From assembly GCA_002841315.1 (NCBI GenBank), contig PHEW01000001.1, forward strand, positions 248,001-312,000: DNA of 64,000 nucleotides. The letters run 5' to 3'. This document shows positions 1-64,000 of this stretch, in pieces. Made by a program: the position numbers and the translations under genes. The notes under the pieces were generated by a model. That model was not told where the DNA came from, made no database searches, and saw only the letters and a program-made list of their open reading frames with translations. The stretch is from Actinobacteria bacterium HGW-Actinobacteria-4. GTDB taxonomy: Bacteria > Actinomycetota > Actinomycetes > Actinomycetales > Demequinaceae. How positions within the stretch are numbered: the stretch's first letter is position 1; each line of letters begins with the position of its first letter.

Positions 1-1153
1 CGAAGCATGCGCCACACAGCGTTGACGCATACGGCAGCGAGTCCACCTGCTTGCTGGTTCCGGGTCCCGCGAGCAAGGGATTCAGGATCGCGCCGATGGG
101 GCCCGGATACACCGAGCCATAGGCGTGGCCGCCCGTCCGCTCGTAGACGGGGCACACGTTCAAGCACGCGGAGCACCGGATGCACCTCAGCGCCTGGCGA
201 CCCACCTCGTCGGCTAGCGCGCGGGAGCGCCCGTTGTCGAGCAGGATCACGTGCATCTCTTGCGGTCCGTCGCCCGGCGTGACGCCGGACCACGTCGAGG
301 TGTAGGGGTTCATGCGCTCGCCCGTGGCGGAACGCGGCAGCGTCTGGAAGAAGACGTCGAGGTCGCGCCACGTGGGGACCACCTTCTCGATGCCCACCAC
401 CGAGATCAGCACTTCGGGAAGCGTGAGGCACATCCGCCCGTTGCCCTCGGACTCCACAATGACGAGGGTGCCCGAATCCGCGACCGCGAAGTTGGCCCCG
501 CTCACCGCGACCTTGGCGCTAAGGAACTTCTCCCGCAGGTGCAGGCGCGCGGCCTCGGCGAGCGCAGCAGGATCGTCTGTCAGACCCTCGGGGGCCGCGC
601 GGCCCGCGGCTCCCATCGCGGCCACAAAAATGTCGCGAATCTCGGTCCGGTTGCGGTGAATCGCCGGCACCAGGATGTGGGAAGGCAGGTCTTCGCCTAG
701 TTGCACGATCAGCTCTGCCAGGTCCGTCTCCCACGCAGCAATGCCGTGCTCCGCGAGGGCCTCATTGAGCCCAATCTCCTGGGTGGCCATGGACTTGACC
801 TTGACCACGTCGATGGCTCCGTGCGCTTTGGCGACCCGGGCCACGATCTGGCAAGCAGCATCGGCGTCACGGGCCCAGTGGACCTTCACGCCGCGGCTGG
901 TCAGCGAGTCTTCGAGTTGCTGAAGGTAGCGATCCAGATTGAGCAGCGCGTCGTCCTTGATTGCGGCACCTGCAGCGCGGAGTTGTGGCCATTGATCCAA
1001 CTCTCCAACGGCGCGGCTGCGTTTGGCGCGGATGGTCGCCGTGGCGTTGGCGAGGTTGGCGCGCAGCTGAGTGTTGCCGAGCGCCGTCCGAGCAGCCTTG
1101 GGAAAGGGCGGGGTTCCGAGAAACACCGGTGTCTGCTGAGAAACGTGGGTCAT
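1..1153 (-). CDS. lutB: L-lactate utilisation iron-sulfur protein LutB (partial)
   Basis: Iron-sulfur subunit of the cytoplasmic LutABC system, which oxidises L-lactate to pyruvate. The frame opens at an ATG and runs off the window after 384 codons, so it is cut only by the window; family members are usually about 470-490 residues. A LUD-type domain is followed by a ferredoxin-like cluster, C324, C327, C330 and C334 (CIRCSACLNVCPV), and the start of a second cluster (LCGAC) at the edge. Its ATG overlaps the lutA stop as ATGA, so the two are translationally coupled. A lutC gene would be expected beyond the edge. Family assignment is secure; the substrate is inferred from the family. Confidence 0.93.
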   Translation of the reverse strand, partial: MTHVSQQTPVFLGTPPFPKAARTALGNTQLRANLANATATIRAKRSRAVGELDQWPQLRAAGAAIKDDALLNLDRYLQQLEDSLTSRGVKVHWARDADAACQIVARVAKAHGAIDVVKVKSMATQEIGLNEALAEHGIAAWETDLAELIVQLGEDLPSHILVPAIHRNRTEIRDIFVAAMGAAGRAAPEGLTDDPAALAEAARLHLREKFLSAKVAVSGANFAVADSGTLVIVESEGNGRMCLTLPEVLISVVGIEKVVPTWRDLDVFFQTLPRSATGERMNPYTSTWSGVTPGDGPQEMHVILLDNGRSRALADEVGRQALRCIRCSACLNVCPVYERTGGHAYGSVYPGPIGAILNPLLAGPGTSKQVDSLPYASTLCGACF

Positions 1154-1893
1154 GTGACCGGCTCCCTCGCTGCCAGGATCTCGGCCAGATGCATGACACG
1201 CATGCCGTCGCGTTCGCGGGACAGCATGCCGCCGATATGCATGAGGCACGAGTTGTCCGCGGCCACCAGCACGTGGGCCTGGGTGGCCTGAACCGCGCGA
1301 ACCTTGTCCGTCCCCATCGCGATGGAAACGTCCGCGTTCCCCACCGCGAAGGTGCCGCCAAAGCCGCAGCACTGGTCGGCACCCTCGGGCTCAACCAACT
1401 CGATGCCCCGGACCGCCCGTAGCAGCCTGGCCGCGCGGTCATCGGAGTGGATCATGCGCGTGGCGTGGCACGTGCGGTGATACGCGACGCGGTGGGGAAA
1501 GGATGCGCCCACATCCTCGACGCCCAGCACGTCGGTGAGGAACTCGGAGAGTTCGTAGACGCGCGGCGAAAGGCCCTGGATAGCCGCCGCTAGTTTCGGA
1601 TCCTCACTGCGCCGCGCAACCAGCGAGTGCTGGTGACGCACGGACCCGGCGCACGACGCCGAGGGGGTGACGATGGCGTCGTACCCCTCAAAGGCCGACG
1701 CGAAGGCGCGCACCACCGGCACCGCCTGGTCCATGTAGCCCGAATTGATCATCGGCTGACCGCAGCACGTCTGCGCGGTGGGGACGTCGAGGTCGACGCC
1801 CAACTCGCTGAGCACCCTCACCACGGCTTTGCCGGTGCCTGGGTAGAGCGCATCGTTGATGCAGGTCACCATCACCGCGACCTTCATCGCCAT
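1150..1893 (-). CDS. lutA: L-lactate utilisation protein LutA (CCG-domain Fe-S oxidoreductase)
   Basis: Second subunit of the LutABC lactate oxidase. The 247-residue length is typical. Both cysteine-rich CCG signatures of the family are present, CCGQPMINSGYM near residue 43 and CCGFGGTF near residue 176. The gene follows kdgK by 2 nt and overlaps lutB by 4 nt, so it belongs to the long minus-strand sugar-acid operon. That position is informative: the non-phosphorylative L-fucose route ends in pyruvate plus L-lactate, which this system would consume. An in-frame ATG at 1887 is an alternative start. Confidence 0.92.
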   Translation of the reverse strand: MAMKVAVMVTCINDALYPGTGKAVVRVLSELGVDLDVPTAQTCCGQPMINSGYMDQAVPVVRAFASAFEGYDAIVTPSASCAGSVRHQHSLVARRSEDPKLAAAIQGLSPRVYELSEFLTDVLGVEDVGASFPHRVAYHRTCHATRMIHSDDRAARLLRAVRGIELVEPEGADQCCGFGGTFAVGNADVSIAMGTDKVRAVQATQAHVLVAADNSCLMHIGGMLSRERDGMRVMHLAEILAAREPVT

Positions 1894-1895
1894 GG

Positions 1896-2996
1896 CTACC
1901 GCTGAACCCGAGCTCCCGCACCTTGAACGAGGGCGCGCACCTCGGCCACCGTCGCCATGGACGTGTCCCCAGGAGTGGTCATCGCGAGCGCTCCATGGGC
2001 AGCGCCATAGTTGACGGCCGTCTGGAGATCCTCGCCGGTCATGAGCGCATACGCAAGGCCCGAAGCAAAGCTGTCGCCGCCTCCCACGCGGTCCATGATC
2101 TCGAGCCCTTCGCGCATGGTCGCTTCGACAATGCCGGTCTCAGGTGACCACGCGAGCGCGCCCCAGTCATTGCGGGTTGCCGAGTGCACCGTGCGGAGCG
2201 TGACCGCTGCCACGCGGAGTTGCGGGAGGTCCGCAGCAAGCGCGGCGAGCATCTGGACGTACCCGTCAACGTGAAGTTCGGAGAGATCGTCCGTGCCGCC
2301 TGGCACCTCGTATCCGAGCGCGGCGGTGAAGTCTTCCTCGTTGCCGATCAGCACATCGACCAGGCCAGCCACGCGCGAGTTCACCTCGCGCGCCTTGTCC
2401 GGGCCGCCCACGGACTCCCACAGGCTGGGTCGATAGTTGAGGTCGTAAGAGATCACGGTGCCGTGCTTACGTGCGGCCTCGCACGCGGCGATGGTGACAT
2501 CGGGCGTGGTCTCGGAGAGCCCAGCGTAGATGCCGCCCGCGTGGAGCCACCGCACGCCCAGTTCGCCGAACAGGTGATCCCAATCCACGTCGCTCGCGCG
2601 CAACTGGCTAGCAGCGGTGTGGCCACGATCCGAGACGCTCTTCGCGCCGCGCACGCCGTAACCGCGCTCCACGAAGTTCAACCCGTTGCGCACCGACCGC
2701 CCAATCGCGTCACCCTTGACCCACTGAATGAACTGCGGACTCACACCGCCCGCCATGATGAGCTCCTCCACCAGGTGTCCCACCTCGTTGTCCACCAGGG
2801 CGGTGACCACGGCGGTCCGGAGTCCAAAGCAGCGCGCGAGCCCGCGCGCCACGTTGTACTCGCCGCCGCCTTCGCTGGCACGGAACTGCCGCGCGGTACG
2901 GACCCTACCTTCGCCGGGATCGAGCCGGAGCATGACTTCGCCCAGCGCTACGGCGTCAAACTGACACTCGTCTGCGGGCCTGATGTTGATCGTCAC
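1896..2996 (-). CDS. kdgK: PfkB-family sugar kinase, probable 2-keto-3-deoxygluconate kinase
   Basis: Predicted to phosphorylate 2-keto-3-deoxy-D-gluconate, or the galacto epimer, to the 6-phosphate that the neighbouring aldolase cleaves. The 366-residue protein has the PfkB fold signature with the catalytic motif DRVGGGDSFASGL near the C terminus, in which the DTxGAGD consensus is modified to DRVGGGD. The N-terminal FDAVALGEVMLRLDP is the usual ribokinase-family beginning. Translation starts at a GTG whose GTGA overlaps the eda stop, with GAGGAG upstream. Substrate is assigned from eda and kduD next to it; other PfkB kinases of sugar acids cannot be excluded. Confidence 0.8.
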   Translation of the reverse strand: MTINIRPADECQFDAVALGEVMLRLDPGEGRVRTARQFRASEGGGEYNVARGLARCFGLRTAVVTALVDNEVGHLVEELIMAGGVSPQFIQWVKGDAIGRSVRNGLNFVERGYGVRGAKSVSDRGHTAASQLRASDVDWDHLFGELGVRWLHAGGIYAGLSETTPDVTIAACEAARKHGTVISYDLNYRPSLWESVGGPDKAREVNSRVAGLVDVLIGNEEDFTAALGYEVPGGTDDLSELHVDGYVQMLAALAADLPQLRVAAVTLRTVHSATRNDWGALAWSPETGIVEATMREGLEIMDRVGGGDSFASGLAYALMTGEDLQTAVNYGAAHGALAMTTPGDTSMATVAEVRALVQGAGARVQR

Positions 2997-3625
2997 TTGT
3001 TCTCCTCCACCACGGCGAGCGCCTCACGCACACGCTGGGTTATCTCCTTGAATGACTGCGCCGCGATGATGTCCCGCGGTGCGATCCACGTCCCGCCCAC
3101 CGCGAGGACGGCGGGAATCCTCAAGTAGTCGGGCAACGTGTCGAGAGTGATGCCGCCGGTGGGCACAAACCTCACGTTGGGAAACGGGGCAGACAGCGCC
3201 TTGATCACCGGCGCTCCACCCGAGGCGCCGGCGGGGAAGAACTTCATCACTTCGATGCCAGCGTCGAGTGCCATCTGGATCTCCGTGGCGGTCACCGTGC
3301 CAGGGATCAGCGGGACACGTTGGATGGCGCACTCGCGGGCCACGTCCGCACTGAAGCCCGGGGAAACGATGTAGCTCGCGCCCGCCGCCACGGCATCGTC
3401 CACCTGCTTGGGCCGCACCACGGTGCCGGCACCCACCACGAAACCAGGACGCTCGGCAAGCTCGCGGATGACCGTGAGCGCCCCCGGCGTGCGCAGGGTG
3501 ATTTCCGCGGAGGGGAGTCCGCCGTCCTCGAGGGCGGACCCCAGCGCGTCCGCGTCTGCGGGATTCTCGATGACCACCACGGGGACCAGCGAACTGGCCC
3601 CCATGAACTCGTAGACGTCGGTCAT
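2993..3625 (-). CDS. eda: KDPG/KHG aldolase
   Basis: Class I aldolase that splits 2-keto-3-deoxy-6-phosphogluconate into pyruvate and glyceraldehyde 3-phosphate. Visible hallmarks are the catalytic E and R in AEITLRT, the VGAGTV strand, the Schiff-base lysine in MKFFPA and the phosphate-binding PTGGI. I place the start at the ATG at 3625 because it overlaps the kduD stop as ATGA; a GTG four codons upstream gives 214 instead of 210 residues but has poorly spaced ribosome-binding sequence. It lies between kduD and kdgK in one operon, completing the route from KDG to central metabolism. Confidence 0.9.
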   Translation of the reverse strand: MTDVYEFMGASSLVPVVVIENPADADALGSALEDGGLPSAEITLRTPGALTVIRELAERPGFVVGAGTVVRPKQVDDAVAAGASYIVSPGFSADVARECAIQRVPLIPGTVTATEIQMALDAGIEVMKFFPAGASGGAPVIKALSAPFPNVRFVPTGGITLDTLPDYLRIPAVLAVGGTWIAPRDIIAAQSFKEITQRVREALAVVEENK

Positions 3626-4404
3626 CGTCCTAGCCACCCTCCATCAACGGCGAGCACCGTGCCGTGGACATAGTCTGCGGCAGCGCTCGCGAGGAAGACC
3701 GTCGCGCCGCCCAGGTCGCTCGCGTCACCCCAGCGGCCAGCAGGGATGCGCGCGAGGATAGCCGTATTGCGGTCCGAGTCAGCGCGCAACGCGGCAGTGT
3801 TGTCGGTCGCGATGTACCCGGGCGCGATGGCGTTCACGTTGACGCCCTTGCCAGCCCACTCGTTGGCGAGCGCGCGGGTGACGCCCACCACGGCGCTCTT
3901 GGCGGCCGTGTAACTGACCACGTTGACGCCGCCTTGGTAGCTCAGCATTGACGCCGTGAAGATGATCTTGCCCGAGCCGCGCTCGACCATCTGGCTGCCC
4001 AGCGCGCGAGCGAGCACAAACTGACTCGACAGGTTGACCTCGATCACACGATCCCAGAGATCATCCCCATGCTCGACAGCCGGCGCACGCTCGATGGTCC
4101 CCGCGTTGTTGACCAGGATGTCGACGGGCCGCTCGAGCGCCACCACAGCATCCGCGAGCGCCTGGACGGCCCCCCGGTCAGAGAAGTCAGCGCGCATCGC
4201 CGTGAACTCGCGTCCGAGCGCTCGCACAGCCTTCTCGATCTCGCTGCCCGTGGGCTCGAGGGTCGCGCTGGCACCAATGATGTCGGCGCCCGCAGAGGCG
4301 AGCGCTGTCGCCATCGCGAAGCCAATGCCGCGGCTGGCTCCGGTGACGAGCGCGAGTCTTCCGGTGAGATCGAAGGGTTGGAGGCCGGGGTTTGCGGCGG
4401 TCAT
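3622..4404 (-). CDS. kduD: 2-deoxy-D-gluconate 3-dehydrogenase / KduD-like short-chain dehydrogenase
   Basis: NAD-dependent short-chain dehydrogenase of the KduD group, which reduces the 5-keto form of deoxygluconate to KDG in uronate breakdown. The 260-residue protein shows the Rossmann GASRGIGFA, the NNAG strand, catalytic S and YTAAK, and the KduD-specific NVNAIAPGYIATDNT and IPAGRWG stretches. The start at 4404 is chosen because it overlaps the preceding stop as ATGA and has AGGAGG about 8 nt upstream; a longer frame from 4425 lacks these. No kduI isomerase is visible here. A role as L-fucose dehydrogenase in this cluster is possible but less favoured by the motifs. Confidence 0.82.
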   Translation of the reverse strand: MTAANPGLQPFDLTGRLALVTGASRGIGFAMATALASAGADIIGASATLEPTGSEIEKAVRALGREFTAMRADFSDRGAVQALADAVVALERPVDILVNNAGTIERAPAVEHGDDLWDRVIEVNLSSQFVLARALGSQMVERGSGKIIFTASMLSYQGGVNVVSYTAAKSAVVGVTRALANEWAGKGVNVNAIAPGYIATDNTAALRADSDRNTAILARIPAGRWGDASDLGGATVFLASAAADYVHGTVLAVDGGWLGR

Positions 4405-5432
4405 GATGCTTCCTCCTGCCCACAATCGACAAGCACCTTCATGACGCTGCCTCCGCGGGCGAGCGCCTCGAACGCGGCGGGGGCCTCGGTGAGCGGCACC
4501 ACTTCAGAGATGAGCGCGTCCACCGGGATCACCTCGGTGGCGATCAGATCAATCGCGCCGTCGTAGTCAGAGCGTTCGTAGACCCGGGCGCCCAGGATTT
4601 CGAGCTCTCGCCAGAAGACGCGCTTGAGGTCCATCTCGCGTGGCTGCGGGTGAATGCCCACCGCGACGAGCCGTCCCCGCGGGCGCAACACGGCGAGCGA
4701 GGTGGTGAGACCCGGCTGGCTTCCGGACACCTCGAAGGACACATCCGCGCCAGCTCCACCGGTCGAGGCCTCCACCACAGCCACCACGTCTTGAGCGATG
4801 GGATCGATCGAGGTCAGTCCCAATTTGTCGATCACGCCGCGCCGGAAGGCGTCGACCTCCACCACCGTGACGTGCGCTCCCCGGTAGGTGGCCACGATCG
4901 CGATCAACACGCCCACCGGGCCGCCGCCAACAACCACCACGTGCTCGCCCGCTTGCACGCGACCGCGCACCACATCGTGGTGCGCGACGGCCACCGGCTC
5001 GACGAGCGCAGCGGCCCGCAACGAGAGACTGTGAGGTAGCTCAATCAGGATCTCCTGCGGCACTGTCCACAGTTGCTGGAGCGCCCCCGGCGAATCGATG
5101 CCCACAAAGGTGAGCGTGTCGCAGATGTGGCGATTGCCGGCCAGGCACGTGGGGCACTTCCCACACCACAGCAACGGCATCACGGTGACCGGAGTTCCGG
5201 GAGGCCACTCCTCGGTGCCTTCGCCGCCCGCAACCACGCGGCCAGACATCTCGTGCCCGATCACCGAGCCTTCACCCACCCGCTCATCCATCGCACCGTG
5301 AGCAATGTGGAGATCAGTGCCGCAGATCCCGTTGTAGGCGACGGCTATCTGGACGTGGCCGGGACCTGGTGGGACTGCCTCCGCCTCCACGACTGAGACG
5401 CCGTGACCTGGCTTGTAGTGTGCTGCGATCAT
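4401..5432 (-). CDS. Zinc-dependent medium-chain sugar/polyol dehydrogenase
   Basis: Medium-chain dehydrogenase of the threonine/sorbitol dehydrogenase type, 343 residues. Catalytic-zinc ligands are visible in NGICGTDLHI and GHEMSG, the structural-zinc cysteines in CGKCPTCLAGNRHIC, and the NAD-binding loop in VVVGGGPVGV. It should oxidise a secondary alcohol or an aldose with NAD. In this operon it is a candidate for a sugar or sugar-acid dehydrogenase step, for example the first oxidation of L-fucose or D-arabinose, but the exact substrate cannot be read from sequence. The start follows the fucD stop directly (TGATG); a GTG one codon earlier is the alternative. Confidence 0.78.
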   Translation of the reverse strand: MIAAHYKPGHGVSVVEAEAVPPGPGHVQIAVAYNGICGTDLHIAHGAMDERVGEGSVIGHEMSGRVVAGGEGTEEWPPGTPVTVMPLLWCGKCPTCLAGNRHICDTLTFVGIDSPGALQQLWTVPQEILIELPHSLSLRAAALVEPVAVAHHDVVRGRVQAGEHVVVVGGGPVGVLIAIVATYRGAHVTVVEVDAFRRGVIDKLGLTSIDPIAQDVVAVVEASTGGAGADVSFEVSGSQPGLTTSLAVLRPRGRLVAVGIHPQPREMDLKRVFWRELEILGARVYERSDYDGAIDLIATEVIPVDALISEVVPLTEAPAAFEALARGGSVMKVLVDCGQEEAS

Positions 5433-6733
5433 CACACACCTGCCCAGACAGGGCCGCCGGGGAACGTGTGATCCGCGATGGACTGCGGTCGCATCTGCGC
5501 GCTACTCCCGGGCATGGTGGGCGCGATGTAGCGCCCGTGGTCCACTAACGCAGGGTCGTAGAAGTGCTCGTGCAGGTGGTCCACAAACTCAATGTATCGC
5601 TGGTCGGTACTTCCGCTCACGGCGACAAAGTCGAACATTGCCAGGTGGCGGACCACCTCGCACAGGCCTACCCCGCCCGCGTGAGGACATACCGGAACGC
5701 CAAACTTCGCAGCAAGCAGGATGATGGCGAGGTTCTCGTTCACACCGCCTACGCGGCTCGCGTCAATCTGGACCACGTCGATCGCCTGAGCCTTCAGCAG
5801 TTGCTTAAACATCACGCGGTTGTGCGCGTGCTCACCGGTGGCGACGGCAATGGGAGCGATGCGAGCGCGGATCTCGGCGTGGCCCAGAATGTCATCGGGA
5901 CTCGTGGGCTCTTCGATCCACCGCGGGTTGAAGGGCGCCAGCTGTGACATCCATTCCACGGCCTGATCAACCTCCCAGCGCTGGTTCGCGTCCACCGCGA
6001 TGGCGATGTCAGGGCCCACGGCCTCGCGGGCAATACGCATGCGGCGCACATCCTCATCCACTGAGGCCCCCACCTTCAGCTTGATGAGGTCGAACCCGTC
6101 CGCAACGGCCTCCTTCGACAGGCGCACGAGCTTCTCATCCGAGTACCCCAACCAGCCCGGAGTGGTGGTGTAGGCGGGATACCCCTTGATGAGGAGTTCG
6201 GCCTCGCGCTCGGCGCGCCCCGCCTGGGCGCCGCGCAGGATCGCGAGAGCCTCCTCGCGAGTGAGCGCGTCGGTCAGGTACGTGAAGTCAATGACGTCGC
6301 AGAGCTCCTCGGGGGTCATGCGCGCGAGCAACTGCCACAGCGGCAGCCCAGCTCGCTTGGCGCGTAAGTCCCACAGCGCGTTGAGCACGGCGCCGCACGC
6401 CATGTGAATGACGCCTTTCTCTGGTCCCAGCCACCTCAGTTGGGCGTCACCGGTGAGTTCGCGCCCAAAGGCACCAAGATCATTGAGCACCTCGTCAACG
6501 TCGCGCCCGATCAACCAGGGTCCAATCGACGTCAGCGCCGCGGTTTGGACGTCGTTGCCGCGCCCCGTGGTGAAGGTGAAACCATGGCCTTCGAGTCCGT
6601 CGTCAGCGTCGGTAGAGACCACCACGTAGGCCGCGGAGTAGTCGGGCTCCGGGTTCATGGCATCGGAACCGTCAAGCTCTCGGGATGTGGGGAAGCGAAC
6701 ATCTGTGGGCGCGAGGGAGACGAATGTCGCCAT
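5432..6733 (-). CDS. fucD: L-fuconate dehydratase (enolase superfamily)
   Basis: Converts L-fuconate to 2-keto-3-deoxy-L-fuconate. The family is recognised by the N-terminal [20 protein letters not shown] and DYSAAYVV blocks shared with bacterial L-fuconate dehydratase and eukaryotic ENOSF1. Catalytic features are KLKVGA (KxK base), metal ligands in DANQRW, EEPTSP and GEHAHN, and the C-terminal PHAGGVG histidine. The start at 6733 (433 residues) has AAAGGAG upstream; the longer frame to 6781 would run into the operator. Members of this group can also act on L-galactonate and D-arabinonate, so the physiological sugar may be broader than fucose. Confidence 0.9.
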
Positions 6734-6782
6734 TCTCGCTCCTTTCTCGGTTGGGCCAGTGGGACCGGCTGGGCAATACATC

Positions 6783-6796
6783 GGATGTCTACATCC
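6783..6796. promoter_or_regulatory. Probable operator of the FadR-type GntR regulator
   Basis: GGATGTCTACATCC is a perfect inverted repeat of GGATGT around a 2-bp centre, about 50 bp upstream of fucD and downstream of the regulator gene. The size and symmetry fit FadR-subfamily GntR sites. Eleven of 14 bases recur at 11565-11578 upstream of the other transcription unit, and a further GGATGT half-site lies at 6867-6872. Binding by the adjacent regulator is inference. Confidence 0.65.
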
Positions 6797-6888
6797 CGCT
6801 TTGGGCGTGTGACAGTACAGCGATCGTCGGGTGAATGTGAACTTGTGCGCCGCCTAGGGCAACGTGGGATGTTTCAGTGGGTCAGGTG

Positions 6889-7560
6889 TCATCGCACCAT
6901 CCGCAACCAGCCCTCGACGCCAGCCACATGGGCGAGCATGGCGGCGTGAGCGAGCTCGGGATCATGGGCGGCGAGGGCATCGTGGATGGCTTGATGCTCG
7001 CGGGAGGTGCGCACGTGAGCATCGCTTTGTGTGCGGCCCCTCCAGATGCGAGCGCGATTGGTAGGAGCCGAGAGCCCTTCAATGAGCGAGGCCAGCACGG
7101 TGTTGCCTGAGGCGGCCGCGACCTGCCGGTGGAAGTCCATGTCAATCGCGAGCAGTTCCTCCGGCGTGGACTCCAATTGCGAGGCATCGAGCGAACGCTG
7201 CATTGACTCGAGCTCCTCCGGAGTAACCCGCTGCGCCGCCAGCGACGCCGAGGCCGGCTCCATGATGCGCCGCACCTGAAGGAACTCGAGCACGCTGTCA
7301 TCGCGGTGGAAATCGACCACGAAAGTGAGGGCGTCAAGCAGTAAGTTGGGGTCGAGGCTCGTCACGTAGGTGCCGTCACCTTGGCGCACGTCGAGGATGT
7401 TAATCAGCGTGAGCGCCTTCACCGCTTCACGCAGCGAGTTTCGTGACAGCCCCAGGGTCTCAGCCAGGTCCGCTTCTCTGGGTAGGCGGTCGCCGGGCTT
7501 GAGTTCTCCGCTGAGAATCATCTCTTTGATCTTGAGAATTGCACCGTCAGTGAGCGCCAC
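6889..7560 (-). CDS. GntR-family (FadR subfamily, FCD domain) transcriptional regulator
   Basis: Ligand-responsive repressor, 223 residues. A winged helix-turn-helix at residues 5-75 (PGDRLPREADLAETLGLSRN, then VRQGDGTYV) precedes an all-helical FCD effector domain with the metal-binding type of histidines (DFHRQV, EHQAIHDAL). FCD regulators of sugar-acid operons usually sense the acid or a derivative, so fuconate or its keto-deoxy product is a plausible ligand. GTG start with AAGGAG 7 nt upstream; the gene overlaps the lactonase gene by 14 nt. Operator candidates lie just downstream and in the 11.5 kb divergent region. Confidence 0.9.
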   Translation of the reverse strand: MALTDGAILKIKEMILSGELKPGDRLPREADLAETLGLSRNSLREAVKALTLINILDVRQGDGTYVTSLDPNLLLDALTFVVDFHRDDSVLEFLQVRRIMEPASASLAAQRVTPEELESMQRSLDASQLESTPEELLAIDMDFHRQVAAASGNTVLASLIEGLSAPTNRARIWRGRTQSDAHVRTSREHQAIHDALAAHDPELAHAAMLAHVAGVEGWLRMVR

Positions 7561-8455
7561 GACTAGGCTCCTTCATTCGCTCTTGGCGCCGCGCTGGATC
7601 GTAGGTCGCGAGCGCATTCAGACCAAGTATGGCAGTCTGCTGCTCCGCGGAAAGGTCGCCGATGACGGTGGTGACCACCTCGAGCCATGCGGGGTATGTC
7701 GACGCCATGGTCAGCACGGGCCAGTCGCTTCCGTAGAGGCAGCGGCTCGTACCAAAGGCCTCGATCGCGTGGTCGATCCACGGCCGCAGACCCGCCGCAG
7801 TGCGCATGCCCGCGGGCGCTTCGGACATCAGGCCAGAGATCTTGCACCGGGTGTTCGGGAGAGCTGCCAACTGGTCTATGTGGGCGGCCCACCTGGGAAA
7901 GTCGGAGTCGCTGATCACCGGTTTGCCAAGGTGGTCAAGCACAAACGTCACCTCAGGGCACGCCTGCACAAGCCGCACCACCTCGGCAAGGTGGTGTTGG
8001 CGAATGCACAAGTCCATGACAAGGCCGTAGTCGGCCAGGAGCCGCACGCCGTCAACAAAGCCGGCCGACGTCGCGAAGCCGTCGGGCCGGTCCTGCAAGA
8101 GGCGACGCACTCCAGTCACGCGGTCCAAGGCCGCCAGCTGCTCGACCTCAGCGCGACTGCCTTCGCCCAACTCGAGCCGAGCGCTCGCCACGATCGCAGC
8201 GATAGGCGCACCGGCATCGGCCAAACTGTCGAGCCATCGGGCTTCCGCGTGGGCCTGATCGTCGCGACAATCGGCCTGGACTGCCACCACTGACGTCACG
8301 GTCGCGGCAGGCAAGTCCAGGGCCTCGTCGAGGTCTGCCGGGAGGAAGTTGTACTGGAGCAGGCCGCCCTCGTTCGCGAGCCACTCGTACTCGAGGACCC
8401 CGCGATCCCAGAGGTGCACGTGAGAGTCAACAATGTCGCGAGCCGTAGCTTTCAC
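7547..8455 (-). CDS. L-fuconolactonase-like amidohydrolase (COG3618)
   Basis: Metal-dependent TIM-barrel hydrolase predicted to open a sugar-acid lactone such as L-fucono-lactone to the free acid. The 302-residue protein carries the HxH metal site in VDSHVHLWD, histidines in IRQHHL and LDHLGKPV, and the terminal metal aspartate in GSDWPV, all standard for the amidohydrolase-2 lactonases. GTG start with GAGAGG upstream. It sits between the importer and the regulator and upstream of L-fuconate dehydratase, exactly where the lactone-opening step is needed. A related copy lies at 43724-44557. Confidence 0.85.
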   Translation of the reverse strand: MKATARDIVDSHVHLWDRGVLEYEWLANEGGLLQYNFLPADLDEALDLPAATVTSVVAVQADCRDDQAHAEARWLDSLADAGAPIAAIVASARLELGEGSRAEVEQLAALDRVTGVRRLLQDRPDGFATSAGFVDGVRLLADYGLVMDLCIRQHHLAEVVRLVQACPEVTFVLDHLGKPVISDSDFPRWAAHIDQLAALPNTRCKISGLMSEAPAGMRTAAGLRPWIDHAIEAFGTSRCLYGSDWPVLTMASTYPAWLEVVTTVIGDLSAEQQTAILGLNALATYDPARRQERMKEPSRGAH

Positions 8456-8501
8456 ATGTCACCTCTCTTGTCACGATAGTTGCGGGTTGGAAGTTGAAGG
8501 C

Positions 8502-8545
8502 GGCTGTCGTGCCGGCCGGGTCGGCATTCGACCGGCACGACAGCC
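8502..8545 (-). terminator. Intercistronic hairpin downstream of the sugar-binding protein gene
   Basis: A perfect 14-bp stem (GGCTGTCGTGCCGG pairing with 8532-8545) with a 16-nt loop lies between the binding-protein stop and the lactonase start. There is no U tract, so it may stabilise the binding-protein mRNA or cause partial termination rather than end the operon. A comparable hairpin follows the second binding-protein gene at 50593-50624. Confidence 0.6.
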
Positions 8546-8574
8546 TGGAGGGGAACCTTCAGTGAACGTGCTGC

Positions 8575-9540
8575 CTACTGGAAGTCGGCAGCGTTGTCCT
8601 TCGTCACCAGGGCGGTGCCGGTGTCGATGTTGGCCTCGATCGACATGCCGCGAGCGGCATCAAAGGCTGCTTGAACGCCGAGGCTTCCCATGTTGGCCGG
8701 GAACTGGGCGATAGAGGCGGTCTGCCTGCCAGCAATGATGGCGGCAACCTCATCAGGCGAAGCGTCAAAGCCCACCGTGATGAGCTGTCCGTCCCTGCCT
8801 GCTGCCGTGATGGCCTCAAGAGCACCGATGAGGGGCGGACCACAGGCCGCGTAAATCGCGTCGAGTTCCGGGTTGGCAGTCAGGATGTCCTGGCCGGCGT
8901 TGAGGCCCTTAGTCTGGTCGCAATCGGTCGCGATGTTCGCGACGATCTCCGCCCAGCCGTCAAGTCCCTCGATCATGCCATCAACACGAGCGTCGAGCGA
9001 CGGGTTGCCCAGGACACCTGCCATCACGGCAATCTTTGCGCCTTCGGGGAGATTTTCCCGCAACCACTCGCCAGCAAGCACGCCGCCAGCGTAGTTGTCG
9101 GTCGCCACGAGGGCAGACTTGCCATCCCAGTCGGGGATGTCGTTGTCGATGAGCACCACGGCGATGCCAGCATCGACGGCCTTCTGGAGCTCGGCCGCGA
9201 CGTTGGGGCTGGTGGGAGTGATCGCGATCGCGTCCACGCCTTGAGCCACCATGGACTGGATGGCGGCAATGACACCTTCGTCGTCCGTGCCGCTTGCGCC
9301 CTGCGCGAAGATGACCTTTGCGCCCGGCTCGTTCTCGTCCCACTCTCTCGCGGCATCTTGCATGATGTCGAAGAAGTCAACGGGGAACTTAGTGATGAGG
9401 CCGATGGTCAATACTTCATCGGCAGTGCCGGTGTCCACCGGGTCCGGAGACTCCGTCGGCGTGGCCTCGGGAGTACAGGCAGCGAGCAACAGCGCCAGAG
9501 AGGCCGCTGCGGCTGCGAGAACATGCTTCTTGATCTTCAT
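8575..9540 (-). CDS. Sugar ABC transporter substrate-binding lipoprotein (RbsB-like)
   Basis: Extracellular, lipid-anchored receptor of the sugar importer. The 321-residue protein begins with a signal peptide MKIKKHVLAAAA and lipobox LLAAC, followed by the periplasmic-binding-protein type 1 (Peripla_BP_4) fold typical of ribose, fructose and xylose receptors: QSMVAQGVDAIAITP, VVLIDNDIP and VGFDASPDEVAAI. The start at 9540 is set by the signal peptide and AAGGAT upstream; the longer frame to 9747 is not protein-like. The ligand is probably the sugar degraded by this operon, L-fucose or a relative. Confidence 0.9.
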   Translation of the reverse strand: MKIKKHVLAAAAASLALLLAACTPEATPTESPDPVDTGTADEVLTIGLITKFPVDFFDIMQDAAREWDENEPGAKVIFAQGASGTDDEGVIAAIQSMVAQGVDAIAITPTSPNVAAELQKAVDAGIAVVLIDNDIPDWDGKSALVATDNYAGGVLAGEWLRENLPEGAKIAVMAGVLGNPSLDARVDGMIEGLDGWAEIVANIATDCDQTKGLNAGQDILTANPELDAIYAACGPPLIGALEAITAAGRDGQLITVGFDASPDEVAAIIAGRQTASIAQFPANMGSLGVQAAFDAARGMSIEANIDTGTALVTKDNAADFQ

Positions 9541-9637
9541 CGCTATCCTTAATCTGCTTGGAATAGTTGACTGCTCAGGTGCGCCGCGGGTTCCGTCCGC
9601 GGCCGCATCTGAGTGGTGCGGGTGGTGCTTGATCGAC

Positions 9638-10393
9638 TCAGTCGTCACCTCCCACGATGAGTGACACGAGGCGATTCCTGTTTTCAGGCGTGGGCTCTTC
9701 CTCTCCCACAACCCGGCCACGGCGCATGACAATTGCGCGGTCGGCAATCTCCATGACGTGGTCCATGGCGTGCGAGATCACGATCACCGCAACGCCCTCC
9801 TCGCGAAGCCGCAGAATCAAGTCCAGGACCTGGCGCGATTCGCGCAGTCCTAGAGCGGCAGTCGGCTCATCGAGGATCACGACCCTGGACGCAAACGCTG
9901 CGCTCCGGGCCACGGCTATTGCCTGACGCTGGCCGCCCGACATCATTCCCACAGACGCGACCTTCTGGGGCAGGTTGATCTTGAGGCGTCCCACGATCTC
10001 GGCCGAATGCTTCGCCATGTCGGTGCGGCGCATCCAACGCATGCCGAGCGGAAGCCATGAGGGAACGGCCTCCTCGCGCCCAGCAAAGAAGTTCGCGGTG
10101 CTATCGAGATTGTCGAAGAGAGCTAGGTCTTGGTACACGGTCTCGATACCTGCGTGACGCGCCACCGCAGGGTTGTGGATCTGCGCGTGAACGCCATCCA
10201 CCTCGATGGTTCCGCTGTCGAGCTTGTGGACGCCGCTGATGCACTTGATGAGCGTGGACTTGCCCGCTCCGTTGTCGCCGAGGACCGCGAGCACCTCGCC
10301 AGCATCGACGTGGAGGCTCACGTGGTCGAGTGCAAGGACGGCGCCAAATCGCTTGGTCGCTCCGGTGACCGTCAACACGCGTGCGCCGCTCAT
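9638..10393 (-). CDS. Sugar ABC transporter ATP-binding protein (FrcA-like, single domain)
   Basis: Motor subunit of the importer. It has Walker A (GDNGAGKST), the Q loop, the signature SGGQRQAIAVARS, Walker B (VVILDEPTAALG) and the switch histidine in VISHAMDHV. At 251 residues it has one nucleotide-binding domain, unlike RbsA or XylG with two, so it should work as a homodimer as in the fructose transporter FrcA. Its ATG overlaps the permease stop (ATGA). Confidence 0.93.
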   Translation of the reverse strand: MSGARVLTVTGATKRFGAVLALDHVSLHVDAGEVLAVLGDNGAGKSTLIKCISGVHKLDSGTIEVDGVHAQIHNPAVARHAGIETVYQDLALFDNLDSTANFFAGREEAVPSWLPLGMRWMRRTDMAKHSAEIVGRLKINLPQKVASVGMMSGGQRQAIAVARSAAFASRVVILDEPTAALGLRESRQVLDLILRLREEGVAVIVISHAMDHVMEIADRAIVMRRGRVVGEEEPTPENRNRLVSLIVGGDD

Positions 10394-11517
10394 TCCGCCG
10401 CCGCCTTCAGCACGCGGAACCGACTCTCGAGCTGTCCACGGATCACGTCCGTCTCGACGGCGATGAAGATCACCACGCCGATCACAATGAGTTGAAGGAA
10501 CGCCTCGATGTTGAGCAGGTTCATGCCGTTACGGATCACGCCGATCATGAGCGCGCCTATGAGGGCGTGGCTGACCTTGCCGCGGCCGCCCAGGAAACTC
10601 GCGCCCCCGATCACCACCGCGGCGATCGCATCGAGCTCGGACAGTTGCCCAAACGTCGGCGAACCGGCGTTGAGGCGACCTGAGGTCACGATGGCAGCGA
10701 CGCCCGCGAGCGTGCCGCTCAAGATGTAGACCGAGACGAGCACTTTGGAGCGAGGAATGCCCAACCGGCGTGCGCCCTCTGGGCTGCCGCCCACGGCGTA
10801 GATCCAACGGCCCCAGACCACGCGGTTGAGCAGGAGGATCGCCAGAATCGCCACGCCAGCTACCAAGAAGGCTGCGTTCGGAATCCATGGCGCGATCCAG
10901 GTGGCGGAGCCAGCACCGATGGTCCTAACGAGGTCAGGCATTCCCGAGATGGGCTGCCCACCGGACAGTCCCAACGCAAGCCCGCGCGCGATGCTCAAGG
11001 TGGCGAGCGTGACGATGAAGGGGTGTGGCAGGCGGCCATACACGTAGCCGAAGCCGTTGAGTGCACCAATCATCGCACCTGCCGCGAGCATCGCGACGAT
11101 GGTCGGGAACGCGCTGCCGGTCTCTGCGAAGACCAAAGCACCCACGACCGACGACAACGCCAGCGTGGATCCCACGGACAGGTCGATGCCGCGGGTCAGG
11201 ATCACGAGCAGCTGGCCGATGGCGAGAATCGCGATCGCGGCCGACTGCACCAGGACGTTGCCCAGGTTCAACGTGGTGAAGAACACCGGCGAGAGGTTTG
11301 CGAGGAGCACCACAAGGATGACCAGGATGAGGAGCGGCCCCATCCGCAGCAGCGCGAGCACCGTTCCTACAAGCCTCAGCTTGGTCGCGCTAGGGCGATC
11401 GTTGTCAACCGTCGGGTGGACAGTCTCGGGTGGGGCACTGGCGTTGGCGGGCGCCTTCACGGAACCCTTGGTTCCGGGCACTGCGACCCGCTTATCCGGG
11501 GAATCGGTGTGTTGCAC
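10390..11517 (-). CDS. Sugar ABC transporter permease (RbsC/FrcB family)
   Basis: Membrane channel of the importer, 375 residues with about ten hydrophobic helices and the BPD_transp_2 signature (NVLVQSAAIAILAIGQ, then TRGIDLSVGS). An unusually long, proline- and lysine-containing cytoplasmic N-terminal extension of about 55 residues precedes the first helix. The GTG start has AAGGAGG 6 nt upstream. It is the first gene of the minus-strand arm and diverges from the fumarylacetoacetate-hydrolase-type gene across a 128-bp control region. Confidence 0.92.
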   Translation of the reverse strand: MQHTDSPDKRVAVPGTKGSVKAPANASAPPETVHPTVDNDRPSATKLRLVGTVLALLRMGPLLILVILVVLLANLSPVFFTTLNLGNVLVQSAAIAILAIGQLLVILTRGIDLSVGSTLALSSVVGALVFAETGSAFPTIVAMLAAGAMIGALNGFGYVYGRLPHPFIVTLATLSIARGLALGLSGGQPISGMPDLVRTIGAGSATWIAPWIPNAAFLVAGVAILAILLLNRVVWGRWIYAVGGSPEGARRLGIPRSKVLVSVYILSGTLAGVAAIVTSGRLNAGSPTFGQLSELDAIAAVVIGGASFLGGRGKVSHALIGALMIGVIRNGMNLLNIEAFLQLIVIGVVIFIAVETDVIRGQLESRFRVLKAAAE

Positions 11518-11538
11518 CTGCAGCCTCCTTGCTGAGTG

Positions 11539-11578
11539 AATGTCACTCTAGCCCCTCATTCATCGGATGTCTAGCCCC
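11539..11578. promoter_or_regulatory. Divergent control region with operator-like direct repeats
   Basis: Two direct repeats share ATGTC followed by CTAGCCCC (11540-11555 and 11567-11578). The second contains GGATGTCTAGCCCC at 11565-11578, which matches 11 of 14 bases of the perfect palindrome upstream of fucD. The 128-bp gap separates the transporter operon from the diverging catabolic pair, so a single regulator bound here could control both. Assignment to the GntR protein is inference. Confidence 0.55.
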
Positions 11579-11645
11579 AATTTCCGGTGTTTCTGGGCTA
11601 CATTGGGTCCAAGAGGCCAGATAGGTCCGATCAGGAGGCGACGAT

Positions 11646-12500
11646 ATGCGGCTCATGCGCATAGGTGAAGTAGGACGCGAGCGGCCCGTGGTGCTCGTTG
11701 GAGAAGACGCGATTGTCGACATGTCAGACATCATACAAGATTACGACGAGGAGTTCTTCGCCTCAGGTGGCCTCGCGACGTTGGCGGATCTTGTCGCTGA
11801 CCGCCACGATCAGCGCCGGCCGCTTGGCGATGAACGTGTGGGGTCGCCCATCGCGCGGCCCCATCAGATTCTGTGTGTGGGCCTGAACTATTCGGACCAC
11901 GCCGCGGAGACCGGGGCGGAGGTGCCGCCGGAGCCGGTGCTGTTCTCGAAGTCCCCCAACACGATCGTCGGACCATACGACCAGATCCGCATCCCGCGCG
12001 GCGCTCAGAAGACCGACTGGGAGGTCGAACTGGGCGTGGTTCTCGGCAAGCGTGCGAGCTACCTCGACAGCCCGGCCGCGGCCCGCGAAGCGATCGCCGG
12101 ATTCGTGTTGGTGAACGACGTCAGCGAGCGCGAGTTCCAGCTGGAGCGCTCGGGCCAGTGGCTCAAGGGAAAATCGGCCGAGACCTTCAACCCCGCCGGG
12201 CCGTGGCTGGTCACGCCGGATGAGTTCGACGACGTCAGCAATCTCAGCATGTGGCTGGACGTCAACGGCGAGCGCCGCCAGACCGGCTCCACGTCGACGA
12301 TGGTCTTTGACCCGTATGTGATCGTCCACTACATCAGCCAGTTCCTGGTGCTCGAGCCGGGCGACCTGATCAACACTGGCACCCCGCCGGGCGTGGGCCT
12401 TGGGATGAAGCCGCCCACCTATCTCAAGCCCGGTGACATCGTGGAGCTGGGGATTGATGGGCTTGGGACGCAACGACAAGTTGTAGTGGCGCCGCGATGA
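11646..12500 (+). CDS. Fumarylacetoacetate hydrolase-family protein, probable 2,4-diketo-3-deoxy-L-fuconate hydrolase
   Basis: Predicted to cleave 2,4-diketo-3-deoxy-L-fuconate into pyruvate and L-lactate, the last step of non-phosphorylative L-fucose breakdown. The 284-residue protein is of the FAH fold: a small N-terminal domain, then CVGLNYSDHA, the metal-binding DWEVELGVVLG (ExE), GFVLVNDVSERE and the C-terminal GDLINTGTPPGVG loop. Its start has AGGAGG 8 nt upstream. FAH enzymes in other pathways look very similar, so the specific substrate rests on context: fucD, a lactonase, a partner dehydrogenase overlapping by 4 nt, and lutAB in the same locus. Confidence 0.8.
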   Translation: MRLMRIGEVGRERPVVLVGEDAIVDMSDIIQDYDEEFFASGGLATLADLVADRHDQRRPLGDERVGSPIARPHQILCVGLNYSDHAAETGAEVPPEPVLFSKSPNTIVGPYDQIRIPRGAQKTDWEVELGVVLGKRASYLDSPAAAREAIAGFVLVNDVSEREFQLERSGQWLKGKSAETFNPAGPWLVTPDEFDDVSNLSMWLDVNGERRQTGSTSTMVFDPYVIVHYISQFLVLEPGDLINTGTPPGVGLGMKPPTYLKPGDIVELGIDGLGTQRQVVVAPR

Positions 12501-13240
12501 CCGACTTTGCGGGATTGGTGGCGATGGTCACGGGAGGTGCCTCGGGCATCGGCGCCGCGACCGTGGAAATGCTGGCGGAGCGCGGCGCGACGGTGTTTGT
12601 CTACGACCGCGACCCCTCGGCGTCCGCGCTCCCGACCGTTCATTCCTTGACGGGCGACGTCACGAGTGACGACGACCTCGCGGCGGCGTACGCGACGATT
12701 GAGGCCGACGCAGGTGGGCTGGACGTGTTGGTCAACAATGCCGCCATCAGCGCGGTGGGAGACGCCGGGGCCAATGACCGCGACGAGTGGCGGCGCGTCC
12801 TCGAGGTCAACGTGATCTCGGCCGCTCGCGTCACCGCGCTCGCCGCGCCGATGCTGCGGGAGTCATATCACCCAGCGGTGGTGAACGTGTCCTCGTTCGG
12901 CGCACTGGTGGGCATCCGCAACCGTGCTGTGTACTGCGCGACCAAGGGTGCGATCGACGCGCTCACCTTGGCGATGGCCGCCGACTACCTCGCCGACGGC
13001 ATCCGAGTGAACGCCGTGGCGCCCGGAACTGCGGATACTCCATGGGTGGCGCGCTTGATCGCGAACTCTGCGGATCCCGACAAGGAACTCGCCGCGCTGC
13101 GCGGGCGCCAGCCCATGGCAAGGCTGATCTCGCCCGCCGAGATCGCATGGGCGATCTGCTACCTGGCGAGTCCACACGCGGGGTCGACGACGGCCACGAT
13201 CCTGCCGGTCGATGGCGGGATCACGGGAGTGCGGGTGTAG
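12497..13240 (+). CDS. Short-chain dehydrogenase, probable 2-keto-3-deoxy-L-fuconate dehydrogenase
   Basis: NAD-dependent short-chain dehydrogenase, 247 residues, expected to oxidise C4 of 2-keto-3-deoxy-L-fuconate to the diketo acid cleaved by the preceding gene product. It has the TGGASGIGAA Rossmann loop, NNAAIS, the catalytic YCATKGA and the stretch VAPGTADTPWV followed by RQPMARL, which resembles the dehydrogenases of this pathway. ATGA overlap with the FAH gene shows coupled translation. L-fucose 1-dehydrogenase activity is the main alternative. Confidence 0.78.
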   Translation: MTDFAGLVAMVTGGASGIGAATVEMLAERGATVFVYDRDPSASALPTVHSLTGDVTSDDDLAAAYATIEADAGGLDVLVNNAAISAVGDAGANDRDEWRRVLEVNVISAARVTALAAPMLRESYHPAVVNVSSFGALVGIRNRAVYCATKGAIDALTLAMAADYLADGIRVNAVAPGTADTPWVARLIANSADPDKELAALRGRQPMARLISPAEIAWAICYLASPHAGSTTATILPVDGGITGVRV

Positions 13241-13249
13241 CTCGCGCCT

Positions 13250-13882
13250 CTAGAGCAATCCTGGCAATCTCGGAGTCTCGCGCTTGACCTTTGAGGCCTT
13301 GGCATCGACTTCAACTGAGATCCTGTGTGAGGGCGCGACCCTGTCGAGAGGCCCGATCGACAACGCGCTCCTGTATATCTGATAGTCGAACACAAGCTCT
13401 TGGTCGCCAGTCGCAAAGCGAATGCGCTGCATACGGGTGCCGCTCGTAACGTCCGTTGCCACCGCCGTCACGCTCAACGTCAGTGTTGAATTCGCCGGAA
13501 CCATCAGCGTGAGATCGGGACGCCACCGGCGATGGCGCACCAGCACAAGGCCGCCGGCGACCTCCCTGAAGCTCACCAAGCCACGCACGCCTCTCGCCAA
13601 TAGCCACTTTTCGAATGAATCCACGACCAAGTAGGACCCTGCGGCGACGAAGAGTGCCGCCATGACGAGGTCTGGAAGTCTCCATCCAAATACGGGCACT
13701 CTCGTGTCACCGTCGAGGTGAAAGCCTGAGAGCGCCTGATTGCCAAGAAGTACAATGCCCCATGCAGCCATCGCTGTGCCCAGGACCAAGCCAGCGAGGA
13801 ACATCCCAGGGCCTAGCGCCGAGGGCAGATGCACGATCAAGGCGGGGTGCTCATCCGGCCGCTGCCACCACTTGACGCTCAC
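13250..13882 (-). CDS. Hypothetical membrane protein
   Basis: I do not recognise this 210-residue protein. Two hydrophobic segments are visible, near residues 24-47 (GPGMFLAGLVLGTAMAAWGI) and 70-87 (LVMAALFVAAGSYLVVDS), followed by a basic, mostly beta-rich soluble tail of about 115 residues ending in a proline-rich stretch. This suggests a membrane-anchored cytoplasmic domain of PH-like size. It converges with the sugar-acid cluster and is 82 bp from copA, without obvious operon partners. Confidence 0.7.
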   Translation of the reverse strand: MSVKWWQRPDEHPALIVHLPSALGPGMFLAGLVLGTAMAAWGIVLLGNQALSGFHLDGDTRVPVFGWRLPDLVMAALFVAAGSYLVVDSFEKWLLARGVRGLVSFREVAGGLVLVRHRRWRPDLTLMVPANSTLTLSVTAVATDVTSGTRMQRIRFATGDQELVFDYQIYRSALSIGPLDRVAPSHRISVEVDAKASKVKRETPRLPGLL

Positions 13883-13964
13883 GTCGCCAGCCTAGCGCGC
13901 AGTTTCACAGCATTGACGGAACCAACTCCTGCCGAGCCGTCGTGAAGCGCTGATCAGATGCGAA

Positions 13965-16319
13965 CTACTTCTCGGTGTACCCCTGGAAGCTCCGCAACCG
14001 CAGCGAGTTCGCTACCACGAACAGGCTCGACGCGCCCATCGCGGCCGCCGCAATCATCGGGTTCAGAATCCCGAACGCCGCAAGCGGAATAGCCGAGGTG
14101 TTGTACGCGAACGCCCAGAACAGGTTGCCCTTGATGGTGCCGAGCGTGCGCCGGGAGAGCACGATGGCGTCGGCCGCCTTGAGGAGGTCACCCGAGACAA
14201 TGGTGAGGTCCGATGCTTCCCTAGCGACGTCCGTACCCGTGCCGAGCGCAATACCAAGGTCAGCTTGAGCAAGCGCGGGGGCGTCGTTGACGCCGTCGCC
14301 CACCATCGCCACACGCTGGCCTTGCGCCTGCAGGTCGCGGACCACCTCGGCCTTGTCGCCGGGCAGCACCTCCGCGATGAGCATGTCGATACCCAGCTGG
14401 TTCGCGACGGCACGCCCCGCGCGCTCGTTGTCGCCGGTCAGCAGGATCACCTTGAGGCCTAGGTCGCGGAACGCCGCGACCGCACGCGCACTGGTGGGCT
14501 TGATGGTGTCGGACACCACGAGCACCGCCTCTGCGGCCACGGGCTTGCGGACTGCCAGCGACACCGAGCCCACTCCGGCGCCCTCGGCAGGCGCGGCGCC
14601 GCGGCCAGCGAACACTGCGGTCTGTCCCAGCGCCTCTGCCTCGACAGCGTAGACCTCGAGGGCCTCGGGGATCTCGTCGAATAGCCGGCGGGATCCCACC
14701 AGCACCTCGGCGTCAGCGCCACCCGGGCCGCCGCGCTGAACCGTGGCACTCACGCCATGGCCGGGGACAGACGTGAAGTCCTTGAGCTTGAGCCTGCGGG
14801 TACGCTCTGCGGCAACCGCGCGCGCGATCGGGTGCTCGGAGCGGTCCTCGACAGACGCGACCGCGTCCAGCAGACGCGCGGCATCGTCGCGCACCAGACC
14901 CGGGGTGTGGGCCTCGACAAAGGCCATGCGGCCCTCGGTCACCGTGCCGGTCTTGTCCAGCACGATCGTCGTGACGCGGCGAGTGTCCTCGAGCGCCTCC
15001 GGTCCACGGACCAGAGTGCCCAACTGAGCGCCACGCCCCGTGCCCACCATGATGGCCAGCGGAGTCGCGAGCCCCAGCGCGCACGGGCAGGAGATGATAA
15101 GCACGGCCACCGCCGCGGTGAAGGCCTGGTTGGCATCCCCCGTCACGGCGAGCCAGGTAATCAGCGTCGCGATGGAGATCACGATCGCCAGCGGCACGAA
15201 CACCTGCGAGATGCGGTCGGCAAGGCGCTGGATGCGCGCGCGCCCGGACTGAGCCTGATCCACCATCCGCGCGATCTGCGCGATCATGGTCTGCGCGCCC
15301 ACGCGAGTCGCCTCGATGGTCAAGGCGCCGTCGGCCGCAATAGTCCCGCCAATTACCTCGGAGCCCACGCTTGCTCGCACCGGCACTGACTCCCCGGTCA
15401 CGAGCGAAGCGTCCACCGCAGCAGCGCCGTCCACCACCACGCCGTCGGTCGCGATGATCTCGCCTGGACGGGTAACAAAGCGCATGCCTACGGCCAGTTC
15501 GGCACGCGGAATTTCGGTGCCATCTTCGAGCCGGGCCGTGGTGGACTGCCGCGAGCTGAGAGCGCGGATCGCATCCCCGGCCTTCGCCGTGGACCGCACC
15601 TCGATCCACTTGCCCAGCAGGATCAGCGACGCGATCACGGCGCCGGTCTCGTAGTAGATGTGAGCCTCGGCGAGCGCGCCGAGCGAGAGCGCCCCACCCA
15701 CGAGCACCACCGTGGACCACACCCACGAGCTCACGGTGCCCAGCGTGATGAGCGTGTCCATGTTGACCACGCCCTTGCGAGCGCCCTTGATCGTGGAACG
15801 GTGGAAGGGCCACGCGGCCCAGAAGATCACCGGGGTCGCGAGCGCACCGGCCACCCATTCCCAGCCCTCGAACTGGAGCATCATGATCATGGAGATGAGC
15901 ACAAGCGGCACGGTCAGCACCGCGGCCACGATGAACCGGCGGCGGAAGTCCGCTATGCGGCGTGCATCCGCGACCAGGTGCGCGGCGTGCTCGTCTTCGG
16001 CGTCAGACATCGCGTCGTGGTGAGCGTGCTCGTCCTCGTCACCGGCGCCGCGCGGCTTCGTGATGACCTCGTAGCCCAGGCCCGTGATCGTGTCGCGCAT
16101 CGCCTGCTCCAGCTCAGCGGCATCGAGCGTGCCATCTGAGCGCACTGTGGCGCGCCGGGTGGCCAAGTTGACCACGGCATCGGCCGCACCGGGAAGCTTG
16201 GCGAGGCCACCTTGGATATTGGACGCGCAACCAGCGCACGTCATGCCGCCCACCGCGAGGTTGATCTCGCCGGGTAGGTCGGAGGACGGGGTGTTCTGGA
16301 CTTCGGTATCAGTGCTCAT
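13965..16319 (-). CDS. copA: Copper-exporting P1B-type ATPase CopA
   Basis: Pumps Cu(I) out of the cytoplasm at the expense of ATP. The 784-residue protein has one N-terminal heavy-metal-associated domain (GMTCAGC, C28 and C31), a His/Asp-rich linker near residues 93-114, eight membrane helices, the transport motif CPC (411-413), the phosphorylated D455 in DKTGT, and the GDGVNDAP hinge. It is controlled by the adjacent MerR-type gene: the copA promoter lies inside the end of that gene (16326-16357). Only 6 nt separate the -10 box from the ATG, so the mRNA is probably leaderless. Confidence 0.95.
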   Translation of the reverse strand: MSTDTEVQNTPSSDLPGEINLAVGGMTCAGCASNIQGGLAKLPGAADAVVNLATRRATVRSDGTLDAAELEQAMRDTITGLGYEVITKPRGAGDEDEHAHHDAMSDAEDEHAAHLVADARRIADFRRRFIVAAVLTVPLVLISMIMMLQFEGWEWVAGALATPVIFWAAWPFHRSTIKGARKGVVNMDTLITLGTVSSWVWSTVVLVGGALSLGALAEAHIYYETGAVIASLILLGKWIEVRSTAKAGDAIRALSSRQSTTARLEDGTEIPRAELAVGMRFVTRPGEIIATDGVVVDGAAAVDASLVTGESVPVRASVGSEVIGGTIAADGALTIEATRVGAQTMIAQIARMVDQAQSGRARIQRLADRISQVFVPLAIVISIATLITWLAVTGDANQAFTAAVAVLIISCPCALGLATPLAIMVGTGRGAQLGTLVRGPEALEDTRRVTTIVLDKTGTVTEGRMAFVEAHTPGLVRDDAARLLDAVASVEDRSEHPIARAVAAERTRRLKLKDFTSVPGHGVSATVQRGGPGGADAEVLVGSRRLFDEIPEALEVYAVEAEALGQTAVFAGRGAAPAEGAGVGSVSLAVRKPVAAEAVLVVSDTIKPTSARAVAAFRDLGLKVILLTGDNERAGRAVANQLGIDMLIAEVLPGDKAEVVRDLQAQGQRVAMVGDGVNDAPALAQADLGIALGTGTDVAREASDLTIVSGDLLKAADAIVLSRRTLGTIKGNLFWAFAYNTSAIPLAAFGILNPMIAAAAMGASSLFVVANSLRLRSFQGYTEK

Positions 16320-16325
16320 AGTGGC

Positions 16326-16357
16326 AGGCTAAACCTTCGAGTGGGCTTGAATGTCAA
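16326..16357 (-). promoter_or_regulatory. copA promoter with CueR-type operator
   Basis: On the minus strand TTGACA (-35) and TAGCCT (-10) are separated by 20 bp, the overlong spacing used by MerR-family activators. The spacer is the imperfect inverted repeat TTCAAG, centre, CTCGAAGG. The whole promoter lies within the last codons of cueR, and the first three bases of the -10 box are the cueR stop codon TAG. Confidence 0.8.
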
Positions 16358-16748
16358 GTGCGATCACTTGGCATGCGTGGGGATCACGGCAATGGGTGGG
16401 ATCAAGGGCATCCGCGCGAGTCGCTAGCGCGGTCAATTCGCTCTTCGCGGCAAGCAGGCTCGCGATCTGGGAGTCGATCTCCGCCAGGTGGCGGTCCACC
16501 AGCGCGCGCGTGTGTTCGCACGTGGACTGGCCCGAGGCCTTCATCTCAAGAATCTCGCGCGTCTCCGCGAGCGTCAGGCCCGCGGCTTGCGAGTCGCGCA
16601 CAAAGCGTAGGCGCTCAAGGGCGTCCTCGTCATAGTCGCGGTAGCCGGAAGCGGTGCGCCCTGGTTCCGGCAGCAGGCCAATGCTCTCGTAGTAGCGCAC
16701 GGCGGTCGCGTTCAGGCCAGCAGAGTGGGCAAGTTCTCCGATTCGCAT
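16329..16748 (-). CDS. cueR: MerR-family copper-responsive activator (CueR type)
   Basis: Activates copA when Cu(I) is bound. The 139-residue protein has the MerR winged helix (MRIGELAHSAGLNATAVRYY), a dimerisation coiled coil around residues 78-112, and cysteines C77, C120 and C126. The C120-x5-C126 pair near the C terminus is the metal site, with a loop slightly shorter than the CX7C of E. coli CueR. Location next to copA and the CueR-type operators make copper the likely signal, though silver or other soft metals are possible. A matching operator half lies upstream of its own start. Confidence 0.88.
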   Translation of the reverse strand: MRIGELAHSAGLNATAVRYYESIGLLPEPGRTASGYRDYDEDALERLRFVRDSQAAGLTLAETREILEMKASGQSTCEHTRALVDRHLAEIDSQIASLLAAKSELTALATRADALDPTHCRDPHACQVIALDIQAHSKV

Positions 16749-16754
16749 TTGTCC

Positions 16755-16790
16755 AGTTTACGGGCAAACCTTCGAGCGCGCTTGATACTT
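16755..16790 (-). promoter_or_regulatory. cueR promoter region with second CueR-like box
   Basis: The sequence AAACCTTCGAG followed by GCTTGA at 16766-16785 repeats the copA operator almost exactly. On the minus strand TAAACT (16755-16760) ends 6 nt before the cueR ATG, giving a probable leaderless start. There is no good -35 in the 20-bp position, so this copy may serve autorepression rather than activation. Confidence 0.55.
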
Positions 16791-16812
16791 TGGTCCCAGG
16801 GTCCGGCGGGAC

Positions 16813-17229
16813 CTATTGCGCCGCTTGAATGAGCCCCACTCCCAGCGTGAGAACGCTCGTGGCGAGCAGCAACGCTCCGGCCCACAGCAGCCAGATCCAG
16901 CGACTGGGCTTCTCCCGCCCGGCGCCGAGAGAGGAGAAGAAGAACCCAGCGGACATCAGCAGGCCGGCCGTCGCGACGCCCGCGCGAGCGAGCCAGCCCA
17001 GCGCACCCTCAAGGTCAGTGGCGTCGGAGAGCACCGCCGCCACAATTCCCACCGTGACGATCATTCCCGCGTGGCCGTGGCCTGCGCGATGAAAGGACTT
17101 CTGGAACTCGGTGAGTTTGTGCGCGCCGCGGGCCACGCGCGTCAGGTAGTAGCCGCCGTACGCGATGGTGACGTACGCGATGAATAGGGATCCGCACAGG
17201 ATCATGACTTGCGGGGACAGCTCGAGCAT
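16813..17229 (-). CDS. Four-helix membrane protein of unknown function
   Basis: A 138-residue protein with about four predicted membrane helices and an unusual histidine-containing stretch FHRAGHGHAG between helices 1 and 2. I cannot name its family. GGAGGG lies upstream of its ATG. It diverges from a TetR regulator across a 97-bp gap that contains a large inverted repeat, so it is the probable target of that regulator. Confidence 0.78.
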   Translation of the reverse strand: MLELSPQVMILCGSLFIAYVTIAYGGYYLTRVARGAHKLTEFQKSFHRAGHGHAGMIVTVGIVAAVLSDATDLEGALGWLARAGVATAGLLMSAGFFFSSLGAGREKPSRWIWLLWAGALLLATSVLTLGVGLIQAAQ

Positions 17230-17283
17230 GGTGATTCCCTCCGGGGTTCGCGACAGGTGGCTCGGGGCGAGCCTGCTGAGTTT

Positions 17284-17319
17284 CCTAACGTTGTTAGCAA
17301 AACATCGTTAGGCTACTGT
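17284..17319 (+). promoter_or_regulatory. TetR operator overlapping the tetR promoter
   Basis: CCTAACGTTGTT (17284-17295) is the inverted repeat, at 11 of 12 positions, of AACATCGTTAGG (17301-17312), with a 5-bp centre. Inside it TTGTTA (17291-17296) forms a -35 box, 17 bp before the -10 box TACTGT (17314-17319), which ends 7 nt before the tetR ATG. The arrangement indicates autorepression and control of the divergent membrane protein. Confidence 0.75.
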
Positions 17320-17326
17320 TGTCAAG

Positions 17327-17929
17327 ATGGGAAGGCCACAACTTTACGACGGCGCTCTGCGCGAGCAGTTGCTTACCCGGGCCGGCGAGCAGGTGTTCCG
17401 CCACGGCATCGCCAGTCTGAACCTGCGTTCCCTCGCGGCCGACTCTCGCACCACCACCGCCGCCATCTACAGTCTGTTCGGGAGCAAGGCCCGCTTGGTG
17501 GCCGCGCTTTACAAGCGCGCGGTCGAGGGCTTCTCCGCGCATCTCGCGGCGGTCCCCACCACCGATGACCCCGCCGAGGACATCGTGCAACTGGGGCTCG
17601 CGTACCGAGCCAGCGCCATGGCCGATCCCCACGGGTACCGGATCATGTTTGGCGACGAGGCCGACCCCCGCGGTATTGACCGTGCTGTCGCCCTCGAGGG
17701 CGCTGAGACCTTCACGCCACTGCTCGACGCGGTGAAGCGGGGGGTCGCCGCAGGGCAGTTCCCTCGCGGCGTGCCTCCGGAGGCGATGGCGGTGGCATTG
17801 TGGGCGAACGTGCACGGCCTGGTCACCGTTGAACTGGGCAAGTTCTTGCCGCGCCAAGCGCGGGACGTGACCGCGCTGATCGAGCCCGCCCTGCGCGCCA
17901 ACGTGCGCGGGTGGCGCGCTGACCTCTAG
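17327..17929 (+). CDS. TetR-family transcriptional regulator
   Basis: One-component repressor of 200 residues. The N-terminal helix-turn-helix spans residues 10-57, with recognition region LAADSRTTTAAIYSLFGSKA, and the C-terminal half is a TetR_C-type ligand domain (WHG-like). There is no ribosome binding site; the -10 box lies 7 nt before the ATG, which suggests a leaderless transcript. The 29-bp palindrome in the promoter and the divergent membrane protein gene suggest the pair form a small inducible module. The effector is unknown. Confidence 0.88.
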   Translation: MGRPQLYDGALREQLLTRAGEQVFRHGIASLNLRSLAADSRTTTAAIYSLFGSKARLVAALYKRAVEGFSAHLAAVPTTDDPAEDIVQLGLAYRASAMADPHGYRIMFGDEADPRGIDRAVALEGAETFTPLLDAVKRGVAAGQFPRGVPPEAMAVALWANVHGLVTVELGKFLPRQARDVTALIEPALRANVRGWRADL

Positions 17930-18002
17930 ACGGGCCGGGCCCCGCGTACTGGTGCCACGATCCACCCGACTGGACCTCTAGACTGCGCGTAGCATCGGCC
18001 GT

Positions 18003-18707
18003 ATGCGCACCTCTCCCCGAGCCCTTGGCCTGCTGGGCGGCATCACCTGGCATTCGTCCGTTGAGTTCGAGCGGGCGCTCAACGAGGGCGTCAATAGGGC
18101 GCTGGGCGGTAGTTCCAGTGCGGACCTCTACGTGCGGTCCTACAACTTCGAGTGGATCGCAGGCATGCAGACGGCCGGCGATTGGGACGGGTTGGGCAAG
18201 CAGTTTGGGGCGGACGCGCGCGCGCTCCAGGATGCTGGCGCGGAGGGCATCCTGATCTGTGCGAACACCATGCACAAGATCGCGCCAGCGGTCGAGGCCG
18301 CGATCGACGTGCCGCTGATACACATGTTGGACGCCACCGCGGATGCGATAGTCGCGGCAGGGCTCGATACGGTGGCGCTGTTAGGCACCGGGTACACCAT
18401 GCGCGAGCCGTTCTACCGCGACCACATGGCCGCGCGTGGAATCACCACCATCGCGCCTGCGGAGCCTGCACTGAGCGAACTCCACGAGCTGATCTACGGC
18501 AGCCTCGCCAAGGGCATCATCCCGCCGGGCTCGCGTGAGCAGGTGCTGGACACGTTGGCACCGTTGCTCGACGCGGGGGCGCAGGGAATGATCTCGGGGT
18601 GCACCGAGATTCCCATGGTGGTGACCGCGGGAGACGTGGATGTGCCGTACTTCGACTCCGTGGGGCTACACGTGGCGGCCGCGCTGAAGTTCGCCCTCGC
18701 GGACTGA
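18003..18707 (+). CDS. Aspartate/glutamate racemase-family protein (YgeA-like)
   Basis: Amino-acid racemase fold of 234 residues with the glycine-rich start LGLLGGITW and the two catalytic regions ICANTMH (84-90) and SGCTEI (198-203). The second catalytic cysteine, C200, is present, but the first catalytic position, normally Cys or Thr before NT, is Ala87, with a cysteine one residue earlier. Activity on amino acids is therefore not certain. A TAGCAT box at 17990-17995 ends 7 nt before the ATG, with no ribosome binding site, so the message is probably leaderless. Confidence 0.82.
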   Translation: MRTSPRALGLLGGITWHSSVEFERALNEGVNRALGGSSSADLYVRSYNFEWIAGMQTAGDWDGLGKQFGADARALQDAGAEGILICANTMHKIAPAVEAAIDVPLIHMLDATADAIVAAGLDTVALLGTGYTMREPFYRDHMAARGITTIAPAEPALSELHELIYGSLAKGIIPPGSREQVLDTLAPLLDAGAQGMISGCTEIPMVVTAGDVDVPYFDSVGLHVAAALKFALAD

Positions 18708-18718
18708 CCGCCCCCCGC

Positions 18719-18798
18719 CCGACCCGCACGCCCCCCCCCCGGCGCCCCCACCTCTCGGAGCCCCGCACCCGCCCGCACCTCTCGGAGCCCCGCACCCG
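18719..18798. repeat. C-rich intergenic stretch with 23-bp direct repeat
   Basis: The 180-bp gap between two plus-strand genes contains a run of ten C (18731-18740) and two perfect 23-bp copies beginning CACCTCTCGGAG (18749-18771 and 18776-18798), 27 bp apart. I see no gene or promoter in the repeats. They could arise by slippage. Confidence 0.7.
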
Positions 18799-18887
18799 GC
18801 GACCGCCCAAGGTGGCGCTCATGGTCGGTTCCAGCACATCTGCGCATCCTGTGTGGCGCCCATGGTCGCTTTGCCTACAGTGGAGAG

Positions 18888-19817
18888 ATGGACCTCTCCG
18901 TGTTCGATCGCGACAACCTCGCCGCGTGGTGCTTTGTGCCCTACGACTCCGTGGAGCGCAACCCAGTCCAGCGCGCGGAAATGCTCAATCGCCTAGGGCT
19001 GACCAAAGCAGTCTGGGACTGGCGGCCGGAACACGTGCCCGCCTATGGAGCGCACCTGGAGGCCTTCGCGCAACACGGCATCGAGCTCACCGGCCTGTGG
19101 GCACCTCACGTGCTCCCCACCGAAGGGGACGGCGGCGAGGGCACCATCCAGCCTGACCTCCGCGAGCTCATCGAGGAGTCGGCAGCAAGAGACCTCAAGC
19201 CGCAGCTGTGGGCGTGCCTCGAGTTCGGCCCGCCCGGCCCGGCCAACCCGCTCGCCGCCCAGACCCAACGCGCCATGGTGGACCGCGTCGCCGATCACCT
19301 GGCTCCCCTCGCTGAGCTCGCACGCGCACACGGCATGACGGTGGCGCTCTACAACCACCTGGGGTGGTTCGGCGAGCCAGCGAATCAGCTCGCAGTCCTT
19401 GAGCACCTTGCGAAGGGTGGTCTCGCCAACATCGGGCTGGCCTATCAGCAGCACCACGGCCACGCCCACACCGCCCAGTTCAAGTCACTGCTCGCAACCA
19501 TGGCTCCGCACCTCGTTGCCCTAGGCCTCAACGGCATGGTCCGCGACCCCGCGGGCGGCACGCGCAAGATCCACCCACTAGGTCACGGCGAGTTGGACTT
19601 GGGGCTGGCACGCATCATCGCGGAGTCAGGCTGGCATGGCACCGTCACTGTGCTCTGTCACACCATGGACGATGCCGAGCAGCGGCTTCTCGACAACCTC
19701 GAGGGGCTGGCGTGGATGGTCGACACCCTCAGTGCCGAGTCCACTGACCCGTCCGGCGAACCAGTGCCCACAGGCCCTCCAGCGCCGCGCATCCCAGAAC
19801 CCGTCTGGCCTCACTAG
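18888..19817 (+). CDS. Xylose isomerase-like TIM-barrel protein
   Basis: A 309-residue protein resembling AP-endonuclease-2/sugar-isomerase TIM barrels: YNHLGWFGEPAN has the typical barrel-strand acidic neighbourhood, followed by NIGLAYQQHHGHA with clustered histidines and CHTMDDAEQ near the end. Substrate and reaction are unknown; hydroxypyruvate isomerase- or sugar-epimerase-like chemistry is possible. A TACAGT box ends 6 nt before the ATG, suggesting a leaderless mRNA. The C terminus is a proline-rich tail of about 20 residues. No obvious operon partners. Confidence 0.72.
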   Translation: MDLSVFDRDNLAAWCFVPYDSVERNPVQRAEMLNRLGLTKAVWDWRPEHVPAYGAHLEAFAQHGIELTGLWAPHVLPTEGDGGEGTIQPDLRELIEESAARDLKPQLWACLEFGPPGPANPLAAQTQRAMVDRVADHLAPLAELARAHGMTVALYNHLGWFGEPANQLAVLEHLAKGGLANIGLAYQQHHGHAHTAQFKSLLATMAPHLVALGLNGMVRDPAGGTRKIHPLGHGELDLGLARIIAESGWHGTVTVLCHTMDDAEQRLLDNLEGLAWMVDTLSAESTDPSGEPVPTGPPAPRIPEPVWPH

Positions 19818-19825
19818 CCGGCGGG

Positions 19826-20809
19826 CTACCAACCGATGGTGTCCAGCAACTCCTCCGCCGTCTGCTTGGCGTCGCGACCCTCGTTGGTGACCACAGCATC
19901 GTCCAAATCCAGGCTGTTGAGCGAGTCTTCAAGCTCCACGGTTCGCGCGAATCCCCACTCCTGCCAATAGCCCTCCGGTTCGCGGTGCTTGATGCGCGCC
20001 ATCCGCGTGGCCTCCGAGGCCGTGACCCTCACAATGGTCACCTCCGCAGGCCCGCCCGGTCCAGTTAGCGCGTCGATGTACCTGCCGCGGTCGGCCTCGT
20101 CTTCCACCACGCGCGGGATGATCATGCATCCGAACCCCCGACGCCGATACACCGGTGCAACTGCCGCAAGGTTCTCGAAGAACAGCGATTGGTTGAAGGG
20201 GTCGTCCGGGTGGGTGGGCTCCGCTTGGCACAGCGCGTCGCCATCGATGGAGCCGTGGCGCACGCCCCGCTCCTTGAGGATGTCGCCTACCTGCCAACCA
20301 ACGGAGGTCTTCCCCGCACCGATAGTTCCGTTCACGACAAGCACCCGCGTGGGCAGCTCACGCGCAAAGCAGATCGAGTTGGGCTCGCCCTTGTATGCGC
20401 CAAAGTTGGGGATGCGGTGGTAGCCGATGCGTGCGTAGAGCGCGAGCGCTTCAGGTTGCTCAGTACCCGTCTCCAACACGAGCGTGGTTGCACCCGCCTT
20501 GCGCGCGGCAGCCTCGATAGCGCCCATCAGCACGCGCGAGTGCCCGTGCCCTCGATGCTCCGGCAACACGAACAGCCGCTTGATCTCCGCGGAGCCCGCG
20601 CCCGTGCCGTACGGGCTCCAGCGGAGCAGAGCAGTGGCGATGGGAGCGCCGTCGGCATGGTTACCCACCAGCGAGACGATCACCCCTGCCGGATCAATCC
20701 CCGGTTCCAGGTCGGGCTCGCCGTAGCGTTCCAAGAGTTCGGTCTGCTGGGCGGCCCACAGTGCGCGAGCGTCGGCGTCATCAAAGGCAACCTGCCGCAC
20801 GGTGATCAT
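19826..20809 (-). CDS. GNAT acetyltransferase fused to a P-loop kinase-like ATPase
   Basis: Two-domain protein of 327 residues. Residues 1-150 form a GNAT N-acetyltransferase with the acetyl-CoA loop LPEHRGHGHSRVL and the C-terminal ALYARIGYHRIPNFG. Residues 155-327 form an AAA/zeta-toxin or nucleoside-kinase-like P-loop domain with Walker A GTIGAGKTS, a DGDAL motif and a lid-like region MARIKHREPEGY. The junction is direct, so both activities are covalently linked. The joint function is unknown; linked acetylation and phosphorylation of a small molecule is one guess. Confidence 0.82.
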   Translation of the reverse strand: MITVRQVAFDDADARALWAAQQTELLERYGEPDLEPGIDPAGVIVSLVGNHADGAPIATALLRWSPYGTGAGSAEIKRLFVLPEHRGHGHSRVLMGAIEAAARKAGATTLVLETGTEQPEALALYARIGYHRIPNFGAYKGEPNSICFARELPTRVLVVNGTIGAGKTSVGWQVGDILKERGVRHGSIDGDALCQAEPTHPDDPFNQSLFFENLAAVAPVYRRRGFGCMIIPRVVEDEADRGRYIDALTGPGGPAEVTIVRVTASEATRMARIKHREPEGYWQEWGFARTVELEDSLNSLDLDDAVVTNEGRDAKQTAEELLDTIGW

Positions 20810-20905
20810 GGAATCAGCGTAGGGCCGATGCTGCGGCCGGGGAATGACCGACGCCCGGCCCAGCGTTGTGAGAAAGTAGTAGACACGTCAACGAAAGGCT
20901 TTCGA

Positions 20906-21946
20906 GTGAAGAACTTCGGGTTCCTGTCCTTTGGGCATTGGAGCGGAGCACCCGGCTCCGCGCACCGCAACGCGGGCGAGTCCATCAGGGGACACATCGA
21001 CCTGGCAGTCGCGGCCGAAGAGGCGGGGCTCGACGGTGCGTGGATCCGAGTGCACCACTTCGAGCAGAACCTCTCGAGCCCGTTCGCGCTGCTGGCCGCC
21101 ATGGGTGCGCGCACCTCGCGTATCGAGCTCGGCACCGGCGTGATCAACATGCGCTACGAGAACCCGCTCTACATGGCCGAGCTCGCGGCGACCGCTGACC
21201 TGGTCTCGGCAGGCAGGCTCCAGCTGGGCCTGAGCCGCGGCTCACCCGAGGTCGTGGCCGACGGCCCCGGTGCCTTTGGCTTCCCGCTGCCTGCGGGCAA
21301 GCAGCCTGTTGAGGACGCCGCCGAGCGCATTGCTCAGTTCCGCCACGCGATCGCGGGCAACGGAGTGGCGAAGCCGCATGAGAGCCCCTACGGTCACGCC
21401 CCGCGCTTAGTCGACGGCCTGCTACCCATCCAGCCGCAGTCCCCCGGGCTGGCCGAGCGCATCTGGTACGGCGCGGGCGGCATCGACAGTGCCAAGCGCG
21501 TGGGCGAACTGGGCATGCACCTGATGTCCTCGACCCTGGTGCTCGAGGCCACGGGCGAGCCGTTCGGCACGGTGCAGTCGCGTCAGATCGAAGCGTTCCG
21601 CGAGTCGTGGCGAGAAGCGGGTCACGAGGGCGAGGCCCGTGTGTCGGTGTCGCGCTCCATCATGCCCATCGTCGACGACGTCACCCGCACGTACTTTGGG
21701 GGCGTGGCCGCTCAGGACGCGATAGGAGCCAACCAGGACCAGATCGGGATCATCGACAACACGCGGGCCACGTTCGGTAAGACCTACGTGGGCGAACCCG
21801 AGAAGATCATCGCCGAACTACGCGAAGACGAGGGCGTGATGGCCGCGGACACAGTCTTGGTGACGATCCCCAGCCAGCTGGGGCTCGACATTAACCGGAT
21901 CACGTTCGAGGCGCTTGCGGCGATCCGCGACGAGCTGGGCGACTAG
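20906..21946 (+). CDS. LLM-class flavin-dependent monooxygenase
   Basis: Luciferase-like oxidoreductase, 346 residues, using reduced flavin. The N-terminal strand NFGFLSFGHW, AEEAGLDGAWIRVHHF, and LSRGSPEV are typical of the bacterial luciferase family. The start is the GTG at 20906 with GAAAGG about 8 nt upstream; a longer open frame from 20189 is antisense to the GNAT gene and not coding. Substrate unknown; it is probably monocistronic and diverges from the GNAT-kinase gene. Confidence 0.85.
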   Translation: MKNFGFLSFGHWSGAPGSAHRNAGESIRGHIDLAVAAEEAGLDGAWIRVHHFEQNLSSPFALLAAMGARTSRIELGTGVINMRYENPLYMAELAATADLVSAGRLQLGLSRGSPEVVADGPGAFGFPLPAGKQPVEDAAERIAQFRHAIAGNGVAKPHESPYGHAPRLVDGLLPIQPQSPGLAERIWYGAGGIDSAKRVGELGMHLMSSTLVLEATGEPFGTVQSRQIEAFRESWREAGHEGEARVSVSRSIMPIVDDVTRTYFGGVAAQDAIGANQDQIGIIDNTRATFGKTYVGEPEKIIAELREDEGVMAADTVLVTIPSQLGLDINRITFEALAAIRDELGD

Positions 21947-21975
21947 CGGCGCCTCACTCCGACCGTCCGCGCGCG

Positions 21976-22680
21976 CTACGCCTTGGCGAGTAGCGCACTC
22001 AGCGCCGAGGTGAAGAACCCGAGCCCATCCGTGCCGCTGCGACCAGCGTCGACAGAGTCCGGTCCGTACCCGCGCTCGACCGCGTGCTCGGGGTGCGGCA
22101 TCAGGCCCACCACGTTGCCGCGCTCGTTAGAAATGCCAGCGATGTCACGGCGCGACCCATTGGGGTTGACGTCCACGTACCTGAACACCACCCGGCCCTC
22201 GGCCTCGAGTGCATCGAGAGTGTGCTCGTCGGCTACGTACTGGCCGTCTTGGTTCTTGAGCGGGATCGTGATCTCCTGGCCGGCCTCAAAGTCTGAGGTC
22301 CACGCGGTCTCAGCGTTCTCGACGCGTAGCGTTTGGTCGCGGCACACAAAGTGAAGGTGGTTGTTCTTGATCATTGACCCGGGCAGCAGGTGCACCTCCG
22401 TCAGCACCTGGAAGCCGTTGCAGATCCCGAGCACCGGCATTCCGCCGCGAGCTGCATCCACCACGGCGTCCATGATCGGCGCAAAACGAGAAATCGCACC
22501 CGCACGCAGGTAGTCACCGTAACTGAAGCCGCCGGGCAAGACCACTGCGTCGACGTCACGGAGGCCAGCGTCGGCGTGCCACAGTGACACCGCCTCACCG
22601 CCAGCCAGACGCACCGCGCGCGCCGCGTCACGGTCATCGAGCGACCCCGGGAAGGTCACCACTCCAATGCGTGCGCTCAC
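21976..22680 (-). CDS. purQ: Phosphoribosylformylglycinamidine synthase, glutaminase subunit
   Basis: Supplies ammonia from glutamine for the fourth step of purine synthesis. The 234-residue class I glutamine amidotransferase contains the nucleophile in LGICNGFQ, the early [13 protein letters not shown] block and the catalytic His-Glu in [13 protein letters not shown] overlap with purS shows a joint operon. The catalytic subunit purL is not next to it and must lie elsewhere. Confidence 0.96.
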
Positions 22681-22931
22681 GCGGTCTCCTCGACAGCAAC
22701 GTTCACGACGTCTTCGATCACGGGGTTGCTCAGCATGGTCTCCGCAGCCTTGCGCGCCTGATCCAAAATCTCAGGAGTCACTTCACCGTCCACAGTGAGC
22801 TCAAAACGCTTGCCCTGCCGCACCTGCGAGAAGCCATCGAATCCCAGGCGGGGCAACGCGGCGCCCACGGCCTTGCCCTGGGGGTCAAGAATCTCGGGCT
22901 TGGGCATGACGTCTACGACGATGATTGGCAT
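22677..22931 (-). CDS. purS: Phosphoribosylformylglycinamidine synthase subunit PurS
   Basis: Small dimeric bridge of the PurLQS complex that channels ammonia between PurQ and PurL. The 84-residue length and the [18 protein letters not shown] and [11 protein letters not shown] stretches are standard. On the minus strand the -10-like TAGAAT (22938-22943) ends 6 nt before the ATG, with no ribosome binding site, so translation is probably leaderless. Confidence 0.95.
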
Positions 22932-23020
22932 GCGAACATTCTACCGGCTGGTGTTCCGCTTCCATGGCTCCCCGCCACGCCTGAGCGACATCAGGAGGCG
23001 GCCTTGTCTACTCTGGTGAC

Positions 23021-23389
23021 ATGGCCGCAACGTTGCGCATTGAACTGTTCCCCACGAGCCTCGCGGCCTCGGTGACGTTCTACTCAACGGTGTTGCAGTT
23101 TGAGGTCGTGAAGGACGACCGACCCCACGGCGGCGACTACGTCGCGGTTGGCAGGGACGGCGTGCGCATTGGTCTGGGGCGGCGCCCCGCAGCCACCGCG
23201 ACAGACCGCCAACCAGCCACCGCGGTGGAAATCGTAATCGAAGTGGACGACGTCGAAGCCGAACGCGACCACGTACTCGCCGCCGGGTGGAAACTTGACG
23301 CCGATCTTGTTGCACGCCCCTGGGGTGTTACTGACTTCCGAATCCTCGACCCCGACGGCTACTACCTGCGCATCACGGAACGCCACTAG
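23021..23389 (+). CDS. VOC-superfamily (glyoxalase/bleomycin-resistance-like) protein
   Basis: A 122-residue single vicinal-oxygen-chelate domain with paired beta-alpha-beta-beta-beta modules: FPTSLAASVTFYSTVLQFEV in the first half and WGVTDFRILDPDGYYLRI in the second. Such proteins are metal-dependent lyases, dioxygenases or drug-binding proteins; nothing here selects one. TACTCT at 23009-23014 lies 6 nt before the ATG, so the message may be leaderless. Confidence 0.85.
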   Translation: MAATLRIELFPTSLAASVTFYSTVLQFEVVKDDRPHGGDYVAVGRDGVRIGLGRRPAATATDRQPATAVEIVIEVDDVEAERDHVLAAGWKLDADLVARPWGVTDFRILDPDGYYLRITERH

Positions 23390-23404
23390 CCAGGCCTGAT
23401 CGCG

Positions 23405-23551
23405 TCAACACACCCAGCCGTATTCGTGGCGCTCCGTGGTGAGCCAAGTGCTGAGGTTGCCGCTGTTGGAGCGGAAGTACGCGAAGCCGTTCTCGTAGAC
23501 CACCAACGTGCCAACATCGTCTCCGGGCCCTGGAGCCGCAACCCGCGACAC
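23405..23551 (-). CDS. Small hypothetical protein downstream of uridine kinase
   Basis: A 48-codon frame with a GTG start at 23551 encodes a protein with a globular-looking composition (TLVVYENGFAYFRSNSGN, then a Trp- and Tyr-containing end closing with WVC). It lies 15 nt after the uridine kinase stop and in the same frame. The other frames here give arginine-rich, shadow-like translations, whereas this one is balanced, which is the main support. The ribosome-binding sequence is weak. It may be a separate small gene, or the remnant of a longer C-terminal extension of the kinase. Confidence 0.45.
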   Translation of the reverse strand: MSRVAAPGPGDDVGTLVVYENGFAYFRSNSGNLSTWLTTERHEYGWVC

Positions 23552-23566
23552 TCTGACCGTTGGGTC

Positions 23567-24229
23567 TCACGCACCACGAACGATGCGCGGGTGCTCCACC
23601 GTCGAGTTGTCGAGCACCACGTCCGCACTCTGATCAGGGCGATGCGTCGAGAGGTAATAGCGCTGGACCCCGTAGTAGCGGGCGTTGTCGGGATGCGTGG
23701 GATCGGCAGCCACATGATCGCGTGCCGCCATGCGCCGGTACGCCTCATCGAAGCCCACCGACACAAAGATCACGAAGTCCCAATACGCGCGCAGCTCGGG
23801 ACGTTGCGCGAGCACCCCATCCACGAGCACCACCTCGTCACCCTGAGCCAACTGCCACGGCTCGTCATCAAGCGATTGGTCGGTCGCGAGGTCGTGACAC
23901 CGCGGCCGGAATCGCAGGTCCCCTCCGGGTCCCAGCGGCACCAACAGGTCCGACGTCAAGCGCTCAAGGTTGAAGGCGTGGTGCCAGTAGCCCTTCCAAT
24001 CCGTATGTCCGTCCTTGCGGCGCACCGCGCGCGGATGGTGGAAGTCGTCAATGCTGGCCTCCACCACGGCTTGGCCCTGATCTCGCAGCACCTGAGCCAG
24101 CTCGCCGCGCAACGTGGTCTTGCCTGCCGCGTCGATGCCGTCAATGGCGACGCGCAATGGATGGCCGTTGCGCACTGGAGAGGGAATCGCCTTCGCGATC
24201 GCCGCAACAATCTCTGCCCGCGCGCTCAA
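23567..24229 (-). CDS. Uridine kinase-like nucleoside kinase
   Basis: P-loop kinase of 220 residues that probably phosphorylates uridine or a related nucleoside. It has Walker A GIDAAGKTT, the substrate-binding SIDDFHHPR, and the lid-region arginines in RRMAARDHV followed by the YYGVQRYYL stretch. It is 12 nt upstream of the purC stop on the same strand but has no other nucleoside genes. Uridine kinase is the usual annotation for this group although the true substrate is rarely tested. Confidence 0.8.
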   Translation of the reverse strand: MSARAEIVAAIAKAIPSPVRNGHPLRVAIDGIDAAGKTTLRGELAQVLRDQGQAVVEASIDDFHHPRAVRRKDGHTDWKGYWHHAFNLERLTSDLLVPLGPGGDLRFRPRCHDLATDQSLDDEPWQLAQGDEVVLVDGVLAQRPELRAYWDFVIFVSVGFDEAYRRMAARDHVAADPTHPDNARYYGVQRYYLSTHRPDQSADVVLDNSTVEHPRIVRGA

Positions 24230-24241
24230 CGTCAGGTCCGG

Positions 24242-25135
24242 CTAGCTGATCGTGAGCCTGTCATACGCCTCAAGGTACCGCTGCCGGGTCTTGGCGACCA
24301 CAGCATCAGGCAAGGGCGGGGGTGGGGTGTCGCCTGTACGGTCCCAGCCGGACTCCGGCGAAGTCAGCCAATCGCGCACAAACTGCTTGTCGTAGCTGGG
24401 CTGCGCACGCCCGGGCTCCCACGAATCTGCGGGCCAGAACCGCGAGGAGTCCGGCGTCAGCACCTCGTCACCAATGACAATTCGCCCGGCGCCATCGCGC
24501 CCGAACTCGAACTTGGTGTCAGCAAGAATCACGCCACGCGTGGCCGCGATCTCGTGCGCCCGCGTATAGACCTTGAGGGTCAGGTCCCGCAACGCCTCAG
24601 CGTCATCGCGGCCGATGCTTTCCGCCACCGCGTCAAAACTCACGTTCTCGTCATGGTCGCCTAGGGCGGCCTTGGTGGCGGGGGTGAAGATCGGGGTGGG
24701 CAGCCGCGAGCCATCCTGGAGGCCTTCCGGCAGCGCCACTCCGCATACCTCGCCAGTGGAGCGATACTCCGCCAACCCGGATCCCGTCAGGTAGCCACGT
24801 GCCACGCACTCCACGGGGAACATGTCCAGCCGCTGGCAGACCATCGCACGCCCGGCAACCTCCGCAGGCACTTCCGCCTCCACGGTGTGATCGGGCACGA
24901 TGTCACGGATCTGATCGAACCACCACAAGGTGAGCGCGGTGAGGATCGCACCCTTACCGGGGATTTCGGTGGGCAGCACCCAGTCATAGGCGCTGATGCG
25001 GTCGGAGGCCACCACTAACACCACGTCGCCGCGCGGGTGCGGCGCCACGGGCTCGTAGAGGTCGCGGACCTTGCCAGAGTAGATGTGACGCCAGCCCGGC
25101 ACCACCGGAGCAACGGGCAACACGACCTCGCCCAC
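24242..25135 (-). CDS. purC: SAICAR synthetase
   Basis: ATP-dependent condensation of CAIR with aspartate in purine synthesis. The 297-residue protein has the family starts YSGKVRDLYE and VASDRISAYD, and PTEIPGKGAILTALTLWWF. The true start is the GTG at 25135, 2 nt after the purD stop; the longer frame reaching 25456 is antisense to nothing and has shadow-like composition. It is longer than the E. coli enzyme and of the fungal/actinobacterial type. Operon with purD. Confidence 0.95.
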   Translation of the reverse strand: MGEVVLPVAPVVPGWRHIYSGKVRDLYEPVAPHPRGDVVLVVASDRISAYDWVLPTEIPGKGAILTALTLWWFDQIRDIVPDHTVEAEVPAEVAGRAMVCQRLDMFPVECVARGYLTGSGLAEYRSTGEVCGVALPEGLQDGSRLPTPIFTPATKAALGDHDENVSFDAVAESIGRDDAEALRDLTLKVYTRAHEIAATRGVILADTKFEFGRDGAGRIVIGDEVLTPDSSRFWPADSWEPGRAQPSYDKQFVRDWLTSPESGWDRTGDTPPPPLPDAVVAKTRQRYLEAYDRLTIS

Positions 25136-25137
25136 GG

Positions 25138-26406
25138 CTAGTCCGTCACCACGTTGGCAGCATTGAGCGCGATGTCGGTGCGGTGGTGCGAGCCCGCCAG
25201 CCCGATATGGGCGATCCCCGCATACGCCCGATCGCGGGCCTGCGCCAGGTTCTCGCCCTTGCCCACCACCGACAACACCCGGCCGCCGGACGCGACCAGC
25301 GAGCCGGCACCGTCCGTCGAGGTACCCGCGTGAAGCACGTGCACACCGGGTTCGGCCTCTGCCTCGTCGATACCCGTGATGGTGTCGCCGCTGCGCACTT
25401 CGCCAGGGTATCCATGGGCGGCAATCACCACCGTGACCGCGGAGTCGTCGCTCCACTTCAGCGTTGGCAGTTCGCCGAGCGAACCTTGCGCGGCGGCGAG
25501 CAGCACCCCGGCGAGCGGAGTCTCGAGCCGTGCGAGCACGGCCTGGGTCTCCGGGTCGCCAAAGCGGGCGTTGAACTCCACCACGCGCGTGCCCTTGGAC
25601 GTGAGCGCAAGCCCCACATAGAGCACTCCCTGGAACGGGGTGCCGCGGCGTGCCATCTCATCGACGGTGGGTTGCGCGACGGTGCGCACCACCTCCTGCT
25701 CGAGCGTGGCCGGGGCCCACGGCAGCGGAGTGTAGGCGCCCATGCCGCCAGTGTTGAGGCCTTGGTCGCCGTCGTACGCGCGCTTGAAGTCCTGTGCCGG
25801 CTTGAGGGGCACCACTGTGGTTCCGTCGCATAGGCAGAACAGTGAGACTTCGGGCCCGTCCAGATAGTCCTCGACCACCACGGTGCCACCCGCGGCAAGG
25901 ATCGCGTCACCATGGGCGAGCGCCTCGTCGCGATCAGAGGTCACCACCACACCCTTGCCTGCCGCGAGCCCGTCGTCCTTGACCACGTGGGGAGCGCCGA
26001 ACTCGCGTAGCGCGGTCCCGAGCTCACTCTGAGAGGTACACACTCGGGAGGCGGCAGTAGGAACGCCCGCGGCGTCCATGACTTCCTTGGCGAACGCCTT
26101 GGAACCCTCGAGCATCGCGGCCTGCGCGCTGGGGCCAAAGCACGGGATGCCAGCGGCGCGCACGGCATCGGCCACTCCCGCCACCAGCGGGGCCTCCGGC
26201 CCTACCACTACCAGGTTGGCGCCAACCTCAGTCGCGAGCGCGGCCACAGCAGAACCGTCCATGGGGTCAACGCTGTGAAGCTCAGCAATACGGCCGATGC
26301 CGGGGTTGCCTGGCGCGGCATGGATGGCGGTGACGGCGGGGTCAAGGTGGAAGGCGCGGGCGAGCGCGTGCTCGCGGGCGCCACCTCCGACAACAAGGAT
26401 GATCAC
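25138..26406 (-). CDS. purD: Phosphoribosylamine-glycine ligase (GAR synthetase)
   Basis: ATP-grasp enzyme for the second step of purine synthesis, 422 residues. Recognisable features are [13 protein letters not shown] at the N terminus, [16 protein letters not shown], the ATP-grasp lysine in [13 protein letters not shown], and [11 protein letters not shown] metal-binding residues. It is followed directly by purC. The 130-bp region upstream includes the terminator of the GH5 gene, so purD must have its own promoter between 26407 and 26492. Confidence 0.96.
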
Positions 26407-26492
26407 GTGAGCGAGTCTAACTTGATGTGCAACAAGCGCCGTCGGGCAGCCTCAATGGCGCTGGCGAGCAGGTGGAACGTGGTCACCACGCG

Positions 26493-26528
26493 CCAAAGGC
26501 CCCGACGCCGAAGCATCGGGGCCTTTGG
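26493..26528 (-). terminator. Terminator of the GH5 glycanase gene
   Basis: A perfect 13-bp stem (CCAAAGGCCCCGA pairing with 26516-26528) with a 10-nt loop starts 8 nt after the glycanase stop codon. The CCAAAG/CTTTGG ends give an A/T edge on both strands. It separates the glycanase transcript from purD. Confidence 0.85.
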
Positions 26529-26536
26529 GTACTTAC

Positions 26537-29389
26537 CTACGGGGCGTAGACCTCCAGTTCAGCGATCTGCCACCACTCGGTTGCTGAGCCCGTTTGCGTG
26601 ATCCGGATGTACCGGGCGCCCTGAGCATCAAACGTCACCGGCCGCTTCCATCCGAAGCCGGGGCCGTTCGCGACCGTGGTCCACGACGTGCCATTGGTGG
26701 ACAGCTCGACGGTGAACATGTCGGGGTAGTCCCAGCGCTGATCTGTGCGAGTACGCATCGTGACCTGTTCGATGGTCTGAACGCTACCCATGTCAACCTG
26801 GAACCACTGTCCAGGTGTCTGCGTGGCACCGGTGGACCAACGCGTCCACGGATCGCCATCAAACGCTGCACCGTACGTCTCGCCTGGTCCAATACTCGAC
26901 GCGGTTGCCGTCCAACCGCTCGTGCTGAGCAATGTGGGGCTGAACGTGTCAGTGCCGTCAGCAAACCGACTGACGATCCTGATCAGCGGATCGTTGGCGC
27001 TGAAGTTGTTGGATCCAAACAGTGACAGGCGCGTCTTGAACGCATCGGCATCGTCCGAGTTGATGATAGGCACCTGGTTGTTGTTCGAGTTGTACAGGCC
27101 CCAGTAGCCGCCTCCACCGTTCTGAGGCAGCTTCACCTTGTAGCCCCAGTTGGTCCATGACACATCGAGGTTGTTAAGCCCCGCCATGAATCGGGCCCAA
27201 ACGTCGTCGTAGTAGTAGAACGAGTACTCGCCGTACAGAACCGGAATTCCCGGAGAGGTCAGCTTGGGGACAACCTCCGCGAGCTGGTTCGTCACGACCT
27301 GGTTCTGAGCATCCCAATCCTTACCGTTGGGCATGTCATACGGGTGGAGTTGGTACACCACGTTGGTCCACCCATAAACGGACGGATCCGCGATCGAGCC
27401 CCAGCCAAAGAAGGCGGCGATGTGGATCGTGTGATCGGGGTCGATCGCACGGACGGCGTTGTAGATGCGGTCGTAGATCGCACTCTTGAGCGCCACATCA
27501 TCCGCGTCCTCTCCGTAGTCAATGAGGGGCTCGTTGATGAAGTCGTATCCAGCCACCACCGGGTTGCCGTTGTATCGCGTTGCGATCGCTTCCCATATCT
27601 CGACTACCCAGTCCTGATACTCCGTGTTTCCCCAGAACTCGTTGGGGTTTGGTCCCATCCGGCCACATGATCCCCAAGGGCAGCCGCCGCCAGGCACCGT
27701 GTGAAGGTCAAGGAGCACATACATTCCGCGCTCGCCGGCTTCCTCGATGATCCAGTCAATGTACTTCCAGGGATCGGACTTCCAGGTGCCGTCAAGGTTG
27801 AGGAACTCGTTCCAACCCATGGGCAGGCGAATCGTGTTGAGTCCCATAGCCGCGATGTTGTCGAGGTCGGCCTCGGTCACCCAGGTGTCCTTGTGGGTGG
27901 TGTAAATCTCCTGGGCCACTGTGTCGCCAAACCGATCGTCAAGTGCCAGTCGTAGCGAGTAGTCGTCGTTGTTCAAGCTCACGTTGAGCTCCCCGATGGA
28001 CCACCATGACGAGGCCGAGCCGGTCTGAGTGATGCGCAAGTAGCGCGAGCTCACGGCAGGGAAGTTCACCGTTGTCGCCTTGAACGTGCCGGCTCCCGTC
28101 GCGACCGTGCTCCATGACGAGCCGTTGTCTGACACCGCGATGGTGTAGCCGCGCGGGTAGTCGTTCTCCGAGGAGGTGTTCTTCTCCGTGTCCATCACCA
28201 CATTGTTGAAGGTCATGGTGGCACCAAAGTCGACCTGCACGTACTCGCCGCCAACTTGCGCGGCAGAAGTGGTCCAGCGCGTCGCCACGTTGCCGTCGGT
28301 CAGCGCTGCCGTTGACCCGCTGCCCGAGGACGTCAGGCCCCAGCCCGTCCGGTCAATGGCGGTACTTGACGAGATCGCGACCTCCGAAATCGCCCACCAG
28401 TTGCTCTTGGAACCCGTCTGGGTGATGCGGATGTAGCGGCCCCAGGTGGACGTCCACAGGTCTTCGGTGACGATGCGGTTAGTTCCGAAGCCGCTCGCGA
28501 CCTTGGTCCAGTTGGTGTTGTCGTGCGAGACCTCAATCGCATACATGGCCGGATAGTCGTTCGGGTATCCAGCGCCCGAATCAAAGAAGATCTTGTTGAA
28601 CTCCTTCACGCCCCCCAGGTCAACGGTGAAGCTCTGCCCCGGAACCTGGTTGGTGCCCGTGGCCCACGCGCTCGTGATGTCGCCGTCGAGCGCAGCCGCC
28701 GCGCTGTAACCCCACCCGGTGACCGATGCGGACGCTGTGTGTGCGCCATTGTGCATCGTTGGATCGGAGAACAGGTTGAGTTCAGCGATCGACCACCAGC
28801 TCCCCTTGGTGCCCAACTGCTGCACACGCACGTACTGCGCTACCTGCGGCGCAAACCTCGTGGTCGTGATCTCTGCACTCACCACATCGGTGGGTGTCCC
28901 GGATGCGCGGGCGACAGATCGCCAGGTCGTGCCGTTGTCCGAGACGAGCACCTCGTATTCGGCGGGCCAGTCGTTAGTGGACGGTCCCGCATCGAGAGTG
29001 ATTCGGCTCATGAGAGTAGGCGAACCAAGATTCACCTGGATCCACTCGGCACCCGCTTGGGCTGAACCGCTGGTCCATCGGCTGTTGAGGTCTCCGTCGA
29101 GGACATTCCCGGCATTCGAAGATGAGCCCGTGGCTGACCAGCCACCACGGTCGAGGGCAAATTCGCCCAGAGGCGACATCCAGTCCTCGTAGGTGAGCCA
29201 ACCACCTAGGTTGGTGCCGCGCAGACTGACAACGTCGCCGGTGCCATAGTTATCGCGCAACACGGGTCCGTCCGCCTTCAGGAAGTCGTCGGGGCCTATG
29301 GCTGCACTCGCGGGCATTGCACCTACGGTGGCGATGGCGCCTCCCGCCAGGAGTGCCGCGAGCGCTCCTGAAATAAACCGTCTCTTCAT
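26537..29389 (-). CDS. Secreted GH5 glycoside hydrolase with four F5/8 type C (CBM32-like) modules
   Basis: Extracellular glycanase of about 950 residues. A signal peptide (to about residue 31) is followed by the first GH5 strand (LRGTNLGGWLTYEDW, 57-71), then three discoidin-type modules (about 78-208, 215-341, 345-472), then the rest of the GH5 barrel (474 to about 815) and a fourth module (825-951). The acid/base E621 (INEP) and nucleophile E722 (LYGEYSF) are present, so the split catalytic domain looks intact. The LGGW start resembles the exo-beta-1,3-glucanase-like GH5 groups; the substrate is not certain. Start at the second ATG, 6 nt from AGGAG. The next gene is a ROK regulator. Confidence 0.9.
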   Translation of the reverse strand: MKRRFISGALAALLAGGAIATVGAMPASAAIGPDDFLKADGPVLRDNYGTGDVVSLRGTNLGGWLTYEDWMSPLGEFALDRGGWSATGSSSNAGNVLDGDLNSRWTSGSAQAGAEWIQVNLGSPTLMSRITLDAGPSTNDWPAEYEVLVSDNGTTWRSVARASGTPTDVVSAEITTTRFAPQVAQYVRVQQLGTKGSWWSIAELNLFSDPTMHNGAHTASASVTGWGYSAAAALDGDITSAWATGTNQVPGQSFTVDLGGVKEFNKIFFDSGAGYPNDYPAMYAIEVSHDNTNWTKVASGFGTNRIVTEDLWTSTWGRYIRITQTGSKSNWWAISEVAISSSTAIDRTGWGLTSSGSGSTAALTDGNVATRWTTSAAQVGGEYVQVDFGATMTFNNVVMDTEKNTSSENDYPRGYTIAVSDNGSSWSTVATGAGTFKATTVNFPAVSSRYLRITQTGSASSWWSIGELNVSLNNDDYSLRLALDDRFGDTVAQEIYTTHKDTWVTEADLDNIAAMGLNTIRLPMGWNEFLNLDGTWKSDPWKYIDWIIEEAGERGMYVLLDLHTVPGGGCPWGSCGRMGPNPNEFWGNTEYQDWVVEIWEAIATRYNGNPVVAGYDFINEPLIDYGEDADDVALKSAIYDRIYNAVRAIDPDHTIHIAAFFGWGSIADPSVYGWTNVVYQLHPYDMPNGKDWDAQNQVVTNQLAEVVPKLTSPGIPVLYGEYSFYYYDDVWARFMAGLNNLDVSWTNWGYKVKLPQNGGGGYWGLYNSNNNQVPIINSDDADAFKTRLSLFGSNNFSANDPLIRIVSRFADGTDTFSPTLLSTSGWTATASSIGPGETYGAAFDGDPWTRWSTGATQTPGQWFQVDMGSVQTIEQVTMRTRTDQRWDYPDMFTVELSTNGTSWTTVANGPGFGWKRPVTFDAQGARYIRITQTGSATEWWQIAELEVYAP

Positions 29390-29609
29390 CATGTCTCCTT
29401 TGACATTGGTGAGAATCTTCGGCGCGACGGACTCTTAACACAGTGTCCTGTTGAAGGGGACCGCCACTTCGAGCAGGACTTAACTTATCACGTGAACTAA
29501 TGGGTCGCAAGAGATGTGGCCACAGGATTCGTGTGGCGGCCAACACCACCGCAATCCCTGATCGGCGCTTCGCGCTCGCTGCCCTCGCCCCCTACGACAC
29601 AATGGTCTG

Positions 29610-30854
29610 GTGACACCCGACTCCGCGGCACCTCGTCGAACTAGGCCGAGCACGACGACCACCGCGACAATGCGCCAACAGCATCGCACTGCAGTCTTGA
29701 CCGAGATTCTGCTGGCCGGAACCACAACTCGCGCGGACCTGATGCGAATCGTTGGCCTCTCAAGCGCGTCCATCACCAACATCGTTGGGGACCTGATCGC
29801 TGAAGGGGTGGTTGCCGAGGTCGGTTCCCGATCATCGAGTGGCGGCCGTCCGGTCGCGGTGTTGGGGCCCCACCCACAAGGGGCGTACGCCCTCGGCGCA
29901 GACGTCGGCGAACGTGGCGTCGCCGTTGAGCTGTTCGATCTCTCGATGCGCGTCATCGATCGCGAAGAGGTAGAAGGAGATCACACCGAGCCTGTGAGTC
30001 GCATCATTGACGACATCAGCATCGCCGTCGCTGCGCTCCGCGAACGCCATCACGACATATGGCCCAGACTCACCGGGCTAGGGCTTGCGCTTCCTGGTCC
30101 TGTCGAGGTCAATGCCGACGGTAGCCAGACGTTACATGCGCAGAGCCTGGGATGGCCGGCTGTGCCTGTTGGACATTTTGCGGCCATGAACCTGCCCGTG
30201 TTCGCCGACAACGGAGCGAAGGCGCAAGCGAGAGCAGAGATGTGGTTTGGCGCTGCGCGAGGTGCCGAGCACGCCGTCGTGGCCTTGTTTGGGCGCGGGG
30301 TGGGCATGGGCACCATCATTGACGGCGCGTTGCACCGCGGCGCGCACTCAAGCGCAGGCGAGTGGGGACACGTCTCGATAAGACCCGGTGGTCGCGAGTG
30401 CCGCTGCGGCAATCTGGGCTGCATCGAGGCGTACGCAGGCGCTGACGCGATCCTTGAGGAATGGGAACGGCGAGGAGGACCACCTCAGCAGAGCAGTGGC
30501 TGGGACTCGATGGTGGCTCTCCTGGACGCCGCCGCAACCGGCGACAACGAAGCTGCCGGAGTGGTCAACGACGTCGTCGACGTGATTGGCGCGGGACTTG
30601 GCGGATTGATCAACCTCCTCAACCCTGAGCGTGTGGTCGTAGGAGGATGGGTCGGCATGCTGCTCATGGACCGCTGCCAGCAAGCGCTCAGAAGCGCCAT
30701 GGATGCATACTCACTCACGCGGCCGGCAAGCCAGGCCACGCTTGTGCCAAGCCACTTCCGCGGCGACGCCATCGCGCTTGGCGCAGCAATCCTGGCCTTC
30801 GAGCCACTCCTCGACGGTTCCTACCGATCGCGGAGGCACCACGTCGCAGGGTGA
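29610..30854 (+). CDS. ROK-family transcriptional regulator (NagC/XylR-like)
   Basis: Sugar-responsive repressor of up to 414 residues. An N-terminal winged helix (TTRADLMRIVGLSSASITNI) is fused to a ROK sugar-binding domain with the ALGADVGERGVAV strand, the zinc motif CRCGNLGCIEAYAG, and GAGLGGLINLLNPERVVVGG. The kinase aspartate region LALPGPV is present, but repressor members normally lack kinase activity. It diverges from the GH5 gene and is likely to control it. The annotated GTG has no ribosome binding site; the ATG at 29670 is equally possible. Confidence 0.87.
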   Translation: MTPDSAAPRRTRPSTTTTATMRQQHRTAVLTEILLAGTTTRADLMRIVGLSSASITNIVGDLIAEGVVAEVGSRSSSGGRPVAVLGPHPQGAYALGADVGERGVAVELFDLSMRVIDREEVEGDHTEPVSRIIDDISIAVAALRERHHDIWPRLTGLGLALPGPVEVNADGSQTLHAQSLGWPAVPVGHFAAMNLPVFADNGAKAQARAEMWFGAARGAEHAVVALFGRGVGMGTIIDGALHRGAHSSAGEWGHVSIRPGGRECRCGNLGCIEAYAGADAILEEWERRGGPPQQSSGWDSMVALLDAAATGDNEAAGVVNDVVDVIGAGLGGLINLLNPERVVVGGWVGMLLMDRCQQALRSAMDAYSLTRPASQATLVPSHFRGDAIALGAAILAFEPLLDGSYRSRRHHVAG

Positions 30855-30858
30855 GGCG

Positions 30859-32157
30859 CTATTCGCCGCGCGCGTGCAACAGGTCGTGGCGCACGATGTT
30901 CTCCTCGCGACCCGGGCCCACGCCGATGGTGCTGATGCGGCAGCCAGAGATCTCCTCGAGCGCGAGCACGTACTTCTGAGCCGCGTCGGGCAAATCGGAG
31001 AACTCACGAGCACCAGAGATGTCCTCGGTCCAGCCCTCGAACTCCTCGTAGACCGGCACGGCCGCAGCGAACGCGGCCTGGTCCTGCGGGAGGTCTTGGT
31101 AGCGCACGCCGTTGACGTCGTAGGCCACGCACACGGGAATCTTCTCGAAGCCGGTCAGGACGTCGAGCTTGGTCAGCACGAAGTCAGTGAGACCGTTCAC
31201 GCGGGACGCATAGCGAGCGATCACGGCGTCGTACCAACCGCAGCGACGCGGACGCCCCGTGGTGGTCCCAAACTCGTGGCCCACGTCGCGCAGGCGCTCG
31301 CCGTCGGCGTCGAGCAACTCCGTAGGCATTGGCCCCTCGCCCACGCGGGTGGTGTAAGCCTTGACCACGCCAATCACCGAGTCGATGCGCGCGGGCCCCA
31401 CGCCGGAGCCCGTGCATGCGCCACCGGCCGTCGCGTTGGATGAGGTCACAAACGGGTAGGTTCCGTGGTCCACGTCGAGCATGGTGGCCTGGCCGCCCTC
31501 AAAGAGCACGGTCTCGCCGCGATCGAGCGCAGCGTTCAACACGAGCGAGGTATCGGTCACCATGGGTGCCACACGGTCGCGGTACATGAGGAGTTCTTCT
31601 GCTACCTCGTCCACCGTGATGGCGCGCCGGTTGTAGACCTTCACCAGCAGGTGGTTCTTCTGTTCGAGCGAACCCTCGATCTTGTCTCGCAGCACCGATT
31701 CATCGAACAGGTCGCCCATACGGATTCCCAGGCGGTTGATCTTGTCGGCGTACGCAGGGCCGATGCCGCGGCCAGTAGTCCCGATCTTGCGTTTGCCGAG
31801 GAACCGCTCGGTGACGTTGTCGAGCGTGCGCGCATAAGGCGCAATGATGTGCGCGGCATTGGAGATGAGCAAGGCGGAGGTGTCCACACCGCGGGCCTCC
31901 AGCGCATCAAGCTCGCCAAAGAGCACTCCGATGTCAATGACCACGCCGTTGGCGATCACGGGCGTCACGCCCGGCGACAGAATTCCGGAAGGCAACAGGT
32001 GGAGCGCATACTTCTCGTCGCCAATCACCACGGTGTGGCCGGCGTTGTTGCCGCCGTTGAACTTGACCACGTAGTCCACCCGGGACCCGAGTACGTCGGT
32101 AGCTTTGCCTTTACCCTCGTCGCCCCACTGGGCACCTACAAGCACTACTGCGGGCAT
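30859..32157 (-). CDS. purA: Adenylosuccinate synthetase
   Basis: GTP-dependent synthesis of adenylosuccinate from IMP and aspartate, first committed step to AMP. The 432-residue protein has the signature QWGDEGKGK, the NGGNNAGHT region, and [22 protein letters not shown] precedes the ATG. It converges tail-to-tail with the ROK gene with only 4 bp between stop codons. Confidence 0.97.
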
Positions 32158-32246
32158 GTCGCCCTCCTTAACCGAGCCACGAGGCCCAGAGTTCGTATCG
32201 GCGCAACGCCCATCACCCTATACCGGGCATGTGTCTGAGGCATTGC

Positions 32247-32270
32247 GGGGTCCGGACGCTTCCGGACCCC
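32247..32270. other. Intergenic hairpin upstream of purA
   Basis: GGGGTCCGGA (32247-32256) pairs perfectly with TCCGGACCCC (32261-32270) around the 4-nt loop CGCT. Neither strand has a following U tract, so it is not a classical terminator. It lies about 90 bp upstream of the purA start, next to the fbaA terminator, and could act as a leader structure or a second stop for fbaA transcripts. Confidence 0.5.
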
Positions 32271-32280
32271 AGACGCGCAA

Positions 32281-32312
32281 AATCCCCGCGGCCTGTAGCG
32301 ACCGCGGGGATT
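32281..32312 (-). terminator. fbaA terminator
   Basis: A perfect 11-bp stem (AATCCCCGCGG with 32302-32312) and a 10-nt loop lies 15 nt after the fbaA stop. On the minus strand the stem is followed by TTTTGCG, a short U tract. This is a typical intrinsic terminator. Confidence 0.88.
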
Positions 32313-32327
32313 GTTGCGATCTGACTA

Positions 32328-33347
32328 CTAGATCTTCTTGCCTGCAGAACCCAGCTGCTGGCAGGCCTCGACCACGCGGGCCGCCATGCCTGCCTCGGCA
32401 AGCTTGCCCCAGGCGCGAGGGTCATAGGCCTTCTTGTTGCCCCATTCGCCGTCAACCTTGAGCACGCCGTCGTAGTTCTTCATCATGTGGTCAACCACGG
32501 GACGCGTGTACGCGTACTGGGTGTCGGTGTCGACGTTCATCTTGATGACGCCGTAGCTCACGGCCTCAGCGATCTCCTCAGAGGTCGAGCCGGAGCCGCC
32601 GTGGAAGACGAGGTCGAACGGGTTCTCCTTGCCAACCTTCTTGCCAACCGCGGCCTGAATCTCGCCCAGGAGCTCGGGGCGAAGCTTCACCGAGCCGGGC
32701 TTGTAGGAGCCGTGCACGTTGCCGAAGGTCAGCGCCGTGAGGTAGCGCCCCTTCTCGCCGGTACCAAGTGCCTCAACGGTAGCGAGGCCGTCCTCGACGG
32801 TGGTGTAGAGCTTGTCGTTGATCTCTGCCGTGTGGCCGTCTTCTTCGCCGCCGACCACGCCGATCTCGATCTCGAGGATGGTGTTCGCAGCCTGAGACAG
32901 CTCGAGGAGCTCCGCAGCGAGTGCGAGGTTCTGGTCCATGGGTACGGGCGAGCCGTCCCACATGTGCGACTGGAAAATGGGCTCAAGGCCGTTCTTCACG
33001 CGCTCGGTGGAAGCGGCGAGCAGCGGGCGCAACCACGAGTCAACGTAGTCGGGGTGGCAGTGGTCCGTGTGAAGCGCGATCGTCACGCCGTAGGAGTCAG
33101 CGACCTCGCGTGCGTAGGCCGCGAGTGCGAGCGAGCCGACCACCTGGTCCTTGATGGTGCCGCCGGAGGCGTACTGACCGCCACCCACGGATACCTGGAT
33201 GATGCCGTCGGACTCAGCCTCCGCAAAGCCCTGAATGGCTGCAGTGACGGTTGACGAAGACGTGATGTTGATCGCGGGGAAGGCGTACTTGCCAGCCTTC
33301 GCGGCGTCAAGCATTGCGTTGTATGACTCAGGGGTGGCGATAGCCAT
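32328..33347 (-). CDS. fbaA: Class II fructose-bisphosphate aldolase
   Basis: Zinc-dependent glycolytic and gluconeogenic aldolase, 339 residues. Zinc ligands appear in ALHTDHCHPD, in FGNVHGSYKPG and in VFHGGSGSTSEE; the catalytic aspartate lies in the first of these. GGAG precedes the ATG. It is monocistronic, between its own terminator and the methyltransferase gene. It would process hexose phosphates, so it is housekeeping rather than part of the sugar-acid clusters. Confidence 0.97.
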   Translation of the reverse strand: MAIATPESYNAMLDAAKAGKYAFPAINITSSSTVTAAIQGFAEAESDGIIQVSVGGGQYASGGTIKDQVVGSLALAAYAREVADSYGVTIALHTDHCHPDYVDSWLRPLLAASTERVKNGLEPIFQSHMWDGSPVPMDQNLALAAELLELSQAANTILEIEIGVVGGEEDGHTAEINDKLYTTVEDGLATVEALGTGEKGRYLTALTFGNVHGSYKPGSVKLRPELLGEIQAAVGKKVGKENPFDLVFHGGSGSTSEEIAEAVSYGVIKMNVDTDTQYAYTRPVVDHMMKNYDGVLKVDGEWGNKKAYDPRAWGKLAEAGMAARVVEACQQLGSAGKKI

Positions 33348-33449
33348 GGGAATCTCCAGAAGTAGAGCGGTATTGTCCGCCTCCCATTGTGTCAGAAGTC
33401 CCCTCGTAGCGGCACCGGACGTAGGGCCCGGACTCCGCGGGGCGCGCGA

Positions 33450-34103
33450 CTAGTCCTGGTGCCCGCGAGCGATGTCCCCATGCTGTCGCACCCACGTGTG
33501 CATGGCAATGGCCGCCGCCGCCCCCGCATTGATGGAGCGCGTGGAGCCGTACTGCGCGATCGCCAGCGTGGCGTCCGCAACCTCGCGCACGGCATCGGAC
33601 AGGCCCACGCTCTCCTGACCGAACACGAGCACGCATTCACGCGGGAGCTCGTACGTCTCCAAAGGCACCGAACCCGGCAAGTTGTCGATACCAACCACGG
33701 CCAAGCCAGCATCGGCCGCCCATGCGGCGAAGCCCTCAACAGTCGCATGATGGCGGATGTGCTGATAGCGGTCCGTGACCATCGCGCCACGGCGGTTCCA
33801 ACGCTTGTTGCCAACAATGTGGACCTCCCGCGCCAGGAAGGCATTCGCCGTGCGCACCACCGAGCCAATGTTGAAGTCATGCTGCCAGTTCTCGATCGCT
33901 ATATGGAAGCCATGCCGGCGCGCGTCGAGGTCAGCAACAATCGCGTCGTGAATCCAATACCGGTAGCGGTCGGCGACGTTGCGGCGATCGCCGTCGCGCA
34001 ATAGTTCAGGGTCCCAGTGGCTTCCTGCGGGGGGTGCGCCCTCCCACGGGCCGACGCCATGGCTGGGCGGTTCGACGAACTCGCCTTCGGCGGGGGTGGT
34101 CAC
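33450..34103 (-). CDS. SpoU/TrmH-family RNA 2'-O-methyltransferase
   Basis: SPOUT methyltransferase of 217 residues using S-adenosylmethionine to methylate a ribose in tRNA or rRNA. Family motifs are HNIGSVVRTA-like (DFNIGSVVRTANAF), LVFGQESVGLS and YGSTRSINAGAAAAIAM, which build the knotted cofactor site. The ~60-residue N-terminal extension is proline- and tryptophan-rich. Its ATG overlaps the stop of the upstream membrane protein gene by 4 nt. Target nucleotide not readable from sequence. Confidence 0.9.
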   Translation of the reverse strand: MTTPAEGEFVEPPSHGVGPWEGAPPAGSHWDPELLRDGDRRNVADRYRYWIHDAIVADLDARRHGFHIAIENWQHDFNIGSVVRTANAFLAREVHIVGNKRWNRRGAMVTDRYQHIRHHATVEGFAAWAADAGLAVVGIDNLPGSVPLETYELPRECVLVFGQESVGLSDAVREVADATLAIAQYGSTRSINAGAAAAIAMHTWVRQHGDIARGHQD

Positions 34104-34783
34104 GGTTCCTCCATCAGGAAGGGCGGGATCAGACTGGCGATATCCGCCAAGAGCGACACGAGCGAAGGGGTCTCGGTGAGGTCAGTGTGGCCAGGCACAT
34201 AGGTCATCAGTGCCTTGCCTTCAAAGACATAAGAGCGCCCCATCACTTCTTGTTTCAGGAACATCTCGATCATCCTGGGAGTGAGGATGGCGTGGCCAAT
34301 GCGCTCATCTTCGCACCACACCTTCCATTGGTTGTTGAACTCCTCGGACTCGGTATCGAGGTCGCGCCCCCCGAGGGATTTCCCCCACCTCAAGAACGCG
34401 TTGTCGGTCCTCAGTCGCATAGTGGGCAACGCCTGTGCCAAGGGGATCCACGTCACTTGAAAGGGGTGAGTTTGCGTGCTCATGTGGCCCTTGGAATCCC
34501 TGGTTCGGGTCGTGAACTGGTACGCGAAGGTCTCGAACGGGACGCCGCGAACTGTGCCGGAAACCACATGCTCTGCACTGGGGCTATAGCCCTGGCCAAA
34601 AGGAGGGCTCCTGAAGTACCGCGTACGGTCGTCGGCCCGTGGAATGTACCCGTAGCCATGACTCGCGATGAAAGTCATCATCGCGGCCTTGCGCGCCTGA
34701 TTCTTCTTGTACTGCCACACGATGAACCCCACGAAGCCGCCCACGAGCACCACGAACAGCCCAAGTTCAAAGAACGGGCTCAT
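34100..34783 (-). CDS. Membrane-anchored protein, paralogue of the protein at 35463-36476
   Basis: A 227-residue protein with one N-terminal membrane helix (residues 5-24) and a soluble domain. The domain shares the block LGGRDLDTESEEFNNQW and the ILTPRM turn with the protein encoded on the other side of lemA. It resembles DUF3137-like domains but I cannot assign a function. It is translated just upstream of the methyltransferase gene, with 4-nt overlap. Location beside lemA suggests a shared membrane-related role. Confidence 0.8.
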   Translation of the reverse strand: MSPFFELGLFVVLVGGFVGFIVWQYKKNQARKAAMMTFIASHGYGYIPRADDRTRYFRSPPFGQGYSPSAEHVVSGTVRGVPFETFAYQFTTRTRDSKGHMSTQTHPFQVTWIPLAQALPTMRLRTDNAFLRWGKSLGGRDLDTESEEFNNQWKVWCEDERIGHAILTPRMIEMFLKQEVMGRSYVFEGKALMTYVPGHTDLTETPSLVSLLADIASLIPPFLMEEP

Positions 34784-34842
34784 CGCCGCACCTACCGAAT
34801 CCGGCTACACAAGTGCGCCACCAGCGAGCAGATATGCAGGCT

Positions 34843-35400
34843 CTAGAAGGAGACGTTGGGTGCGGTGCGAGCGACGTCGTCAGTCTCGAAGTACTCGTGG
34901 CGGGTGAAGCCAAACATGTTCGCCACAATGTTGATCGGGAACGTCTCGATCTTGGTGTTGATGGTGCGCACGTTGGCGTTGTAGAAGCGACGCCCCGCAG
35001 CAACCCGGTCCTCGGTGTTGGTCAACTCCTGCTGGAGCTGCATGAAGTTCTGGTTGGCCTTGAGCTCCGGGTACGCCTCCGCGACGGCAAAGAGCTTGCC
35101 GAGCGCCTGCGTCAGGAAGTTCTCCTGCATCGCCTGCTCTGCCGGGCTTGATCCAGGCGCCGCCGCCATGGTGCGCGCCTTCGTTACCTCTTCGAAGGTG
35201 GCCTTCTCATGCTTGGCGTAACCCTTGACCGTCTCCACCAGGTTGGGGATGAGGTCATGGCGGCGCTGGAGTTCAACATCGATCTGACGCCACGCTTCTT
35301 GCACCAGGTTCCGCAGGCGCACCAGCGCGTTGTACTGAGCGATTGCCCACAGCGCGACAATGACCACAAAGCCGATGCCGCCAAAGATGACGAGTTCCAT
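34843..35400 (-). CDS. lemA: LemA-family membrane protein
   Basis: LemA proteins have one N-terminal membrane helix and an all-helical cytoplasmic bundle; their role is poorly understood. This 185-residue protein has the hallmark LVQEAWRQIDVELQRRHDLI, PNLVETVKGYAKHE, and AAGRRFYNANVRTINTKIE. The family fit is clear. It lies between two related membrane proteins, so the locus probably forms one unit on the minus strand. The spacing (59 and 62 bp) allows co-transcription. Confidence 0.93.
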   Translation of the reverse strand: MELVIFGGIGFVVIVALWAIAQYNALVRLRNLVQEAWRQIDVELQRRHDLIPNLVETVKGYAKHEKATFEEVTKARTMAAAPGSSPAEQAMQENFLTQALGKLFAVAEAYPELKANQNFMQLQQELTNTEDRVAAGRRFYNANVRTINTKIETFPINIVANMFGFTRHEYFETDDVARTAPNVSF

Positions 35401-35462
35401 GATGCTCCCCTAACGAGTGTCTAAAGTCGATGCTAGTGCCCCCTCGCGCTCCGCGAAAGGTG

Positions 35463-36476
35463 TCAGGCGTCCCTCCGGTCCGAATGCTGGTCCAGACCCG
35501 TGTACTTGCGAGAGGTCAGCGCGCCCGGGGTGGTGGCCCAGGACGGGCCAGTGAGTTCCGGTTCGTCTGCCACACCGCGAACCTCGCGCGCCTTCGCGTA
35601 GCCGCCCGTGAGTGCACCGGGCGTGCGCGCCCATAGCGGCGCGTTGAGTTCCGCCACCCGTTGCGCCTCGAGCAGGGCAGCGGCTTCCCTCTCCTCTTCC
35701 AGCTCGAGCTCGAGGTACTCACGCTCCAAGTGGGGCGGAACGAGTTTCGCCAAGGCAGTGAGCACACCGAGGCGCCTCGCAAGCGTGTCGGTACCCTCCC
35801 GCTCCGCAGTCCACATCATGACGGCGCGCTCTTCGAAGCGAATGTTGTAGCCGCGGGCGTCGTCGCGGTTGAGGCGATGCAGCATTCGCGGATGTAAGAG
35901 CGCGTGGGCGTAGCGGCTGTTGTTGGACTTCACGCGCCACGACTGGTTGAACTCGGCAGATTCGAACTCAATGTCGCCACCACCCAACGACCTCGCTAGG
36001 CGGTCAAAGGCGCCCTCGGGAACGATGTCCACGGTGGGGAGTTTCACCGGCAGTTCCACCAAGGTGATGTCGAAGCTCTGGATCGCGTTCGTGTCATTGC
36101 TGCTCAGATCAAACTGACGTGAGTAACTCACGCACTCACGGCCATGAAAGGTGCCTCGGAGCACGTTCACGTCCTGGCGATCCGTGCCCTGATTGAACGG
36201 GAACGAACGGAACCGCAAACGGTATTCGGACGTCCACTCCACGTACTCCCACCCATGCACCTTGGCGAAGGCTCGCAGGTCCTGGCGGTGACGGTGCTCC
36301 CACGTGGCTTCGATGATCCACCACACGCCCGAGGCCAAGGCCAGCACCACGAGTACCACAAATGGGGTCATGCCAAACCACAGGTAGAGGTCGAGGTACA
36401 CGTATGCATAGCCGGCGGGAAACACGAACGCCAGGATGGCAGCCGTCACGTTCCGCGGACTCCAACGCCGGTGCAT
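35463..36476 (-). CDS. Membrane protein with DUF3137-like domain and C-terminal repeats
   Basis: A 337-residue protein with two membrane helices (about residues 10-30 and 36-56), a soluble domain homologous to the protein at 34100-34783 (LGGGDIEFESAEFNQSW, ALLHPRML), a charged coiled-coil segment (EYLELELEEEREAAALLEAQ), and two copies of a W-A-x-TPGALT repeat (APLWARTPGALT and GPSWATTPGALT) near the end. The repeats are not in the shorter paralogue. Function unknown; the flanking lemA gene suggests a joint membrane complex. Confidence 0.8.
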   Translation of the reverse strand: MHRRWSPRNVTAAILAFVFPAGYAYVYLDLYLWFGMTPFVVLVVLALASGVWWIIEATWEHRHRQDLRAFAKVHGWEYVEWTSEYRLRFRSFPFNQGTDRQDVNVLRGTFHGRECVSYSRQFDLSSNDTNAIQSFDITLVELPVKLPTVDIVPEGAFDRLARSLGGGDIEFESAEFNQSWRVKSNNSRYAHALLHPRMLHRLNRDDARGYNIRFEERAVMMWTAEREGTDTLARRLGVLTALAKLVPPHLEREYLELELEEEREAAALLEAQRVAELNAPLWARTPGALTGGYAKAREVRGVADEPELTGPSWATTPGALTSRKYTGLDQHSDRRDA

Positions 36477-36570
36477 AGCGCCCCCTCTCTCTGTCCCAAC
36501 TATGGTGTCAGAACCCAGCCAACCCGTGCATCGGCTACATGGACGACGGCCACGTCATCCGCGGGGAGGA

Positions 36571-37140
36571 TTACCGCTTCAGCTCCAGGTCGTCGAGTCC
36601 ATAGAGGTACATGTAGGGCAGCCCCTCCGCCTCGATCTTCTCCCGTGCGCCGGTGTCGCGGTCAACGATCACGGCGACCGCCACCACGTCTGCGCCGGCC
36701 TCGCGCAACGCCTCCACAGCGGTCAACACGGAACCCCCGGTGGTCGAAGTGTCCTCGACGGCCACCACGCGCCTGCCGGCCACGTCAGGACCTTCGACTC
36801 GGCGCTGGAGGCCGTGTGCCTTGGCTTCTTTGCGCACCACAAACGAGTCGAGGTCAAGCCCACGCGAAGCCGCCGCGTGCATGAGTGCGGTAGCGACCGG
36901 ATCTGCGCCCAAGGTGAGCCCGCCCACGGCGTCAACATCAGCAGGCCCAAACCCCTGTTCTTCGAGGTGGTCAAGCAACACGTGTCCCACCAACGGTCCT
37001 GCACGGTGATGCAACGTGATCCTGCGCAAGTCAACGTAGTAGTCGGCCTCGCGGCCAGAGGCGAGCGTGATGCGACCACGCACCACGGCGAGTTCCTTAA
37101 TGAGATCGCGAAGTTGCTCGCGCGGCGTGCCCATAGTCAT
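36571..37140 (-). CDS. pyrE: Orotate phosphoribosyltransferase
   Basis: Pyrimidine synthesis enzyme joining orotate and PRPP to form OMP. The 189-residue protein has the PRPP-binding motif VVAVEDTSTTGGSVL, the flexible catalytic loop VVRKEAKAHG and the N-terminal READYYVDLRR region. An ATG two codons downstream is an alternative start. It is not in a visible pyr operon. Confidence 0.94.
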   Translation of the reverse strand: MTMGTPREQLRDLIKELAVVRGRITLASGREADYYVDLRRITLHHRAGPLVGHVLLDHLEEQGFGPADVDAVGGLTLGADPVATALMHAAASRGLDLDSFVVRKEAKAHGLQRRVEGPDVAGRRVVAVEDTSTTGGSVLTAVEALREAGADVVAVAVIVDRDTGAREKIEAEGLPYMYLYGLDDLELKR

Positions 37141-37174
37141 GCAGACAGCCTACTGCGGCCGATGCCGGAGCGGC

Positions 37175-37927
37175 TTAGCTGCGGCGTCGCCTGGTCAGCG
37201 ACTTGGGAAGCACCTTCATTACCCCTGCGGCAGCCATGTACCGGGCGCTCGGAGTGACGACCACTTGCTTCCTGCGGACGCCGGCGAGGGCGGATGCGAC
37301 CACCTTCTCCGGCTCAAGCCACGCGACCTCTGGGTACGCGGTCTTCATGTGCTCGAGGTTGTCACCGTCATGGAACTCGGTGTGGACCAAGCCCGGAATC
37401 ACAACCGTGGCGCTCACCCCCGTCCCATGCAGTTGCCCGGAGAGAGCCTGGGTGAAATCGAGCACCCACCGCTTGTGCGCTGCGTACGTCGAATTGGCCA
37501 GGTGCGCGGCAATCGAGGATACGTTGAGAATCGCGCCGTGACCGCGCGGCACCATTGCCCCAACAGCGGCATGAGACAAGCGCAGAGTGGCAGTCACCAT
37601 CACGTGGAGCATCGCGAGCTCTTGATTGAGGTCCGAGCCCACAAAGGGCTCGCCCGATCCGAATCCCGCATTGTTGACCAACAGACTGATGGGCTGGTGG
37701 GCGTCTGCGAGACGCTCCGCCACCATCTCCACCTGGGTGGCATCCGCAAGATCAGCCACGAGCACCTCGGCGTCAACGCCCGTAGCGCTACGAACCACCT
37801 CCGCGAGCTCGCTCAGGCGATCGCGGCTACGTGCCACCAGCACCACATTGTGGCCCGCGGTGGCCAATTGCCATGCGAACTCTTCTCCCAAACCCGCGCT
37901 CGCGCCGGTGATCATCACGGTGGCCAT
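37175..37927 (-). CDS. Short-chain dehydrogenase/reductase
   Basis: Classical SDR of 250 residues with the cofactor loop TGASAGLGEEF, the NNAGFG strand, the catalytic serine in NVSSIAAH and YAAHK. The basic residue after the first strand suggests NADP. The C terminus is basic (LTRRRRS). This group is often annotated DltE-like or ketoacyl-reductase-like; the substrate is unknown. It diverges from xthA. Confidence 0.85.
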   Translation of the reverse strand: MATVMITGASAGLGEEFAWQLATAGHNVVLVARSRDRLSELAEVVRSATGVDAEVLVADLADATQVEMVAERLADAHQPISLLVNNAGFGSGEPFVGSDLNQELAMLHVMVTATLRLSHAAVGAMVPRGHGAILNVSSIAAHLANSTYAAHKRWVLDFTQALSGQLHGTGVSATVVIPGLVHTEFHDGDNLEHMKTAYPEVAWLEPEKVVASALAGVRRKQVVVTPSARYMAAAGVMKVLPKSLTRRRRS

Positions 37928-37983
37928 GACCCCAGGCTACGGGTTTTGGTTGCACTCGCACGGCGCGCGGTACCGTTGTTGTC

Positions 37984-38781
37984 ATGCGAATCGCCACCTG
38001 GAACGTCAACTCGATCCGCGCACGTGAAGAGCGCGTGGTGGATTGGTTGCGTCGTTCAGACACTGACGTGCTCGCGATGCAAGAGATCAAGTGCAAGCCC
38101 GAGCAATTCCCGCGCGCTGGATTCGAGGCTGCTGGCTACGAGCTTGCCATCCACGGGCTCAATCAGTGGAATGGCGTGGCCATCGCCTCGCGGGTGGGTA
38201 TCGCCGACGTGGCCACCGAGTTCGCCGGGCAACCCTCGTTTGGCAAGGCGGATCACGAGGCAGTGGTGGAGGCCCGAGCGCTGGGTGCGCTGTGCGGCGG
38301 AATCCGTATCTGGAGCATCTACGTCCCCAACGGCCGCGGGCTGGCAGACCCTCATTACGCCTACAAGCTGGACTTCTTGGCGACACTGCGAGCTGTAGCG
38401 GCGGAGTCAGCCCACGAGCCAACGGCACTCATGGGTGACTTCAACGTGGCACCGCGCACGGAGGACATCTGGAGCGAGACCGACTCCGAGGCCGTGACCC
38501 ACGTGACTGAGGAAGCGCGTGAGGCGTTCAGAGCCTTCGAAGACGCAGGGTACGAAGAGTTGTCACGTCGGTTCATCCCAGCGCCGAACACCTACACGTT
38601 CTGGGACTACAAGCAACTGCGGTTCCCCAAAGCCGAGGGCATGCGTATTGACTTTGTCTACGCGTCCCAGTCGCTTGCAACACACGCCACCGGCGCGACC
38701 ATCGAGCGAGATGAACGCAAAGGAAAAGGCGCCTCCGACCACGTCCCCGTAGTGATCGATGTCGACTGGAAGGTGGGTTGA
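37984..38781 (+). CDS. xthA: Exodeoxyribonuclease III (AP endonuclease)
   Basis: Magnesium-dependent repair nuclease for abasic sites and 3' ends, 265 residues. Catalytic motifs are WNVNSIRA, LAMQEIKCKP, the GDFNVAP strand and the terminal SDHVPVVIDV. TACCGT at 37971-37976 ends 7 nt before the ATG and no ribosome binding site is present, so it is probably leaderless. An overlapping frame starting at 37067 in another phase is not coding. A small membrane protein follows 1 nt after its stop. Confidence 0.95.
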   Translation: MRIATWNVNSIRAREERVVDWLRRSDTDVLAMQEIKCKPEQFPRAGFEAAGYELAIHGLNQWNGVAIASRVGIADVATEFAGQPSFGKADHEAVVEARALGALCGGIRIWSIYVPNGRGLADPHYAYKLDFLATLRAVAAESAHEPTALMGDFNVAPRTEDIWSETDSEAVTHVTEEAREAFRAFEDAGYEELSRRFIPAPNTYTFWDYKQLRFPKAEGMRIDFVYASQSLATHATGATIERDERKGKGASDHVPVVIDVDWKVG

Positions 38782-38782
38782 G

Positions 38783-38953
38783 ATGACAAGCATTTTGGCG
38801 TCACCGCGGCTAGCGCTGTGGCTAAGCATCCTCGCAGGGGTGATCTTGGTGGTGGGTCTCAGCTACGCGATCGCCACGCAGACGGGAAGCACCGCACCCA
38901 GCGGGGCGCCCACCGATGACGTGGTGAGCGCCCTCGCGGGGCAGTCGGTCTAG
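38783..38953 (+). CDS. Small single-helix membrane protein
   Basis: A 56-residue protein with one membrane helix (about residues 9-31, LALWLSILAGVILVVGLSYA) and a short, polar, probably extracytoplasmic tail. The start at 38783 lies 1 nt after the xthA stop, with GGTGGG upstream, so it is likely translated from the xthA mRNA. Function unknown. Confidence 0.65.
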   Translation: MTSILASPRLALWLSILAGVILVVGLSYAIATQTGSTAPSGAPTDDVVSALAGQSV

Positions 38954-38956
38954 CAG

Positions 38957-39397
38957 TTAGCGGTTAGCTCCCGCGAGCGTGCCGGTGACCGGAACCACGT
39001 CGCCTGAGTTCCAGTCGATCTCAGCGACGGTGCAGATGACCTCACGGTCGCCAGCGGCCCAACCAACGGAGTCGGGGAACAGGTACCACACCTCGATGAC
39101 CGAGTCGTCGTACGGCGTTCCCACGAAGTCCTCGAAGAGTGCCTCGCACGCATCGAAGGCTGATTCGTCCACGACTGCAGCATCGAACGCTGCGTCGCTC
39201 ACAAGATCGAGCACCGCGTAAACCTCGGCGTCGTGCGGTTCATCACAGGGAACCGTGGGCAGCTGCTCCACGACCGCCTCGATCATGTCCATAGCGAGGC
39301 AGTCACCCACGTTGGCAGTGGGCACAGTTGCCTGTGCACAAGACGCCATGACGAGTGCCGCGACGACGGCCAATCCAGCTAAGCGCAAGGTGCGCAT
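38957..39397 (-). CDS. Septum_form-type lipoprotein, copy 1
   Basis: A 146-residue exported protein with signal peptide and lipobox VMASC. The mature part has the cysteine-framed pattern VGDCL, VPCDEPHDAEVYA, a later C and GDREVICTV, which is that of the actinobacterial Septum_form domain. Function within the cell envelope is not established. It lies beside a second, related gene on the same strand, a probable tandem duplicate, with a 98-bp gap. Confidence 0.82.
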   Translation of the reverse strand: MRTLRLAGLAVVAALVMASCAQATVPTANVGDCLAMDMIEAVVEQLPTVPCDEPHDAEVYAVLDLVSDAAFDAAVVDESAFDACEALFEDFVGTPYDDSVIEVWYLFPDSVGWAAGDREVICTVAEIDWNSGDVVPVTGTLAGANR

Positions 39398-39495
39398 TCT
39401 TTCTCCTTTAGTCAGTACGCTCGCGAGCGTGCCGTGGTTGTTTCGGTTACCACAGAAGAAGAATAGGGCACTCGGCCGAATGGTACGCGCACTCG

Positions 39496-39918
39496 CTAAA
39501 TCTCCGAACTCGCGAAAGACTCGGTCACCATCTCGGGCGACGTCACCACGCAGACCGTCTGCCTGTCACCGGCGTCCCAGGTGATCTGGGTGGGATGGAC
39601 CGGACGAATCAGAAGCACCGACTCGTTGTAGTCGATACCCACATATGACTCGAAACGTGCGAGGCAGGCGGCATTCGACTCATCAATGATCGTCGTTGCG
39701 TCAAACTCACCAGAGTGCGCGAGATCAACGAGCGCGAAGACTTCGGCATCGTGCGAAGTGTCGCACTCGACTACGGAGAACTGGGCGACGCTTGACTCGA
39801 GGTCACTGCTCTGTAGGCAGTCGCCTACCGCAGCCGAAGGAATCACGAGTTCCTCTCCACACGCCGTGAGCGCGAGCACTCCGAGCGCGGCGATGGTCAG
39901 CAATCTGAAACGTCGCAT
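39496..39918 (-). CDS. Septum_form-type lipoprotein, copy 2
   Basis: A 140-residue paralogue of the preceding gene product, with lipobox LALTAC and the same cysteine pattern (VGDCL, VECDTSHDAEVFA, C, AGDRQTVCVV). The start at 39918 is set by the signal peptide and by AAGGAG upstream; the longer frame to 39996 is shadow. The two are similar in order and spacing of cysteines but diverged in the N-terminal half. Confidence 0.82.
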   Translation of the reverse strand: MRRFRLLTIAALGVLALTACGEELVIPSAAVGDCLQSSDLESSVAQFSVVECDTSHDAEVFALVDLAHSGEFDATTIIDESNAACLARFESYVGIDYNESVLLIRPVHPTQITWDAGDRQTVCVVTSPEMVTESFASSEI

Positions 39919-40017
39919 AGTGGTCCCCTCTCCTTGGCGGGGTAGGCCCGCCCATCCTCCGCGCCATTGCGCATCACGCCACCAAACTAGCGGCAACAGG
40001 GACCAGGCACCAGTCGC

Positions 40018-40602
40018 CTAGGATCGCGTCGAGACCGTGACGCGGGCCTTGATGGCCGCGTGCACCACAGGGTCGCCTTGCGAGGCCAGCCAGTCGAGCA
40101 CGTTGGACGGTGTCGCGGGGTTGCTCGCGACAGTGGCGCGCAGTTGAGGCTTCGTGAACGCGATGTCTGCGAGTTCCTGTGCCGACGCCTCGGGATCCGC
40201 CGCTAGTGCGCGCACTCGGCCGTCGCCGCCTTCACCCACGGTGACAGCGTCATCGATGGGGGGGAAGAAGGCGGCGCGGCGCAAAGCGTCAGCGTCAACT
40301 CCGGGCGCAGGAGCGCCCGGCTGTGCGGGCACGGCACCTGGGTGCCATGCAATGGCGTCCCGCACAAGTACGCCAATGATGGTGAGGGGAACCATCGGCA
40401 GAATCCACACGAAGGGTGGATAGCGAACAACCTCGAGCCCTGCGGAGAACCATGCGACGGCGAAGAACGCAATCGCCCACACTGCGAACAGCACTCGCGA
40501 CAGGTTGGATAACTCAATACGAGGGGCGAACGACGTCGCCACAATCAACAAGAAGAGAGCACCCATTCCAACAAGCACCAACTCTTCAGCGGACCAAGAC
40601 AC
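40018..40602 (-). CDS. Membrane protein with C-terminal variant leucine-rich repeat-like segment
   Basis: A 194-residue protein with three hydrophobic segments in the first 90 residues and a soluble C-terminal part. The latter contains the repeated helices LAADPEASAQELADIAFT and VASNPATPSNVLDWLASQ, spaced as in variant leucine-rich repeats. The GTG start at 40602 has GGGAGG 8 nt upstream; the frame to 40761 translates the 15-bp repeats and is not credible. It diverges from the two-component system and its function is unknown. Confidence 0.75.
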   Translation of the reverse strand: MSWSAEELVLVGMGALFLLIVATSFAPRIELSNLSRVLFAVWAIAFFAVAWFSAGLEVVRYPPFVWILPMVPLTIIGVLVRDAIAWHPGAVPAQPGAPAPGVDADALRRAAFFPPIDDAVTVGEGGDGRVRALAADPEASAQELADIAFTKPQLRATVASNPATPSNVLDWLASQGDPVVHAAIKARVTVSTRS

Positions 40603-40695
40603 CGTGAAGACCTCCCAAGTCCGGTGACCAACGGCGACTTCGCCGCCTTCTTCCCGACTATGAACCCGCCACACAATCCTGTAAAGCCCCCTCTT

Positions 40696-40740
40696 TGGGG
40701 GGCACCACAATGGGGGGCACCACAATGGGGGGCACCAAGC
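40696..40740. repeat. Three tandem 15-bp repeats
   Basis: TGGGGGGCACCACAA is repeated exactly twice (40696-40710, 40711-40725) and a third copy differs in the last two bases (40726-40740). The array lies between the divergent gene at 40602 and the response regulator at 40802. It may be a regulator-binding array or a slippage product. Confidence 0.85.
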
Positions 40741-40801
40741 AGGAGTAGGGTTTAACCACAAGTACGTCGCACCGGAAGGTTACCGAGGGTGAGGGAGGAT
40801 C

Positions 40802-41443
40802 ATGGGCGCTCGTCGAACCATCGCGTTGGTCGAGGACCACGCTCTCATCGCCATGGGGTTTCGAGACCTGGTCGCGAGCGCCGAGGATCTTCATCTGGTT
40901 GGCATGGTCGAGTCCGTTGCCGAGCTACCCTCGCTGGGAGCAGACCTGGACCTGGTTGTCCTGGATCTTCGCCTCAGTGACGGTTCCGCTCCGGAAGACA
41001 ACGTCGCGAACATCCACCGCATGGGCGCACACGTGCTGGTCTATACGGGTGCGGAAGACAAGAAGCTGATTCAGTCCGCAGCCAGGTCCGGCGCGTTGGG
41101 CCTGATTCGCAAGTCTGCCGATCCGGCGACGCTCCTCGACGCGATCCGTACCGCGTCCCACGGACGCGAAGTATTCGGAACCGACTGGGCTGCCGCCATC
41201 GACGCTGATTCCCGCCTCAACGACGCGGGGCTCAGTGGCCGCGAACAGCAGGTCCTCAGCTTGTACGCCTCGGGCGAGACCGCCATGTCCGTGGCGCGCC
41301 GTACCGGCCTCTCACGTGACACCGTGGCTGACTACGTTAGCCGCATCCGCCGCAAGTACTCCGAGGCCGGACGGCCCGCGAACTCGCGCATTGATCTCTA
41401 CCGCCGTGCTCTGGAGGACGGCATTCTCGAGGGGCCGGAGTGA
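40802..41443 (+). CDS. NarL/LuxR-type response regulator
   Basis: Two-component response regulator, 213 residues. The receiver has the acidic pocket at E11 and D12, phospho-acceptor D55 in VVLDLRLSDG and the conserved lysine in LIRKSADP. The LuxR-type HTH at residues 140-200 carries LSGREQQVLSLYASGETAMS. Start ATG with GAGGGAGG upstream. The four-base overlap with the sensor gene (GTGA) shows coupled translation. Confidence 0.92.
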   Translation: MGARRTIALVEDHALIAMGFRDLVASAEDLHLVGMVESVAELPSLGADLDLVVLDLRLSDGSAPEDNVANIHRMGAHVLVYTGAEDKKLIQSAARSGALGLIRKSADPATLLDAIRTASHGREVFGTDWAAAIDADSRLNDAGLSGREQQVLSLYASGETAMSVARRTGLSRDTVADYVSRIRRKYSEAGRPANSRIDLYRRALEDGILEGPE

Positions 41444-42630
41444 GCCGCGCAAAGCCCGCCATTGGTGAGGCTCGCGCACGCCTGCTACGCGTCTTGTATC
41501 TTGCCTCGGGTATCGGCGCGATCATCTTTGGCGGTCTGCTCGCCGCGGGTGATGGCGGAATCATTGCCCAGCACGGCCAGCTCGCGCCACCATACGCCTT
41601 GGCCGCGCTCCTGATCGGCGTAGTGATCCCTGCATCGTTCGTGGTCCTTGCCTTTGTTTTGCCGCTTCCCGTGATGCGAGTCATCGCGGGAAGCACCGCC
41701 ATCGGGTTCCTGCTCCTCCAGCTCACCTGGGTTCCCGCGATGACTGGCTCAACTCTTGAGGGCAACGTGCCCGCCTGGCTACAGGGAGTAACGGCGCTCC
41801 ACGCGACGATCGCCGCCCTAGTCTGGCAACACCGCTACGTGTGGGGATACGCACTGCTTCAAGGACCCATGGTTGCGCTGACGCAGATGTGGACCCGTGA
41901 CGGCGAAGTCCGCGCGGCAGTGCTGGACGGCGCGGGCGGAATGCTCTTCTGTCTCATTCTGATGGGAGTGGCGCTCGCGGTGATTGGGGCCGCGGACCGG
42001 CAAGACCACGCCGCTGAGCGTGCCAGGGGTCAGGCTTCCATTGAGTCGAGCCGCCGCACTCGAGACCGGGAACAGAGCCGAATCAATGCCATTGTTCACG
42101 ATGACGTGATGTCTGTGCTGTTGACCGCAGGGCGCGAGACGCCGCCGGAAAGCCTCGCCGAGCAAGCCAAGGTCGCTCTCGCGAGCATCGCACGACTCAA
42201 TGACGGCACCGACGAGACCCGTGTCTATGCGCCCGAGGAGGTGGTGGCGGTGCTTCGGTCTACCGTTTCCGATATCGCAGCCCATGTTGACTTCATCTAC
42301 GAGCTCGACGGTCACGATCCCATTCCCGCTGTCGCTGTCGCAGCGCTCACCGAGGCGCTCGGCGAGGCCATGCGCAATAGTGTCTTGCACGGCTCCCGCG
42401 CGAACCACGAAGTTTCAAGGTCGGTGCGCGTTGCCGTCACCGACAAGGCCGTCAGCGTGGTGGCCAAGGACAACGGGCCGGGCTTCTCGATGCGTGCCGT
42501 TCCCGAACGACGCCTGGGAATCAGGGTCAGCATCTTGCAGCGAATGGAAGCTCTCGATGGTGGTTCCGGATCCATCTCATCGCGACCCGGCCGCGGAACG
42601 ACGGTAACGCTCACCTGGAACCGCTCATGA
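41440..42630 (+). CDS. Sensor histidine kinase
   Basis: Membrane sensor of 396 residues with about five to six N-terminal helices, then a NarX-type dimerisation segment with phospho-acceptor H220 (NAIVHDDV) and a GHKL ATPase domain (EALGEAMRNSVLHG, DNGPGFSM, GRGTTVTLTW). It has no extracellular domain of size, so it probably senses a membrane-related signal. The GTG start overlaps the response regulator stop, and the next gene, also a membrane protein, overlaps by 4 nt. Confidence 0.9.
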   Translation: MSRAKPAIGEARARLLRVLYLASGIGAIIFGGLLAAGDGGIIAQHGQLAPPYALAALLIGVVIPASFVVLAFVLPLPVMRVIAGSTAIGFLLLQLTWVPAMTGSTLEGNVPAWLQGVTALHATIAALVWQHRYVWGYALLQGPMVALTQMWTRDGEVRAAVLDGAGGMLFCLILMGVALAVIGAADRQDHAAERARGQASIESSRRTRDREQSRINAIVHDDVMSVLLTAGRETPPESLAEQAKVALASIARLNDGTDETRVYAPEEVVAVLRSTVSDIAAHVDFIYELDGHDPIPAVAVAALTEALGEAMRNSVLHGSRANHEVSRSVRVAVTDKAVSVVAKDNGPGFSMRAVPERRLGIRVSILQRMEALDGGSGSISSRPGRGTTVTLTWNRS

Positions 42631-43700
42631 GTACCGTCGACCAACCGCGAGACACTCGCGCAACGACGACTCCAACGGACGTGAGCCGGCTGCTCGCGGT
42701 CGACAGCAAGGGCGCGCGCATCATCACCACGGTGTTCTTCGTCTCGAACGCGCTCTTCACCTTCGCGACCATCGACATCGTGGCATCGCCGTGGCCTTCC
42801 ATCATCGCCATGGTGCTGATCAACGGCGCCGTCCTGCTATTGGCCAGACCCCACAACGACCCATTTCCCTTGCGAGACACCCTCATCATTGTGGGCGTTG
42901 TGATCACAAGCACGCTCCTGATTTCCTCCCAGCTTCCCGTCGAGGGATACATTGGACGCGCGTCGTGGCACCTCGGTGCCAACACGTGGCTGGTGTTCTT
43001 CTTGGCGCTACGCAGGCGTGCCGGCTTCGCCTGGTTGGGGCTCGTGCTCATGGCGGCGATCACCATCGGGTGGACGCACACGAGCGGGCGGGGCATCGGC
43101 CAAGGCATCGCGATGGTCCAGACTCACGCGGGTATCCTTCTGGTCGCCACCTTGTTCGCCTCGAACCTGCGCCACACGTCTCAGCGAATCAACGAGTTCA
43201 ATGAGCGCTCGGTGGAGGCGGCGGCGTCCTACGCTGCGGCCGATGCCGCCCAGGAGATTCGTCGCCAACGCGTTGCCGAACTGGCGTCGGCCGTCGTGCC
43301 GTTACTTGAACAGATCTCGCGAGGCGAGCCTATCTCCGATGCTGACCGGCAAGAATATCGCGCCACCGAAGCGACGTTGCGCGACGGCGTCCGGGGTCGA
43401 TCGCTCGCAGTGCCGAGTGTGGTTGAAGCCACCCGCGCCGCCCGCAATCGGGGGGTTGAGGTGAGCCTGCTAGATGACCGCGGCGCGCCGCTCCAGGACG
43501 GTCCCGCGACTCAACGAATCTCTGTAGCCATTGTCGACGCGCTCGCCGCCGCGAAGCAGGGCAGTGTCACGGTTCGATTGGCTCCGGAGGGACGCGCCGT
43601 CGCATTGTCGATCGTGACGAACAATGGCAAGAACAATGCCCGCATTGAGCTCGATTCCGACGGTACCCCGCTCGTCCTCGACGACGTCCTGTCAGACTAG
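42627..43700 (+). CDS. Degenerate sensor kinase-like membrane protein
   Basis: A 357-residue protein with about five N-terminal helices, a coiled-coil-like segment (AAADAAQEIRRQRVAELASA) where a DHp helix would be, and a reduced ATPase-like C-terminal domain. No phospho-acceptor histidine and no N-box or glycine-rich loops can be seen. Its gene overlaps the true sensor by 4 nt. It may be an accessory or pseudo-kinase that modulates the kinase before it. Confidence 0.75.
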   Translation: MSTVDQPRDTRATTTPTDVSRLLAVDSKGARIITTVFFVSNALFTFATIDIVASPWPSIIAMVLINGAVLLLARPHNDPFPLRDTLIIVGVVITSTLLISSQLPVEGYIGRASWHLGANTWLVFFLALRRRAGFAWLGLVLMAAITIGWTHTSGRGIGQGIAMVQTHAGILLVATLFASNLRHTSQRINEFNERSVEAAASYAAADAAQEIRRQRVAELASAVVPLLEQISRGEPISDADRQEYRATEATLRDGVRGRSLAVPSVVEATRAARNRGVEVSLLDDRGAPLQDGPATQRISVAIVDALAAAKQGSVTVRLAPEGRAVALSIVTNNGKNNARIELDSDGTPLVLDDVLSD

Positions 43701-43723
43701 ATAACAGAAGTGCGCGGCCTTGC

Positions 43724-44557
43724 TCACACGGCGTAGAAGCGCGACGCTGTGCGCCAAGACAACTGTTCGTGCTCTGCGGGGCTAGCGGCCAATTCGTCCA
43801 AGACCATCGACAGCCATTGACCCGGAGCCAAGCGTCGGGGCAACATCGCCGAAACCGGCCAGTCGCTGCCCACCATCGCTCGGTCCGCTCCGAACGCATC
43901 GAGTGCGACCTCGAGCCACGGGCGAGCTGCGGAGACCAGCTCCTGATCATCACGCAGCTCCGGTGGCATCCCTGACAGTTTCACGCTGACCTGGGGCAAG
44001 GCGGCCAGTGCGCGCAAGTCCCGCTCCCAGGTTCCATCATCACCGGTTGCGACCGGAGGCTTAGCGAGGTGATCGAGCACAACGGGTAGCTCCGGAACCT
44101 TCGCGAGAAGCGCGGTCAGGGCTGCCACCTGGTGATGCCGGATGCACGCATCGAAAGGCAGCCCCGTATGCGCGAGCGCGCGCAGGCCCTCAAGCAGGCC
44201 GGGATCCTCGAAGAACGACAGCGGCTCATCCTGTAGCATCCGGCGAATACCGACTGTGCGGCCAGCCTCGCGTAGCGCCGCCAGCTCGGTCACAACGCCA
44301 CGACCCTTCTCTAGAGGCGCATGCGCGACGACGCCCAGCAACTCCGGCCAGCCGAGAGACTCCGCCCAGGCCACTTCGCCCACCTTGTCCGCCGGGCCCG
44401 CCTCGACATATATGACACCGGTAGTGGCTGGCGCCCCCGCCCGGTACTCCGCTGGGAGATAGGGGCGATCCAGTTCACCGTACAGCCAGGAATACTCCAG
44501 AGCCGTCGGATCCCAGATGTGCACATGGCTGTCGATGAGACGGTCGACCTGGTTCAT
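43724..44557 (-). CDS. COG3618-type amidohydrolase, probable sugar lactonase
   Basis: Metal-dependent lactonase, 277 residues, paralogous to the enzyme at 7547-8455. The HxH site is in IDSHVHIWD, other ligands in IRHHQ and VLDHLAKPP, and the last aspartate in GSDWPVS. The start at 44557 is preferred because it overlaps the stop of the enolase-superfamily gene as ATGA. It should open the aldonolactone made by the aldo-keto reductase of this cluster. The actual sugar is unknown. Confidence 0.82.
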   Translation of the reverse strand: MNQVDRLIDSHVHIWDPTALEYSWLYGELDRPYLPAEYRAGAPATTGVIYVEAGPADKVGEVAWAESLGWPELLGVVAHAPLEKGRGVVTELAALREAGRTVGIRRMLQDEPLSFFEDPGLLEGLRALAHTGLPFDACIRHHQVAALTALLAKVPELPVVLDHLAKPPVATGDDGTWERDLRALAALPQVSVKLSGMPPELRDDQELVSAARPWLEVALDAFGADRAMVGSDWPVSAMLPRRLAPGQWLSMVLDELAASPAEHEQLSWRTASRFYAV

Positions 44558-45711
44558 CTGTCGACCGTACCCGCTTCGGCGACGAGGCGCAGACCGGCAC
44601 GGTGTGACCGTACATGCGGCCCCGCTGGCACGTTCCACTTGCCCGCGCGTTGACTCGCAACGATGGCATCCTCGTCGATCGCAATGCCGTTTCCGGGACT
44701 GTCGCCGAGGACGACCCCGCCGTCAATGAACTCCTGGTCGATCGAGATACCGAAGGGAGAACCGAGGTCCTGAACCTCGGAGGAGAGATGATTCGGAACG
44801 GCGGCCGCTACGTGCGCGACCGCCGGGTTTGCTGTGAGGCCTACCGGGCTGAAGGGGAGGTCGCGGGAGTGTGCGGCATAGGCAACCCTCAGGGAATGTG
44901 TCACGCCCCACACGCACCCGACCTGCACGATGTCGACCGCGCCGCGATCAAAGAGCGGAGTGAACTGTTCGAGACCGGTGAGGTTCTCGCCGGTAGCGAC
45001 GGCGGCACGGATCGAGGCGCCGAGGCGTGCGTGGCCAGCGGCGTCCCATCGCCGCAGCGGCTCTTCGATCCACGTCAGGTCGCGCTGCCGTTCGATCGCG
45101 GTGACATATCGCACGGCCTGCTTGAGGTTCCACGATTCGTTCGCGTCGAGCATGACCGCCGGAGTGACCCCGGTACCGCTCAGAGCGTCGGCGACGATCT
45201 CCAGGCGTCGGATGTCGCTGTCTAGATCGCGCCCACCCTTGAGTTTTGCGCTCGTGAAGCCTCGTTCACCCATCGCGCGATACCAGGTCGCTAGTTGGTC
45301 ATCGTCGAGGGCGATGTCGAGGCCAGAGGCGTAACCACTGACGTACCGATCGCGTGCGCCGAGCAACCGCCACAGCGATTCGCCGGCGATTTTGGCCTTC
45401 AAGTCCCACATAGCCGCGTCGAGTGTCCCGATGCCCCCGAACGTCGCACCCGAGTGCCCCGCCTTGAACACTCGGGCGAGCATGCGGTCGTAGAGAGCAG
45501 ACACGGCTCGCGGGTCTTCGCCTTCAATGGCCGGGAAGATCCGGTCAATGTCCTGGTGCGAACCCATGCCGATGCCTTCGATGCCCTCGTCAGTCTCAAG
45601 GACGACGATCGGGACCGCGCTGATGCCCGGGTCGGTAAACCCGTTCACGTCTCCGACGGGCCTGCCCCAGTCGTGGAATGTCCGCAGACAGCGGTAGCCA
45701 GTGATCTTCAT
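44554..45711 (-). CDS. Enolase-superfamily protein (mandelate racemase/muconate lactonising group), probable sugar-acid dehydratase
   Basis: A 385-residue enolase-superfamily protein, predicted to dehydrate an aldonate. It has the N-terminal capping domain, KxK in AKLKGG, and metal ligands in MLDANESW, IEEPLR and ATGENL. The usual general-base histidine after the last barrel strand is not seen: the region reads PFSPVGLTANP, with Val where His is expected. Start at 45711 with GAGGGG upstream; the frame reaching 46008 is not coding. It overlaps the lactonase and belongs to the LacI-controlled cluster. Confidence 0.8.
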   Translation of the reverse strand: MKITGYRCLRTFHDWGRPVGDVNGFTDPGISAVPIVVLETDEGIEGIGMGSHQDIDRIFPAIEGEDPRAVSALYDRMLARVFKAGHSGATFGGIGTLDAAMWDLKAKIAGESLWRLLGARDRYVSGYASGLDIALDDDQLATWYRAMGERGFTSAKLKGGRDLDSDIRRLEIVADALSGTGVTPAVMLDANESWNLKQAVRYVTAIERQRDLTWIEEPLRRWDAAGHARLGASIRAAVATGENLTGLEQFTPLFDRGAVDIVQVGCVWGVTHSLRVAYAAHSRDLPFSPVGLTANPAVAHVAAAVPNHLSSEVQDLGSPFGISIDQEFIDGGVVLGDSPGNGIAIDEDAIVASQRAGKWNVPAGPHVRSHRAGLRLVAEAGTVDR

Positions 45712-45790
45712 GTATCGCCCCTCGTAGGTCGTTTGATGCGCGGAGCAGGGCGCCGCGGTGTCCTGGAACTGCCTGATAACCAGAAGACGC

Positions 45791-45826
45791 GGTCGGCGGC
45801 GACCTCCAAGCAAGTCGCCGCCGACC
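45791..45826 (-). terminator. Intercistronic hairpin after the aldo-keto reductase gene
   Basis: GGTCGGCGGCGAC (45791-45803) pairs perfectly with 45814-45826 around a 10-nt loop. It lies 48 nt after the aldo-keto reductase stop and 80 nt upstream of the enolase-superfamily start. It may terminate part of the transcripts or protect the upstream mRNA. Confidence 0.6.
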
Positions 45827-45874
45827 GGCCTGTGGGGCTCCCCCGGTGCGTGGTCGTGGACGCAAGGAGGGGCA

Positions 45875-46837
45875 TCACGACGCACCACCACGGGAAGGTG
45901 CATCCAGCCACGTCGAAGCGGGCGGGACGAGCTGTTCCAACTCGTCCCACACACCGTCGGGGATGTGCGTCCCGGCCGATGCAATGAGACTCGCAATCCT
46001 GGGTTCACTCGTGATCCCCACGACCGTTGCGTCGATCCGGGGATCGCGCAGTGAGAACTGGAGCGCCGCCGTTGCCAAGTCGATCCCGTGCTTCGTGCAA
46101 ACTGCGCTCATCGCGGCGATCGCTTCAAGGAGTTCGGGACTCGCGCTCCTGTACGAGTACTTCGTCGATGCACCAGGACGCGCGAGGATTCCGCCGCCAT
46201 AGACGGCCGCATTGAGGACTCCGACCCCCAGTGTGACCGCGCGGCTGAAGAGCTCATCGGCGCTGCGGTCAACGAGAGTGAACCGGTTGTGGCTCAGGAT
46301 CACATCGAACACACCCAGATCGAGATACTGGTGCAACAGCCATGTGTCGCCGGTCGCGATGCCGATGGCATCGGCGAGCCCTTCGTCACGGATCTGAACC
46401 AACGCGTCGACGGCGCCCCCGGGGGAAGTCATGTATCCGAAGTCGAATGCGTCGGGATCATGCAGGAACAGCAGTGGGACCCTTTGGACACCAAGCCGTT
46501 CCAGGCTTTCTCGGAATGACTCGCGCACACGGTTGCCTGAGAAGTCTGCCCCCGCAGAGTCGACCTTCGTGATGACCGAGAAATCTTCAGGAACTCCCCC
46601 GGCCAGCTCGATCGCCTGTCCAATTCGACGCTCACTGGCCCCGTTGCCGTAGTTGTTGGACGTATCGATAGCACGGATAGGGCTTCGCAAAAGGGCAAGG
46701 ACGAAGTCCACAGCCGCTAGTTCGCTCACTTCGTAGCCGTAGAGATTAGGCATCGAGCCCAACGGCGACGCGCCAGCGATGATGGTCGAGGTGAACAGCG
46801 AGGTCTGACCGATCCGCCTGTTCCAGCCCCTAGACAT
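45875..46837 (-). CDS. Aldo-keto reductase, probable aldose 1-dehydrogenase
   Basis: NAD(P)-dependent aldo-keto reductase of 320 residues with the catalytic tetrad Asp and Tyr (DTSNNYGNGASE), Lys (ITKVD) and His (FLHDPD). It resembles D-threo-aldose/L-fucose 1-dehydrogenases, which oxidise L-fucose, L-galactose or D-arabinose to the lactone. With the lactonase and dehydratase it gives a complete oxidation start. The start has no clear ribosome binding site and lies 18 nt after the GH42 stop, so translation may be coupled. The substrate is not known. Confidence 0.82.
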   Translation of the reverse strand: MSRGWNRRIGQTSLFTSTIIAGASPLGSMPNLYGYEVSELAAVDFVLALLRSPIRAIDTSNNYGNGASERRIGQAIELAGGVPEDFSVITKVDSAGADFSGNRVRESFRESLERLGVQRVPLLFLHDPDAFDFGYMTSPGGAVDALVQIRDEGLADAIGIATGDTWLLHQYLDLGVFDVILSHNRFTLVDRSADELFSRAVTLGVGVLNAAVYGGGILARPGASTKYSYRSASPELLEAIAAMSAVCTKHGIDLATAALQFSLRDPRIDATVVGITSEPRIASLIASAGTHIPDGVWDELEQLVPPASTWLDAPSRGGAS

Positions 46838-46855
46838 GTGACGTGGCCGATGTCA

Positions 46856-48739
46856 TCAGCGCACCTCGACCTGCACGGCCTGCGTGCCATGATCGATCGA
46901 GAAGTGGTGGCGGCCGCGTTGCACGCGCTCCACGGTGCCCGCCGGATCAGTCGCCACGCCTGCAGACGCGAGGACCACGTCGAGCACCTCGCCGGTGAGC
47001 GTGCCCTCGGGCAGCGTCGCAACATACCAGGCGTTCGCCCGACGCGTGATGGCCGCACCACCCTCAAGGGCACCCGAAGCGAACACCGAGAGCACGGCCG
47101 CGTCGGACACCCGCACGTGTTCGCTCCACAGTGCTCCCGTGCCCGCGAACTCGCCCGCAAGCGCGACCGTGGGCGGTGTGCCGACACCAGCCTTCTGGAG
47201 GTCGGGAGGCGCGAGCGGCGCGAACTCCTCGATGCGCACGCCAAGGGCCGCCTGGAGGGACCCGAGGTAGCCTCCGGAAGTGATGTGCATCGACTCGTCG
47301 ACGATGCCAGTCTGGAAGGTCACCACGAGATGGCCACCGCCGTCCGCGTAGGCAGAGAGATTGTCAAGCGCTGCCGATGTCGCACAGAAGAGGCTCGGCA
47401 CGATGACCGTGTCGTAGCCCGACAGATCGGAATCGGCTTTCACGAAGTCGGTGAGCACGTTGCGCTCAAAGAGCGCCGAGTACCACGCGAAGACGTGGTC
47501 AACATAGCTCAGCCTCGTAGGCACCGCTTGTTGCTCGAGACTTCGCCAGCTATCCCACTCAAAGACGATGGCTACGCGCGCATCGACGCGACTGCCCTCG
47601 ACGTCCGCGAGGTCGGCAAGGTCGGCACCGAGCTCAGTGATCTCGCGCCACATTCTGGTGTCGGTGCCTGCGTGCGGCAGCATGCCAGAGTGGAACTTCT
47701 CTGCTCCTGCCACCGACTGTCGCCATTGGAAGAACAAGATGCCGTCGGCACCGCGTGCGACCGCTTGCTTCGACCATGCCGCCATCTCACCCGGCGCCTT
47801 GGGCGCGTTTCTCGCCCGCCAGTTCACTGCACTCGGCGCTTGCTCCATGAGTATCCACGGCTTGCCGTGGCGCAGCGACCGCATGAGGTCGCGCGTCATG
47901 GCCGCGTACATCGGGCTGAGAGGATCGGCGGGGTCGGGGTACGAGTCGTCGGAGACCACATCCACCTCCTGGGCCCAAGCCCAGTAGTCAGCACCCTTGA
48001 AGAAGCCCATGAAGTTGGTGGTGACCGGGATGGAAGGTGTCGCCGCGCGCGCGATCGCAGCTTCGGCCCGATACAGCTCGATCAACTGATCCGAGCTGAA
48101 CCGGTCAAAGTCCAACAGCTGCCCCGGGTTACCGAATGACGGCATGGCTCGTGGCGGCTGCACCTCGGCGAACTCCGAATAGCGTTGCGACCAGAACGCC
48201 GTACCCCACGCCGTGTTCAGGGCGTCCACCGTGCCGTATCGAGCCTTGAGCCAAGCCCTGAAGGCATCGGCGCTCGTTTCGCAGTAGCAGTGGCTCACGT
48301 GGCAGCCGTACTCGTTATTAATGTGCCACATCGCGAGCGCGGGATGGTCGGCGTAGCGTTCGGCGATCCGGGACGCGAGCCGCGCCGCAAGCCGGCGGTA
48401 CACGGGCGAACTCGGACAGTATTGCTGGCGACTGCCTGCCGACAGGCGCACGCCATCCTTCGTGACTGGCAGTACCTCGGGATAGCGATGCGTGAGCCAC
48501 GGCGGCGGTGACGCGGTTGCCGTCGCGAGGTCAACGCGCACGCCCGCCGCGTGCAACCCATCCATGACGCGGTCGAGCCACCCGAACTCGAACTCACCCT
48601 CGCGCGGCTCGAGCATCGCCCACGAAAAGATGCCGAGGCTCACCATCGTGACGCCTGCCTCTTGCATGAGCCGAGTGTCCTCGGCCCAGACCTCTTCCGG
48701 CCACTGCTCGGGGTTGTAGTCCCCGCCGTACCAGATCAC
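46856..48739 (-). CDS. GH42 beta-galactosidase-family glycosidase, copy 1
   Basis: Intracellular glycosidase, 627 residues, no signal peptide. The acid/base E143 lies in INNEYGC and the nucleophile E299 in WILMEQAPS. Four cysteines (C108, C146, C151, C153) form the zinc site of classical GH42 enzymes. GH42 enzymes release terminal galactose or, in some groups, L-arabinopyranose. GTG start with GAAGGG upstream. It follows the permease gene by 1 nt. Confidence 0.92.
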   Translation of the reverse strand: MIWYGGDYNPEQWPEEVWAEDTRLMQEAGVTMVSLGIFSWAMLEPREGEFEFGWLDRVMDGLHAAGVRVDLATATASPPPWLTHRYPEVLPVTKDGVRLSAGSRQQYCPSSPVYRRLAARLASRIAERYADHPALAMWHINNEYGCHVSHCYCETSADAFRAWLKARYGTVDALNTAWGTAFWSQRYSEFAEVQPPRAMPSFGNPGQLLDFDRFSSDQLIELYRAEAAIARAATPSIPVTTNFMGFFKGADYWAWAQEVDVVSDDSYPDPADPLSPMYAAMTRDLMRSLRHGKPWILMEQAPSAVNWRARNAPKAPGEMAAWSKQAVARGADGILFFQWRQSVAGAEKFHSGMLPHAGTDTRMWREITELGADLADLADVEGSRVDARVAIVFEWDSWRSLEQQAVPTRLSYVDHVFAWYSALFERNVLTDFVKADSDLSGYDTVIVPSLFCATSAALDNLSAYADGGGHLVVTFQTGIVDESMHITSGGYLGSLQAALGVRIEEFAPLAPPDLQKAGVGTPPTVALAGEFAGTGALWSEHVRVSDAAVLSVFASGALEGGAAITRRANAWYVATLPEGTLTGEVLDVVLASAGVATDPAGTVERVQRGRHHFSIDHGTQAVQVEVR

Positions 48740-48740
48740 G

Positions 48741-49673
48741 TTAGCCCTTCACTCCACCGGTCGCGAGACCGGTCTGCCAGAACCGCTGCAGGTACAAGAA
48801 CGCGATGATCAGCGGGATGATCGACAAGAATGCGCCGGTGATCACGGTCGAGAACAACGCTTGTGCACCACCGCCCGCCGCCGACGTCGCCTGCAGTTGC
48901 GCGAGTCCAACGGTCAGCGGCAGGAGGTCCCCGCTGTTGAGCATGATGAGCGGCAAGAGGTAGTTGTTCCAGGTCGCCACGAGCGTGAACAGCATCACCG
49001 TGACCATGCCGGGCGCGAGCAGCCGGAGGGCCACCTGCCAGAAGATCCGGAACTCGCCCGCGCCATCCACGCGTCCAGCCTCCAAGAGCGAGATCGGTAC
49101 GGCATCGGCCGCGTACACGCGCATCAGAAACACGCTGAACGGACTCACGAGCGAAGGCAGAATGACGGACCACGGGGTATTGGTAATGCCCATCGACGAG
49201 AACAGCAAATAGGTGGGGATCGCCAGTGCCGTGAGCGGAATCATGATCGCGCCCAAGGTGACGCTGAACAGCAACTTGTTGCCCGGGAACGTGTACTTCG
49301 CGAACGCATACCCCGCCATCGTCGCGAGCAAGGTGGCGCCGATCGCGCTCACGCCGGCGTACAGGATCGTATTCAGCGTCCACCGCAAGTAGATGCCGTC
49401 CTTGTACGCGAATACCTCCACTATGTTCTGGAACAGGTTGAAGTCCGGCCCAAACCACAGTCCGAACGTGGTGAACAGGTCGCTGTTGTCCTTGGTCGAG
49501 GACATGAAGAGCCATATCAGCGGCACCATGAAGTAGACCACACACAACCACATCACCACTGTGAGAAAGCTGCTGCGGCGTTTTGCGCGGTTGGCTGGCC
49601 TGCGGCGCCTTGCGCGGTGGGACGGCTTGCGGGACAGCGCTGTCTCCGGAATGGTCGCCTGGTGGGCGGTCAT
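48741..49673 (-). CDS. Carbohydrate ABC transporter permease (MalG-like)
   Basis: Inner-membrane subunit of the second importer, 310 residues with six helices after a basic N-terminal stretch (KPSHRARRRRPANRAKRR). The permease signature EAGRVDGAGEFRIFWQVAL binds the ATPase. Start at 49673 with AGGAGG upstream and an ATGA overlap with the upstream permease. The ATP-binding subunit is missing from the cluster, as is common for this family in actinobacteria, which use a shared MsiK-type ATPase. Confidence 0.92.
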   Translation of the reverse strand: MTAHQATIPETALSRKPSHRARRRRPANRAKRRSSFLTVVMWLCVVYFMVPLIWLFMSSTKDNSDLFTTFGLWFGPDFNLFQNIVEVFAYKDGIYLRWTLNTILYAGVSAIGATLLATMAGYAFAKYTFPGNKLLFSVTLGAIMIPLTALAIPTYLLFSSMGITNTPWSVILPSLVSPFSVFLMRVYAADAVPISLLEAGRVDGAGEFRIFWQVALRLLAPGMVTVMLFTLVATWNNYLLPLIMLNSGDLLPLTVGLAQLQATSAAGGGAQALFSTVITGAFLSIIPLIIAFLYLQRFWQTGLATGGVKG

Positions 49674-50557
49674 GACTGGAACCTCCTGCTCTGGGTGCTC
49701 AATTGCACAACATACGAGACGATCATGATGACGAAGCCCAGCAAGAATGCGATCGCGGCAGCGTAGCTGACGTCCTGGTTCACGAACGCAAGGTTGAAGG
49801 CGTAATAGTTGGGCGTGAACCCTTGCGTGATCCCGGTAGGCGCGATCTCCACCAGCAGCTTCGGCTCGTTGAATATCTGGAAACTCCCGATGATCGAGAA
49901 GATGGTGGTGAGGAGGATCGCCGGCCGGATCATGGGAATCTTCACACTCCAGGCCAGTCGCCATTGGCCCGCACCGTCGATCTCGGCGGCCTCGTAGAGC
50001 TCGCCGGGAATCGACTTGAGCGCTGCGTACATGACAATCATGTTGTAGCCGACGAACGCCCACGTAATGATGTTCATGATCGCGAATAGGATGAGCTCAT
50101 CCGACAGCAAATTGATCGAGGGCAACCCGACTCCGCTGGAGATCTGGGCAATGAGTCCAAAGCTTTGCCCGTAGATGTAGCCCCACATCAGTACAGCGAT
50201 GACGCCGGGAACCGCGTATGGCAAGAAGATGAGCAGGCGCAGCGTCCTGCTGCCGCGGGCTCGACCGGAGTCGAGCGCGAGCGCGAAGAACAGCGCAAGC
50301 CCAAGCATGATGGGCACCTGTGTCACCAGAATCAGCGCGGTGCGCCCGAGTCCCTCGAGAAAGCGGGAATCCTCGAACGCGCGCGCATAGTTCTCCAGGC
50401 CCACGAAGCTCACGCCGCCGACAAGCCGGTTCACATAGAGACTCAGGTACCCCGAGTAGGCGAGCGGCGCGACGAACATCGCCGCGAACACTGCAAAAAA
50501 CGGGAGGATGAACCCGTAGGCAACCAGGGTCTGCTTACGCTGAATCGTTTTGGACAT
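49670..50557 (-). CDS. Carbohydrate ABC transporter permease (MalF-like)
   Basis: Partner permease of 295 residues with six helices and the ATPase-contact loop EAAEIDGAGQWRLAWSVKIP. ATGA overlap with the following permease gene. The preceding binding-protein gene is separated by a 72-bp gap that contains a strong hairpin. The transported compound is probably a galactoside or related oligosaccharide, from the GH42 enzymes encoded alongside. Confidence 0.92.
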   Translation of the reverse strand: MSKTIQRKQTLVAYGFILPFFAVFAAMFVAPLAYSGYLSLYVNRLVGGVSFVGLENYARAFEDSRFLEGLGRTALILVTQVPIMLGLALFFALALDSGRARGSRTLRLLIFLPYAVPGVIAVLMWGYIYGQSFGLIAQISSGVGLPSINLLSDELILFAIMNIITWAFVGYNMIVMYAALKSIPGELYEAAEIDGAGQWRLAWSVKIPMIRPAILLTTIFSIIGSFQIFNEPKLLVEIAPTGITQGFTPNYYAFNLAFVNQDVSYAAAIAFLLGFVIMIVSYVVQLSTQSRRFQS

Positions 50558-50592
50558 CTCGAGTTCCTTCGCGTTGGTGTGCGTTCGGCCGG

Positions 50593-50624
50593 GGGCGGCC
50601 CGGGGTTGGGTCCCCGGGCCGCCC
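50593..50624 (-). terminator. Intercistronic hairpin after the oligosaccharide-binding protein gene
   Basis: GGGCGGCCCGGGG (50593-50605) pairs perfectly with 50612-50624 around a 6-nt loop, starting 6 nt after the binding-protein stop. There is no U tract. Position and design match the hairpin at 8502-8545, suggesting transcript stabilisation or partial termination that favours binding-protein expression. Confidence 0.7.
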
Positions 50625-50629
50625 GCGTG

Positions 50630-52006
50630 CTATCCGTTAACCGTGAAACCCTGCTGGGTTGCATACTCTTCAAGATCGGCCTGCCAGGCATCCAGGCCTG
50701 CCGAGAGATCGCCCTTGGCCGCGACCGCGGCCCCGAACGTTTCATTGAAGCTCGTGTACGCGAACTCCATGAACGGCAGCCACTCCCACTCGGTGTCAAC
50801 CGTTTCGGAGATTCCCGCGAACACCTCATTGACCCTCTGCCCACCGTAGAACTCAGGCTCTTGAGCGGCGAACACTGGGTCCTCCAGCACCGAGATCTTC
50901 GTCGGGAAGAAGTTCTGCTGAGTTGCGAACAGCAACGCGGGTTCCTGTGCGTGGTTGATCCACTTCGCCAGCTCGTAGGCCGCGATCGGGTTCTCCGACG
51001 CCTTGAGAACCGCGTTGACCGAGCCGCCCCAGTTGCCAGAGGAAGGGTTGTTGACGTCCCACTGCGGCAGCGGCGCGGCGCGCCACAGACCCGAGGTGTC
51101 AGCTGCGGCACCGGAGAGGAAGACCGGAGCCCACGCCGCCGTCAGCCAGCCGGCGTACTTGCCCTGGTTGAGACCCTGGTACCACTCGTCGGTGAAGTCC
51201 GCATCGACCGAGACGAGATCGTTCTGGATGAGGTCCTGCCAGTAGCTGACCACTTCCTTAGCGTCAGCGCCGTTCACGTTGATCGTGACACCCTCGCCGC
51301 CGTCGTAGCCGAATGGCTTGACGCCAGCCTGCCAGAGTAGCCCGACCCACCCGGCGCCCTGTCCCGGCGCCATGTTCGAAATGTACGAGTCGGTGTTCGC
51401 TCGCACCAGTTCCGCAGCGGTCTTGTAGTCCGCCCACGTGGCGGGCGGCTCCGTGACGCCTGCCGCAGCGAGGATGTCCTCGCGGTACAGGTTGCCCAAG
51501 GGACCCGAGTCCTGCGGGATTGCCAGCACCTGTCCGTTGGCGACAACCTGGTTCCAGACCCACGGCACGTAGTCGTCCGCGAGGTCCGTCGCACCGTATG
51601 GCGTGAGATCGAGAAGCTCGCCGGTCACGGCGAACGATGTCACAAACTGTTGCTCAAGCTGGACGACGTCGGGTGCGCCGCTACCTGCCTGCGAAGCGGT
51701 GCGCACCTTCGAGTAGTGATCCAGGCCCTGGCCGACGTTCTCGACCGTGACGCTGATCGCGGGGTACGCCGCCTCGAACAGCGCGACCTGATCTTCAACG
51801 CCGGGTACCCAGGTCCAGAACGTCAGGTTGGTCGGAGTGGTCAGCGCTTCTAGGCGCTGCTCATCCGTGATACGACCGTCGGTGCTGCCCGTGGGCTCAG
51901 TGGTGGTGCCCGTGTCTGCGTCGGACGAGCAGCCGCTGAGCGTCATTGCTACCACGGTAGTGATCGAGGTGATCGCGACCGCGGCCTTGCGTGCTCCGTG
52001 CCTCAT
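50630..52006 (-). CDS. Extracellular solute-binding lipoprotein of the oligosaccharide importer
   Basis: Lipid-anchored receptor of the maltose-type (SBP_bac_1) family, 458 residues. The signal peptide (MRHGARKAAVAITS) ends at lipobox TLSGC, followed by a Thr/Ser/Asp-rich linker and the LTFWTWVPGVEDQ strand with aromatic residues. The start at 52006 overlaps the stop of the GH42 gene upstream (ATGA); the frame to 52261 is shadow. The ligand is probably a galactoside. Confidence 0.92.
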   Translation of the reverse strand: MRHGARKAAVAITSITTVVAMTLSGCSSDADTGTTTEPTGSTDGRITDEQRLEALTTPTNLTFWTWVPGVEDQVALFEAAYPAISVTVENVGQGLDHYSKVRTASQAGSGAPDVVQLEQQFVTSFAVTGELLDLTPYGATDLADDYVPWVWNQVVANGQVLAIPQDSGPLGNLYREDILAAAGVTEPPATWADYKTAAELVRANTDSYISNMAPGQGAGWVGLLWQAGVKPFGYDGGEGVTINVNGADAKEVVSYWQDLIQNDLVSVDADFTDEWYQGLNQGKYAGWLTAAWAPVFLSGAAADTSGLWRAAPLPQWDVNNPSSGNWGGSVNAVLKASENPIAAYELAKWINHAQEPALLFATQQNFFPTKISVLEDPVFAAQEPEFYGGQRVNEVFAGISETVDTEWEWLPFMEFAYTSFNETFGAAVAAKGDLSAGLDAWQADLEEYATQQGFTVNG

Positions 52007-54111
52007 GATTGTTCTACTCTCTCTGGTATTGGAGTGGAGACGGCCCCGGATTCGGGGTCGCGTTGCTCGACCAGGACGGTGACGTCCCACGGTTCGAGAA
52101 CGATTGGTTCTTCGCCGCGTCGCTGCGGCGGGTGAGCGGTCGCAGGATCGGGAGACCAGTTGCTGATGAACCAAACCCGCCCAGCCGCACTGGTGCCCGA
52201 CGTGACTGTGACCGAGGCATCCGTCCGCCATTCGCTCGCGCTCGTCATCGGGACGGCCCACCGAAGAATGGATGTCCCAAGCGCGAGGTCGGGTAGCGTT
52301 CCCACGTAGGTGACGCGACCGGCACCGTGTTCGCGCGACGTTATCGCGGGTCGCCCCGCGTAGATGCCCGAAGAATAGGTGGCCACAACGTCGGCACCGT
52401 CAGCGATGAGTGCGTCGGCCCAACCCTCAGCCTGGCCGCCATCGAACGTGGTGCCGTCGATGCCAACGGGTGCGTCGAGCGTCGAGTACTCGTCGTACCA
52501 AACCCCCGCTGCGGCGGCAAGACGCCCAGGCGCTCGTTCGGGCCTGGCCCTGGCGATGTGGTCACCGTAGCCGGTTCGGATGCCAATGACGAGGTGCCCG
52601 CCCGCCTCCGCGTAACGCACTAGGGCGTCGAGCATGCCATCATCGGCGATGTAGAGCGTGGGGACAATGAGTGTCGGGAACTCGGCCGCGAAGTCCGCGG
52701 CGTCTCGCTGCCGGAACTGGTCGGCGTGCACGATCCGGCTCTGGATGCCCGCCTCGAAGGCTGCACGGTAGTAGCGATCGAATATCCGCAGGTACGACGT
52801 GCGATCCGGACCGCCGACGGCGTCGGCGAGTGGCGGGTAGAACTCGAAACTGTACTTGTTGTCGATCGAGTAAAGCAACGCGACGTCGGCATCGGGCGTG
52901 AACCCCTCAAGGTGTGGCCCCAGGTCGCGCAGTCGGTGACCGAGTTCCGCGATCTCACGGTAAATGCGACCAGGTTGGCCACTGTGCGGCAGCACCCCGC
53001 CCCAGTAGGTTTCGATGCCGTAGTGCGGGGTCTGCCACTGCCAGTACTCGATCATTCGAGCGCCGCGGGCCACCAACGCGAGTCCCGCGAGCGCGATCTG
53101 GCCCGGGTACGGGGTGTGGTGCTGCCAGTGAGACTGGCCGATGGACTGCGCGTTCGTCTCGGTGACCAGGAACGGAGCCTGAGCTGAACTAAACATGCGG
53201 TCGCCCTGCCCGTAGAGTGCCCACACTCCGGACGTCCACCACAATGCGGTTCGCGGTACCTCGACGCCAATGCGGAGCGCCTCTTGCATCATGTAGTACG
53301 GGTTTCCCGCCGTGACATCGAGCTCCTGCACGAGCTTCTCGTCGTTGATCGGTTTGCGCTCGTACGAGATGCAGGTGGTCACGAACTGGCGGGGATCGGA
53401 GTACTCGCGCACAATGCCGGCCTGCCACGCGATGAAGTCGGTGACAAGCTCCGCCTGGTACCGGCGCCACTCGATCTGGTACTGCGGCGAGTGGTTGCCG
53501 TCGGGACGCCAGAGCTCGTCCCAGCTGCGGATGCGCTGAGACCAGAACGTGAGCCCCCACTCGCGGTTGAGGGTCTCGACATCCCCGTAGCGGCCTTCGA
53601 GCCAGCGCAGGAAGCCCTCGAACACGCGCTGGTTGTGTAGCAGGAGCGCGCCGGGCTCGTTGTCGACCTGATAGCCAATGATCGCGGGGTGCTTGGCGTA
53701 CCTCGCGAGGATCGCCCGGATGACGCCCTCCGCGTGCTGCCGGAACAGGGGATGCGTGATGTCGACTTCTTGGCGCCACCCCCAGGGTTGGCGCACCCCG
53801 GTGGCCGCCTCACCCGCAAGGTCAGGATCCATCGCACGCAGCCACGGCGGCACCGCATAGGTGGGCGTGCCGAGCACCACCGAGATGCCTCGAGCGTGCG
53901 CACCGTCAAGCACCGGCTGTAGCCAGTCAAGGTGATACACGCCTGGCTCGGGCTCCCACGTCGCCCACACGGACTCGCCAACGCGAATGACCGAGAAGGA
54001 TGCCTCGACCATGAGGTCGAGGTCCCGCTCGAGTTCACCGTTCACGCGGTACTCGTTGTAGAACGCCGCGCCGAACAAGATTCGGTCGGGTAGCAGGTGC
54101 GCGTCGGCCAA
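52003..54111 (-). CDS. GH42 beta-galactosidase-family glycosidase, copy 2
   Basis: Cytoplasmic glycosidase, 702 residues. Acid/base E152 (DNEPG) and nucleophile E318 (FLVTETNAQ) fit GH42, but the zinc-site cysteines seen in copy 1 are absent and the sequences differ widely, so the two enzymes probably act on different linkages or sizes. The TTG start at 54111 has GGAG 6 nt before it. It is the first gene of the minus-strand operon and faces three operator-like palindromes. Confidence 0.9.
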   Translation of the reverse strand: MADAHLLPDRILFGAAFYNEYRVNGELERDLDLMVEASFSVIRVGESVWATWEPEPGVYHLDWLQPVLDGAHARGISVVLGTPTYAVPPWLRAMDPDLAGEAATGVRQPWGWRQEVDITHPLFRQHAEGVIRAILARYAKHPAIIGYQVDNEPGALLLHNQRVFEGFLRWLEGRYGDVETLNREWGLTFWSQRIRSWDELWRPDGNHSPQYQIEWRRYQAELVTDFIAWQAGIVREYSDPRQFVTTCISYERKPINDEKLVQELDVTAGNPYYMMQEALRIGVEVPRTALWWTSGVWALYGQGDRMFSSAQAPFLVTETNAQSIGQSHWQHHTPYPGQIALAGLALVARGARMIEYWQWQTPHYGIETYWGGVLPHSGQPGRIYREIAELGHRLRDLGPHLEGFTPDADVALLYSIDNKYSFEFYPPLADAVGGPDRTSYLRIFDRYYRAAFEAGIQSRIVHADQFRQRDAADFAAEFPTLIVPTLYIADDGMLDALVRYAEAGGHLVIGIRTGYGDHIARARPERAPGRLAAAAGVWYDEYSTLDAPVGIDGTTFDGGQAEGWADALIADGADVVATYSSGIYAGRPAITSREHGAGRVTYVGTLPDLALGTSILRWAVPMTSASEWRTDASVTVTSGTSAAGRVWFISNWSPDPATAHPPQRRGEEPIVLEPWDVTVLVEQRDPESGAVSTPIPERVEQS

Positions 54112-54141
54112 GGCTCACTCCATTGTGGCTAGGCTACCGGA

Positions 54142-54224
54142 ATGTTACCGGCAACATCGTCGGGGCTAAGTTGTCGAATGTTTCCGGCAACATGTGGTGG
54201 CGACCATTATGTTGCCGGTAACAT
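54142..54224. promoter_or_regulatory. Three LacI-type operators in the divergent control region
   Basis: Three 16-bp sites of the form ATGTTxCCGGxAACAT lie at 54142-54157 (ATGTTACCGGCAACAT), 54178-54193 (ATGTTTCCGGCAACAT) and 54209-54224 (ATGTTGCCGGTAACAT). Their CCGG centre is the usual CG-centred LacI half-site arrangement. The centres are 36 and 31 bp apart. The lacI gene begins 62 bp downstream. Binding by its product is inference with strong positional support. Confidence 0.85.
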
Positions 54225-54286
54225 GATGATGTCAAGTCTCATTTGGGTAACGTCACGGACTCAAGCCCACTATCGCCGGAGGACAC

Positions 54287-55312
54287 ATGACCGAGACGCA
54301 GCCGAGCGTCGAACGGCCAGCCACGATCTACGACGTGGCGCGAGCCGCCGGGGTGTCCCATGCGACCGTGACCAGGCTGCTCAAGGGCTACGCGGGCATC
54401 CGCCCCGAGACCCGTGACCGCGTCACCGAGGCGATCCGCGAACTCGGCTACCGGCCCAATCTCAATGCCCGCTCGTTGACAACTGGCCGCTCGCACCGCA
54501 TTGCCGCGCTCACCCATGAGATCACCCAGGTGGGTCCGAACAGGATCCTCGAGGGTGCCAACATGGCCGCCCGTGACGCCGGCTACTTGCTCGACGTCAT
54601 CACACTGGATGTGCACGACCCCGCAGCGATTCGCGAGTCCATCGACCTCGCGCTGCAGTTCGACCTCGCAGGGGTGCTCGCGCTCGCGTCAACCGACGAG
54701 GTAACGAAGGCGGTGGAGACAACGACGTTCCGGGTGCCGGTCTACCTGGCTACGGGCCACGACAGGGTGCCAAGCGACTCCACACCCGCCTTCAACGGTC
54801 TCTTCCCCCTGCTGCAACACCTCGCTGAGCTCGGTCACCGCGATGTCGTGCACATCGCCGGCCCGAGCGGCTGGGTGGGGGCGCGCAACCGCGCACGCGA
54901 ATACGAGGCGGCGGTCGCCGAGCTCGGCATGCGCTCTCAAGGCCTCATTCACGGCGATTGGTCCTCCCGCTCCGGCTATCAGGCGATTCTCTCGCTGCCG
55001 GATGACCTGCCCGCGACTGCCTTTGTCGCCGCGAATGACCAGACGGCGCTCGGTGCCATCCTTGCCCTCAACGAGCGCGGATACCGGGTCCCGGACGATG
55101 TAAGCGTGACCGGAGTTGACGACACCCCAGAAGCTGCGTACTTCTCGCCGCCACTCACGACTCTTCGGATCGACTTCGCTGCCCAGGGCAGGCATGCGGT
55201 TCAGCAACTGCTCGCGCTCATCGACGGCGTACCACCCCCGCCAATGCCGCCACGAATCCCCGAGTTGATCGTGCGTCGCTCGACCGGCAACAACCCCAGG
55301 GCTGTGCAGTAG
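54287..55312 (+). CDS. LacI-family transcriptional regulator
   Basis: Repressor of 341 residues with the N-terminal helix-turn-helix (TIYDVARAAGVSHATVTRLL, residues 13-32), a hinge helix (NLNARSLTTGRSHR) and a periplasmic-binding-type ligand domain. GGAGGA precedes the ATG. It diverges from the GH42-importer operon and has three matching operators between; autoregulation is likely. The inducer is probably a galactoside or its product. Confidence 0.93.
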   Translation: MTETQPSVERPATIYDVARAAGVSHATVTRLLKGYAGIRPETRDRVTEAIRELGYRPNLNARSLTTGRSHRIAALTHEITQVGPNRILEGANMAARDAGYLLDVITLDVHDPAAIRESIDLALQFDLAGVLALASTDEVTKAVETTTFRVPVYLATGHDRVPSDSTPAFNGLFPLLQHLAELGHRDVVHIAGPSGWVGARNRAREYEAAVAELGMRSQGLIHGDWSSRSGYQAILSLPDDLPATAFVAANDQTALGAILALNERGYRVPDDVSVTGVDDTPEAAYFSPPLTTLRIDFAAQGRHAVQQLLALIDGVPPPPMPPRIPELIVRRSTGNNPRAVQ

Positions 55313-55397
55313 ATGCTTGGTCACACGTCGGAGGCCACGACCTGCGGCATCGACGCCGACCTGTTCGAGGACGATCACACTCACGGGGTGACCTGAG

Positions 55398-55470
55398 TGC
55401 GCCCGGAGGGATTCGAACCCCCAACCTTCTGATCCGTAGTCAGATGCTCTATCCGTTGAGCTACGGGCGC
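55398..55470 (-). tRNA. tRNA-Arg (anticodon ACG)
   Basis: A 73-nt cloverleaf on the minus strand. Acceptor arms GCGCCCG and CGGGCGC pair, the anticodon loop CTACGGA gives ACG, and the T arm carries GGTTCGAATCC. CCA is not encoded. The inosine-modified ACG anticodon reads CGU, CGC and CGA. Confidence 0.95.
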
Positions 55471-55650
55471 GCGCCGCATGAACCGGCCCCTTAGTGTAGC
55501 GTGCCAGCGGACCCCTCTCAAATGCGCCCGCCGCCGCATCCTTCACCACGAGAAGCCCCTAGCAAAGTGCGGCTCTTCACCGCTACCGTGAGGGGTAGCA
55601 CCGGCGTTCCGCACGGGTGCAACGCAGCCGTTCCAGGAAGGTGTGAAGCA

Positions 55651-56238
55651 ATGACGCGTCGAATGATGATTCCTGTAGTGATGGCAGTATCAATCGCGTT
55701 GGGCGGTTGCGGTGGAGACGATGCCCCTCCCACCGGTACCGGAACGACCTCCACCGGCCAGGAGCCGGCGACAGGTGTCACAGCGACTCCTGGTGAGACT
55801 GATGACGCCGTCAGTGACCCCGGTACCGCGACGCTCACGGTAGGCGAGCTGACGTTTGAGTTCGACAACTTCCGCTGCGCGCTTGGCCACGACAACACAG
55901 CGAGCGACGCCTACTCCTTCACCTCTGACGCCCGCGGCGCGACTCCCGAGGGTGTCGCTCTCCAATTGCAAGCCAATGTTCGCGACACTCGAGGGTTGGG
56001 CCGGCTTGAAGGCGAGGGAGTGATTCACGAGATATCCATCCAGGACATCGACCACCCCAATGATCCGATCATGGGATTGGTTGCCACGAGCGAAGGATTC
56101 TTGGGGAGCGACGCCGTGATCGCTATTGATGGAGATGCGCTGATCGGCTCGGGTGCGTTCCTGGACAACCAGATCACTGCTGCGGTGACGCATCTAGGCA
56201 CTCTGGTTGCGACGTGTAGTTCAGACAGCCTCACCTAG
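55651..56238 (+). CDS. Hypothetical lipoprotein
   Basis: A 195-residue exported lipoprotein: signal peptide and lipobox (ALGGC), a Thr/Gly/Pro-rich linker and a beta-rich domain. I do not recognise the domain. Two cysteines (FRCALG and TCSSD) could form a disulfide. The start at 55651 is set by AGGAAGG and the signal peptide; the frame from 55501 includes non-coding sequence. It converges with the tRNA-Ser gene. Confidence 0.72.
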   Translation: MTRRMMIPVVMAVSIALGGCGGDDAPPTGTGTTSTGQEPATGVTATPGETDDAVSDPGTATLTVGELTFEFDNFRCALGHDNTASDAYSFTSDARGATPEGVALQLQANVRDTRGLGRLEGEGVIHEISIQDIDHPNDPIMGLVATSEGFLGSDAVIAIDGDALIGSGAFLDNQITAAVTHLGTLVATCSSDSLT

Positions 56239-56250
56239 AAAGGTGGAGAG

Positions 56251-56341
56251 CGGAGACGGTGGGATTTGAACCCACGGAGGGCTTTAACACCCTCACGGTC
56301 TTAGCAGGACCGCGCACTAGGCCGGACTATGCGACGTCTCC
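56251..56341 (-). tRNA. tRNA-Ser (anticodon GCT)
   Basis: A 91-nt class II tRNA with a long variable arm on the minus strand. Acceptor arms GGAGACG and CGTCTCC pair, the anticodon stem GGTCC/GGACC-like closes a CTGCTAA loop, giving GCT, and the T loop is GGTTCAAATCC. It ends 12 nt from the lipoprotein gene. CCA is not encoded. Confidence 0.95.
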
Positions 56342-56387
56342 CGGAGCGACTCCACAGACTACCTGGCTTGGGACGTTCGGAGCAAAG

Positions 56388-56426
56388 CGAGCGACGTGCC
56401 TGCCCTTGCGGGAGGCACGTCGCTCG
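56388..56426 (-). terminator. Terminator downstream of the 16-residue cysteine peptide gene
   Basis: A perfect 14-bp stem (CGAGCGACGTGCCT pairing with 56413-56426) with an 11-nt loop begins 15 nt after the peptide stop. On the minus strand it is followed by CTTTGCT, a modestly U-rich tail. It marks the end of a separate short transcript. Confidence 0.82.
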
Positions 56427-56441
56427 GTGTGTTTGAGGGGC

Positions 56442-56492
56442 TTAGCAGCAACCAGCGCCGCAGCAGCCGTCGCCTTCTAGGTACTGAGTCAT
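56442..56492 (-). CDS. 16-residue cysteine-rich peptide
   Basis: MTQYLEGDGCCGAGCC is encoded from an ATG at 56492 with an ideal ribosome binding site, AAGGAGGTG, spaced 8 nt from it; an ATG two codons earlier is too close to that site. Four of the last seven residues are cysteine, in two CC pairs separated by GAG, suited to metal or disulfide chemistry. The frame ends before a strong terminator (56388-56426), so the unit has the parts of a real gene. It lies between two tRNA-Ser genes. I cannot name a family. It is far too short for routine gene calling. Confidence 0.6.
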   Translation of the reverse strand: MTQYLEGDGCCGAGCC

Positions 56493-56590
56493 CGCCATCA
56501 CCTCCTTCGACATTCATCTAATCCTGAGTATTGACCACAGGTTAGACATATGTCAAATGTTTGGGGGTGGCGACGGCGGGCGTCGCAGTG

Positions 56591-56678
56591 CGGAGAGTGT
56601 GGGATTCGAACCCACGGAGGCGGGTCACGCCTCAACAGTTTTCAAGACTGTCACCTTCGGCCGCTCGGTCAACTCTCC
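56591..56678 (-). tRNA. tRNA-Ser (anticodon TGA)
   Basis: An 88-nt class II tRNA on the minus strand. Acceptor arms GGAGAGT and ACTCTCC pair, the anticodon loop CTTGAAA gives TGA, the long variable arm lies between, and the T arm carries GGTTCGAATCC. It begins 6 nt after the PIN-domain gene. CCA is not encoded. Confidence 0.95.
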
Positions 56679-56684
56679 TTGGCG

Positions 56685-57104
56685 CTACTCGTTGTGCCAA
56701 CCGTCGGGCAAACCCGGCGTCACCACATGTAACTTGTACAGCTCGGCAACCCTAGCAAGTTCCGCGTCATAGGTCGCAATCGAGTCGATCGCTGGATGCG
56801 TCACGGCAGCGCCCAAGTGCAATGCGGCGAACGGCTTGAGGACCGCGGCAACGTGCGTTGACACACCCACGTTCTCATCCGAAAAGCGGATGAGTGGCAT
56901 CGTGGCTCGCACCACCTCGACCACTTCGAATGCCTGCGCCTTGGACTCGCGCGGGTACAACTCGGCCGCTTGTCGCAGCTCAGTGAGGCCGAGTTGGGTG
57001 GTCGCGACTTCCTTGACGTTCGGCACTATCCAACGATTCCACTCGTCGTAATACCGCACCCCTGGTAGGAAGCGGCATAGCGCAGAACCGTCAACGTAGA
57101 TCAC
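56685..57104 (-). CDS. PIN-domain protein (VapC-like ribonuclease)
   Basis: A 139-residue PIN nuclease domain. Acidic residues of the active site are in IYVDGSALCRF (D5), the TELRQA region and IDSIATYDAEL. VapC toxins of this type cleave RNA, often tRNA. No antitoxin gene of the usual 70-90 codons lies beside it, so it is an orphan. The stop codon is 6 nt from the 5' end of tRNA-Ser(TGA). Either it is a solitary VapC-like enzyme or a housekeeping nuclease. Confidence 0.75.
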   Translation of the reverse strand: MIYVDGSALCRFLPGVRYYDEWNRWIVPNVKEVATTQLGLTELRQAAELYPRESKAQAFEVVEVVRATMPLIRFSDENVGVSTHVAAVLKPFAALHLGAAVTHPAIDSIATYDAELARVAELYKLHVVTPGLPDGWHNE

Positions 57105-57168
57105 GCGTATCAGCGTATCGAAGCTCGTGACGCGCCCCCACCATCGAGACGCGCGCTACGGGCGTGAC

Positions 57169-57771
57169 CTAGTTGTCCTTGAGCCGCTTCATGGCCAATT
57201 GGACCACCGCGATGAGAGCCTGCTTTGTGGCAGCCTTCTCGCGCGCGTCCGTGTACATGATGGGAGCTTCATCCGGGATGCCGAGCGCTTCGCGGACGTC
57301 CTCAAGCTGGTGACGGGCTACGCCGTCAAAGCAGTTGACGCACACGACGAACGGGATTCCGCGACCTTCGAAGTAGTCCACCGCGGGGAAGCACTGGTCG
57401 AGCCTCTCCGTGTCGACAAGCACCACGGCGCCAATCGCACCGCGGACGAGGTCGTCCCACATGAACAGGAACCGGTCCTGGCCAGGTGTACCGAACAAGT
57501 AAAGCCACAAGGCCCCTGGCAGGGCGATGCGACCGAAGTCCATCGCCACTGTCGTGGTGGTCTTGCGATCTGTGACACCACCGGCATCGTCCACGCCAAC
57601 CGAGTGTTCGGTCATAGCAGCTTCGGTGTTAAGTGGGTCAATGTCAGAGATGGAACCGATGAAGGTCGTCTTGCCCACGGCAAAACCACCCGCGATCACA
57701 ATCTTGACAACGGTAGGGGCTACAGAAACGTCGCTAGTCGCGACGGCTGCGTCAGAGGGCTGCGATGCCAT
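57169..57771 (-). CDS. Conservon GTPase (CvnD-type, Ras-like)
   Basis: Small GTP-binding protein, 200 residues, the output or switch subunit of the conservon. It has the P loop AGGFAVGKTTF, the switch motif LFGTPGQDRF with G3-like DTERL context, and a VNCFDG in place of the canonical NKxD. It lies last in the order cvnA, cvnB, cvnC, cvnD. ATG at 57771 follows GGAGAG; a GTG at 57780 is too close to it. The start overlaps the DUF742 gene by 20 nt. Confidence 0.92.
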   Translation of the reverse strand: MASQPSDAAVATSDVSVAPTVVKIVIAGGFAVGKTTFIGSISDIDPLNTEAAMTEHSVGVDDAGGVTDRKTTTTVAMDFGRIALPGALWLYLFGTPGQDRFLFMWDDLVRGAIGAVVLVDTERLDQCFPAVDYFEGRGIPFVVCVNCFDGVARHQLEDVREALGIPDEAPIMYTDAREKAATKQALIAVVQLAMKRLKDN

Positions 57772-58156
57772 CGAGGACACTCTCCAAGAGACTCAGTGAA
57801 ATTCCGCCGGACGCATCATGGGTGTTGGGATCTGATGCTGTTCCTGCAGTGTGAATTATCAAGTAATTTGATTCTGAAAGATCCGTCACGAGCACTCTCA
57901 CCACACCCAAAGGAAGCCGGGTATGGGCAGAGAGTTCCGCCACAGATTGATACTGTCCTGCTGCAAGCACCAGGATCTTCTTCTTCTCCGGGGTTAACCC
58001 CTTCAAAGTCTTCGCGTCCACCGTCGACTCCACCAGGGCTTCCATAGGAAGTTCCCCGCCTGCGGCGCTGACGCGCCCACCGGTGACCGCGTACGGTCGT
58101 ACCGTGTAGGCCTCATCATCGCTGCCGTGCTCCGACGGACTCATCGACTCGCTCAT
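57752..58156 (-). CDS. Conservon DUF742 protein (CvnC-type)
   Basis: A 134-residue protein of the DUF742 family with the family patterns VRPYAVTGGRV, AELSAHTRLPLGVVRVLVTD and a C-terminal helix (LLESVLDGIAAL). A winged-helix-like fold is likely. It is the third gene of the conservon and ends inside the start of the GTPase gene. Its exact role is unknown; it probably connects the roadblock protein to the GTPase. Confidence 0.92.
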   Translation of the reverse strand: MSESMSPSEHGSDDEAYTVRPYAVTGGRVSAAGGELPMEALVESTVDAKTLKGLTPEKKKILVLAAGQYQSVAELSAHTRLPLGVVRVLVTDLSESNYLIIHTAGTASDPNTHDASGGISLSLLESVLDGIAAL

Positions 58157-58165
58157 GTCAGGTCC

Positions 58166-58606
58166 CTAAGAGCGGGTTGCTCCGTCAGTGGGCAAGTTCT
58201 GACGCATCTCCGTGATCAGTTGAGGAGTCAATGCGTTCTCCGTGCGCGACACGAGCAAGGTCATCTCATAGCCAACCAGGCCCACATCACAGGTCGAGTC
58301 TGCAGCCACCGCGAGCACGGAGCCGTTCGAGACGCTCATCAGGAACAGGAACAGTTCGTCCATCTCGATGATTGATTGTCGAACTTCGCCGGCCTGCAAT
58401 TGACGAGCAGCGCCTCTCGTGAGGCTCGCCATTCCGGAGACTACAGCTGCAAGCGTGTCGCCACCGGTCCGGTCGAGATTCTTTGACATCGCCATCAGCA
58501 GGCCGTCAGCACTGACGACAAGCGTGTGGCGAGTGCCGGGTACGGTCTGGACAAAGTTGTCCAGGAGCCACCCGAAATTGGTGGCCTCGGTACTTAGCGC
58601 GGTCAC
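58166..58606 (-). CDS. Conservon roadblock/LC7 protein (CvnB-type)
   Basis: A 146-residue roadblock/LC7 protein, a likely GTPase-regulating partner. Typical features are NFVQTVPGTRHTLVVSADGLL, LTRGAARQLQAGEVRQ and VLAVAADSTCDVGLVGYEM. GTG start with AGGAGGAG upstream. Second in the conservon, 66 nt after the sensor gene, 9 nt before the DUF742 gene. Confidence 0.94.
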   Translation of the reverse strand: MTALSTEATNFGWLLDNFVQTVPGTRHTLVVSADGLLMAMSKNLDRTGGDTLAAVVSGMASLTRGAARQLQAGEVRQSIIEMDELFLFLMSVSNGSVLAVAADSTCDVGLVGYEMTLLVSRTENALTPQLITEMRQNLPTDGATRS

Positions 58607-58672
58607 TGCTCCTCCTTGAGGTTAATGCTCCTGGGGTGGAGCACTTGGTTCACTTCGTTGATACTCATCATG

Positions 58673-61600
58673 TCAGTCTTTTGCCGAAGCCGGTTGAGTT
58701 CGCTTATCGAGTTCGGCCACATCTTTGCGTGCTCGTTGAGTGCCGGAATAGAAGCTGCTGAAACGCGTCCTCATTTGGTCGGGGTCACGGTTCGCGGGCT
58801 TTGCCTCAACGGGTGCCTCAATCTTCTTAACTTCCACGGGAGGCGCGTCCTCGGCTCTGCGTTTCGCAAGTCCGGCACGGGTCTTCTGGACCTTGGGGCG
58901 CTCCGCCGACAGTGAACTGAGCTCGGAGAAAACCTCACTGGTGATGTCCGGCCCGTCCTCAGTGCCGAGCATCGGCGCTGGCTGGATATCGACTACCGGG
59001 ATGTACGTGGAGCTGACGTCAGGCTGTGCCGCTTCGAGGGCGCTTGCACCCGCGGTCTCCCAACCCTCGGGGTTCGCCAGCTGATCGGCGGAATAGACGG
59101 GTGCGGCGGTGCCGGGCCGGCCCGGGTTGTACGGTGTCAACGACTCAGCCGGCGTGATGGACATCGGAGCCGACGCTGGGGCAGCGTAAGCGTCGTTGTC
59201 CCAGTTCTGTACGGCGACGTCTCGCTGCCAACTGTCGTCAGTCGCAGAAGCCGGTTCCGGCTCGATCGCCGCTGTCTCCCATGAAGGTTCGGGGCTGATC
59301 TCTGGCGGCGAGTAGCTGGGTGACGCCGCCGCGGGCTGGGGTGACGTGTCTGGCGCGAATGCGTTCGGAGCTACCGCTGGAGTGATCGGCGCTGTCGAGG
59401 CAGCACCGTCCATCTCCTTCTTGCCTCGTCCGAACAGCCGCCCAAAGAACCCATTGGAATCGGCGTCCTGGGTGCCGTCGCCTGCAATCAAGTCGTCAAT
59501 GCTGGGGCCAGATGTCGCTGGCGCTGAGGAGAGTCCAGCCGGGAAGGGATTGGCCACGTGCTCCACCACTGGCTCGGGCGCAGGCTGAGGTGCGGACGGC
59601 TCATCGCCAAGCGACACGTGCTCAACTCCTGCCACCGGCTCAGGGGCGTGCTCTGCTTCTGGTTCGCGCACGGGCGGCTCCTCCATGGCGGCGGGCTCGT
59701 AGTCGTCATCGTCGTCGAACTGGGGGACCACCATAGCGTCAGCGGCGAGACCGCTGAAACGTGCGGTACCAGCGCTGTCGAACTCCGTCGACTCCTGGTC
59801 GTAACCTGTCGAGATCAACGGGGACTGCTGCACCACCGGTGCCGCTGTGTCACGGGGATCGGCGGGGTCGACAGCAAGCGCGGGCCGCACCTCAGGCTCT
59901 GGTTCCGGCTCGTAAGAAGGACGATCGACGTCGTCTTCCTCGAGCAAGGGAATTTCATCGGGTGCCACGGCACCGCGACGGGACGCCTGACCTAAGGACT
60001 CTGCATCAGGTTCGATGCCTACGGTTGATTCCGCGGCCTCGCCGCGCGGGCGGAACCCGCGGAACATAGACGCGCGTGCCTCTGCGGTCTGTGGCGCGAC
60101 TTCGTTCGCCGCCACCGCCGGCGTGAAGCCGGAGGGGGCATCGGCCTCCAACGCACTCATCTGAGCAGCGGTGGCACGTGCCGGGAGACCCATGATGGGT
60201 TCGCCAACTGGGCCCTGCTCGGCTTCCTCGCCCGACTTCTTCCGGCGGGTGGGGAGCCCGGTGGCGCCCGCCCCATCAATCAAGCTCGCGGGATCGGCAG
60301 CGTGCCCGGAGGGCGCCGCGGCTGCATCAGCGGCGATGAGGTCATCGATTGACGATTCGCCGCCCTTGGCGATGGCGATCGGCTGGTAGCTGCCTACACC
60401 AATCGGCGCGTCAACGGGTGCAGCATGCGCAGGGGTTGCGCCCGTAGCGACGTCGTCCATCAGTTCGTCGTCAGACGTGTGCGAGACCAACGCTGATGGT
60501 GCACGAAGCTCCGTGTTGACGGTGCTGTCTCTCGTGTGAGTCGAGTCCACCTCTGCGGTGAGGTCGAACATCGTGGGTGGCATGGTCACGATCGCGGTCG
60601 TGCCGGACCCCTCCTTGGATTGGATCTCCACGCGTGCACCAACACGGCGCGCAATGCGGCCAACCACGAACAGTCCAAGTCGCTGTGCGCCAAGGATCTC
60701 AGAGGCCGCTGTCGAGGCCACGCGGTTATTGGCCTCCTGAAGTTCCTCCGGGGTCATGCCGATTCCGCCGTCGACGACTTCCACGATGAAGTTGCCGTCG
60801 CGCTCAGTGGTGCGCACCACAACAGGCGTGCCTGGGTCTGAGAACACGGTCGCGTTCTCCAGCAACTCAGCGAACAGGTGGGCGGCAGTCAACGCGGAGT
60901 GCCCCACCATGGCGGGGTCGGCGTCGAGTTCAAGCTGGACGCGTTCGTACAGTTCGATTTCCGAAGACGCTGTCCGGATCACGTCGGACAACGGCATGGG
61001 CCGGCGCAACCGTCGCCCGGTGTCGATGCCTGCGAGCACGAGCAGCGACTCACTGTTACGACGCATTCGGGTTGCCAGGTGATCGAGCGCGAACAGCTTG
61101 GTCAGCGTGTTCGGGTTGTCCTCGGTTCGCTCCATCTCGTCGATTGACGCAAGTTGGCGGTTCAGGAGCACCTGGTCGCGGCGAGCCACGTTGACGAACA
61201 TCTCGGAAATAGAGCCACGCAGGGCGGCCTGTTCACCGGCGATGGCCAGGGTTGCCGCGTTGACCGAGTTGAACGCCTCTGCCAGGCGTCCCACCTCGTC
61301 AGAGGACTCCACAGGGATCTGCACTTCCGAAACGTCGACGGTCTCGCCAGGCAGCGCCACGCGCTCCACGAGTCGCGGCAACTCTTGACGCACCGCGGTA
61401 GCGGTGGTGGTCAAGCGTCGGAGCGGACCAACAATACGGCGGGCGATCAAGAGGGCGATCAGGAACGATGCGATAACGATGATGACGGCGCCAGCGGCCG
61501 TGAGGATCGTGGTGAACAACGTGGCCTGCTGTGCGGTCTGGGCGAGGTCTCGCGCCCGGATCTGCAGTTCAGCACGGATCGGGAGGTGGACAGCGATCTC

Positions 61601-62836
61601 CTGATTCACCTTGCTTTCCCAGCCCTGCACCTGAGCACCTTGGAGGCTGGTGGTCAAGCCATCCGAGACGAACTGTCGTGTCGACACAAAGGTCACCTGG
61701 TCGCCGGTGGTCGTGGTCGCCGAAGCACCATAATCCGGCACGCGCTCGCCCCTCGACAAGAGCGGATCTACAAGCCGCTGGGCGCTCTCGAGGGCCAGGT
61801 CTGTCTCCACCGCGATGCGGGCACGTTGCTCTGACTCGCCTGTCTGGAACTCCTGTGCACGCAAGAGTCGCTCGGTGAAGAGCGCCTCCAGCTTGAACTT
61901 CTCAACGAGCGTCTGCATGGCCGCGTAACCTTGCAGCGTCGAGGTCAACTGGGGTTCACCTGCGGTGGCCGCGACATCGTTCGCCAACGCGGTCAAGTCA
62001 CCAATAATGTCCGCGTACCAGGTGTTTACCACTGCCGGTCCACGCAGGATTGACGGAATGCCCTCGCGGATCACCTTTCCCGCGTCAGCCTTGCGGGTGA
62101 CCGAGCGTGCCGTGACAAGCACACGAGTGTTGTCGGGGATGTCCGCGATCGAATCGACGATCGAGACAAACCTGCGCTCGGAGAGTGCGGACACTGCTGC
62201 AGAGTCGATCACCGCCTGCTGGAAGGTTGCGGGCACCGTCAGCAGGGACCCAGTGACGTTGCCCTCCTGCCCCACCAGCGTGGTGACACGCGCGAGCTCG
62301 GTGGAGATTCCCAGCGACTCAGGGGTGTTGCGTCGAACCGCGTCAAGCGCGGCGGCCATGGTCGCGTAGTCGGCTGTCACGCGCGCGACCGCGTCTTCGG
62401 CAGGCCACACAAACCAGCCGTCGGCGTCGCGGGGCACGTCCCGTGCCGTGCGCAGATCCGTGAGGGCGGGAGTCCCCGCCCCACCCTCAAGGATGGCGCG
62501 AACGTCATTCACCACTGCCGCCACTGCCGCTGAGGTCTCGGCCTGCTCATCCAGCGCGCCCAACGTGTCGTTGAGCTGAACGACGGCACTCGACACGCGG
62601 GACGAGAACGTGATGTAGGAGTGCAGGTAGTTGACGGCGTTCCAACGCTCATCCTGAAGGTCGTTCGTCAAGGTGGCAGCGGCGTCAATAACGTCGAGGA
62701 GCTGCTCCACGTTCTGCGCACGCGAGAGGTCTCGGGTCGCTTGCAGGGTCACCAAACCGGCGGCGAGCACGAGCACCATAATTGGCACCGCGACCACCGC
62801 GAGGATCTTCCCGCGAATACCGAGCCGTTGGAGCAT
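58673..62836 (-). CDS. Conservon sensor kinase (CvnA-type) with long C-terminal tail
   Basis: A 1387-residue membrane sensor. After the first helix (KILAVVAVPIMVLVLAAGL) come an extracytoplasmic helical (NIT-like) domain, the second helix (AGAVIIVIASFLIALLI), a HAMP segment, a dimerisation helix and an ATPase domain with AAHLFAELLENATVFS, VVDGGIGMT and LGLFVVGRIA. The remaining ~600 residues are disordered, Pro/Ala/Glu-rich, with two SIDDLIA copies and a conserved terminal RTRFSSFYSGTQRAR. No canonical phospho-acceptor histidine is evident. First gene of the conservon. Confidence 0.93.
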   Translation of the reverse strand: MLQRLGIRGKILAVVAVPIMVLVLAAGLVTLQATRDLSRAQNVEQLLDVIDAAATLTNDLQDERWNAVNYLHSYITFSSRVSSAVVQLNDTLGALDEQAETSAAVAAVVNDVRAILEGGAGTPALTDLRTARDVPRDADGWFVWPAEDAVARVTADYATMAAALDAVRRNTPESLGISTELARVTTLVGQEGNVTGSLLTVPATFQQAVIDSAAVSALSERRFVSIVDSIADIPDNTRVLVTARSVTRKADAGKVIREGIPSILRGPAVVNTWYADIIGDLTALANDVAATAGEPQLTSTLQGYAAMQTLVEKFKLEALFTERLLRAQEFQTGESEQRARIAVETDLALESAQRLVDPLLSRGERVPDYGASATTTTGDQVTFVSTRQFVSDGLTTSLQGAQVQGWESKVNQEIAVHLPIRAELQIRARDLAQTAQQATLFTTILTAAGAVIIVIASFLIALLIARRIVGPLRRLTTTATAVRQELPRLVERVALPGETVDVSEVQIPVESSDEVGRLAEAFNSVNAATLAIAGEQAALRGSISEMFVNVARRDQVLLNRQLASIDEMERTEDNPNTLTKLFALDHLATRMRRNSESLLVLAGIDTGRRLRRPMPLSDVIRTASSEIELYERVQLELDADPAMVGHSALTAAHLFAELLENATVFSDPGTPVVVRTTERDGNFIVEVVDGGIGMTPEELQEANNRVASTAASEILGAQRLGLFVVGRIARRVGARVEIQSKEGSGTTAIVTMPPTMFDLTAEVDSTHTRDSTVNTELRAPSALVSHTSDDELMDDVATGATPAHAAPVDAPIGVGSYQPIAIAKGGESSIDDLIAADAAAAPSGHAADPASLIDGAGATGLPTRRKKSGEEAEQGPVGEPIMGLPARATAAQMSALEADAPSGFTPAVAANEVAPQTAEARASMFRGFRPRGEAAESTVGIEPDAESLGQASRRGAVAPDEIPLLEEDDVDRPSYEPEPEPEVRPALAVDPADPRDTAAPVVQQSPLISTGYDQESTEFDSAGTARFSGLAADAMVVPQFDDDDDYEPAAMEEPPVREPEAEHAPEPVAGVEHVSLGDEPSAPQPAPEPVVEHVANPFPAGLSSAPATSGPSIDDLIAGDGTQDADSNGFFGRLFGRGKKEMDGAASTAPITPAVAPNAFAPDTSPQPAAASPSYSPPEISPEPSWETAAIEPEPASATDDSWQRDVAVQNWDNDAYAAPASAPMSITPAESLTPYNPGRPGTAAPVYSADQLANPEGWETAGASALEAAQPDVSSTYIPVVDIQPAPMLGTEDGPDITSEVFSELSSLSAERPKVQKTRAGLAKRRAEDAPPVEVKKIEAPVEAKPANRDPDQMRTRFSSFYSGTQRARKDVAELDKRTQPASAKD

Positions 62837-63016
62837 GGAACCTCTCCCTTGCGTACCGTCGAGGGTGGTGACGGTAGGTCTTTCCTCCGGTGGCGATGAG
62901 CCTGGACCCCACTGTTATCGGCTGCGATGCCAACGAACATGAGTACAAGCGCTTACGCCTTACTGGTTGAGACGCTATAGGTTGCACTCTATGACGGCAG
63001 TTCTGGGAGGTTTTTG

Positions 63017-63994
63017 ATGAAAGTGGCCGTTTTGCCCCATTTTGGGGGTCCTGAATCCTTCAAAGTTGAGAGCGCTCTCCCTCCGGTCGCTGATCGGCAC
63101 GAGGTTGTGATCGCGGTGGCCGCAGCCGGCGTTAATCGTGCGGACGTCCTTCAGCGCCAAGGCCACTATCCAGCGCCTCCTGGCGCACCGGCGTGGCCCG
63201 GGCTCGAAGTAAGCGGAACCATTGCTGCGACTGGTAGTGACGTGGCGCGCTGGAATGTCGGCGATCGCGTGTGCGCGTTACTGGCAGGAGGGGGCTACGC
63301 CGAACTCGTTACCGTTGCCGAGGACCTCGTACTGCCGGCACCTCCCGGCCTGCCATTGGTGTCAGCTGGCGGCCTCGTGGAAGCGGCATGCACCGTGTGG
63401 TCTAACCTCCGGGCGGCCGATGCCGCGGCTGGCCAAACGCTCCTGGTCCACGGGGGCTCGGGTGGAGTGGGCACCACGGCGATTCAGATCGGCAAGGCAC
63501 TCGGCATGCGGGTGGTGGTCACCGCTGGAGGTGCAGAACGAGCACAGCGGTGCCGGGACCTGGGCGCGGACGTGGCGATCGACTATCACGTTGACGACTT
63601 CGTTGAGGCGGCTCAAGACATGGGTGGGGCGGACGTGATTGTGGACGTCGTAGGTGCGGCGTACCTCGAGCGGAACATTGCTGCGCTCGCTCCAGATGGC
63701 ACGCTCGTTGTCATCGGGCTTCAGCAGGGCTCCACTGCCCCGCTGAACCTCGCGACCCTCCTCGCCAAGCGGGCCCGCGTGATCGGCACCACACTACGGA
63801 GCAGGCCACACGACCAGAAGGCCGCAATCGTGGCAGCAGTGGAGCGCGATGTCTGGCCATGGGTTCCACGTCACCTGCAACCAGTCATCCACCGCACCTA
63901 CGCACTCGATGACGTGGTCGATGCTCACCGCGAGATGGACTCGGGTGCAGTGTTCGGCAAACTCATCCTCACCACGGAAGCGGCGACGGCCTAA
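63017..63994 (+). CDS. Quinone oxidoreductase, zinc-free medium-chain dehydrogenase family
   Basis: NADPH-dependent quinone reductase-like protein of 325 residues (PIG3-like). It has the ALHFGGPESF-type start, RADVLQRQGHYPAPPGAP, LVHGGSGGVGTTAIQIGK (NADP-binding) and no zinc-ligand cysteines. Start ATG at 63017, 6 nt after GGGAGG; an earlier TTG is less likely. Its 180-bp upstream region contains no other gene. Function in quinone or enone reduction is inferred. Confidence 0.9.
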   Translation: MKVAVLPHFGGPESFKVESALPPVADRHEVVIAVAAAGVNRADVLQRQGHYPAPPGAPAWPGLEVSGTIAATGSDVARWNVGDRVCALLAGGGYAELVTVAEDLVLPAPPGLPLVSAGGLVEAACTVWSNLRAADAAAGQTLLVHGGSGGVGTTAIQIGKALGMRVVVTAGGAERAQRCRDLGADVAIDYHVDDFVEAAQDMGGADVIVDVVGAAYLERNIAALAPDGTLVVIGLQQGSTAPLNLATLLAKRARVIGTTLRSRPHDQKAAIVAAVERDVWPWVPRHLQPVIHRTYALDDVVDAHREMDSGAVFGKLILTTEAATA

Positions 63995-64000
63995 GCGAGG

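Follow-up and report, generated by a model that had tools for sequence, protein, structure and literature searches.

A secreted GH5 glycoside hydrolase of Actinobacteria bacterium HGW-Actinobacteria-4 whose barrel is predicted to be split behind strand 1 by an insert of three F5/8C modules

Introduction

The window analyzed here, a stretch of 64,000 nucleotides from Actinobacteria bacterium HGW-Actinobacteria-4, contains a gene for a likely secreted GH5 enzyme in which a motif resembling the first barrel strand is separated from the rest of the catalytic domain by three F5/8C (discoidin-type) modules. The locus raises the question whether the two pieces form one barrel and, if they do, where such an enzyme came from and what the modules inside it might be for. 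The reading preferred here, held with a probability of roughly 0.75, is that of a split-barrel GH5 enzyme with substrate-binding modules, whose products would be imported, finished inside the cell and placed under the control of a ROK-family regulator.

Gene and domain features

An earlier note on this DNA had located the gene at 26537-29389; the location holds, but the strand (minus) was missing and the end left out the first Met, the true end being 29392. The reading frame is open and has no internal stop. The features of the gene and of its divergent neighbor are as follows, residues being numbered in the 951-aa protein.

26537..29392 (-): whole gene (951 aa, ATG start), coding for a secreted GH5 enzyme that has three F5/8C modules inserted and a fourth at the C terminus
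29300..29392 (-): likely Sec signal peptide, residues 1-31, end ASA-A (by eye)
29165..29281 (-): first barrel piece, residues 38-76, with strand 1 (RGTN, 58-61) between an N-terminal hairpin and the first part of loop 1 (model 2; alignment to 8z2w/3n9k/9ku5, weak alone; invariant residues)
28763..29164 (-): inserted F5/8C module I1, residues 77-210 (Pfam, own HMM, module tree)
28364..28762 (-): inserted F5/8C module I2, residues 211-343, own-HMM match 213-343 (Pfam, own HMM, module tree)
27977..28363 (-): inserted F5/8C module I3, residues 344-472 (Pfam, own HMM, module tree)
26948..27973 (-): second barrel piece, residues 474-815, strands 2-8 (Pfam, model 2, fold comparison)
27530..27532 (-): presumed catalytic acid/base E621 (NEP), invariant in the six-row alignment
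27227..27229 (-): presumed catalytic nucleophile E722 (GEY), invariant in the six-row alignment
26540..26938 (-): C-terminal F5/8C module C1, residues 819-951, own-HMM match 820-950 (Pfam, own HMM, module tree)
29610..30854 (+): ROK-family gene, divergent to the GH5 gene, likely a NagC/Mlc-type regulator (ROK, PF00480, E 9.5e-47)

F5_F8_type_C (PF00754) matched four stretches of the protein (E 4.4e-80, 266.5 bits against a cut-off of 28.2), which places the modules in the CBM32 / F5/8C family by their jelly-roll sequence. Module boundaries were set with an HMM derived from the four modules of this same protein; it gave the same order as Pfam, with three modules in the gap and a fourth at the C terminus, as had been described from the letters alone. 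The four modules are 35-45% identical to each other, and almost no linker lies between the inserted three. Cellulase (PF00150) matched residues 499-751 (E 1.2e-29, 104.1 bits against a curated cut-off of 23.5), the match beginning at position 15 of the 272 positions of the profile, with the first 14 absent.

GH5 enzymes carry a pair of glutamates in NEP and GE motifs, an arginine in strand 2 and a histidine and a tyrosine in strand 6. In a six-row alignment (A3) the residues R522, N620-E621-P622, H683, Y685 and G721-E722 were invariant, as were R58, G59, G63, W65, L66, E69 and M72 of the first barrel piece; both catalytic glutamates are intact, as first reported, and their roles are taken by us from GH5 convention. 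The enzyme was assigned to GH5 by the Cellulase match above its curated cut-off, by the catalytic motif set and by its barrel fold, the fold being that of a moderate-confidence model. Long open frames opposite other ORFs were seen at 23426-24664 and at 28523-29065, the latter opposite the GH5 gene; both are probably due to chance.

A predicted split in the catalytic barrel

The first GH5 strand had been placed at residues 57-71 and the next barrel element only at about 474, and comparison with solved chains is consistent with both positions. In phmmer searches residues 51-75, with LRGTNLGGW at 57-65, aligned separately and in the correct order to strand 1 of 9ku5, 8z2w and 3n9k (i-Evalues of 37, 3.7 and 67, respectively, insignificant alone), whereas the main match began at 476-489, and strands 2-8 lie within 474-815. 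Spacing was determined in a set of 33 GH5 proteins (24 module-less, one single-insert and eight triple-insert). The distance from the strand-1 motif to NEP was 164-167 residues in 13 of the 24 module-less relatives (the other 11 gave no match to the motif pattern). In the single-insert relative it was 296, and the eight triple-insert proteins all fell within 555-561, that of the window at 561.

Models were built from six sequences each, an AlphaFold2 model of the full-length protein (model 1) and a model of a version trimmed to residues 36-818 (model 2). Model 1 had a mean pLDDT of 60 and a pTM of 0.42, with a pLDDT of about 25-30 in the strand-1 segment (54-66), and showed within 474-815 six strands of at least three residues and one of two residues. 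Model 2 (mean pLDDT 66.7, pTM 0.55) has a strand at 58-61 (local pLDDT about 73), followed by seven further strands at 520-526, 558-565, 613-617, 655-661, 678-683, 718-720 and 745-749, which agrees at moderate confidence with the strand order that structure prediction was expected to confirm. When model 2 was compared with solved structures, the 50 matches listed, identified as GH5 glycoside hydrolases in part by their titles, began at model residue 1-20, ended at 770-783 and covered 272-364 residues. The best fold match among those listed was the GH5_22 enzyme 9ku5 (Z 34.0, 2.8 A, 364 residues); Candida exo-1,3-glucanase gave Z 28-29. Alignments of model 1 to GH5 structures likewise started at residues 43-60; in the same comparison the fourth module matched the CBM32 chains 4a44/4a41 with Z about 19.

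The GH5 barrel is thus predicted to be interrupted after strand 1 and assembled from two pieces, a reading on which sequence spacing, phylogeny and the moderate-confidence model agree. The protein would be a TIM-barrel glycoside hydrolase with internal CBM-type modules, strand 1 standing before them and strands 2-8 after them, in part on the evidence of that model. A construct cut at the Pfam-annotated catalytic domain would miss strand 1 and would probably misfold.

Relatives and history of the layout

Relatives were defined as matches to the catalytic piece at E <= 1e-40; the samples overlap, and most were drawn from larger groups. Among 44 genomes of the genus a full-length match was found only in the window's own genome, and a match to any part in 14 of the 44. 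In the family (47 genomes, run at 1e-15) no relative at this threshold was found besides the window, the best other match having an E-value of 5.3e-27. The order (396 genomes, run at 1e-15) yielded the relative G334, the class (394 genomes, run at 1e-28) G533, G514 and G496, and 200 genomes of the family of G334 yielded G851 and again G334; G533 and G514 were re-found among 22 genomes, and G496 among 5. No further relative at E <= 1e-40 was found among 396 genomes of the phylum; a scan of genome contigs gave relatives in three Paenibacillus. Distant GH5 matches occurred in 40 plasmid records, the best among the 20 listed being 28.5% identical over 86% of the query. Viral contigs, scanned for more depth, gave a single relative, the insert-less L066 (found again as L067 and L102). 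L066 holds an uninterrupted GH5 gene at 239-1522 of an IMG/VR contig. A large ORF nearby (2903-5347) resembles a phage structural gene by eye, and the GH5 gene is possibly cargo or part of a host stretch.

All eight distinct close relatives, the homologues whose layout had been named as a check, carry modules at the same place, seven of them three modules and G334 one. The catalytic piece is 55-77% identical to those of the seven other triple-insert genomes, three of them Paenibacillus. Besides the window, 31 proteins chosen from the catalytic-piece loci were examined with the HMM of the window protein's own four modules (left out were duplicates and L003, L011, L012, L013, L018, L044 and L046), and absence of a module means absence of a match to this HMM. 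None of 23 more distant GH5s matched it; the 24th, L066, showed only Cellulase in Pfam. The contrast with the eight close relatives goes beyond chance.

In a tree built from the sequence behind the insert, all nine proteins with inserted modules formed one clade (100/99), with single-insert G334 sister to the eight triple-insert proteins (99/100) and the uninterrupted L066 next to the inserted clade on a long branch. In the module tree, I2, I3 and C1 each formed one clade across the window, four other genomes and three Paenibacillus (the locus of G514 ends before C1); I1 did not, its nine rows needing two changes, and the long branch of G334's single module joined no partner firmly. These trees show a one-clade origin of the inserted form and inheritance by position of I2, I3 and C1. 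Because each of the three is one clade, the gene probably had its three-module layout before it spread; the layout appears to span two phyla, that of the actinobacterial window and that of Paenibacillus, and in G334 three modules may have been reduced to one by loss.

Two other explanations of the layout were considered. The segment 474-815 might fold as a complete barrel of its own, LRGTNLGGW being a separate N-terminal element; the confinement of the Pfam Cellulase match to 499-751, the low pLDDT of residues 54-66 in model 1 and the insignificance of the strand-1 alignments when taken alone would agree with this. The Cellulase match, however, lacks the beginning of its profile, the segment supplies seven strands in model 2 (the eighth being that at 58-61) and six of at least three residues in model 1, R58, G59, G63 and W65 are invariant in a motif that stands 164-167 residues before NEP in 13 insert-less relatives, and the structural alignments of both models take in the N-terminal piece. 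A self-contained barrel, the case that the earlier note had named as fatal to its proposal, is therefore judged very improbable and was rejected. An artefact of sequencing or assembly, or a chimaeric gene of one genome, might be suspected from the pattern within the genus, where only the window's own genome has the full-length match, but an uninterrupted frame and the presence of the insert in eight other genomes, with all three modules at the same place in seven, make this explanation negligible, and it too was rejected. The layout itself is real and inherited.

Genomic context and probable gain of the gene

In the window purD begins at 26406 and purA ends at 30859, and the GH5 and ROK genes lie between them (purA, purD and purC were named by NCBIfam and Pfam). 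purA was found in 43 of the 44 genomes of the genus, and loci were returned for 30, the window's own included. In the other 29 neither GH5 nor ROK was found in purA flanks of up to 1.5 kb; purD begins within the 1.5-kb flank in 17 of them. The stretch 25138-32157 of the window accordingly reads as a GH5/ROK gain in this species inside a purine-gene neighborhood. The catalytic piece is 76-77% identical to those of G533 and G514, which belong to another order, as against 63% to that of G851 from its own order. Since both genes are absent from the 29 genus loci and nearer kin occur in another order, sequence comparison fits a horizontal gain.

The ROK gene is matched over most of its length by the NagC and Mlc models, far below their cut-offs, and both G533 and G851 have a homologue 53% identical to it in the cluster around their GH5 gene. 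The order in G851 is ROK, triple-insert GH5, solute-binding protein (SBP), two permeases and insert-less GH5; in G533 it is GH1, SBP, two permeases, insert-less GH5 and ROK, divergent to the triple-insert GH5. GH3 adjoins the inserted GH5 in G496 and in two Paenibacillus according to Pfam, and in the third (L052) by reading. On contig C11 of the window's own genome (L103, 6123-14798) a second ROK, an SBP, two permeases, a GH5 and a GH3 are found, with identities to G851 of 75% (SBP), 70% and 80% (permeases) and 62% (GH5). The lack of a signal peptide, where stated, and the second permease of each cluster were assigned by eye or by similarity to scanned proteins. This gene context suggests glycan scavenging, and the C11 cluster probably supplies the other half of this system, for import and for the steps inside the cell. 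Between the starts of the GH5 and ROK genes the best inverted repeat resembling an operator had a 9-bp arm with one mismatch, and none is claimed. Elsewhere in the window (46856-54111) a cluster combines two genes for GH42 beta-galactosidases with those for a solute-binding protein and a permease, likely for galactoside uptake.

Proposed role of the enzyme and its modules

Loop 1 of a (beta/alpha)8 barrel comes directly after strand 1, on the side of the barrel that carries the active site. E69, which does not vary in the family alignment, is aligned by phmmer with a glutamate of Candida Exg that is Glu27 by counting in the 400-residue chain; this residue is altered in PDB 2pbo ('E27Q mutant' by its title) and presumably lies in the sugar pocket. 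Module I1 starts eight residues after E69. Since the insert emerges from beta-alpha loop 1 so few residues after E69, it should lie near the pocket, and binding sites beside the active-site cleft are plausible, a proximity drawn from general barrel geometry, the models having low inter-domain confidence.

In the proposed scheme the secreted GH5 enzyme would cut a glycan, most likely beta-glucan, from chain ends. This polysaccharide is most likely also the ligand of the F5/8C modules, which, since they protrude from loop 1, may keep it close to the edge of the active-site pocket. A sugar ABC importer would bring in the products, a GH5 enzyme without signal peptide and a GH3 enzyme would complete their breakdown, and the system, including the GH5 gene of the window, would be regulated by the sugar-sensing ROK protein.

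The substrate is the part of this scheme for which the nearest solved structures offer a different candidate. By profile search (A2) the closest solved relative is the GH5_22 exo-beta-xylosidase GE32 (9ku5/9kua, E 2.3e-37), also the best match by fold, so that a xylosidic or other beta-glycan is possible, though rather less likely than not. The exo-1,3-glucanases of Aspergillus and Candida follow among exo-enzymes (E 1.3e-25 to about 1e-23; Z 28-29 as against 34 for GE32), and in the comparison with solved structures as a whole GH5_22 is followed by GH5_9 and other GH5 enzymes. The endoglucanase CelC scores among the exo-glucanases by sequence and fold; with GE32 closest and CelC in this position, both the beta-glucan substrate and the exo mode are less than certain. 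The GH1 and GH3 neighbors fit beta-glucosides, without deciding the matter. GH5_22 also includes a characterized endo-beta-1,4-glucanase, as stated in passages of PMC3526467. Beta-glucan is favored here.

As to the modules, they might serve mainly as structural spacers or for adhesion, without guiding substrate to the pocket. F5/8C modules of neuropilins and lactadherin bind proteins or lipids, and such modules are among the matches. Among the closest solved sequences, searched separately for I1 and I3, there are nevertheless CBM32s from a glucanase/chitosanase and from alginate lyases that bind glycans. The three module positions are kept in the same order in all eight triple-insert proteins, and D366, W373, S421 and W464 (numbering of I3 of the window) recur in 38 of 38 modules, although the fold itself may account for this. 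On the other side, the xylan profile of the GH10 enzyme Pm25 is almost identical without its inserted CBMs, according to passages of PMC7848910. A mainly structural or adhesive role is on balance unlikely, and binding of the substrate polysaccharide by the inserted modules is preferred.

Comparison with known systems

That modules usually lie beside catalytic domains and not within them, as the earlier note had remarked, is a fair generalization, but module insertion in a barrel has precedents, one of them after strand 1 of GH5. Among the open-access literature matches listed, no title or abstract start described F5/8C or CBM32 inside GH5; the F5/8C triplet in a bacterial GH5 enzyme, not found in the literature listed, is what appears new here.

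The C-terminal module (827-949) gave the best match (E 1.3e-10) to the F5/8C-type CBM32s of the Paenibacillus IK-5 glucanase/chitosanase (2rv9, 4zxe), the inserts matching at E 6.5e-5 (I1) and 1e-4 (I3). In the IK-5 enzyme the CBM32 modules stand outside the catalytic domain. GE32 of Geobacillus, closest by sequence and fold, has no insert of such size at this point: its strand-1 stretch lies at 36-58 of the chain and the main match runs from 63. The fungal GH5_9 exo-1,3-beta-glucanases (Candida Exg, 1cz1/3n9k; Aspergillus, 8z2w) share RG.NLGGW...E, a near-whole-chain fold and the catalytic motifs, but have no inserted modules and are about 20-24% identical in structural alignment.

As secreted glycanases with tandem CBMs in a loop of a TIM barrel, the GH10 xylanases of the Pm25 and Bacteroides Xyn10C type resemble the enzyme of the window. 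According to passages of PMC7848910 their CBMs, one to three in number, are inserted between strand 3 and helix 3, and deletion of the CBMs left the xylan-degrading profile of Pm25 almost unchanged; the insertion site, the modules (CBM4 or CBM22) and the hosts (Bacteroidetes) differ from those found here. The GH5 enzyme of the window and its relatives, with no insert, one module or three modules, offer a natural series in which to ask what is gained by a binding module inside the barrel.

The nearest parallel in position is that of the plant GH5_14 exo-beta-1,3-glucosidases (rice OsGH5BG, cotton GhGH5BG), in which passages of PMC3526467 and PMC10858996 describe an extra module inserted after barrel strand 1. 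In the latter source GH5 pieces 25-53 and 194-495 flank a fascin-like module at 64-176, for which glucan binding is suspected. By these descriptions, the plant enzymes carry one fascin-like beta-trefoil, whereas the bacterial enzyme carries three F5/8C modules; with such inserts and a prokaryote assembly it falls outside GH5_14. It is conceivable, though doubtful, that loop 1 of exo-glucosidase-like GH5 enzymes is a recurrent docking site for glucan-binding modules, that plants and bacteria filled it independently, the former with a beta-trefoil and the latter with CBM32-type modules, and that the bacterial line grew from one module to three, the resulting collar feeding chain ends to an enzyme processive on insoluble glucan. 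Taken side by side, the plant and bacterial enzymes suggest that the same loop was used twice, with modules of unrelated folds.
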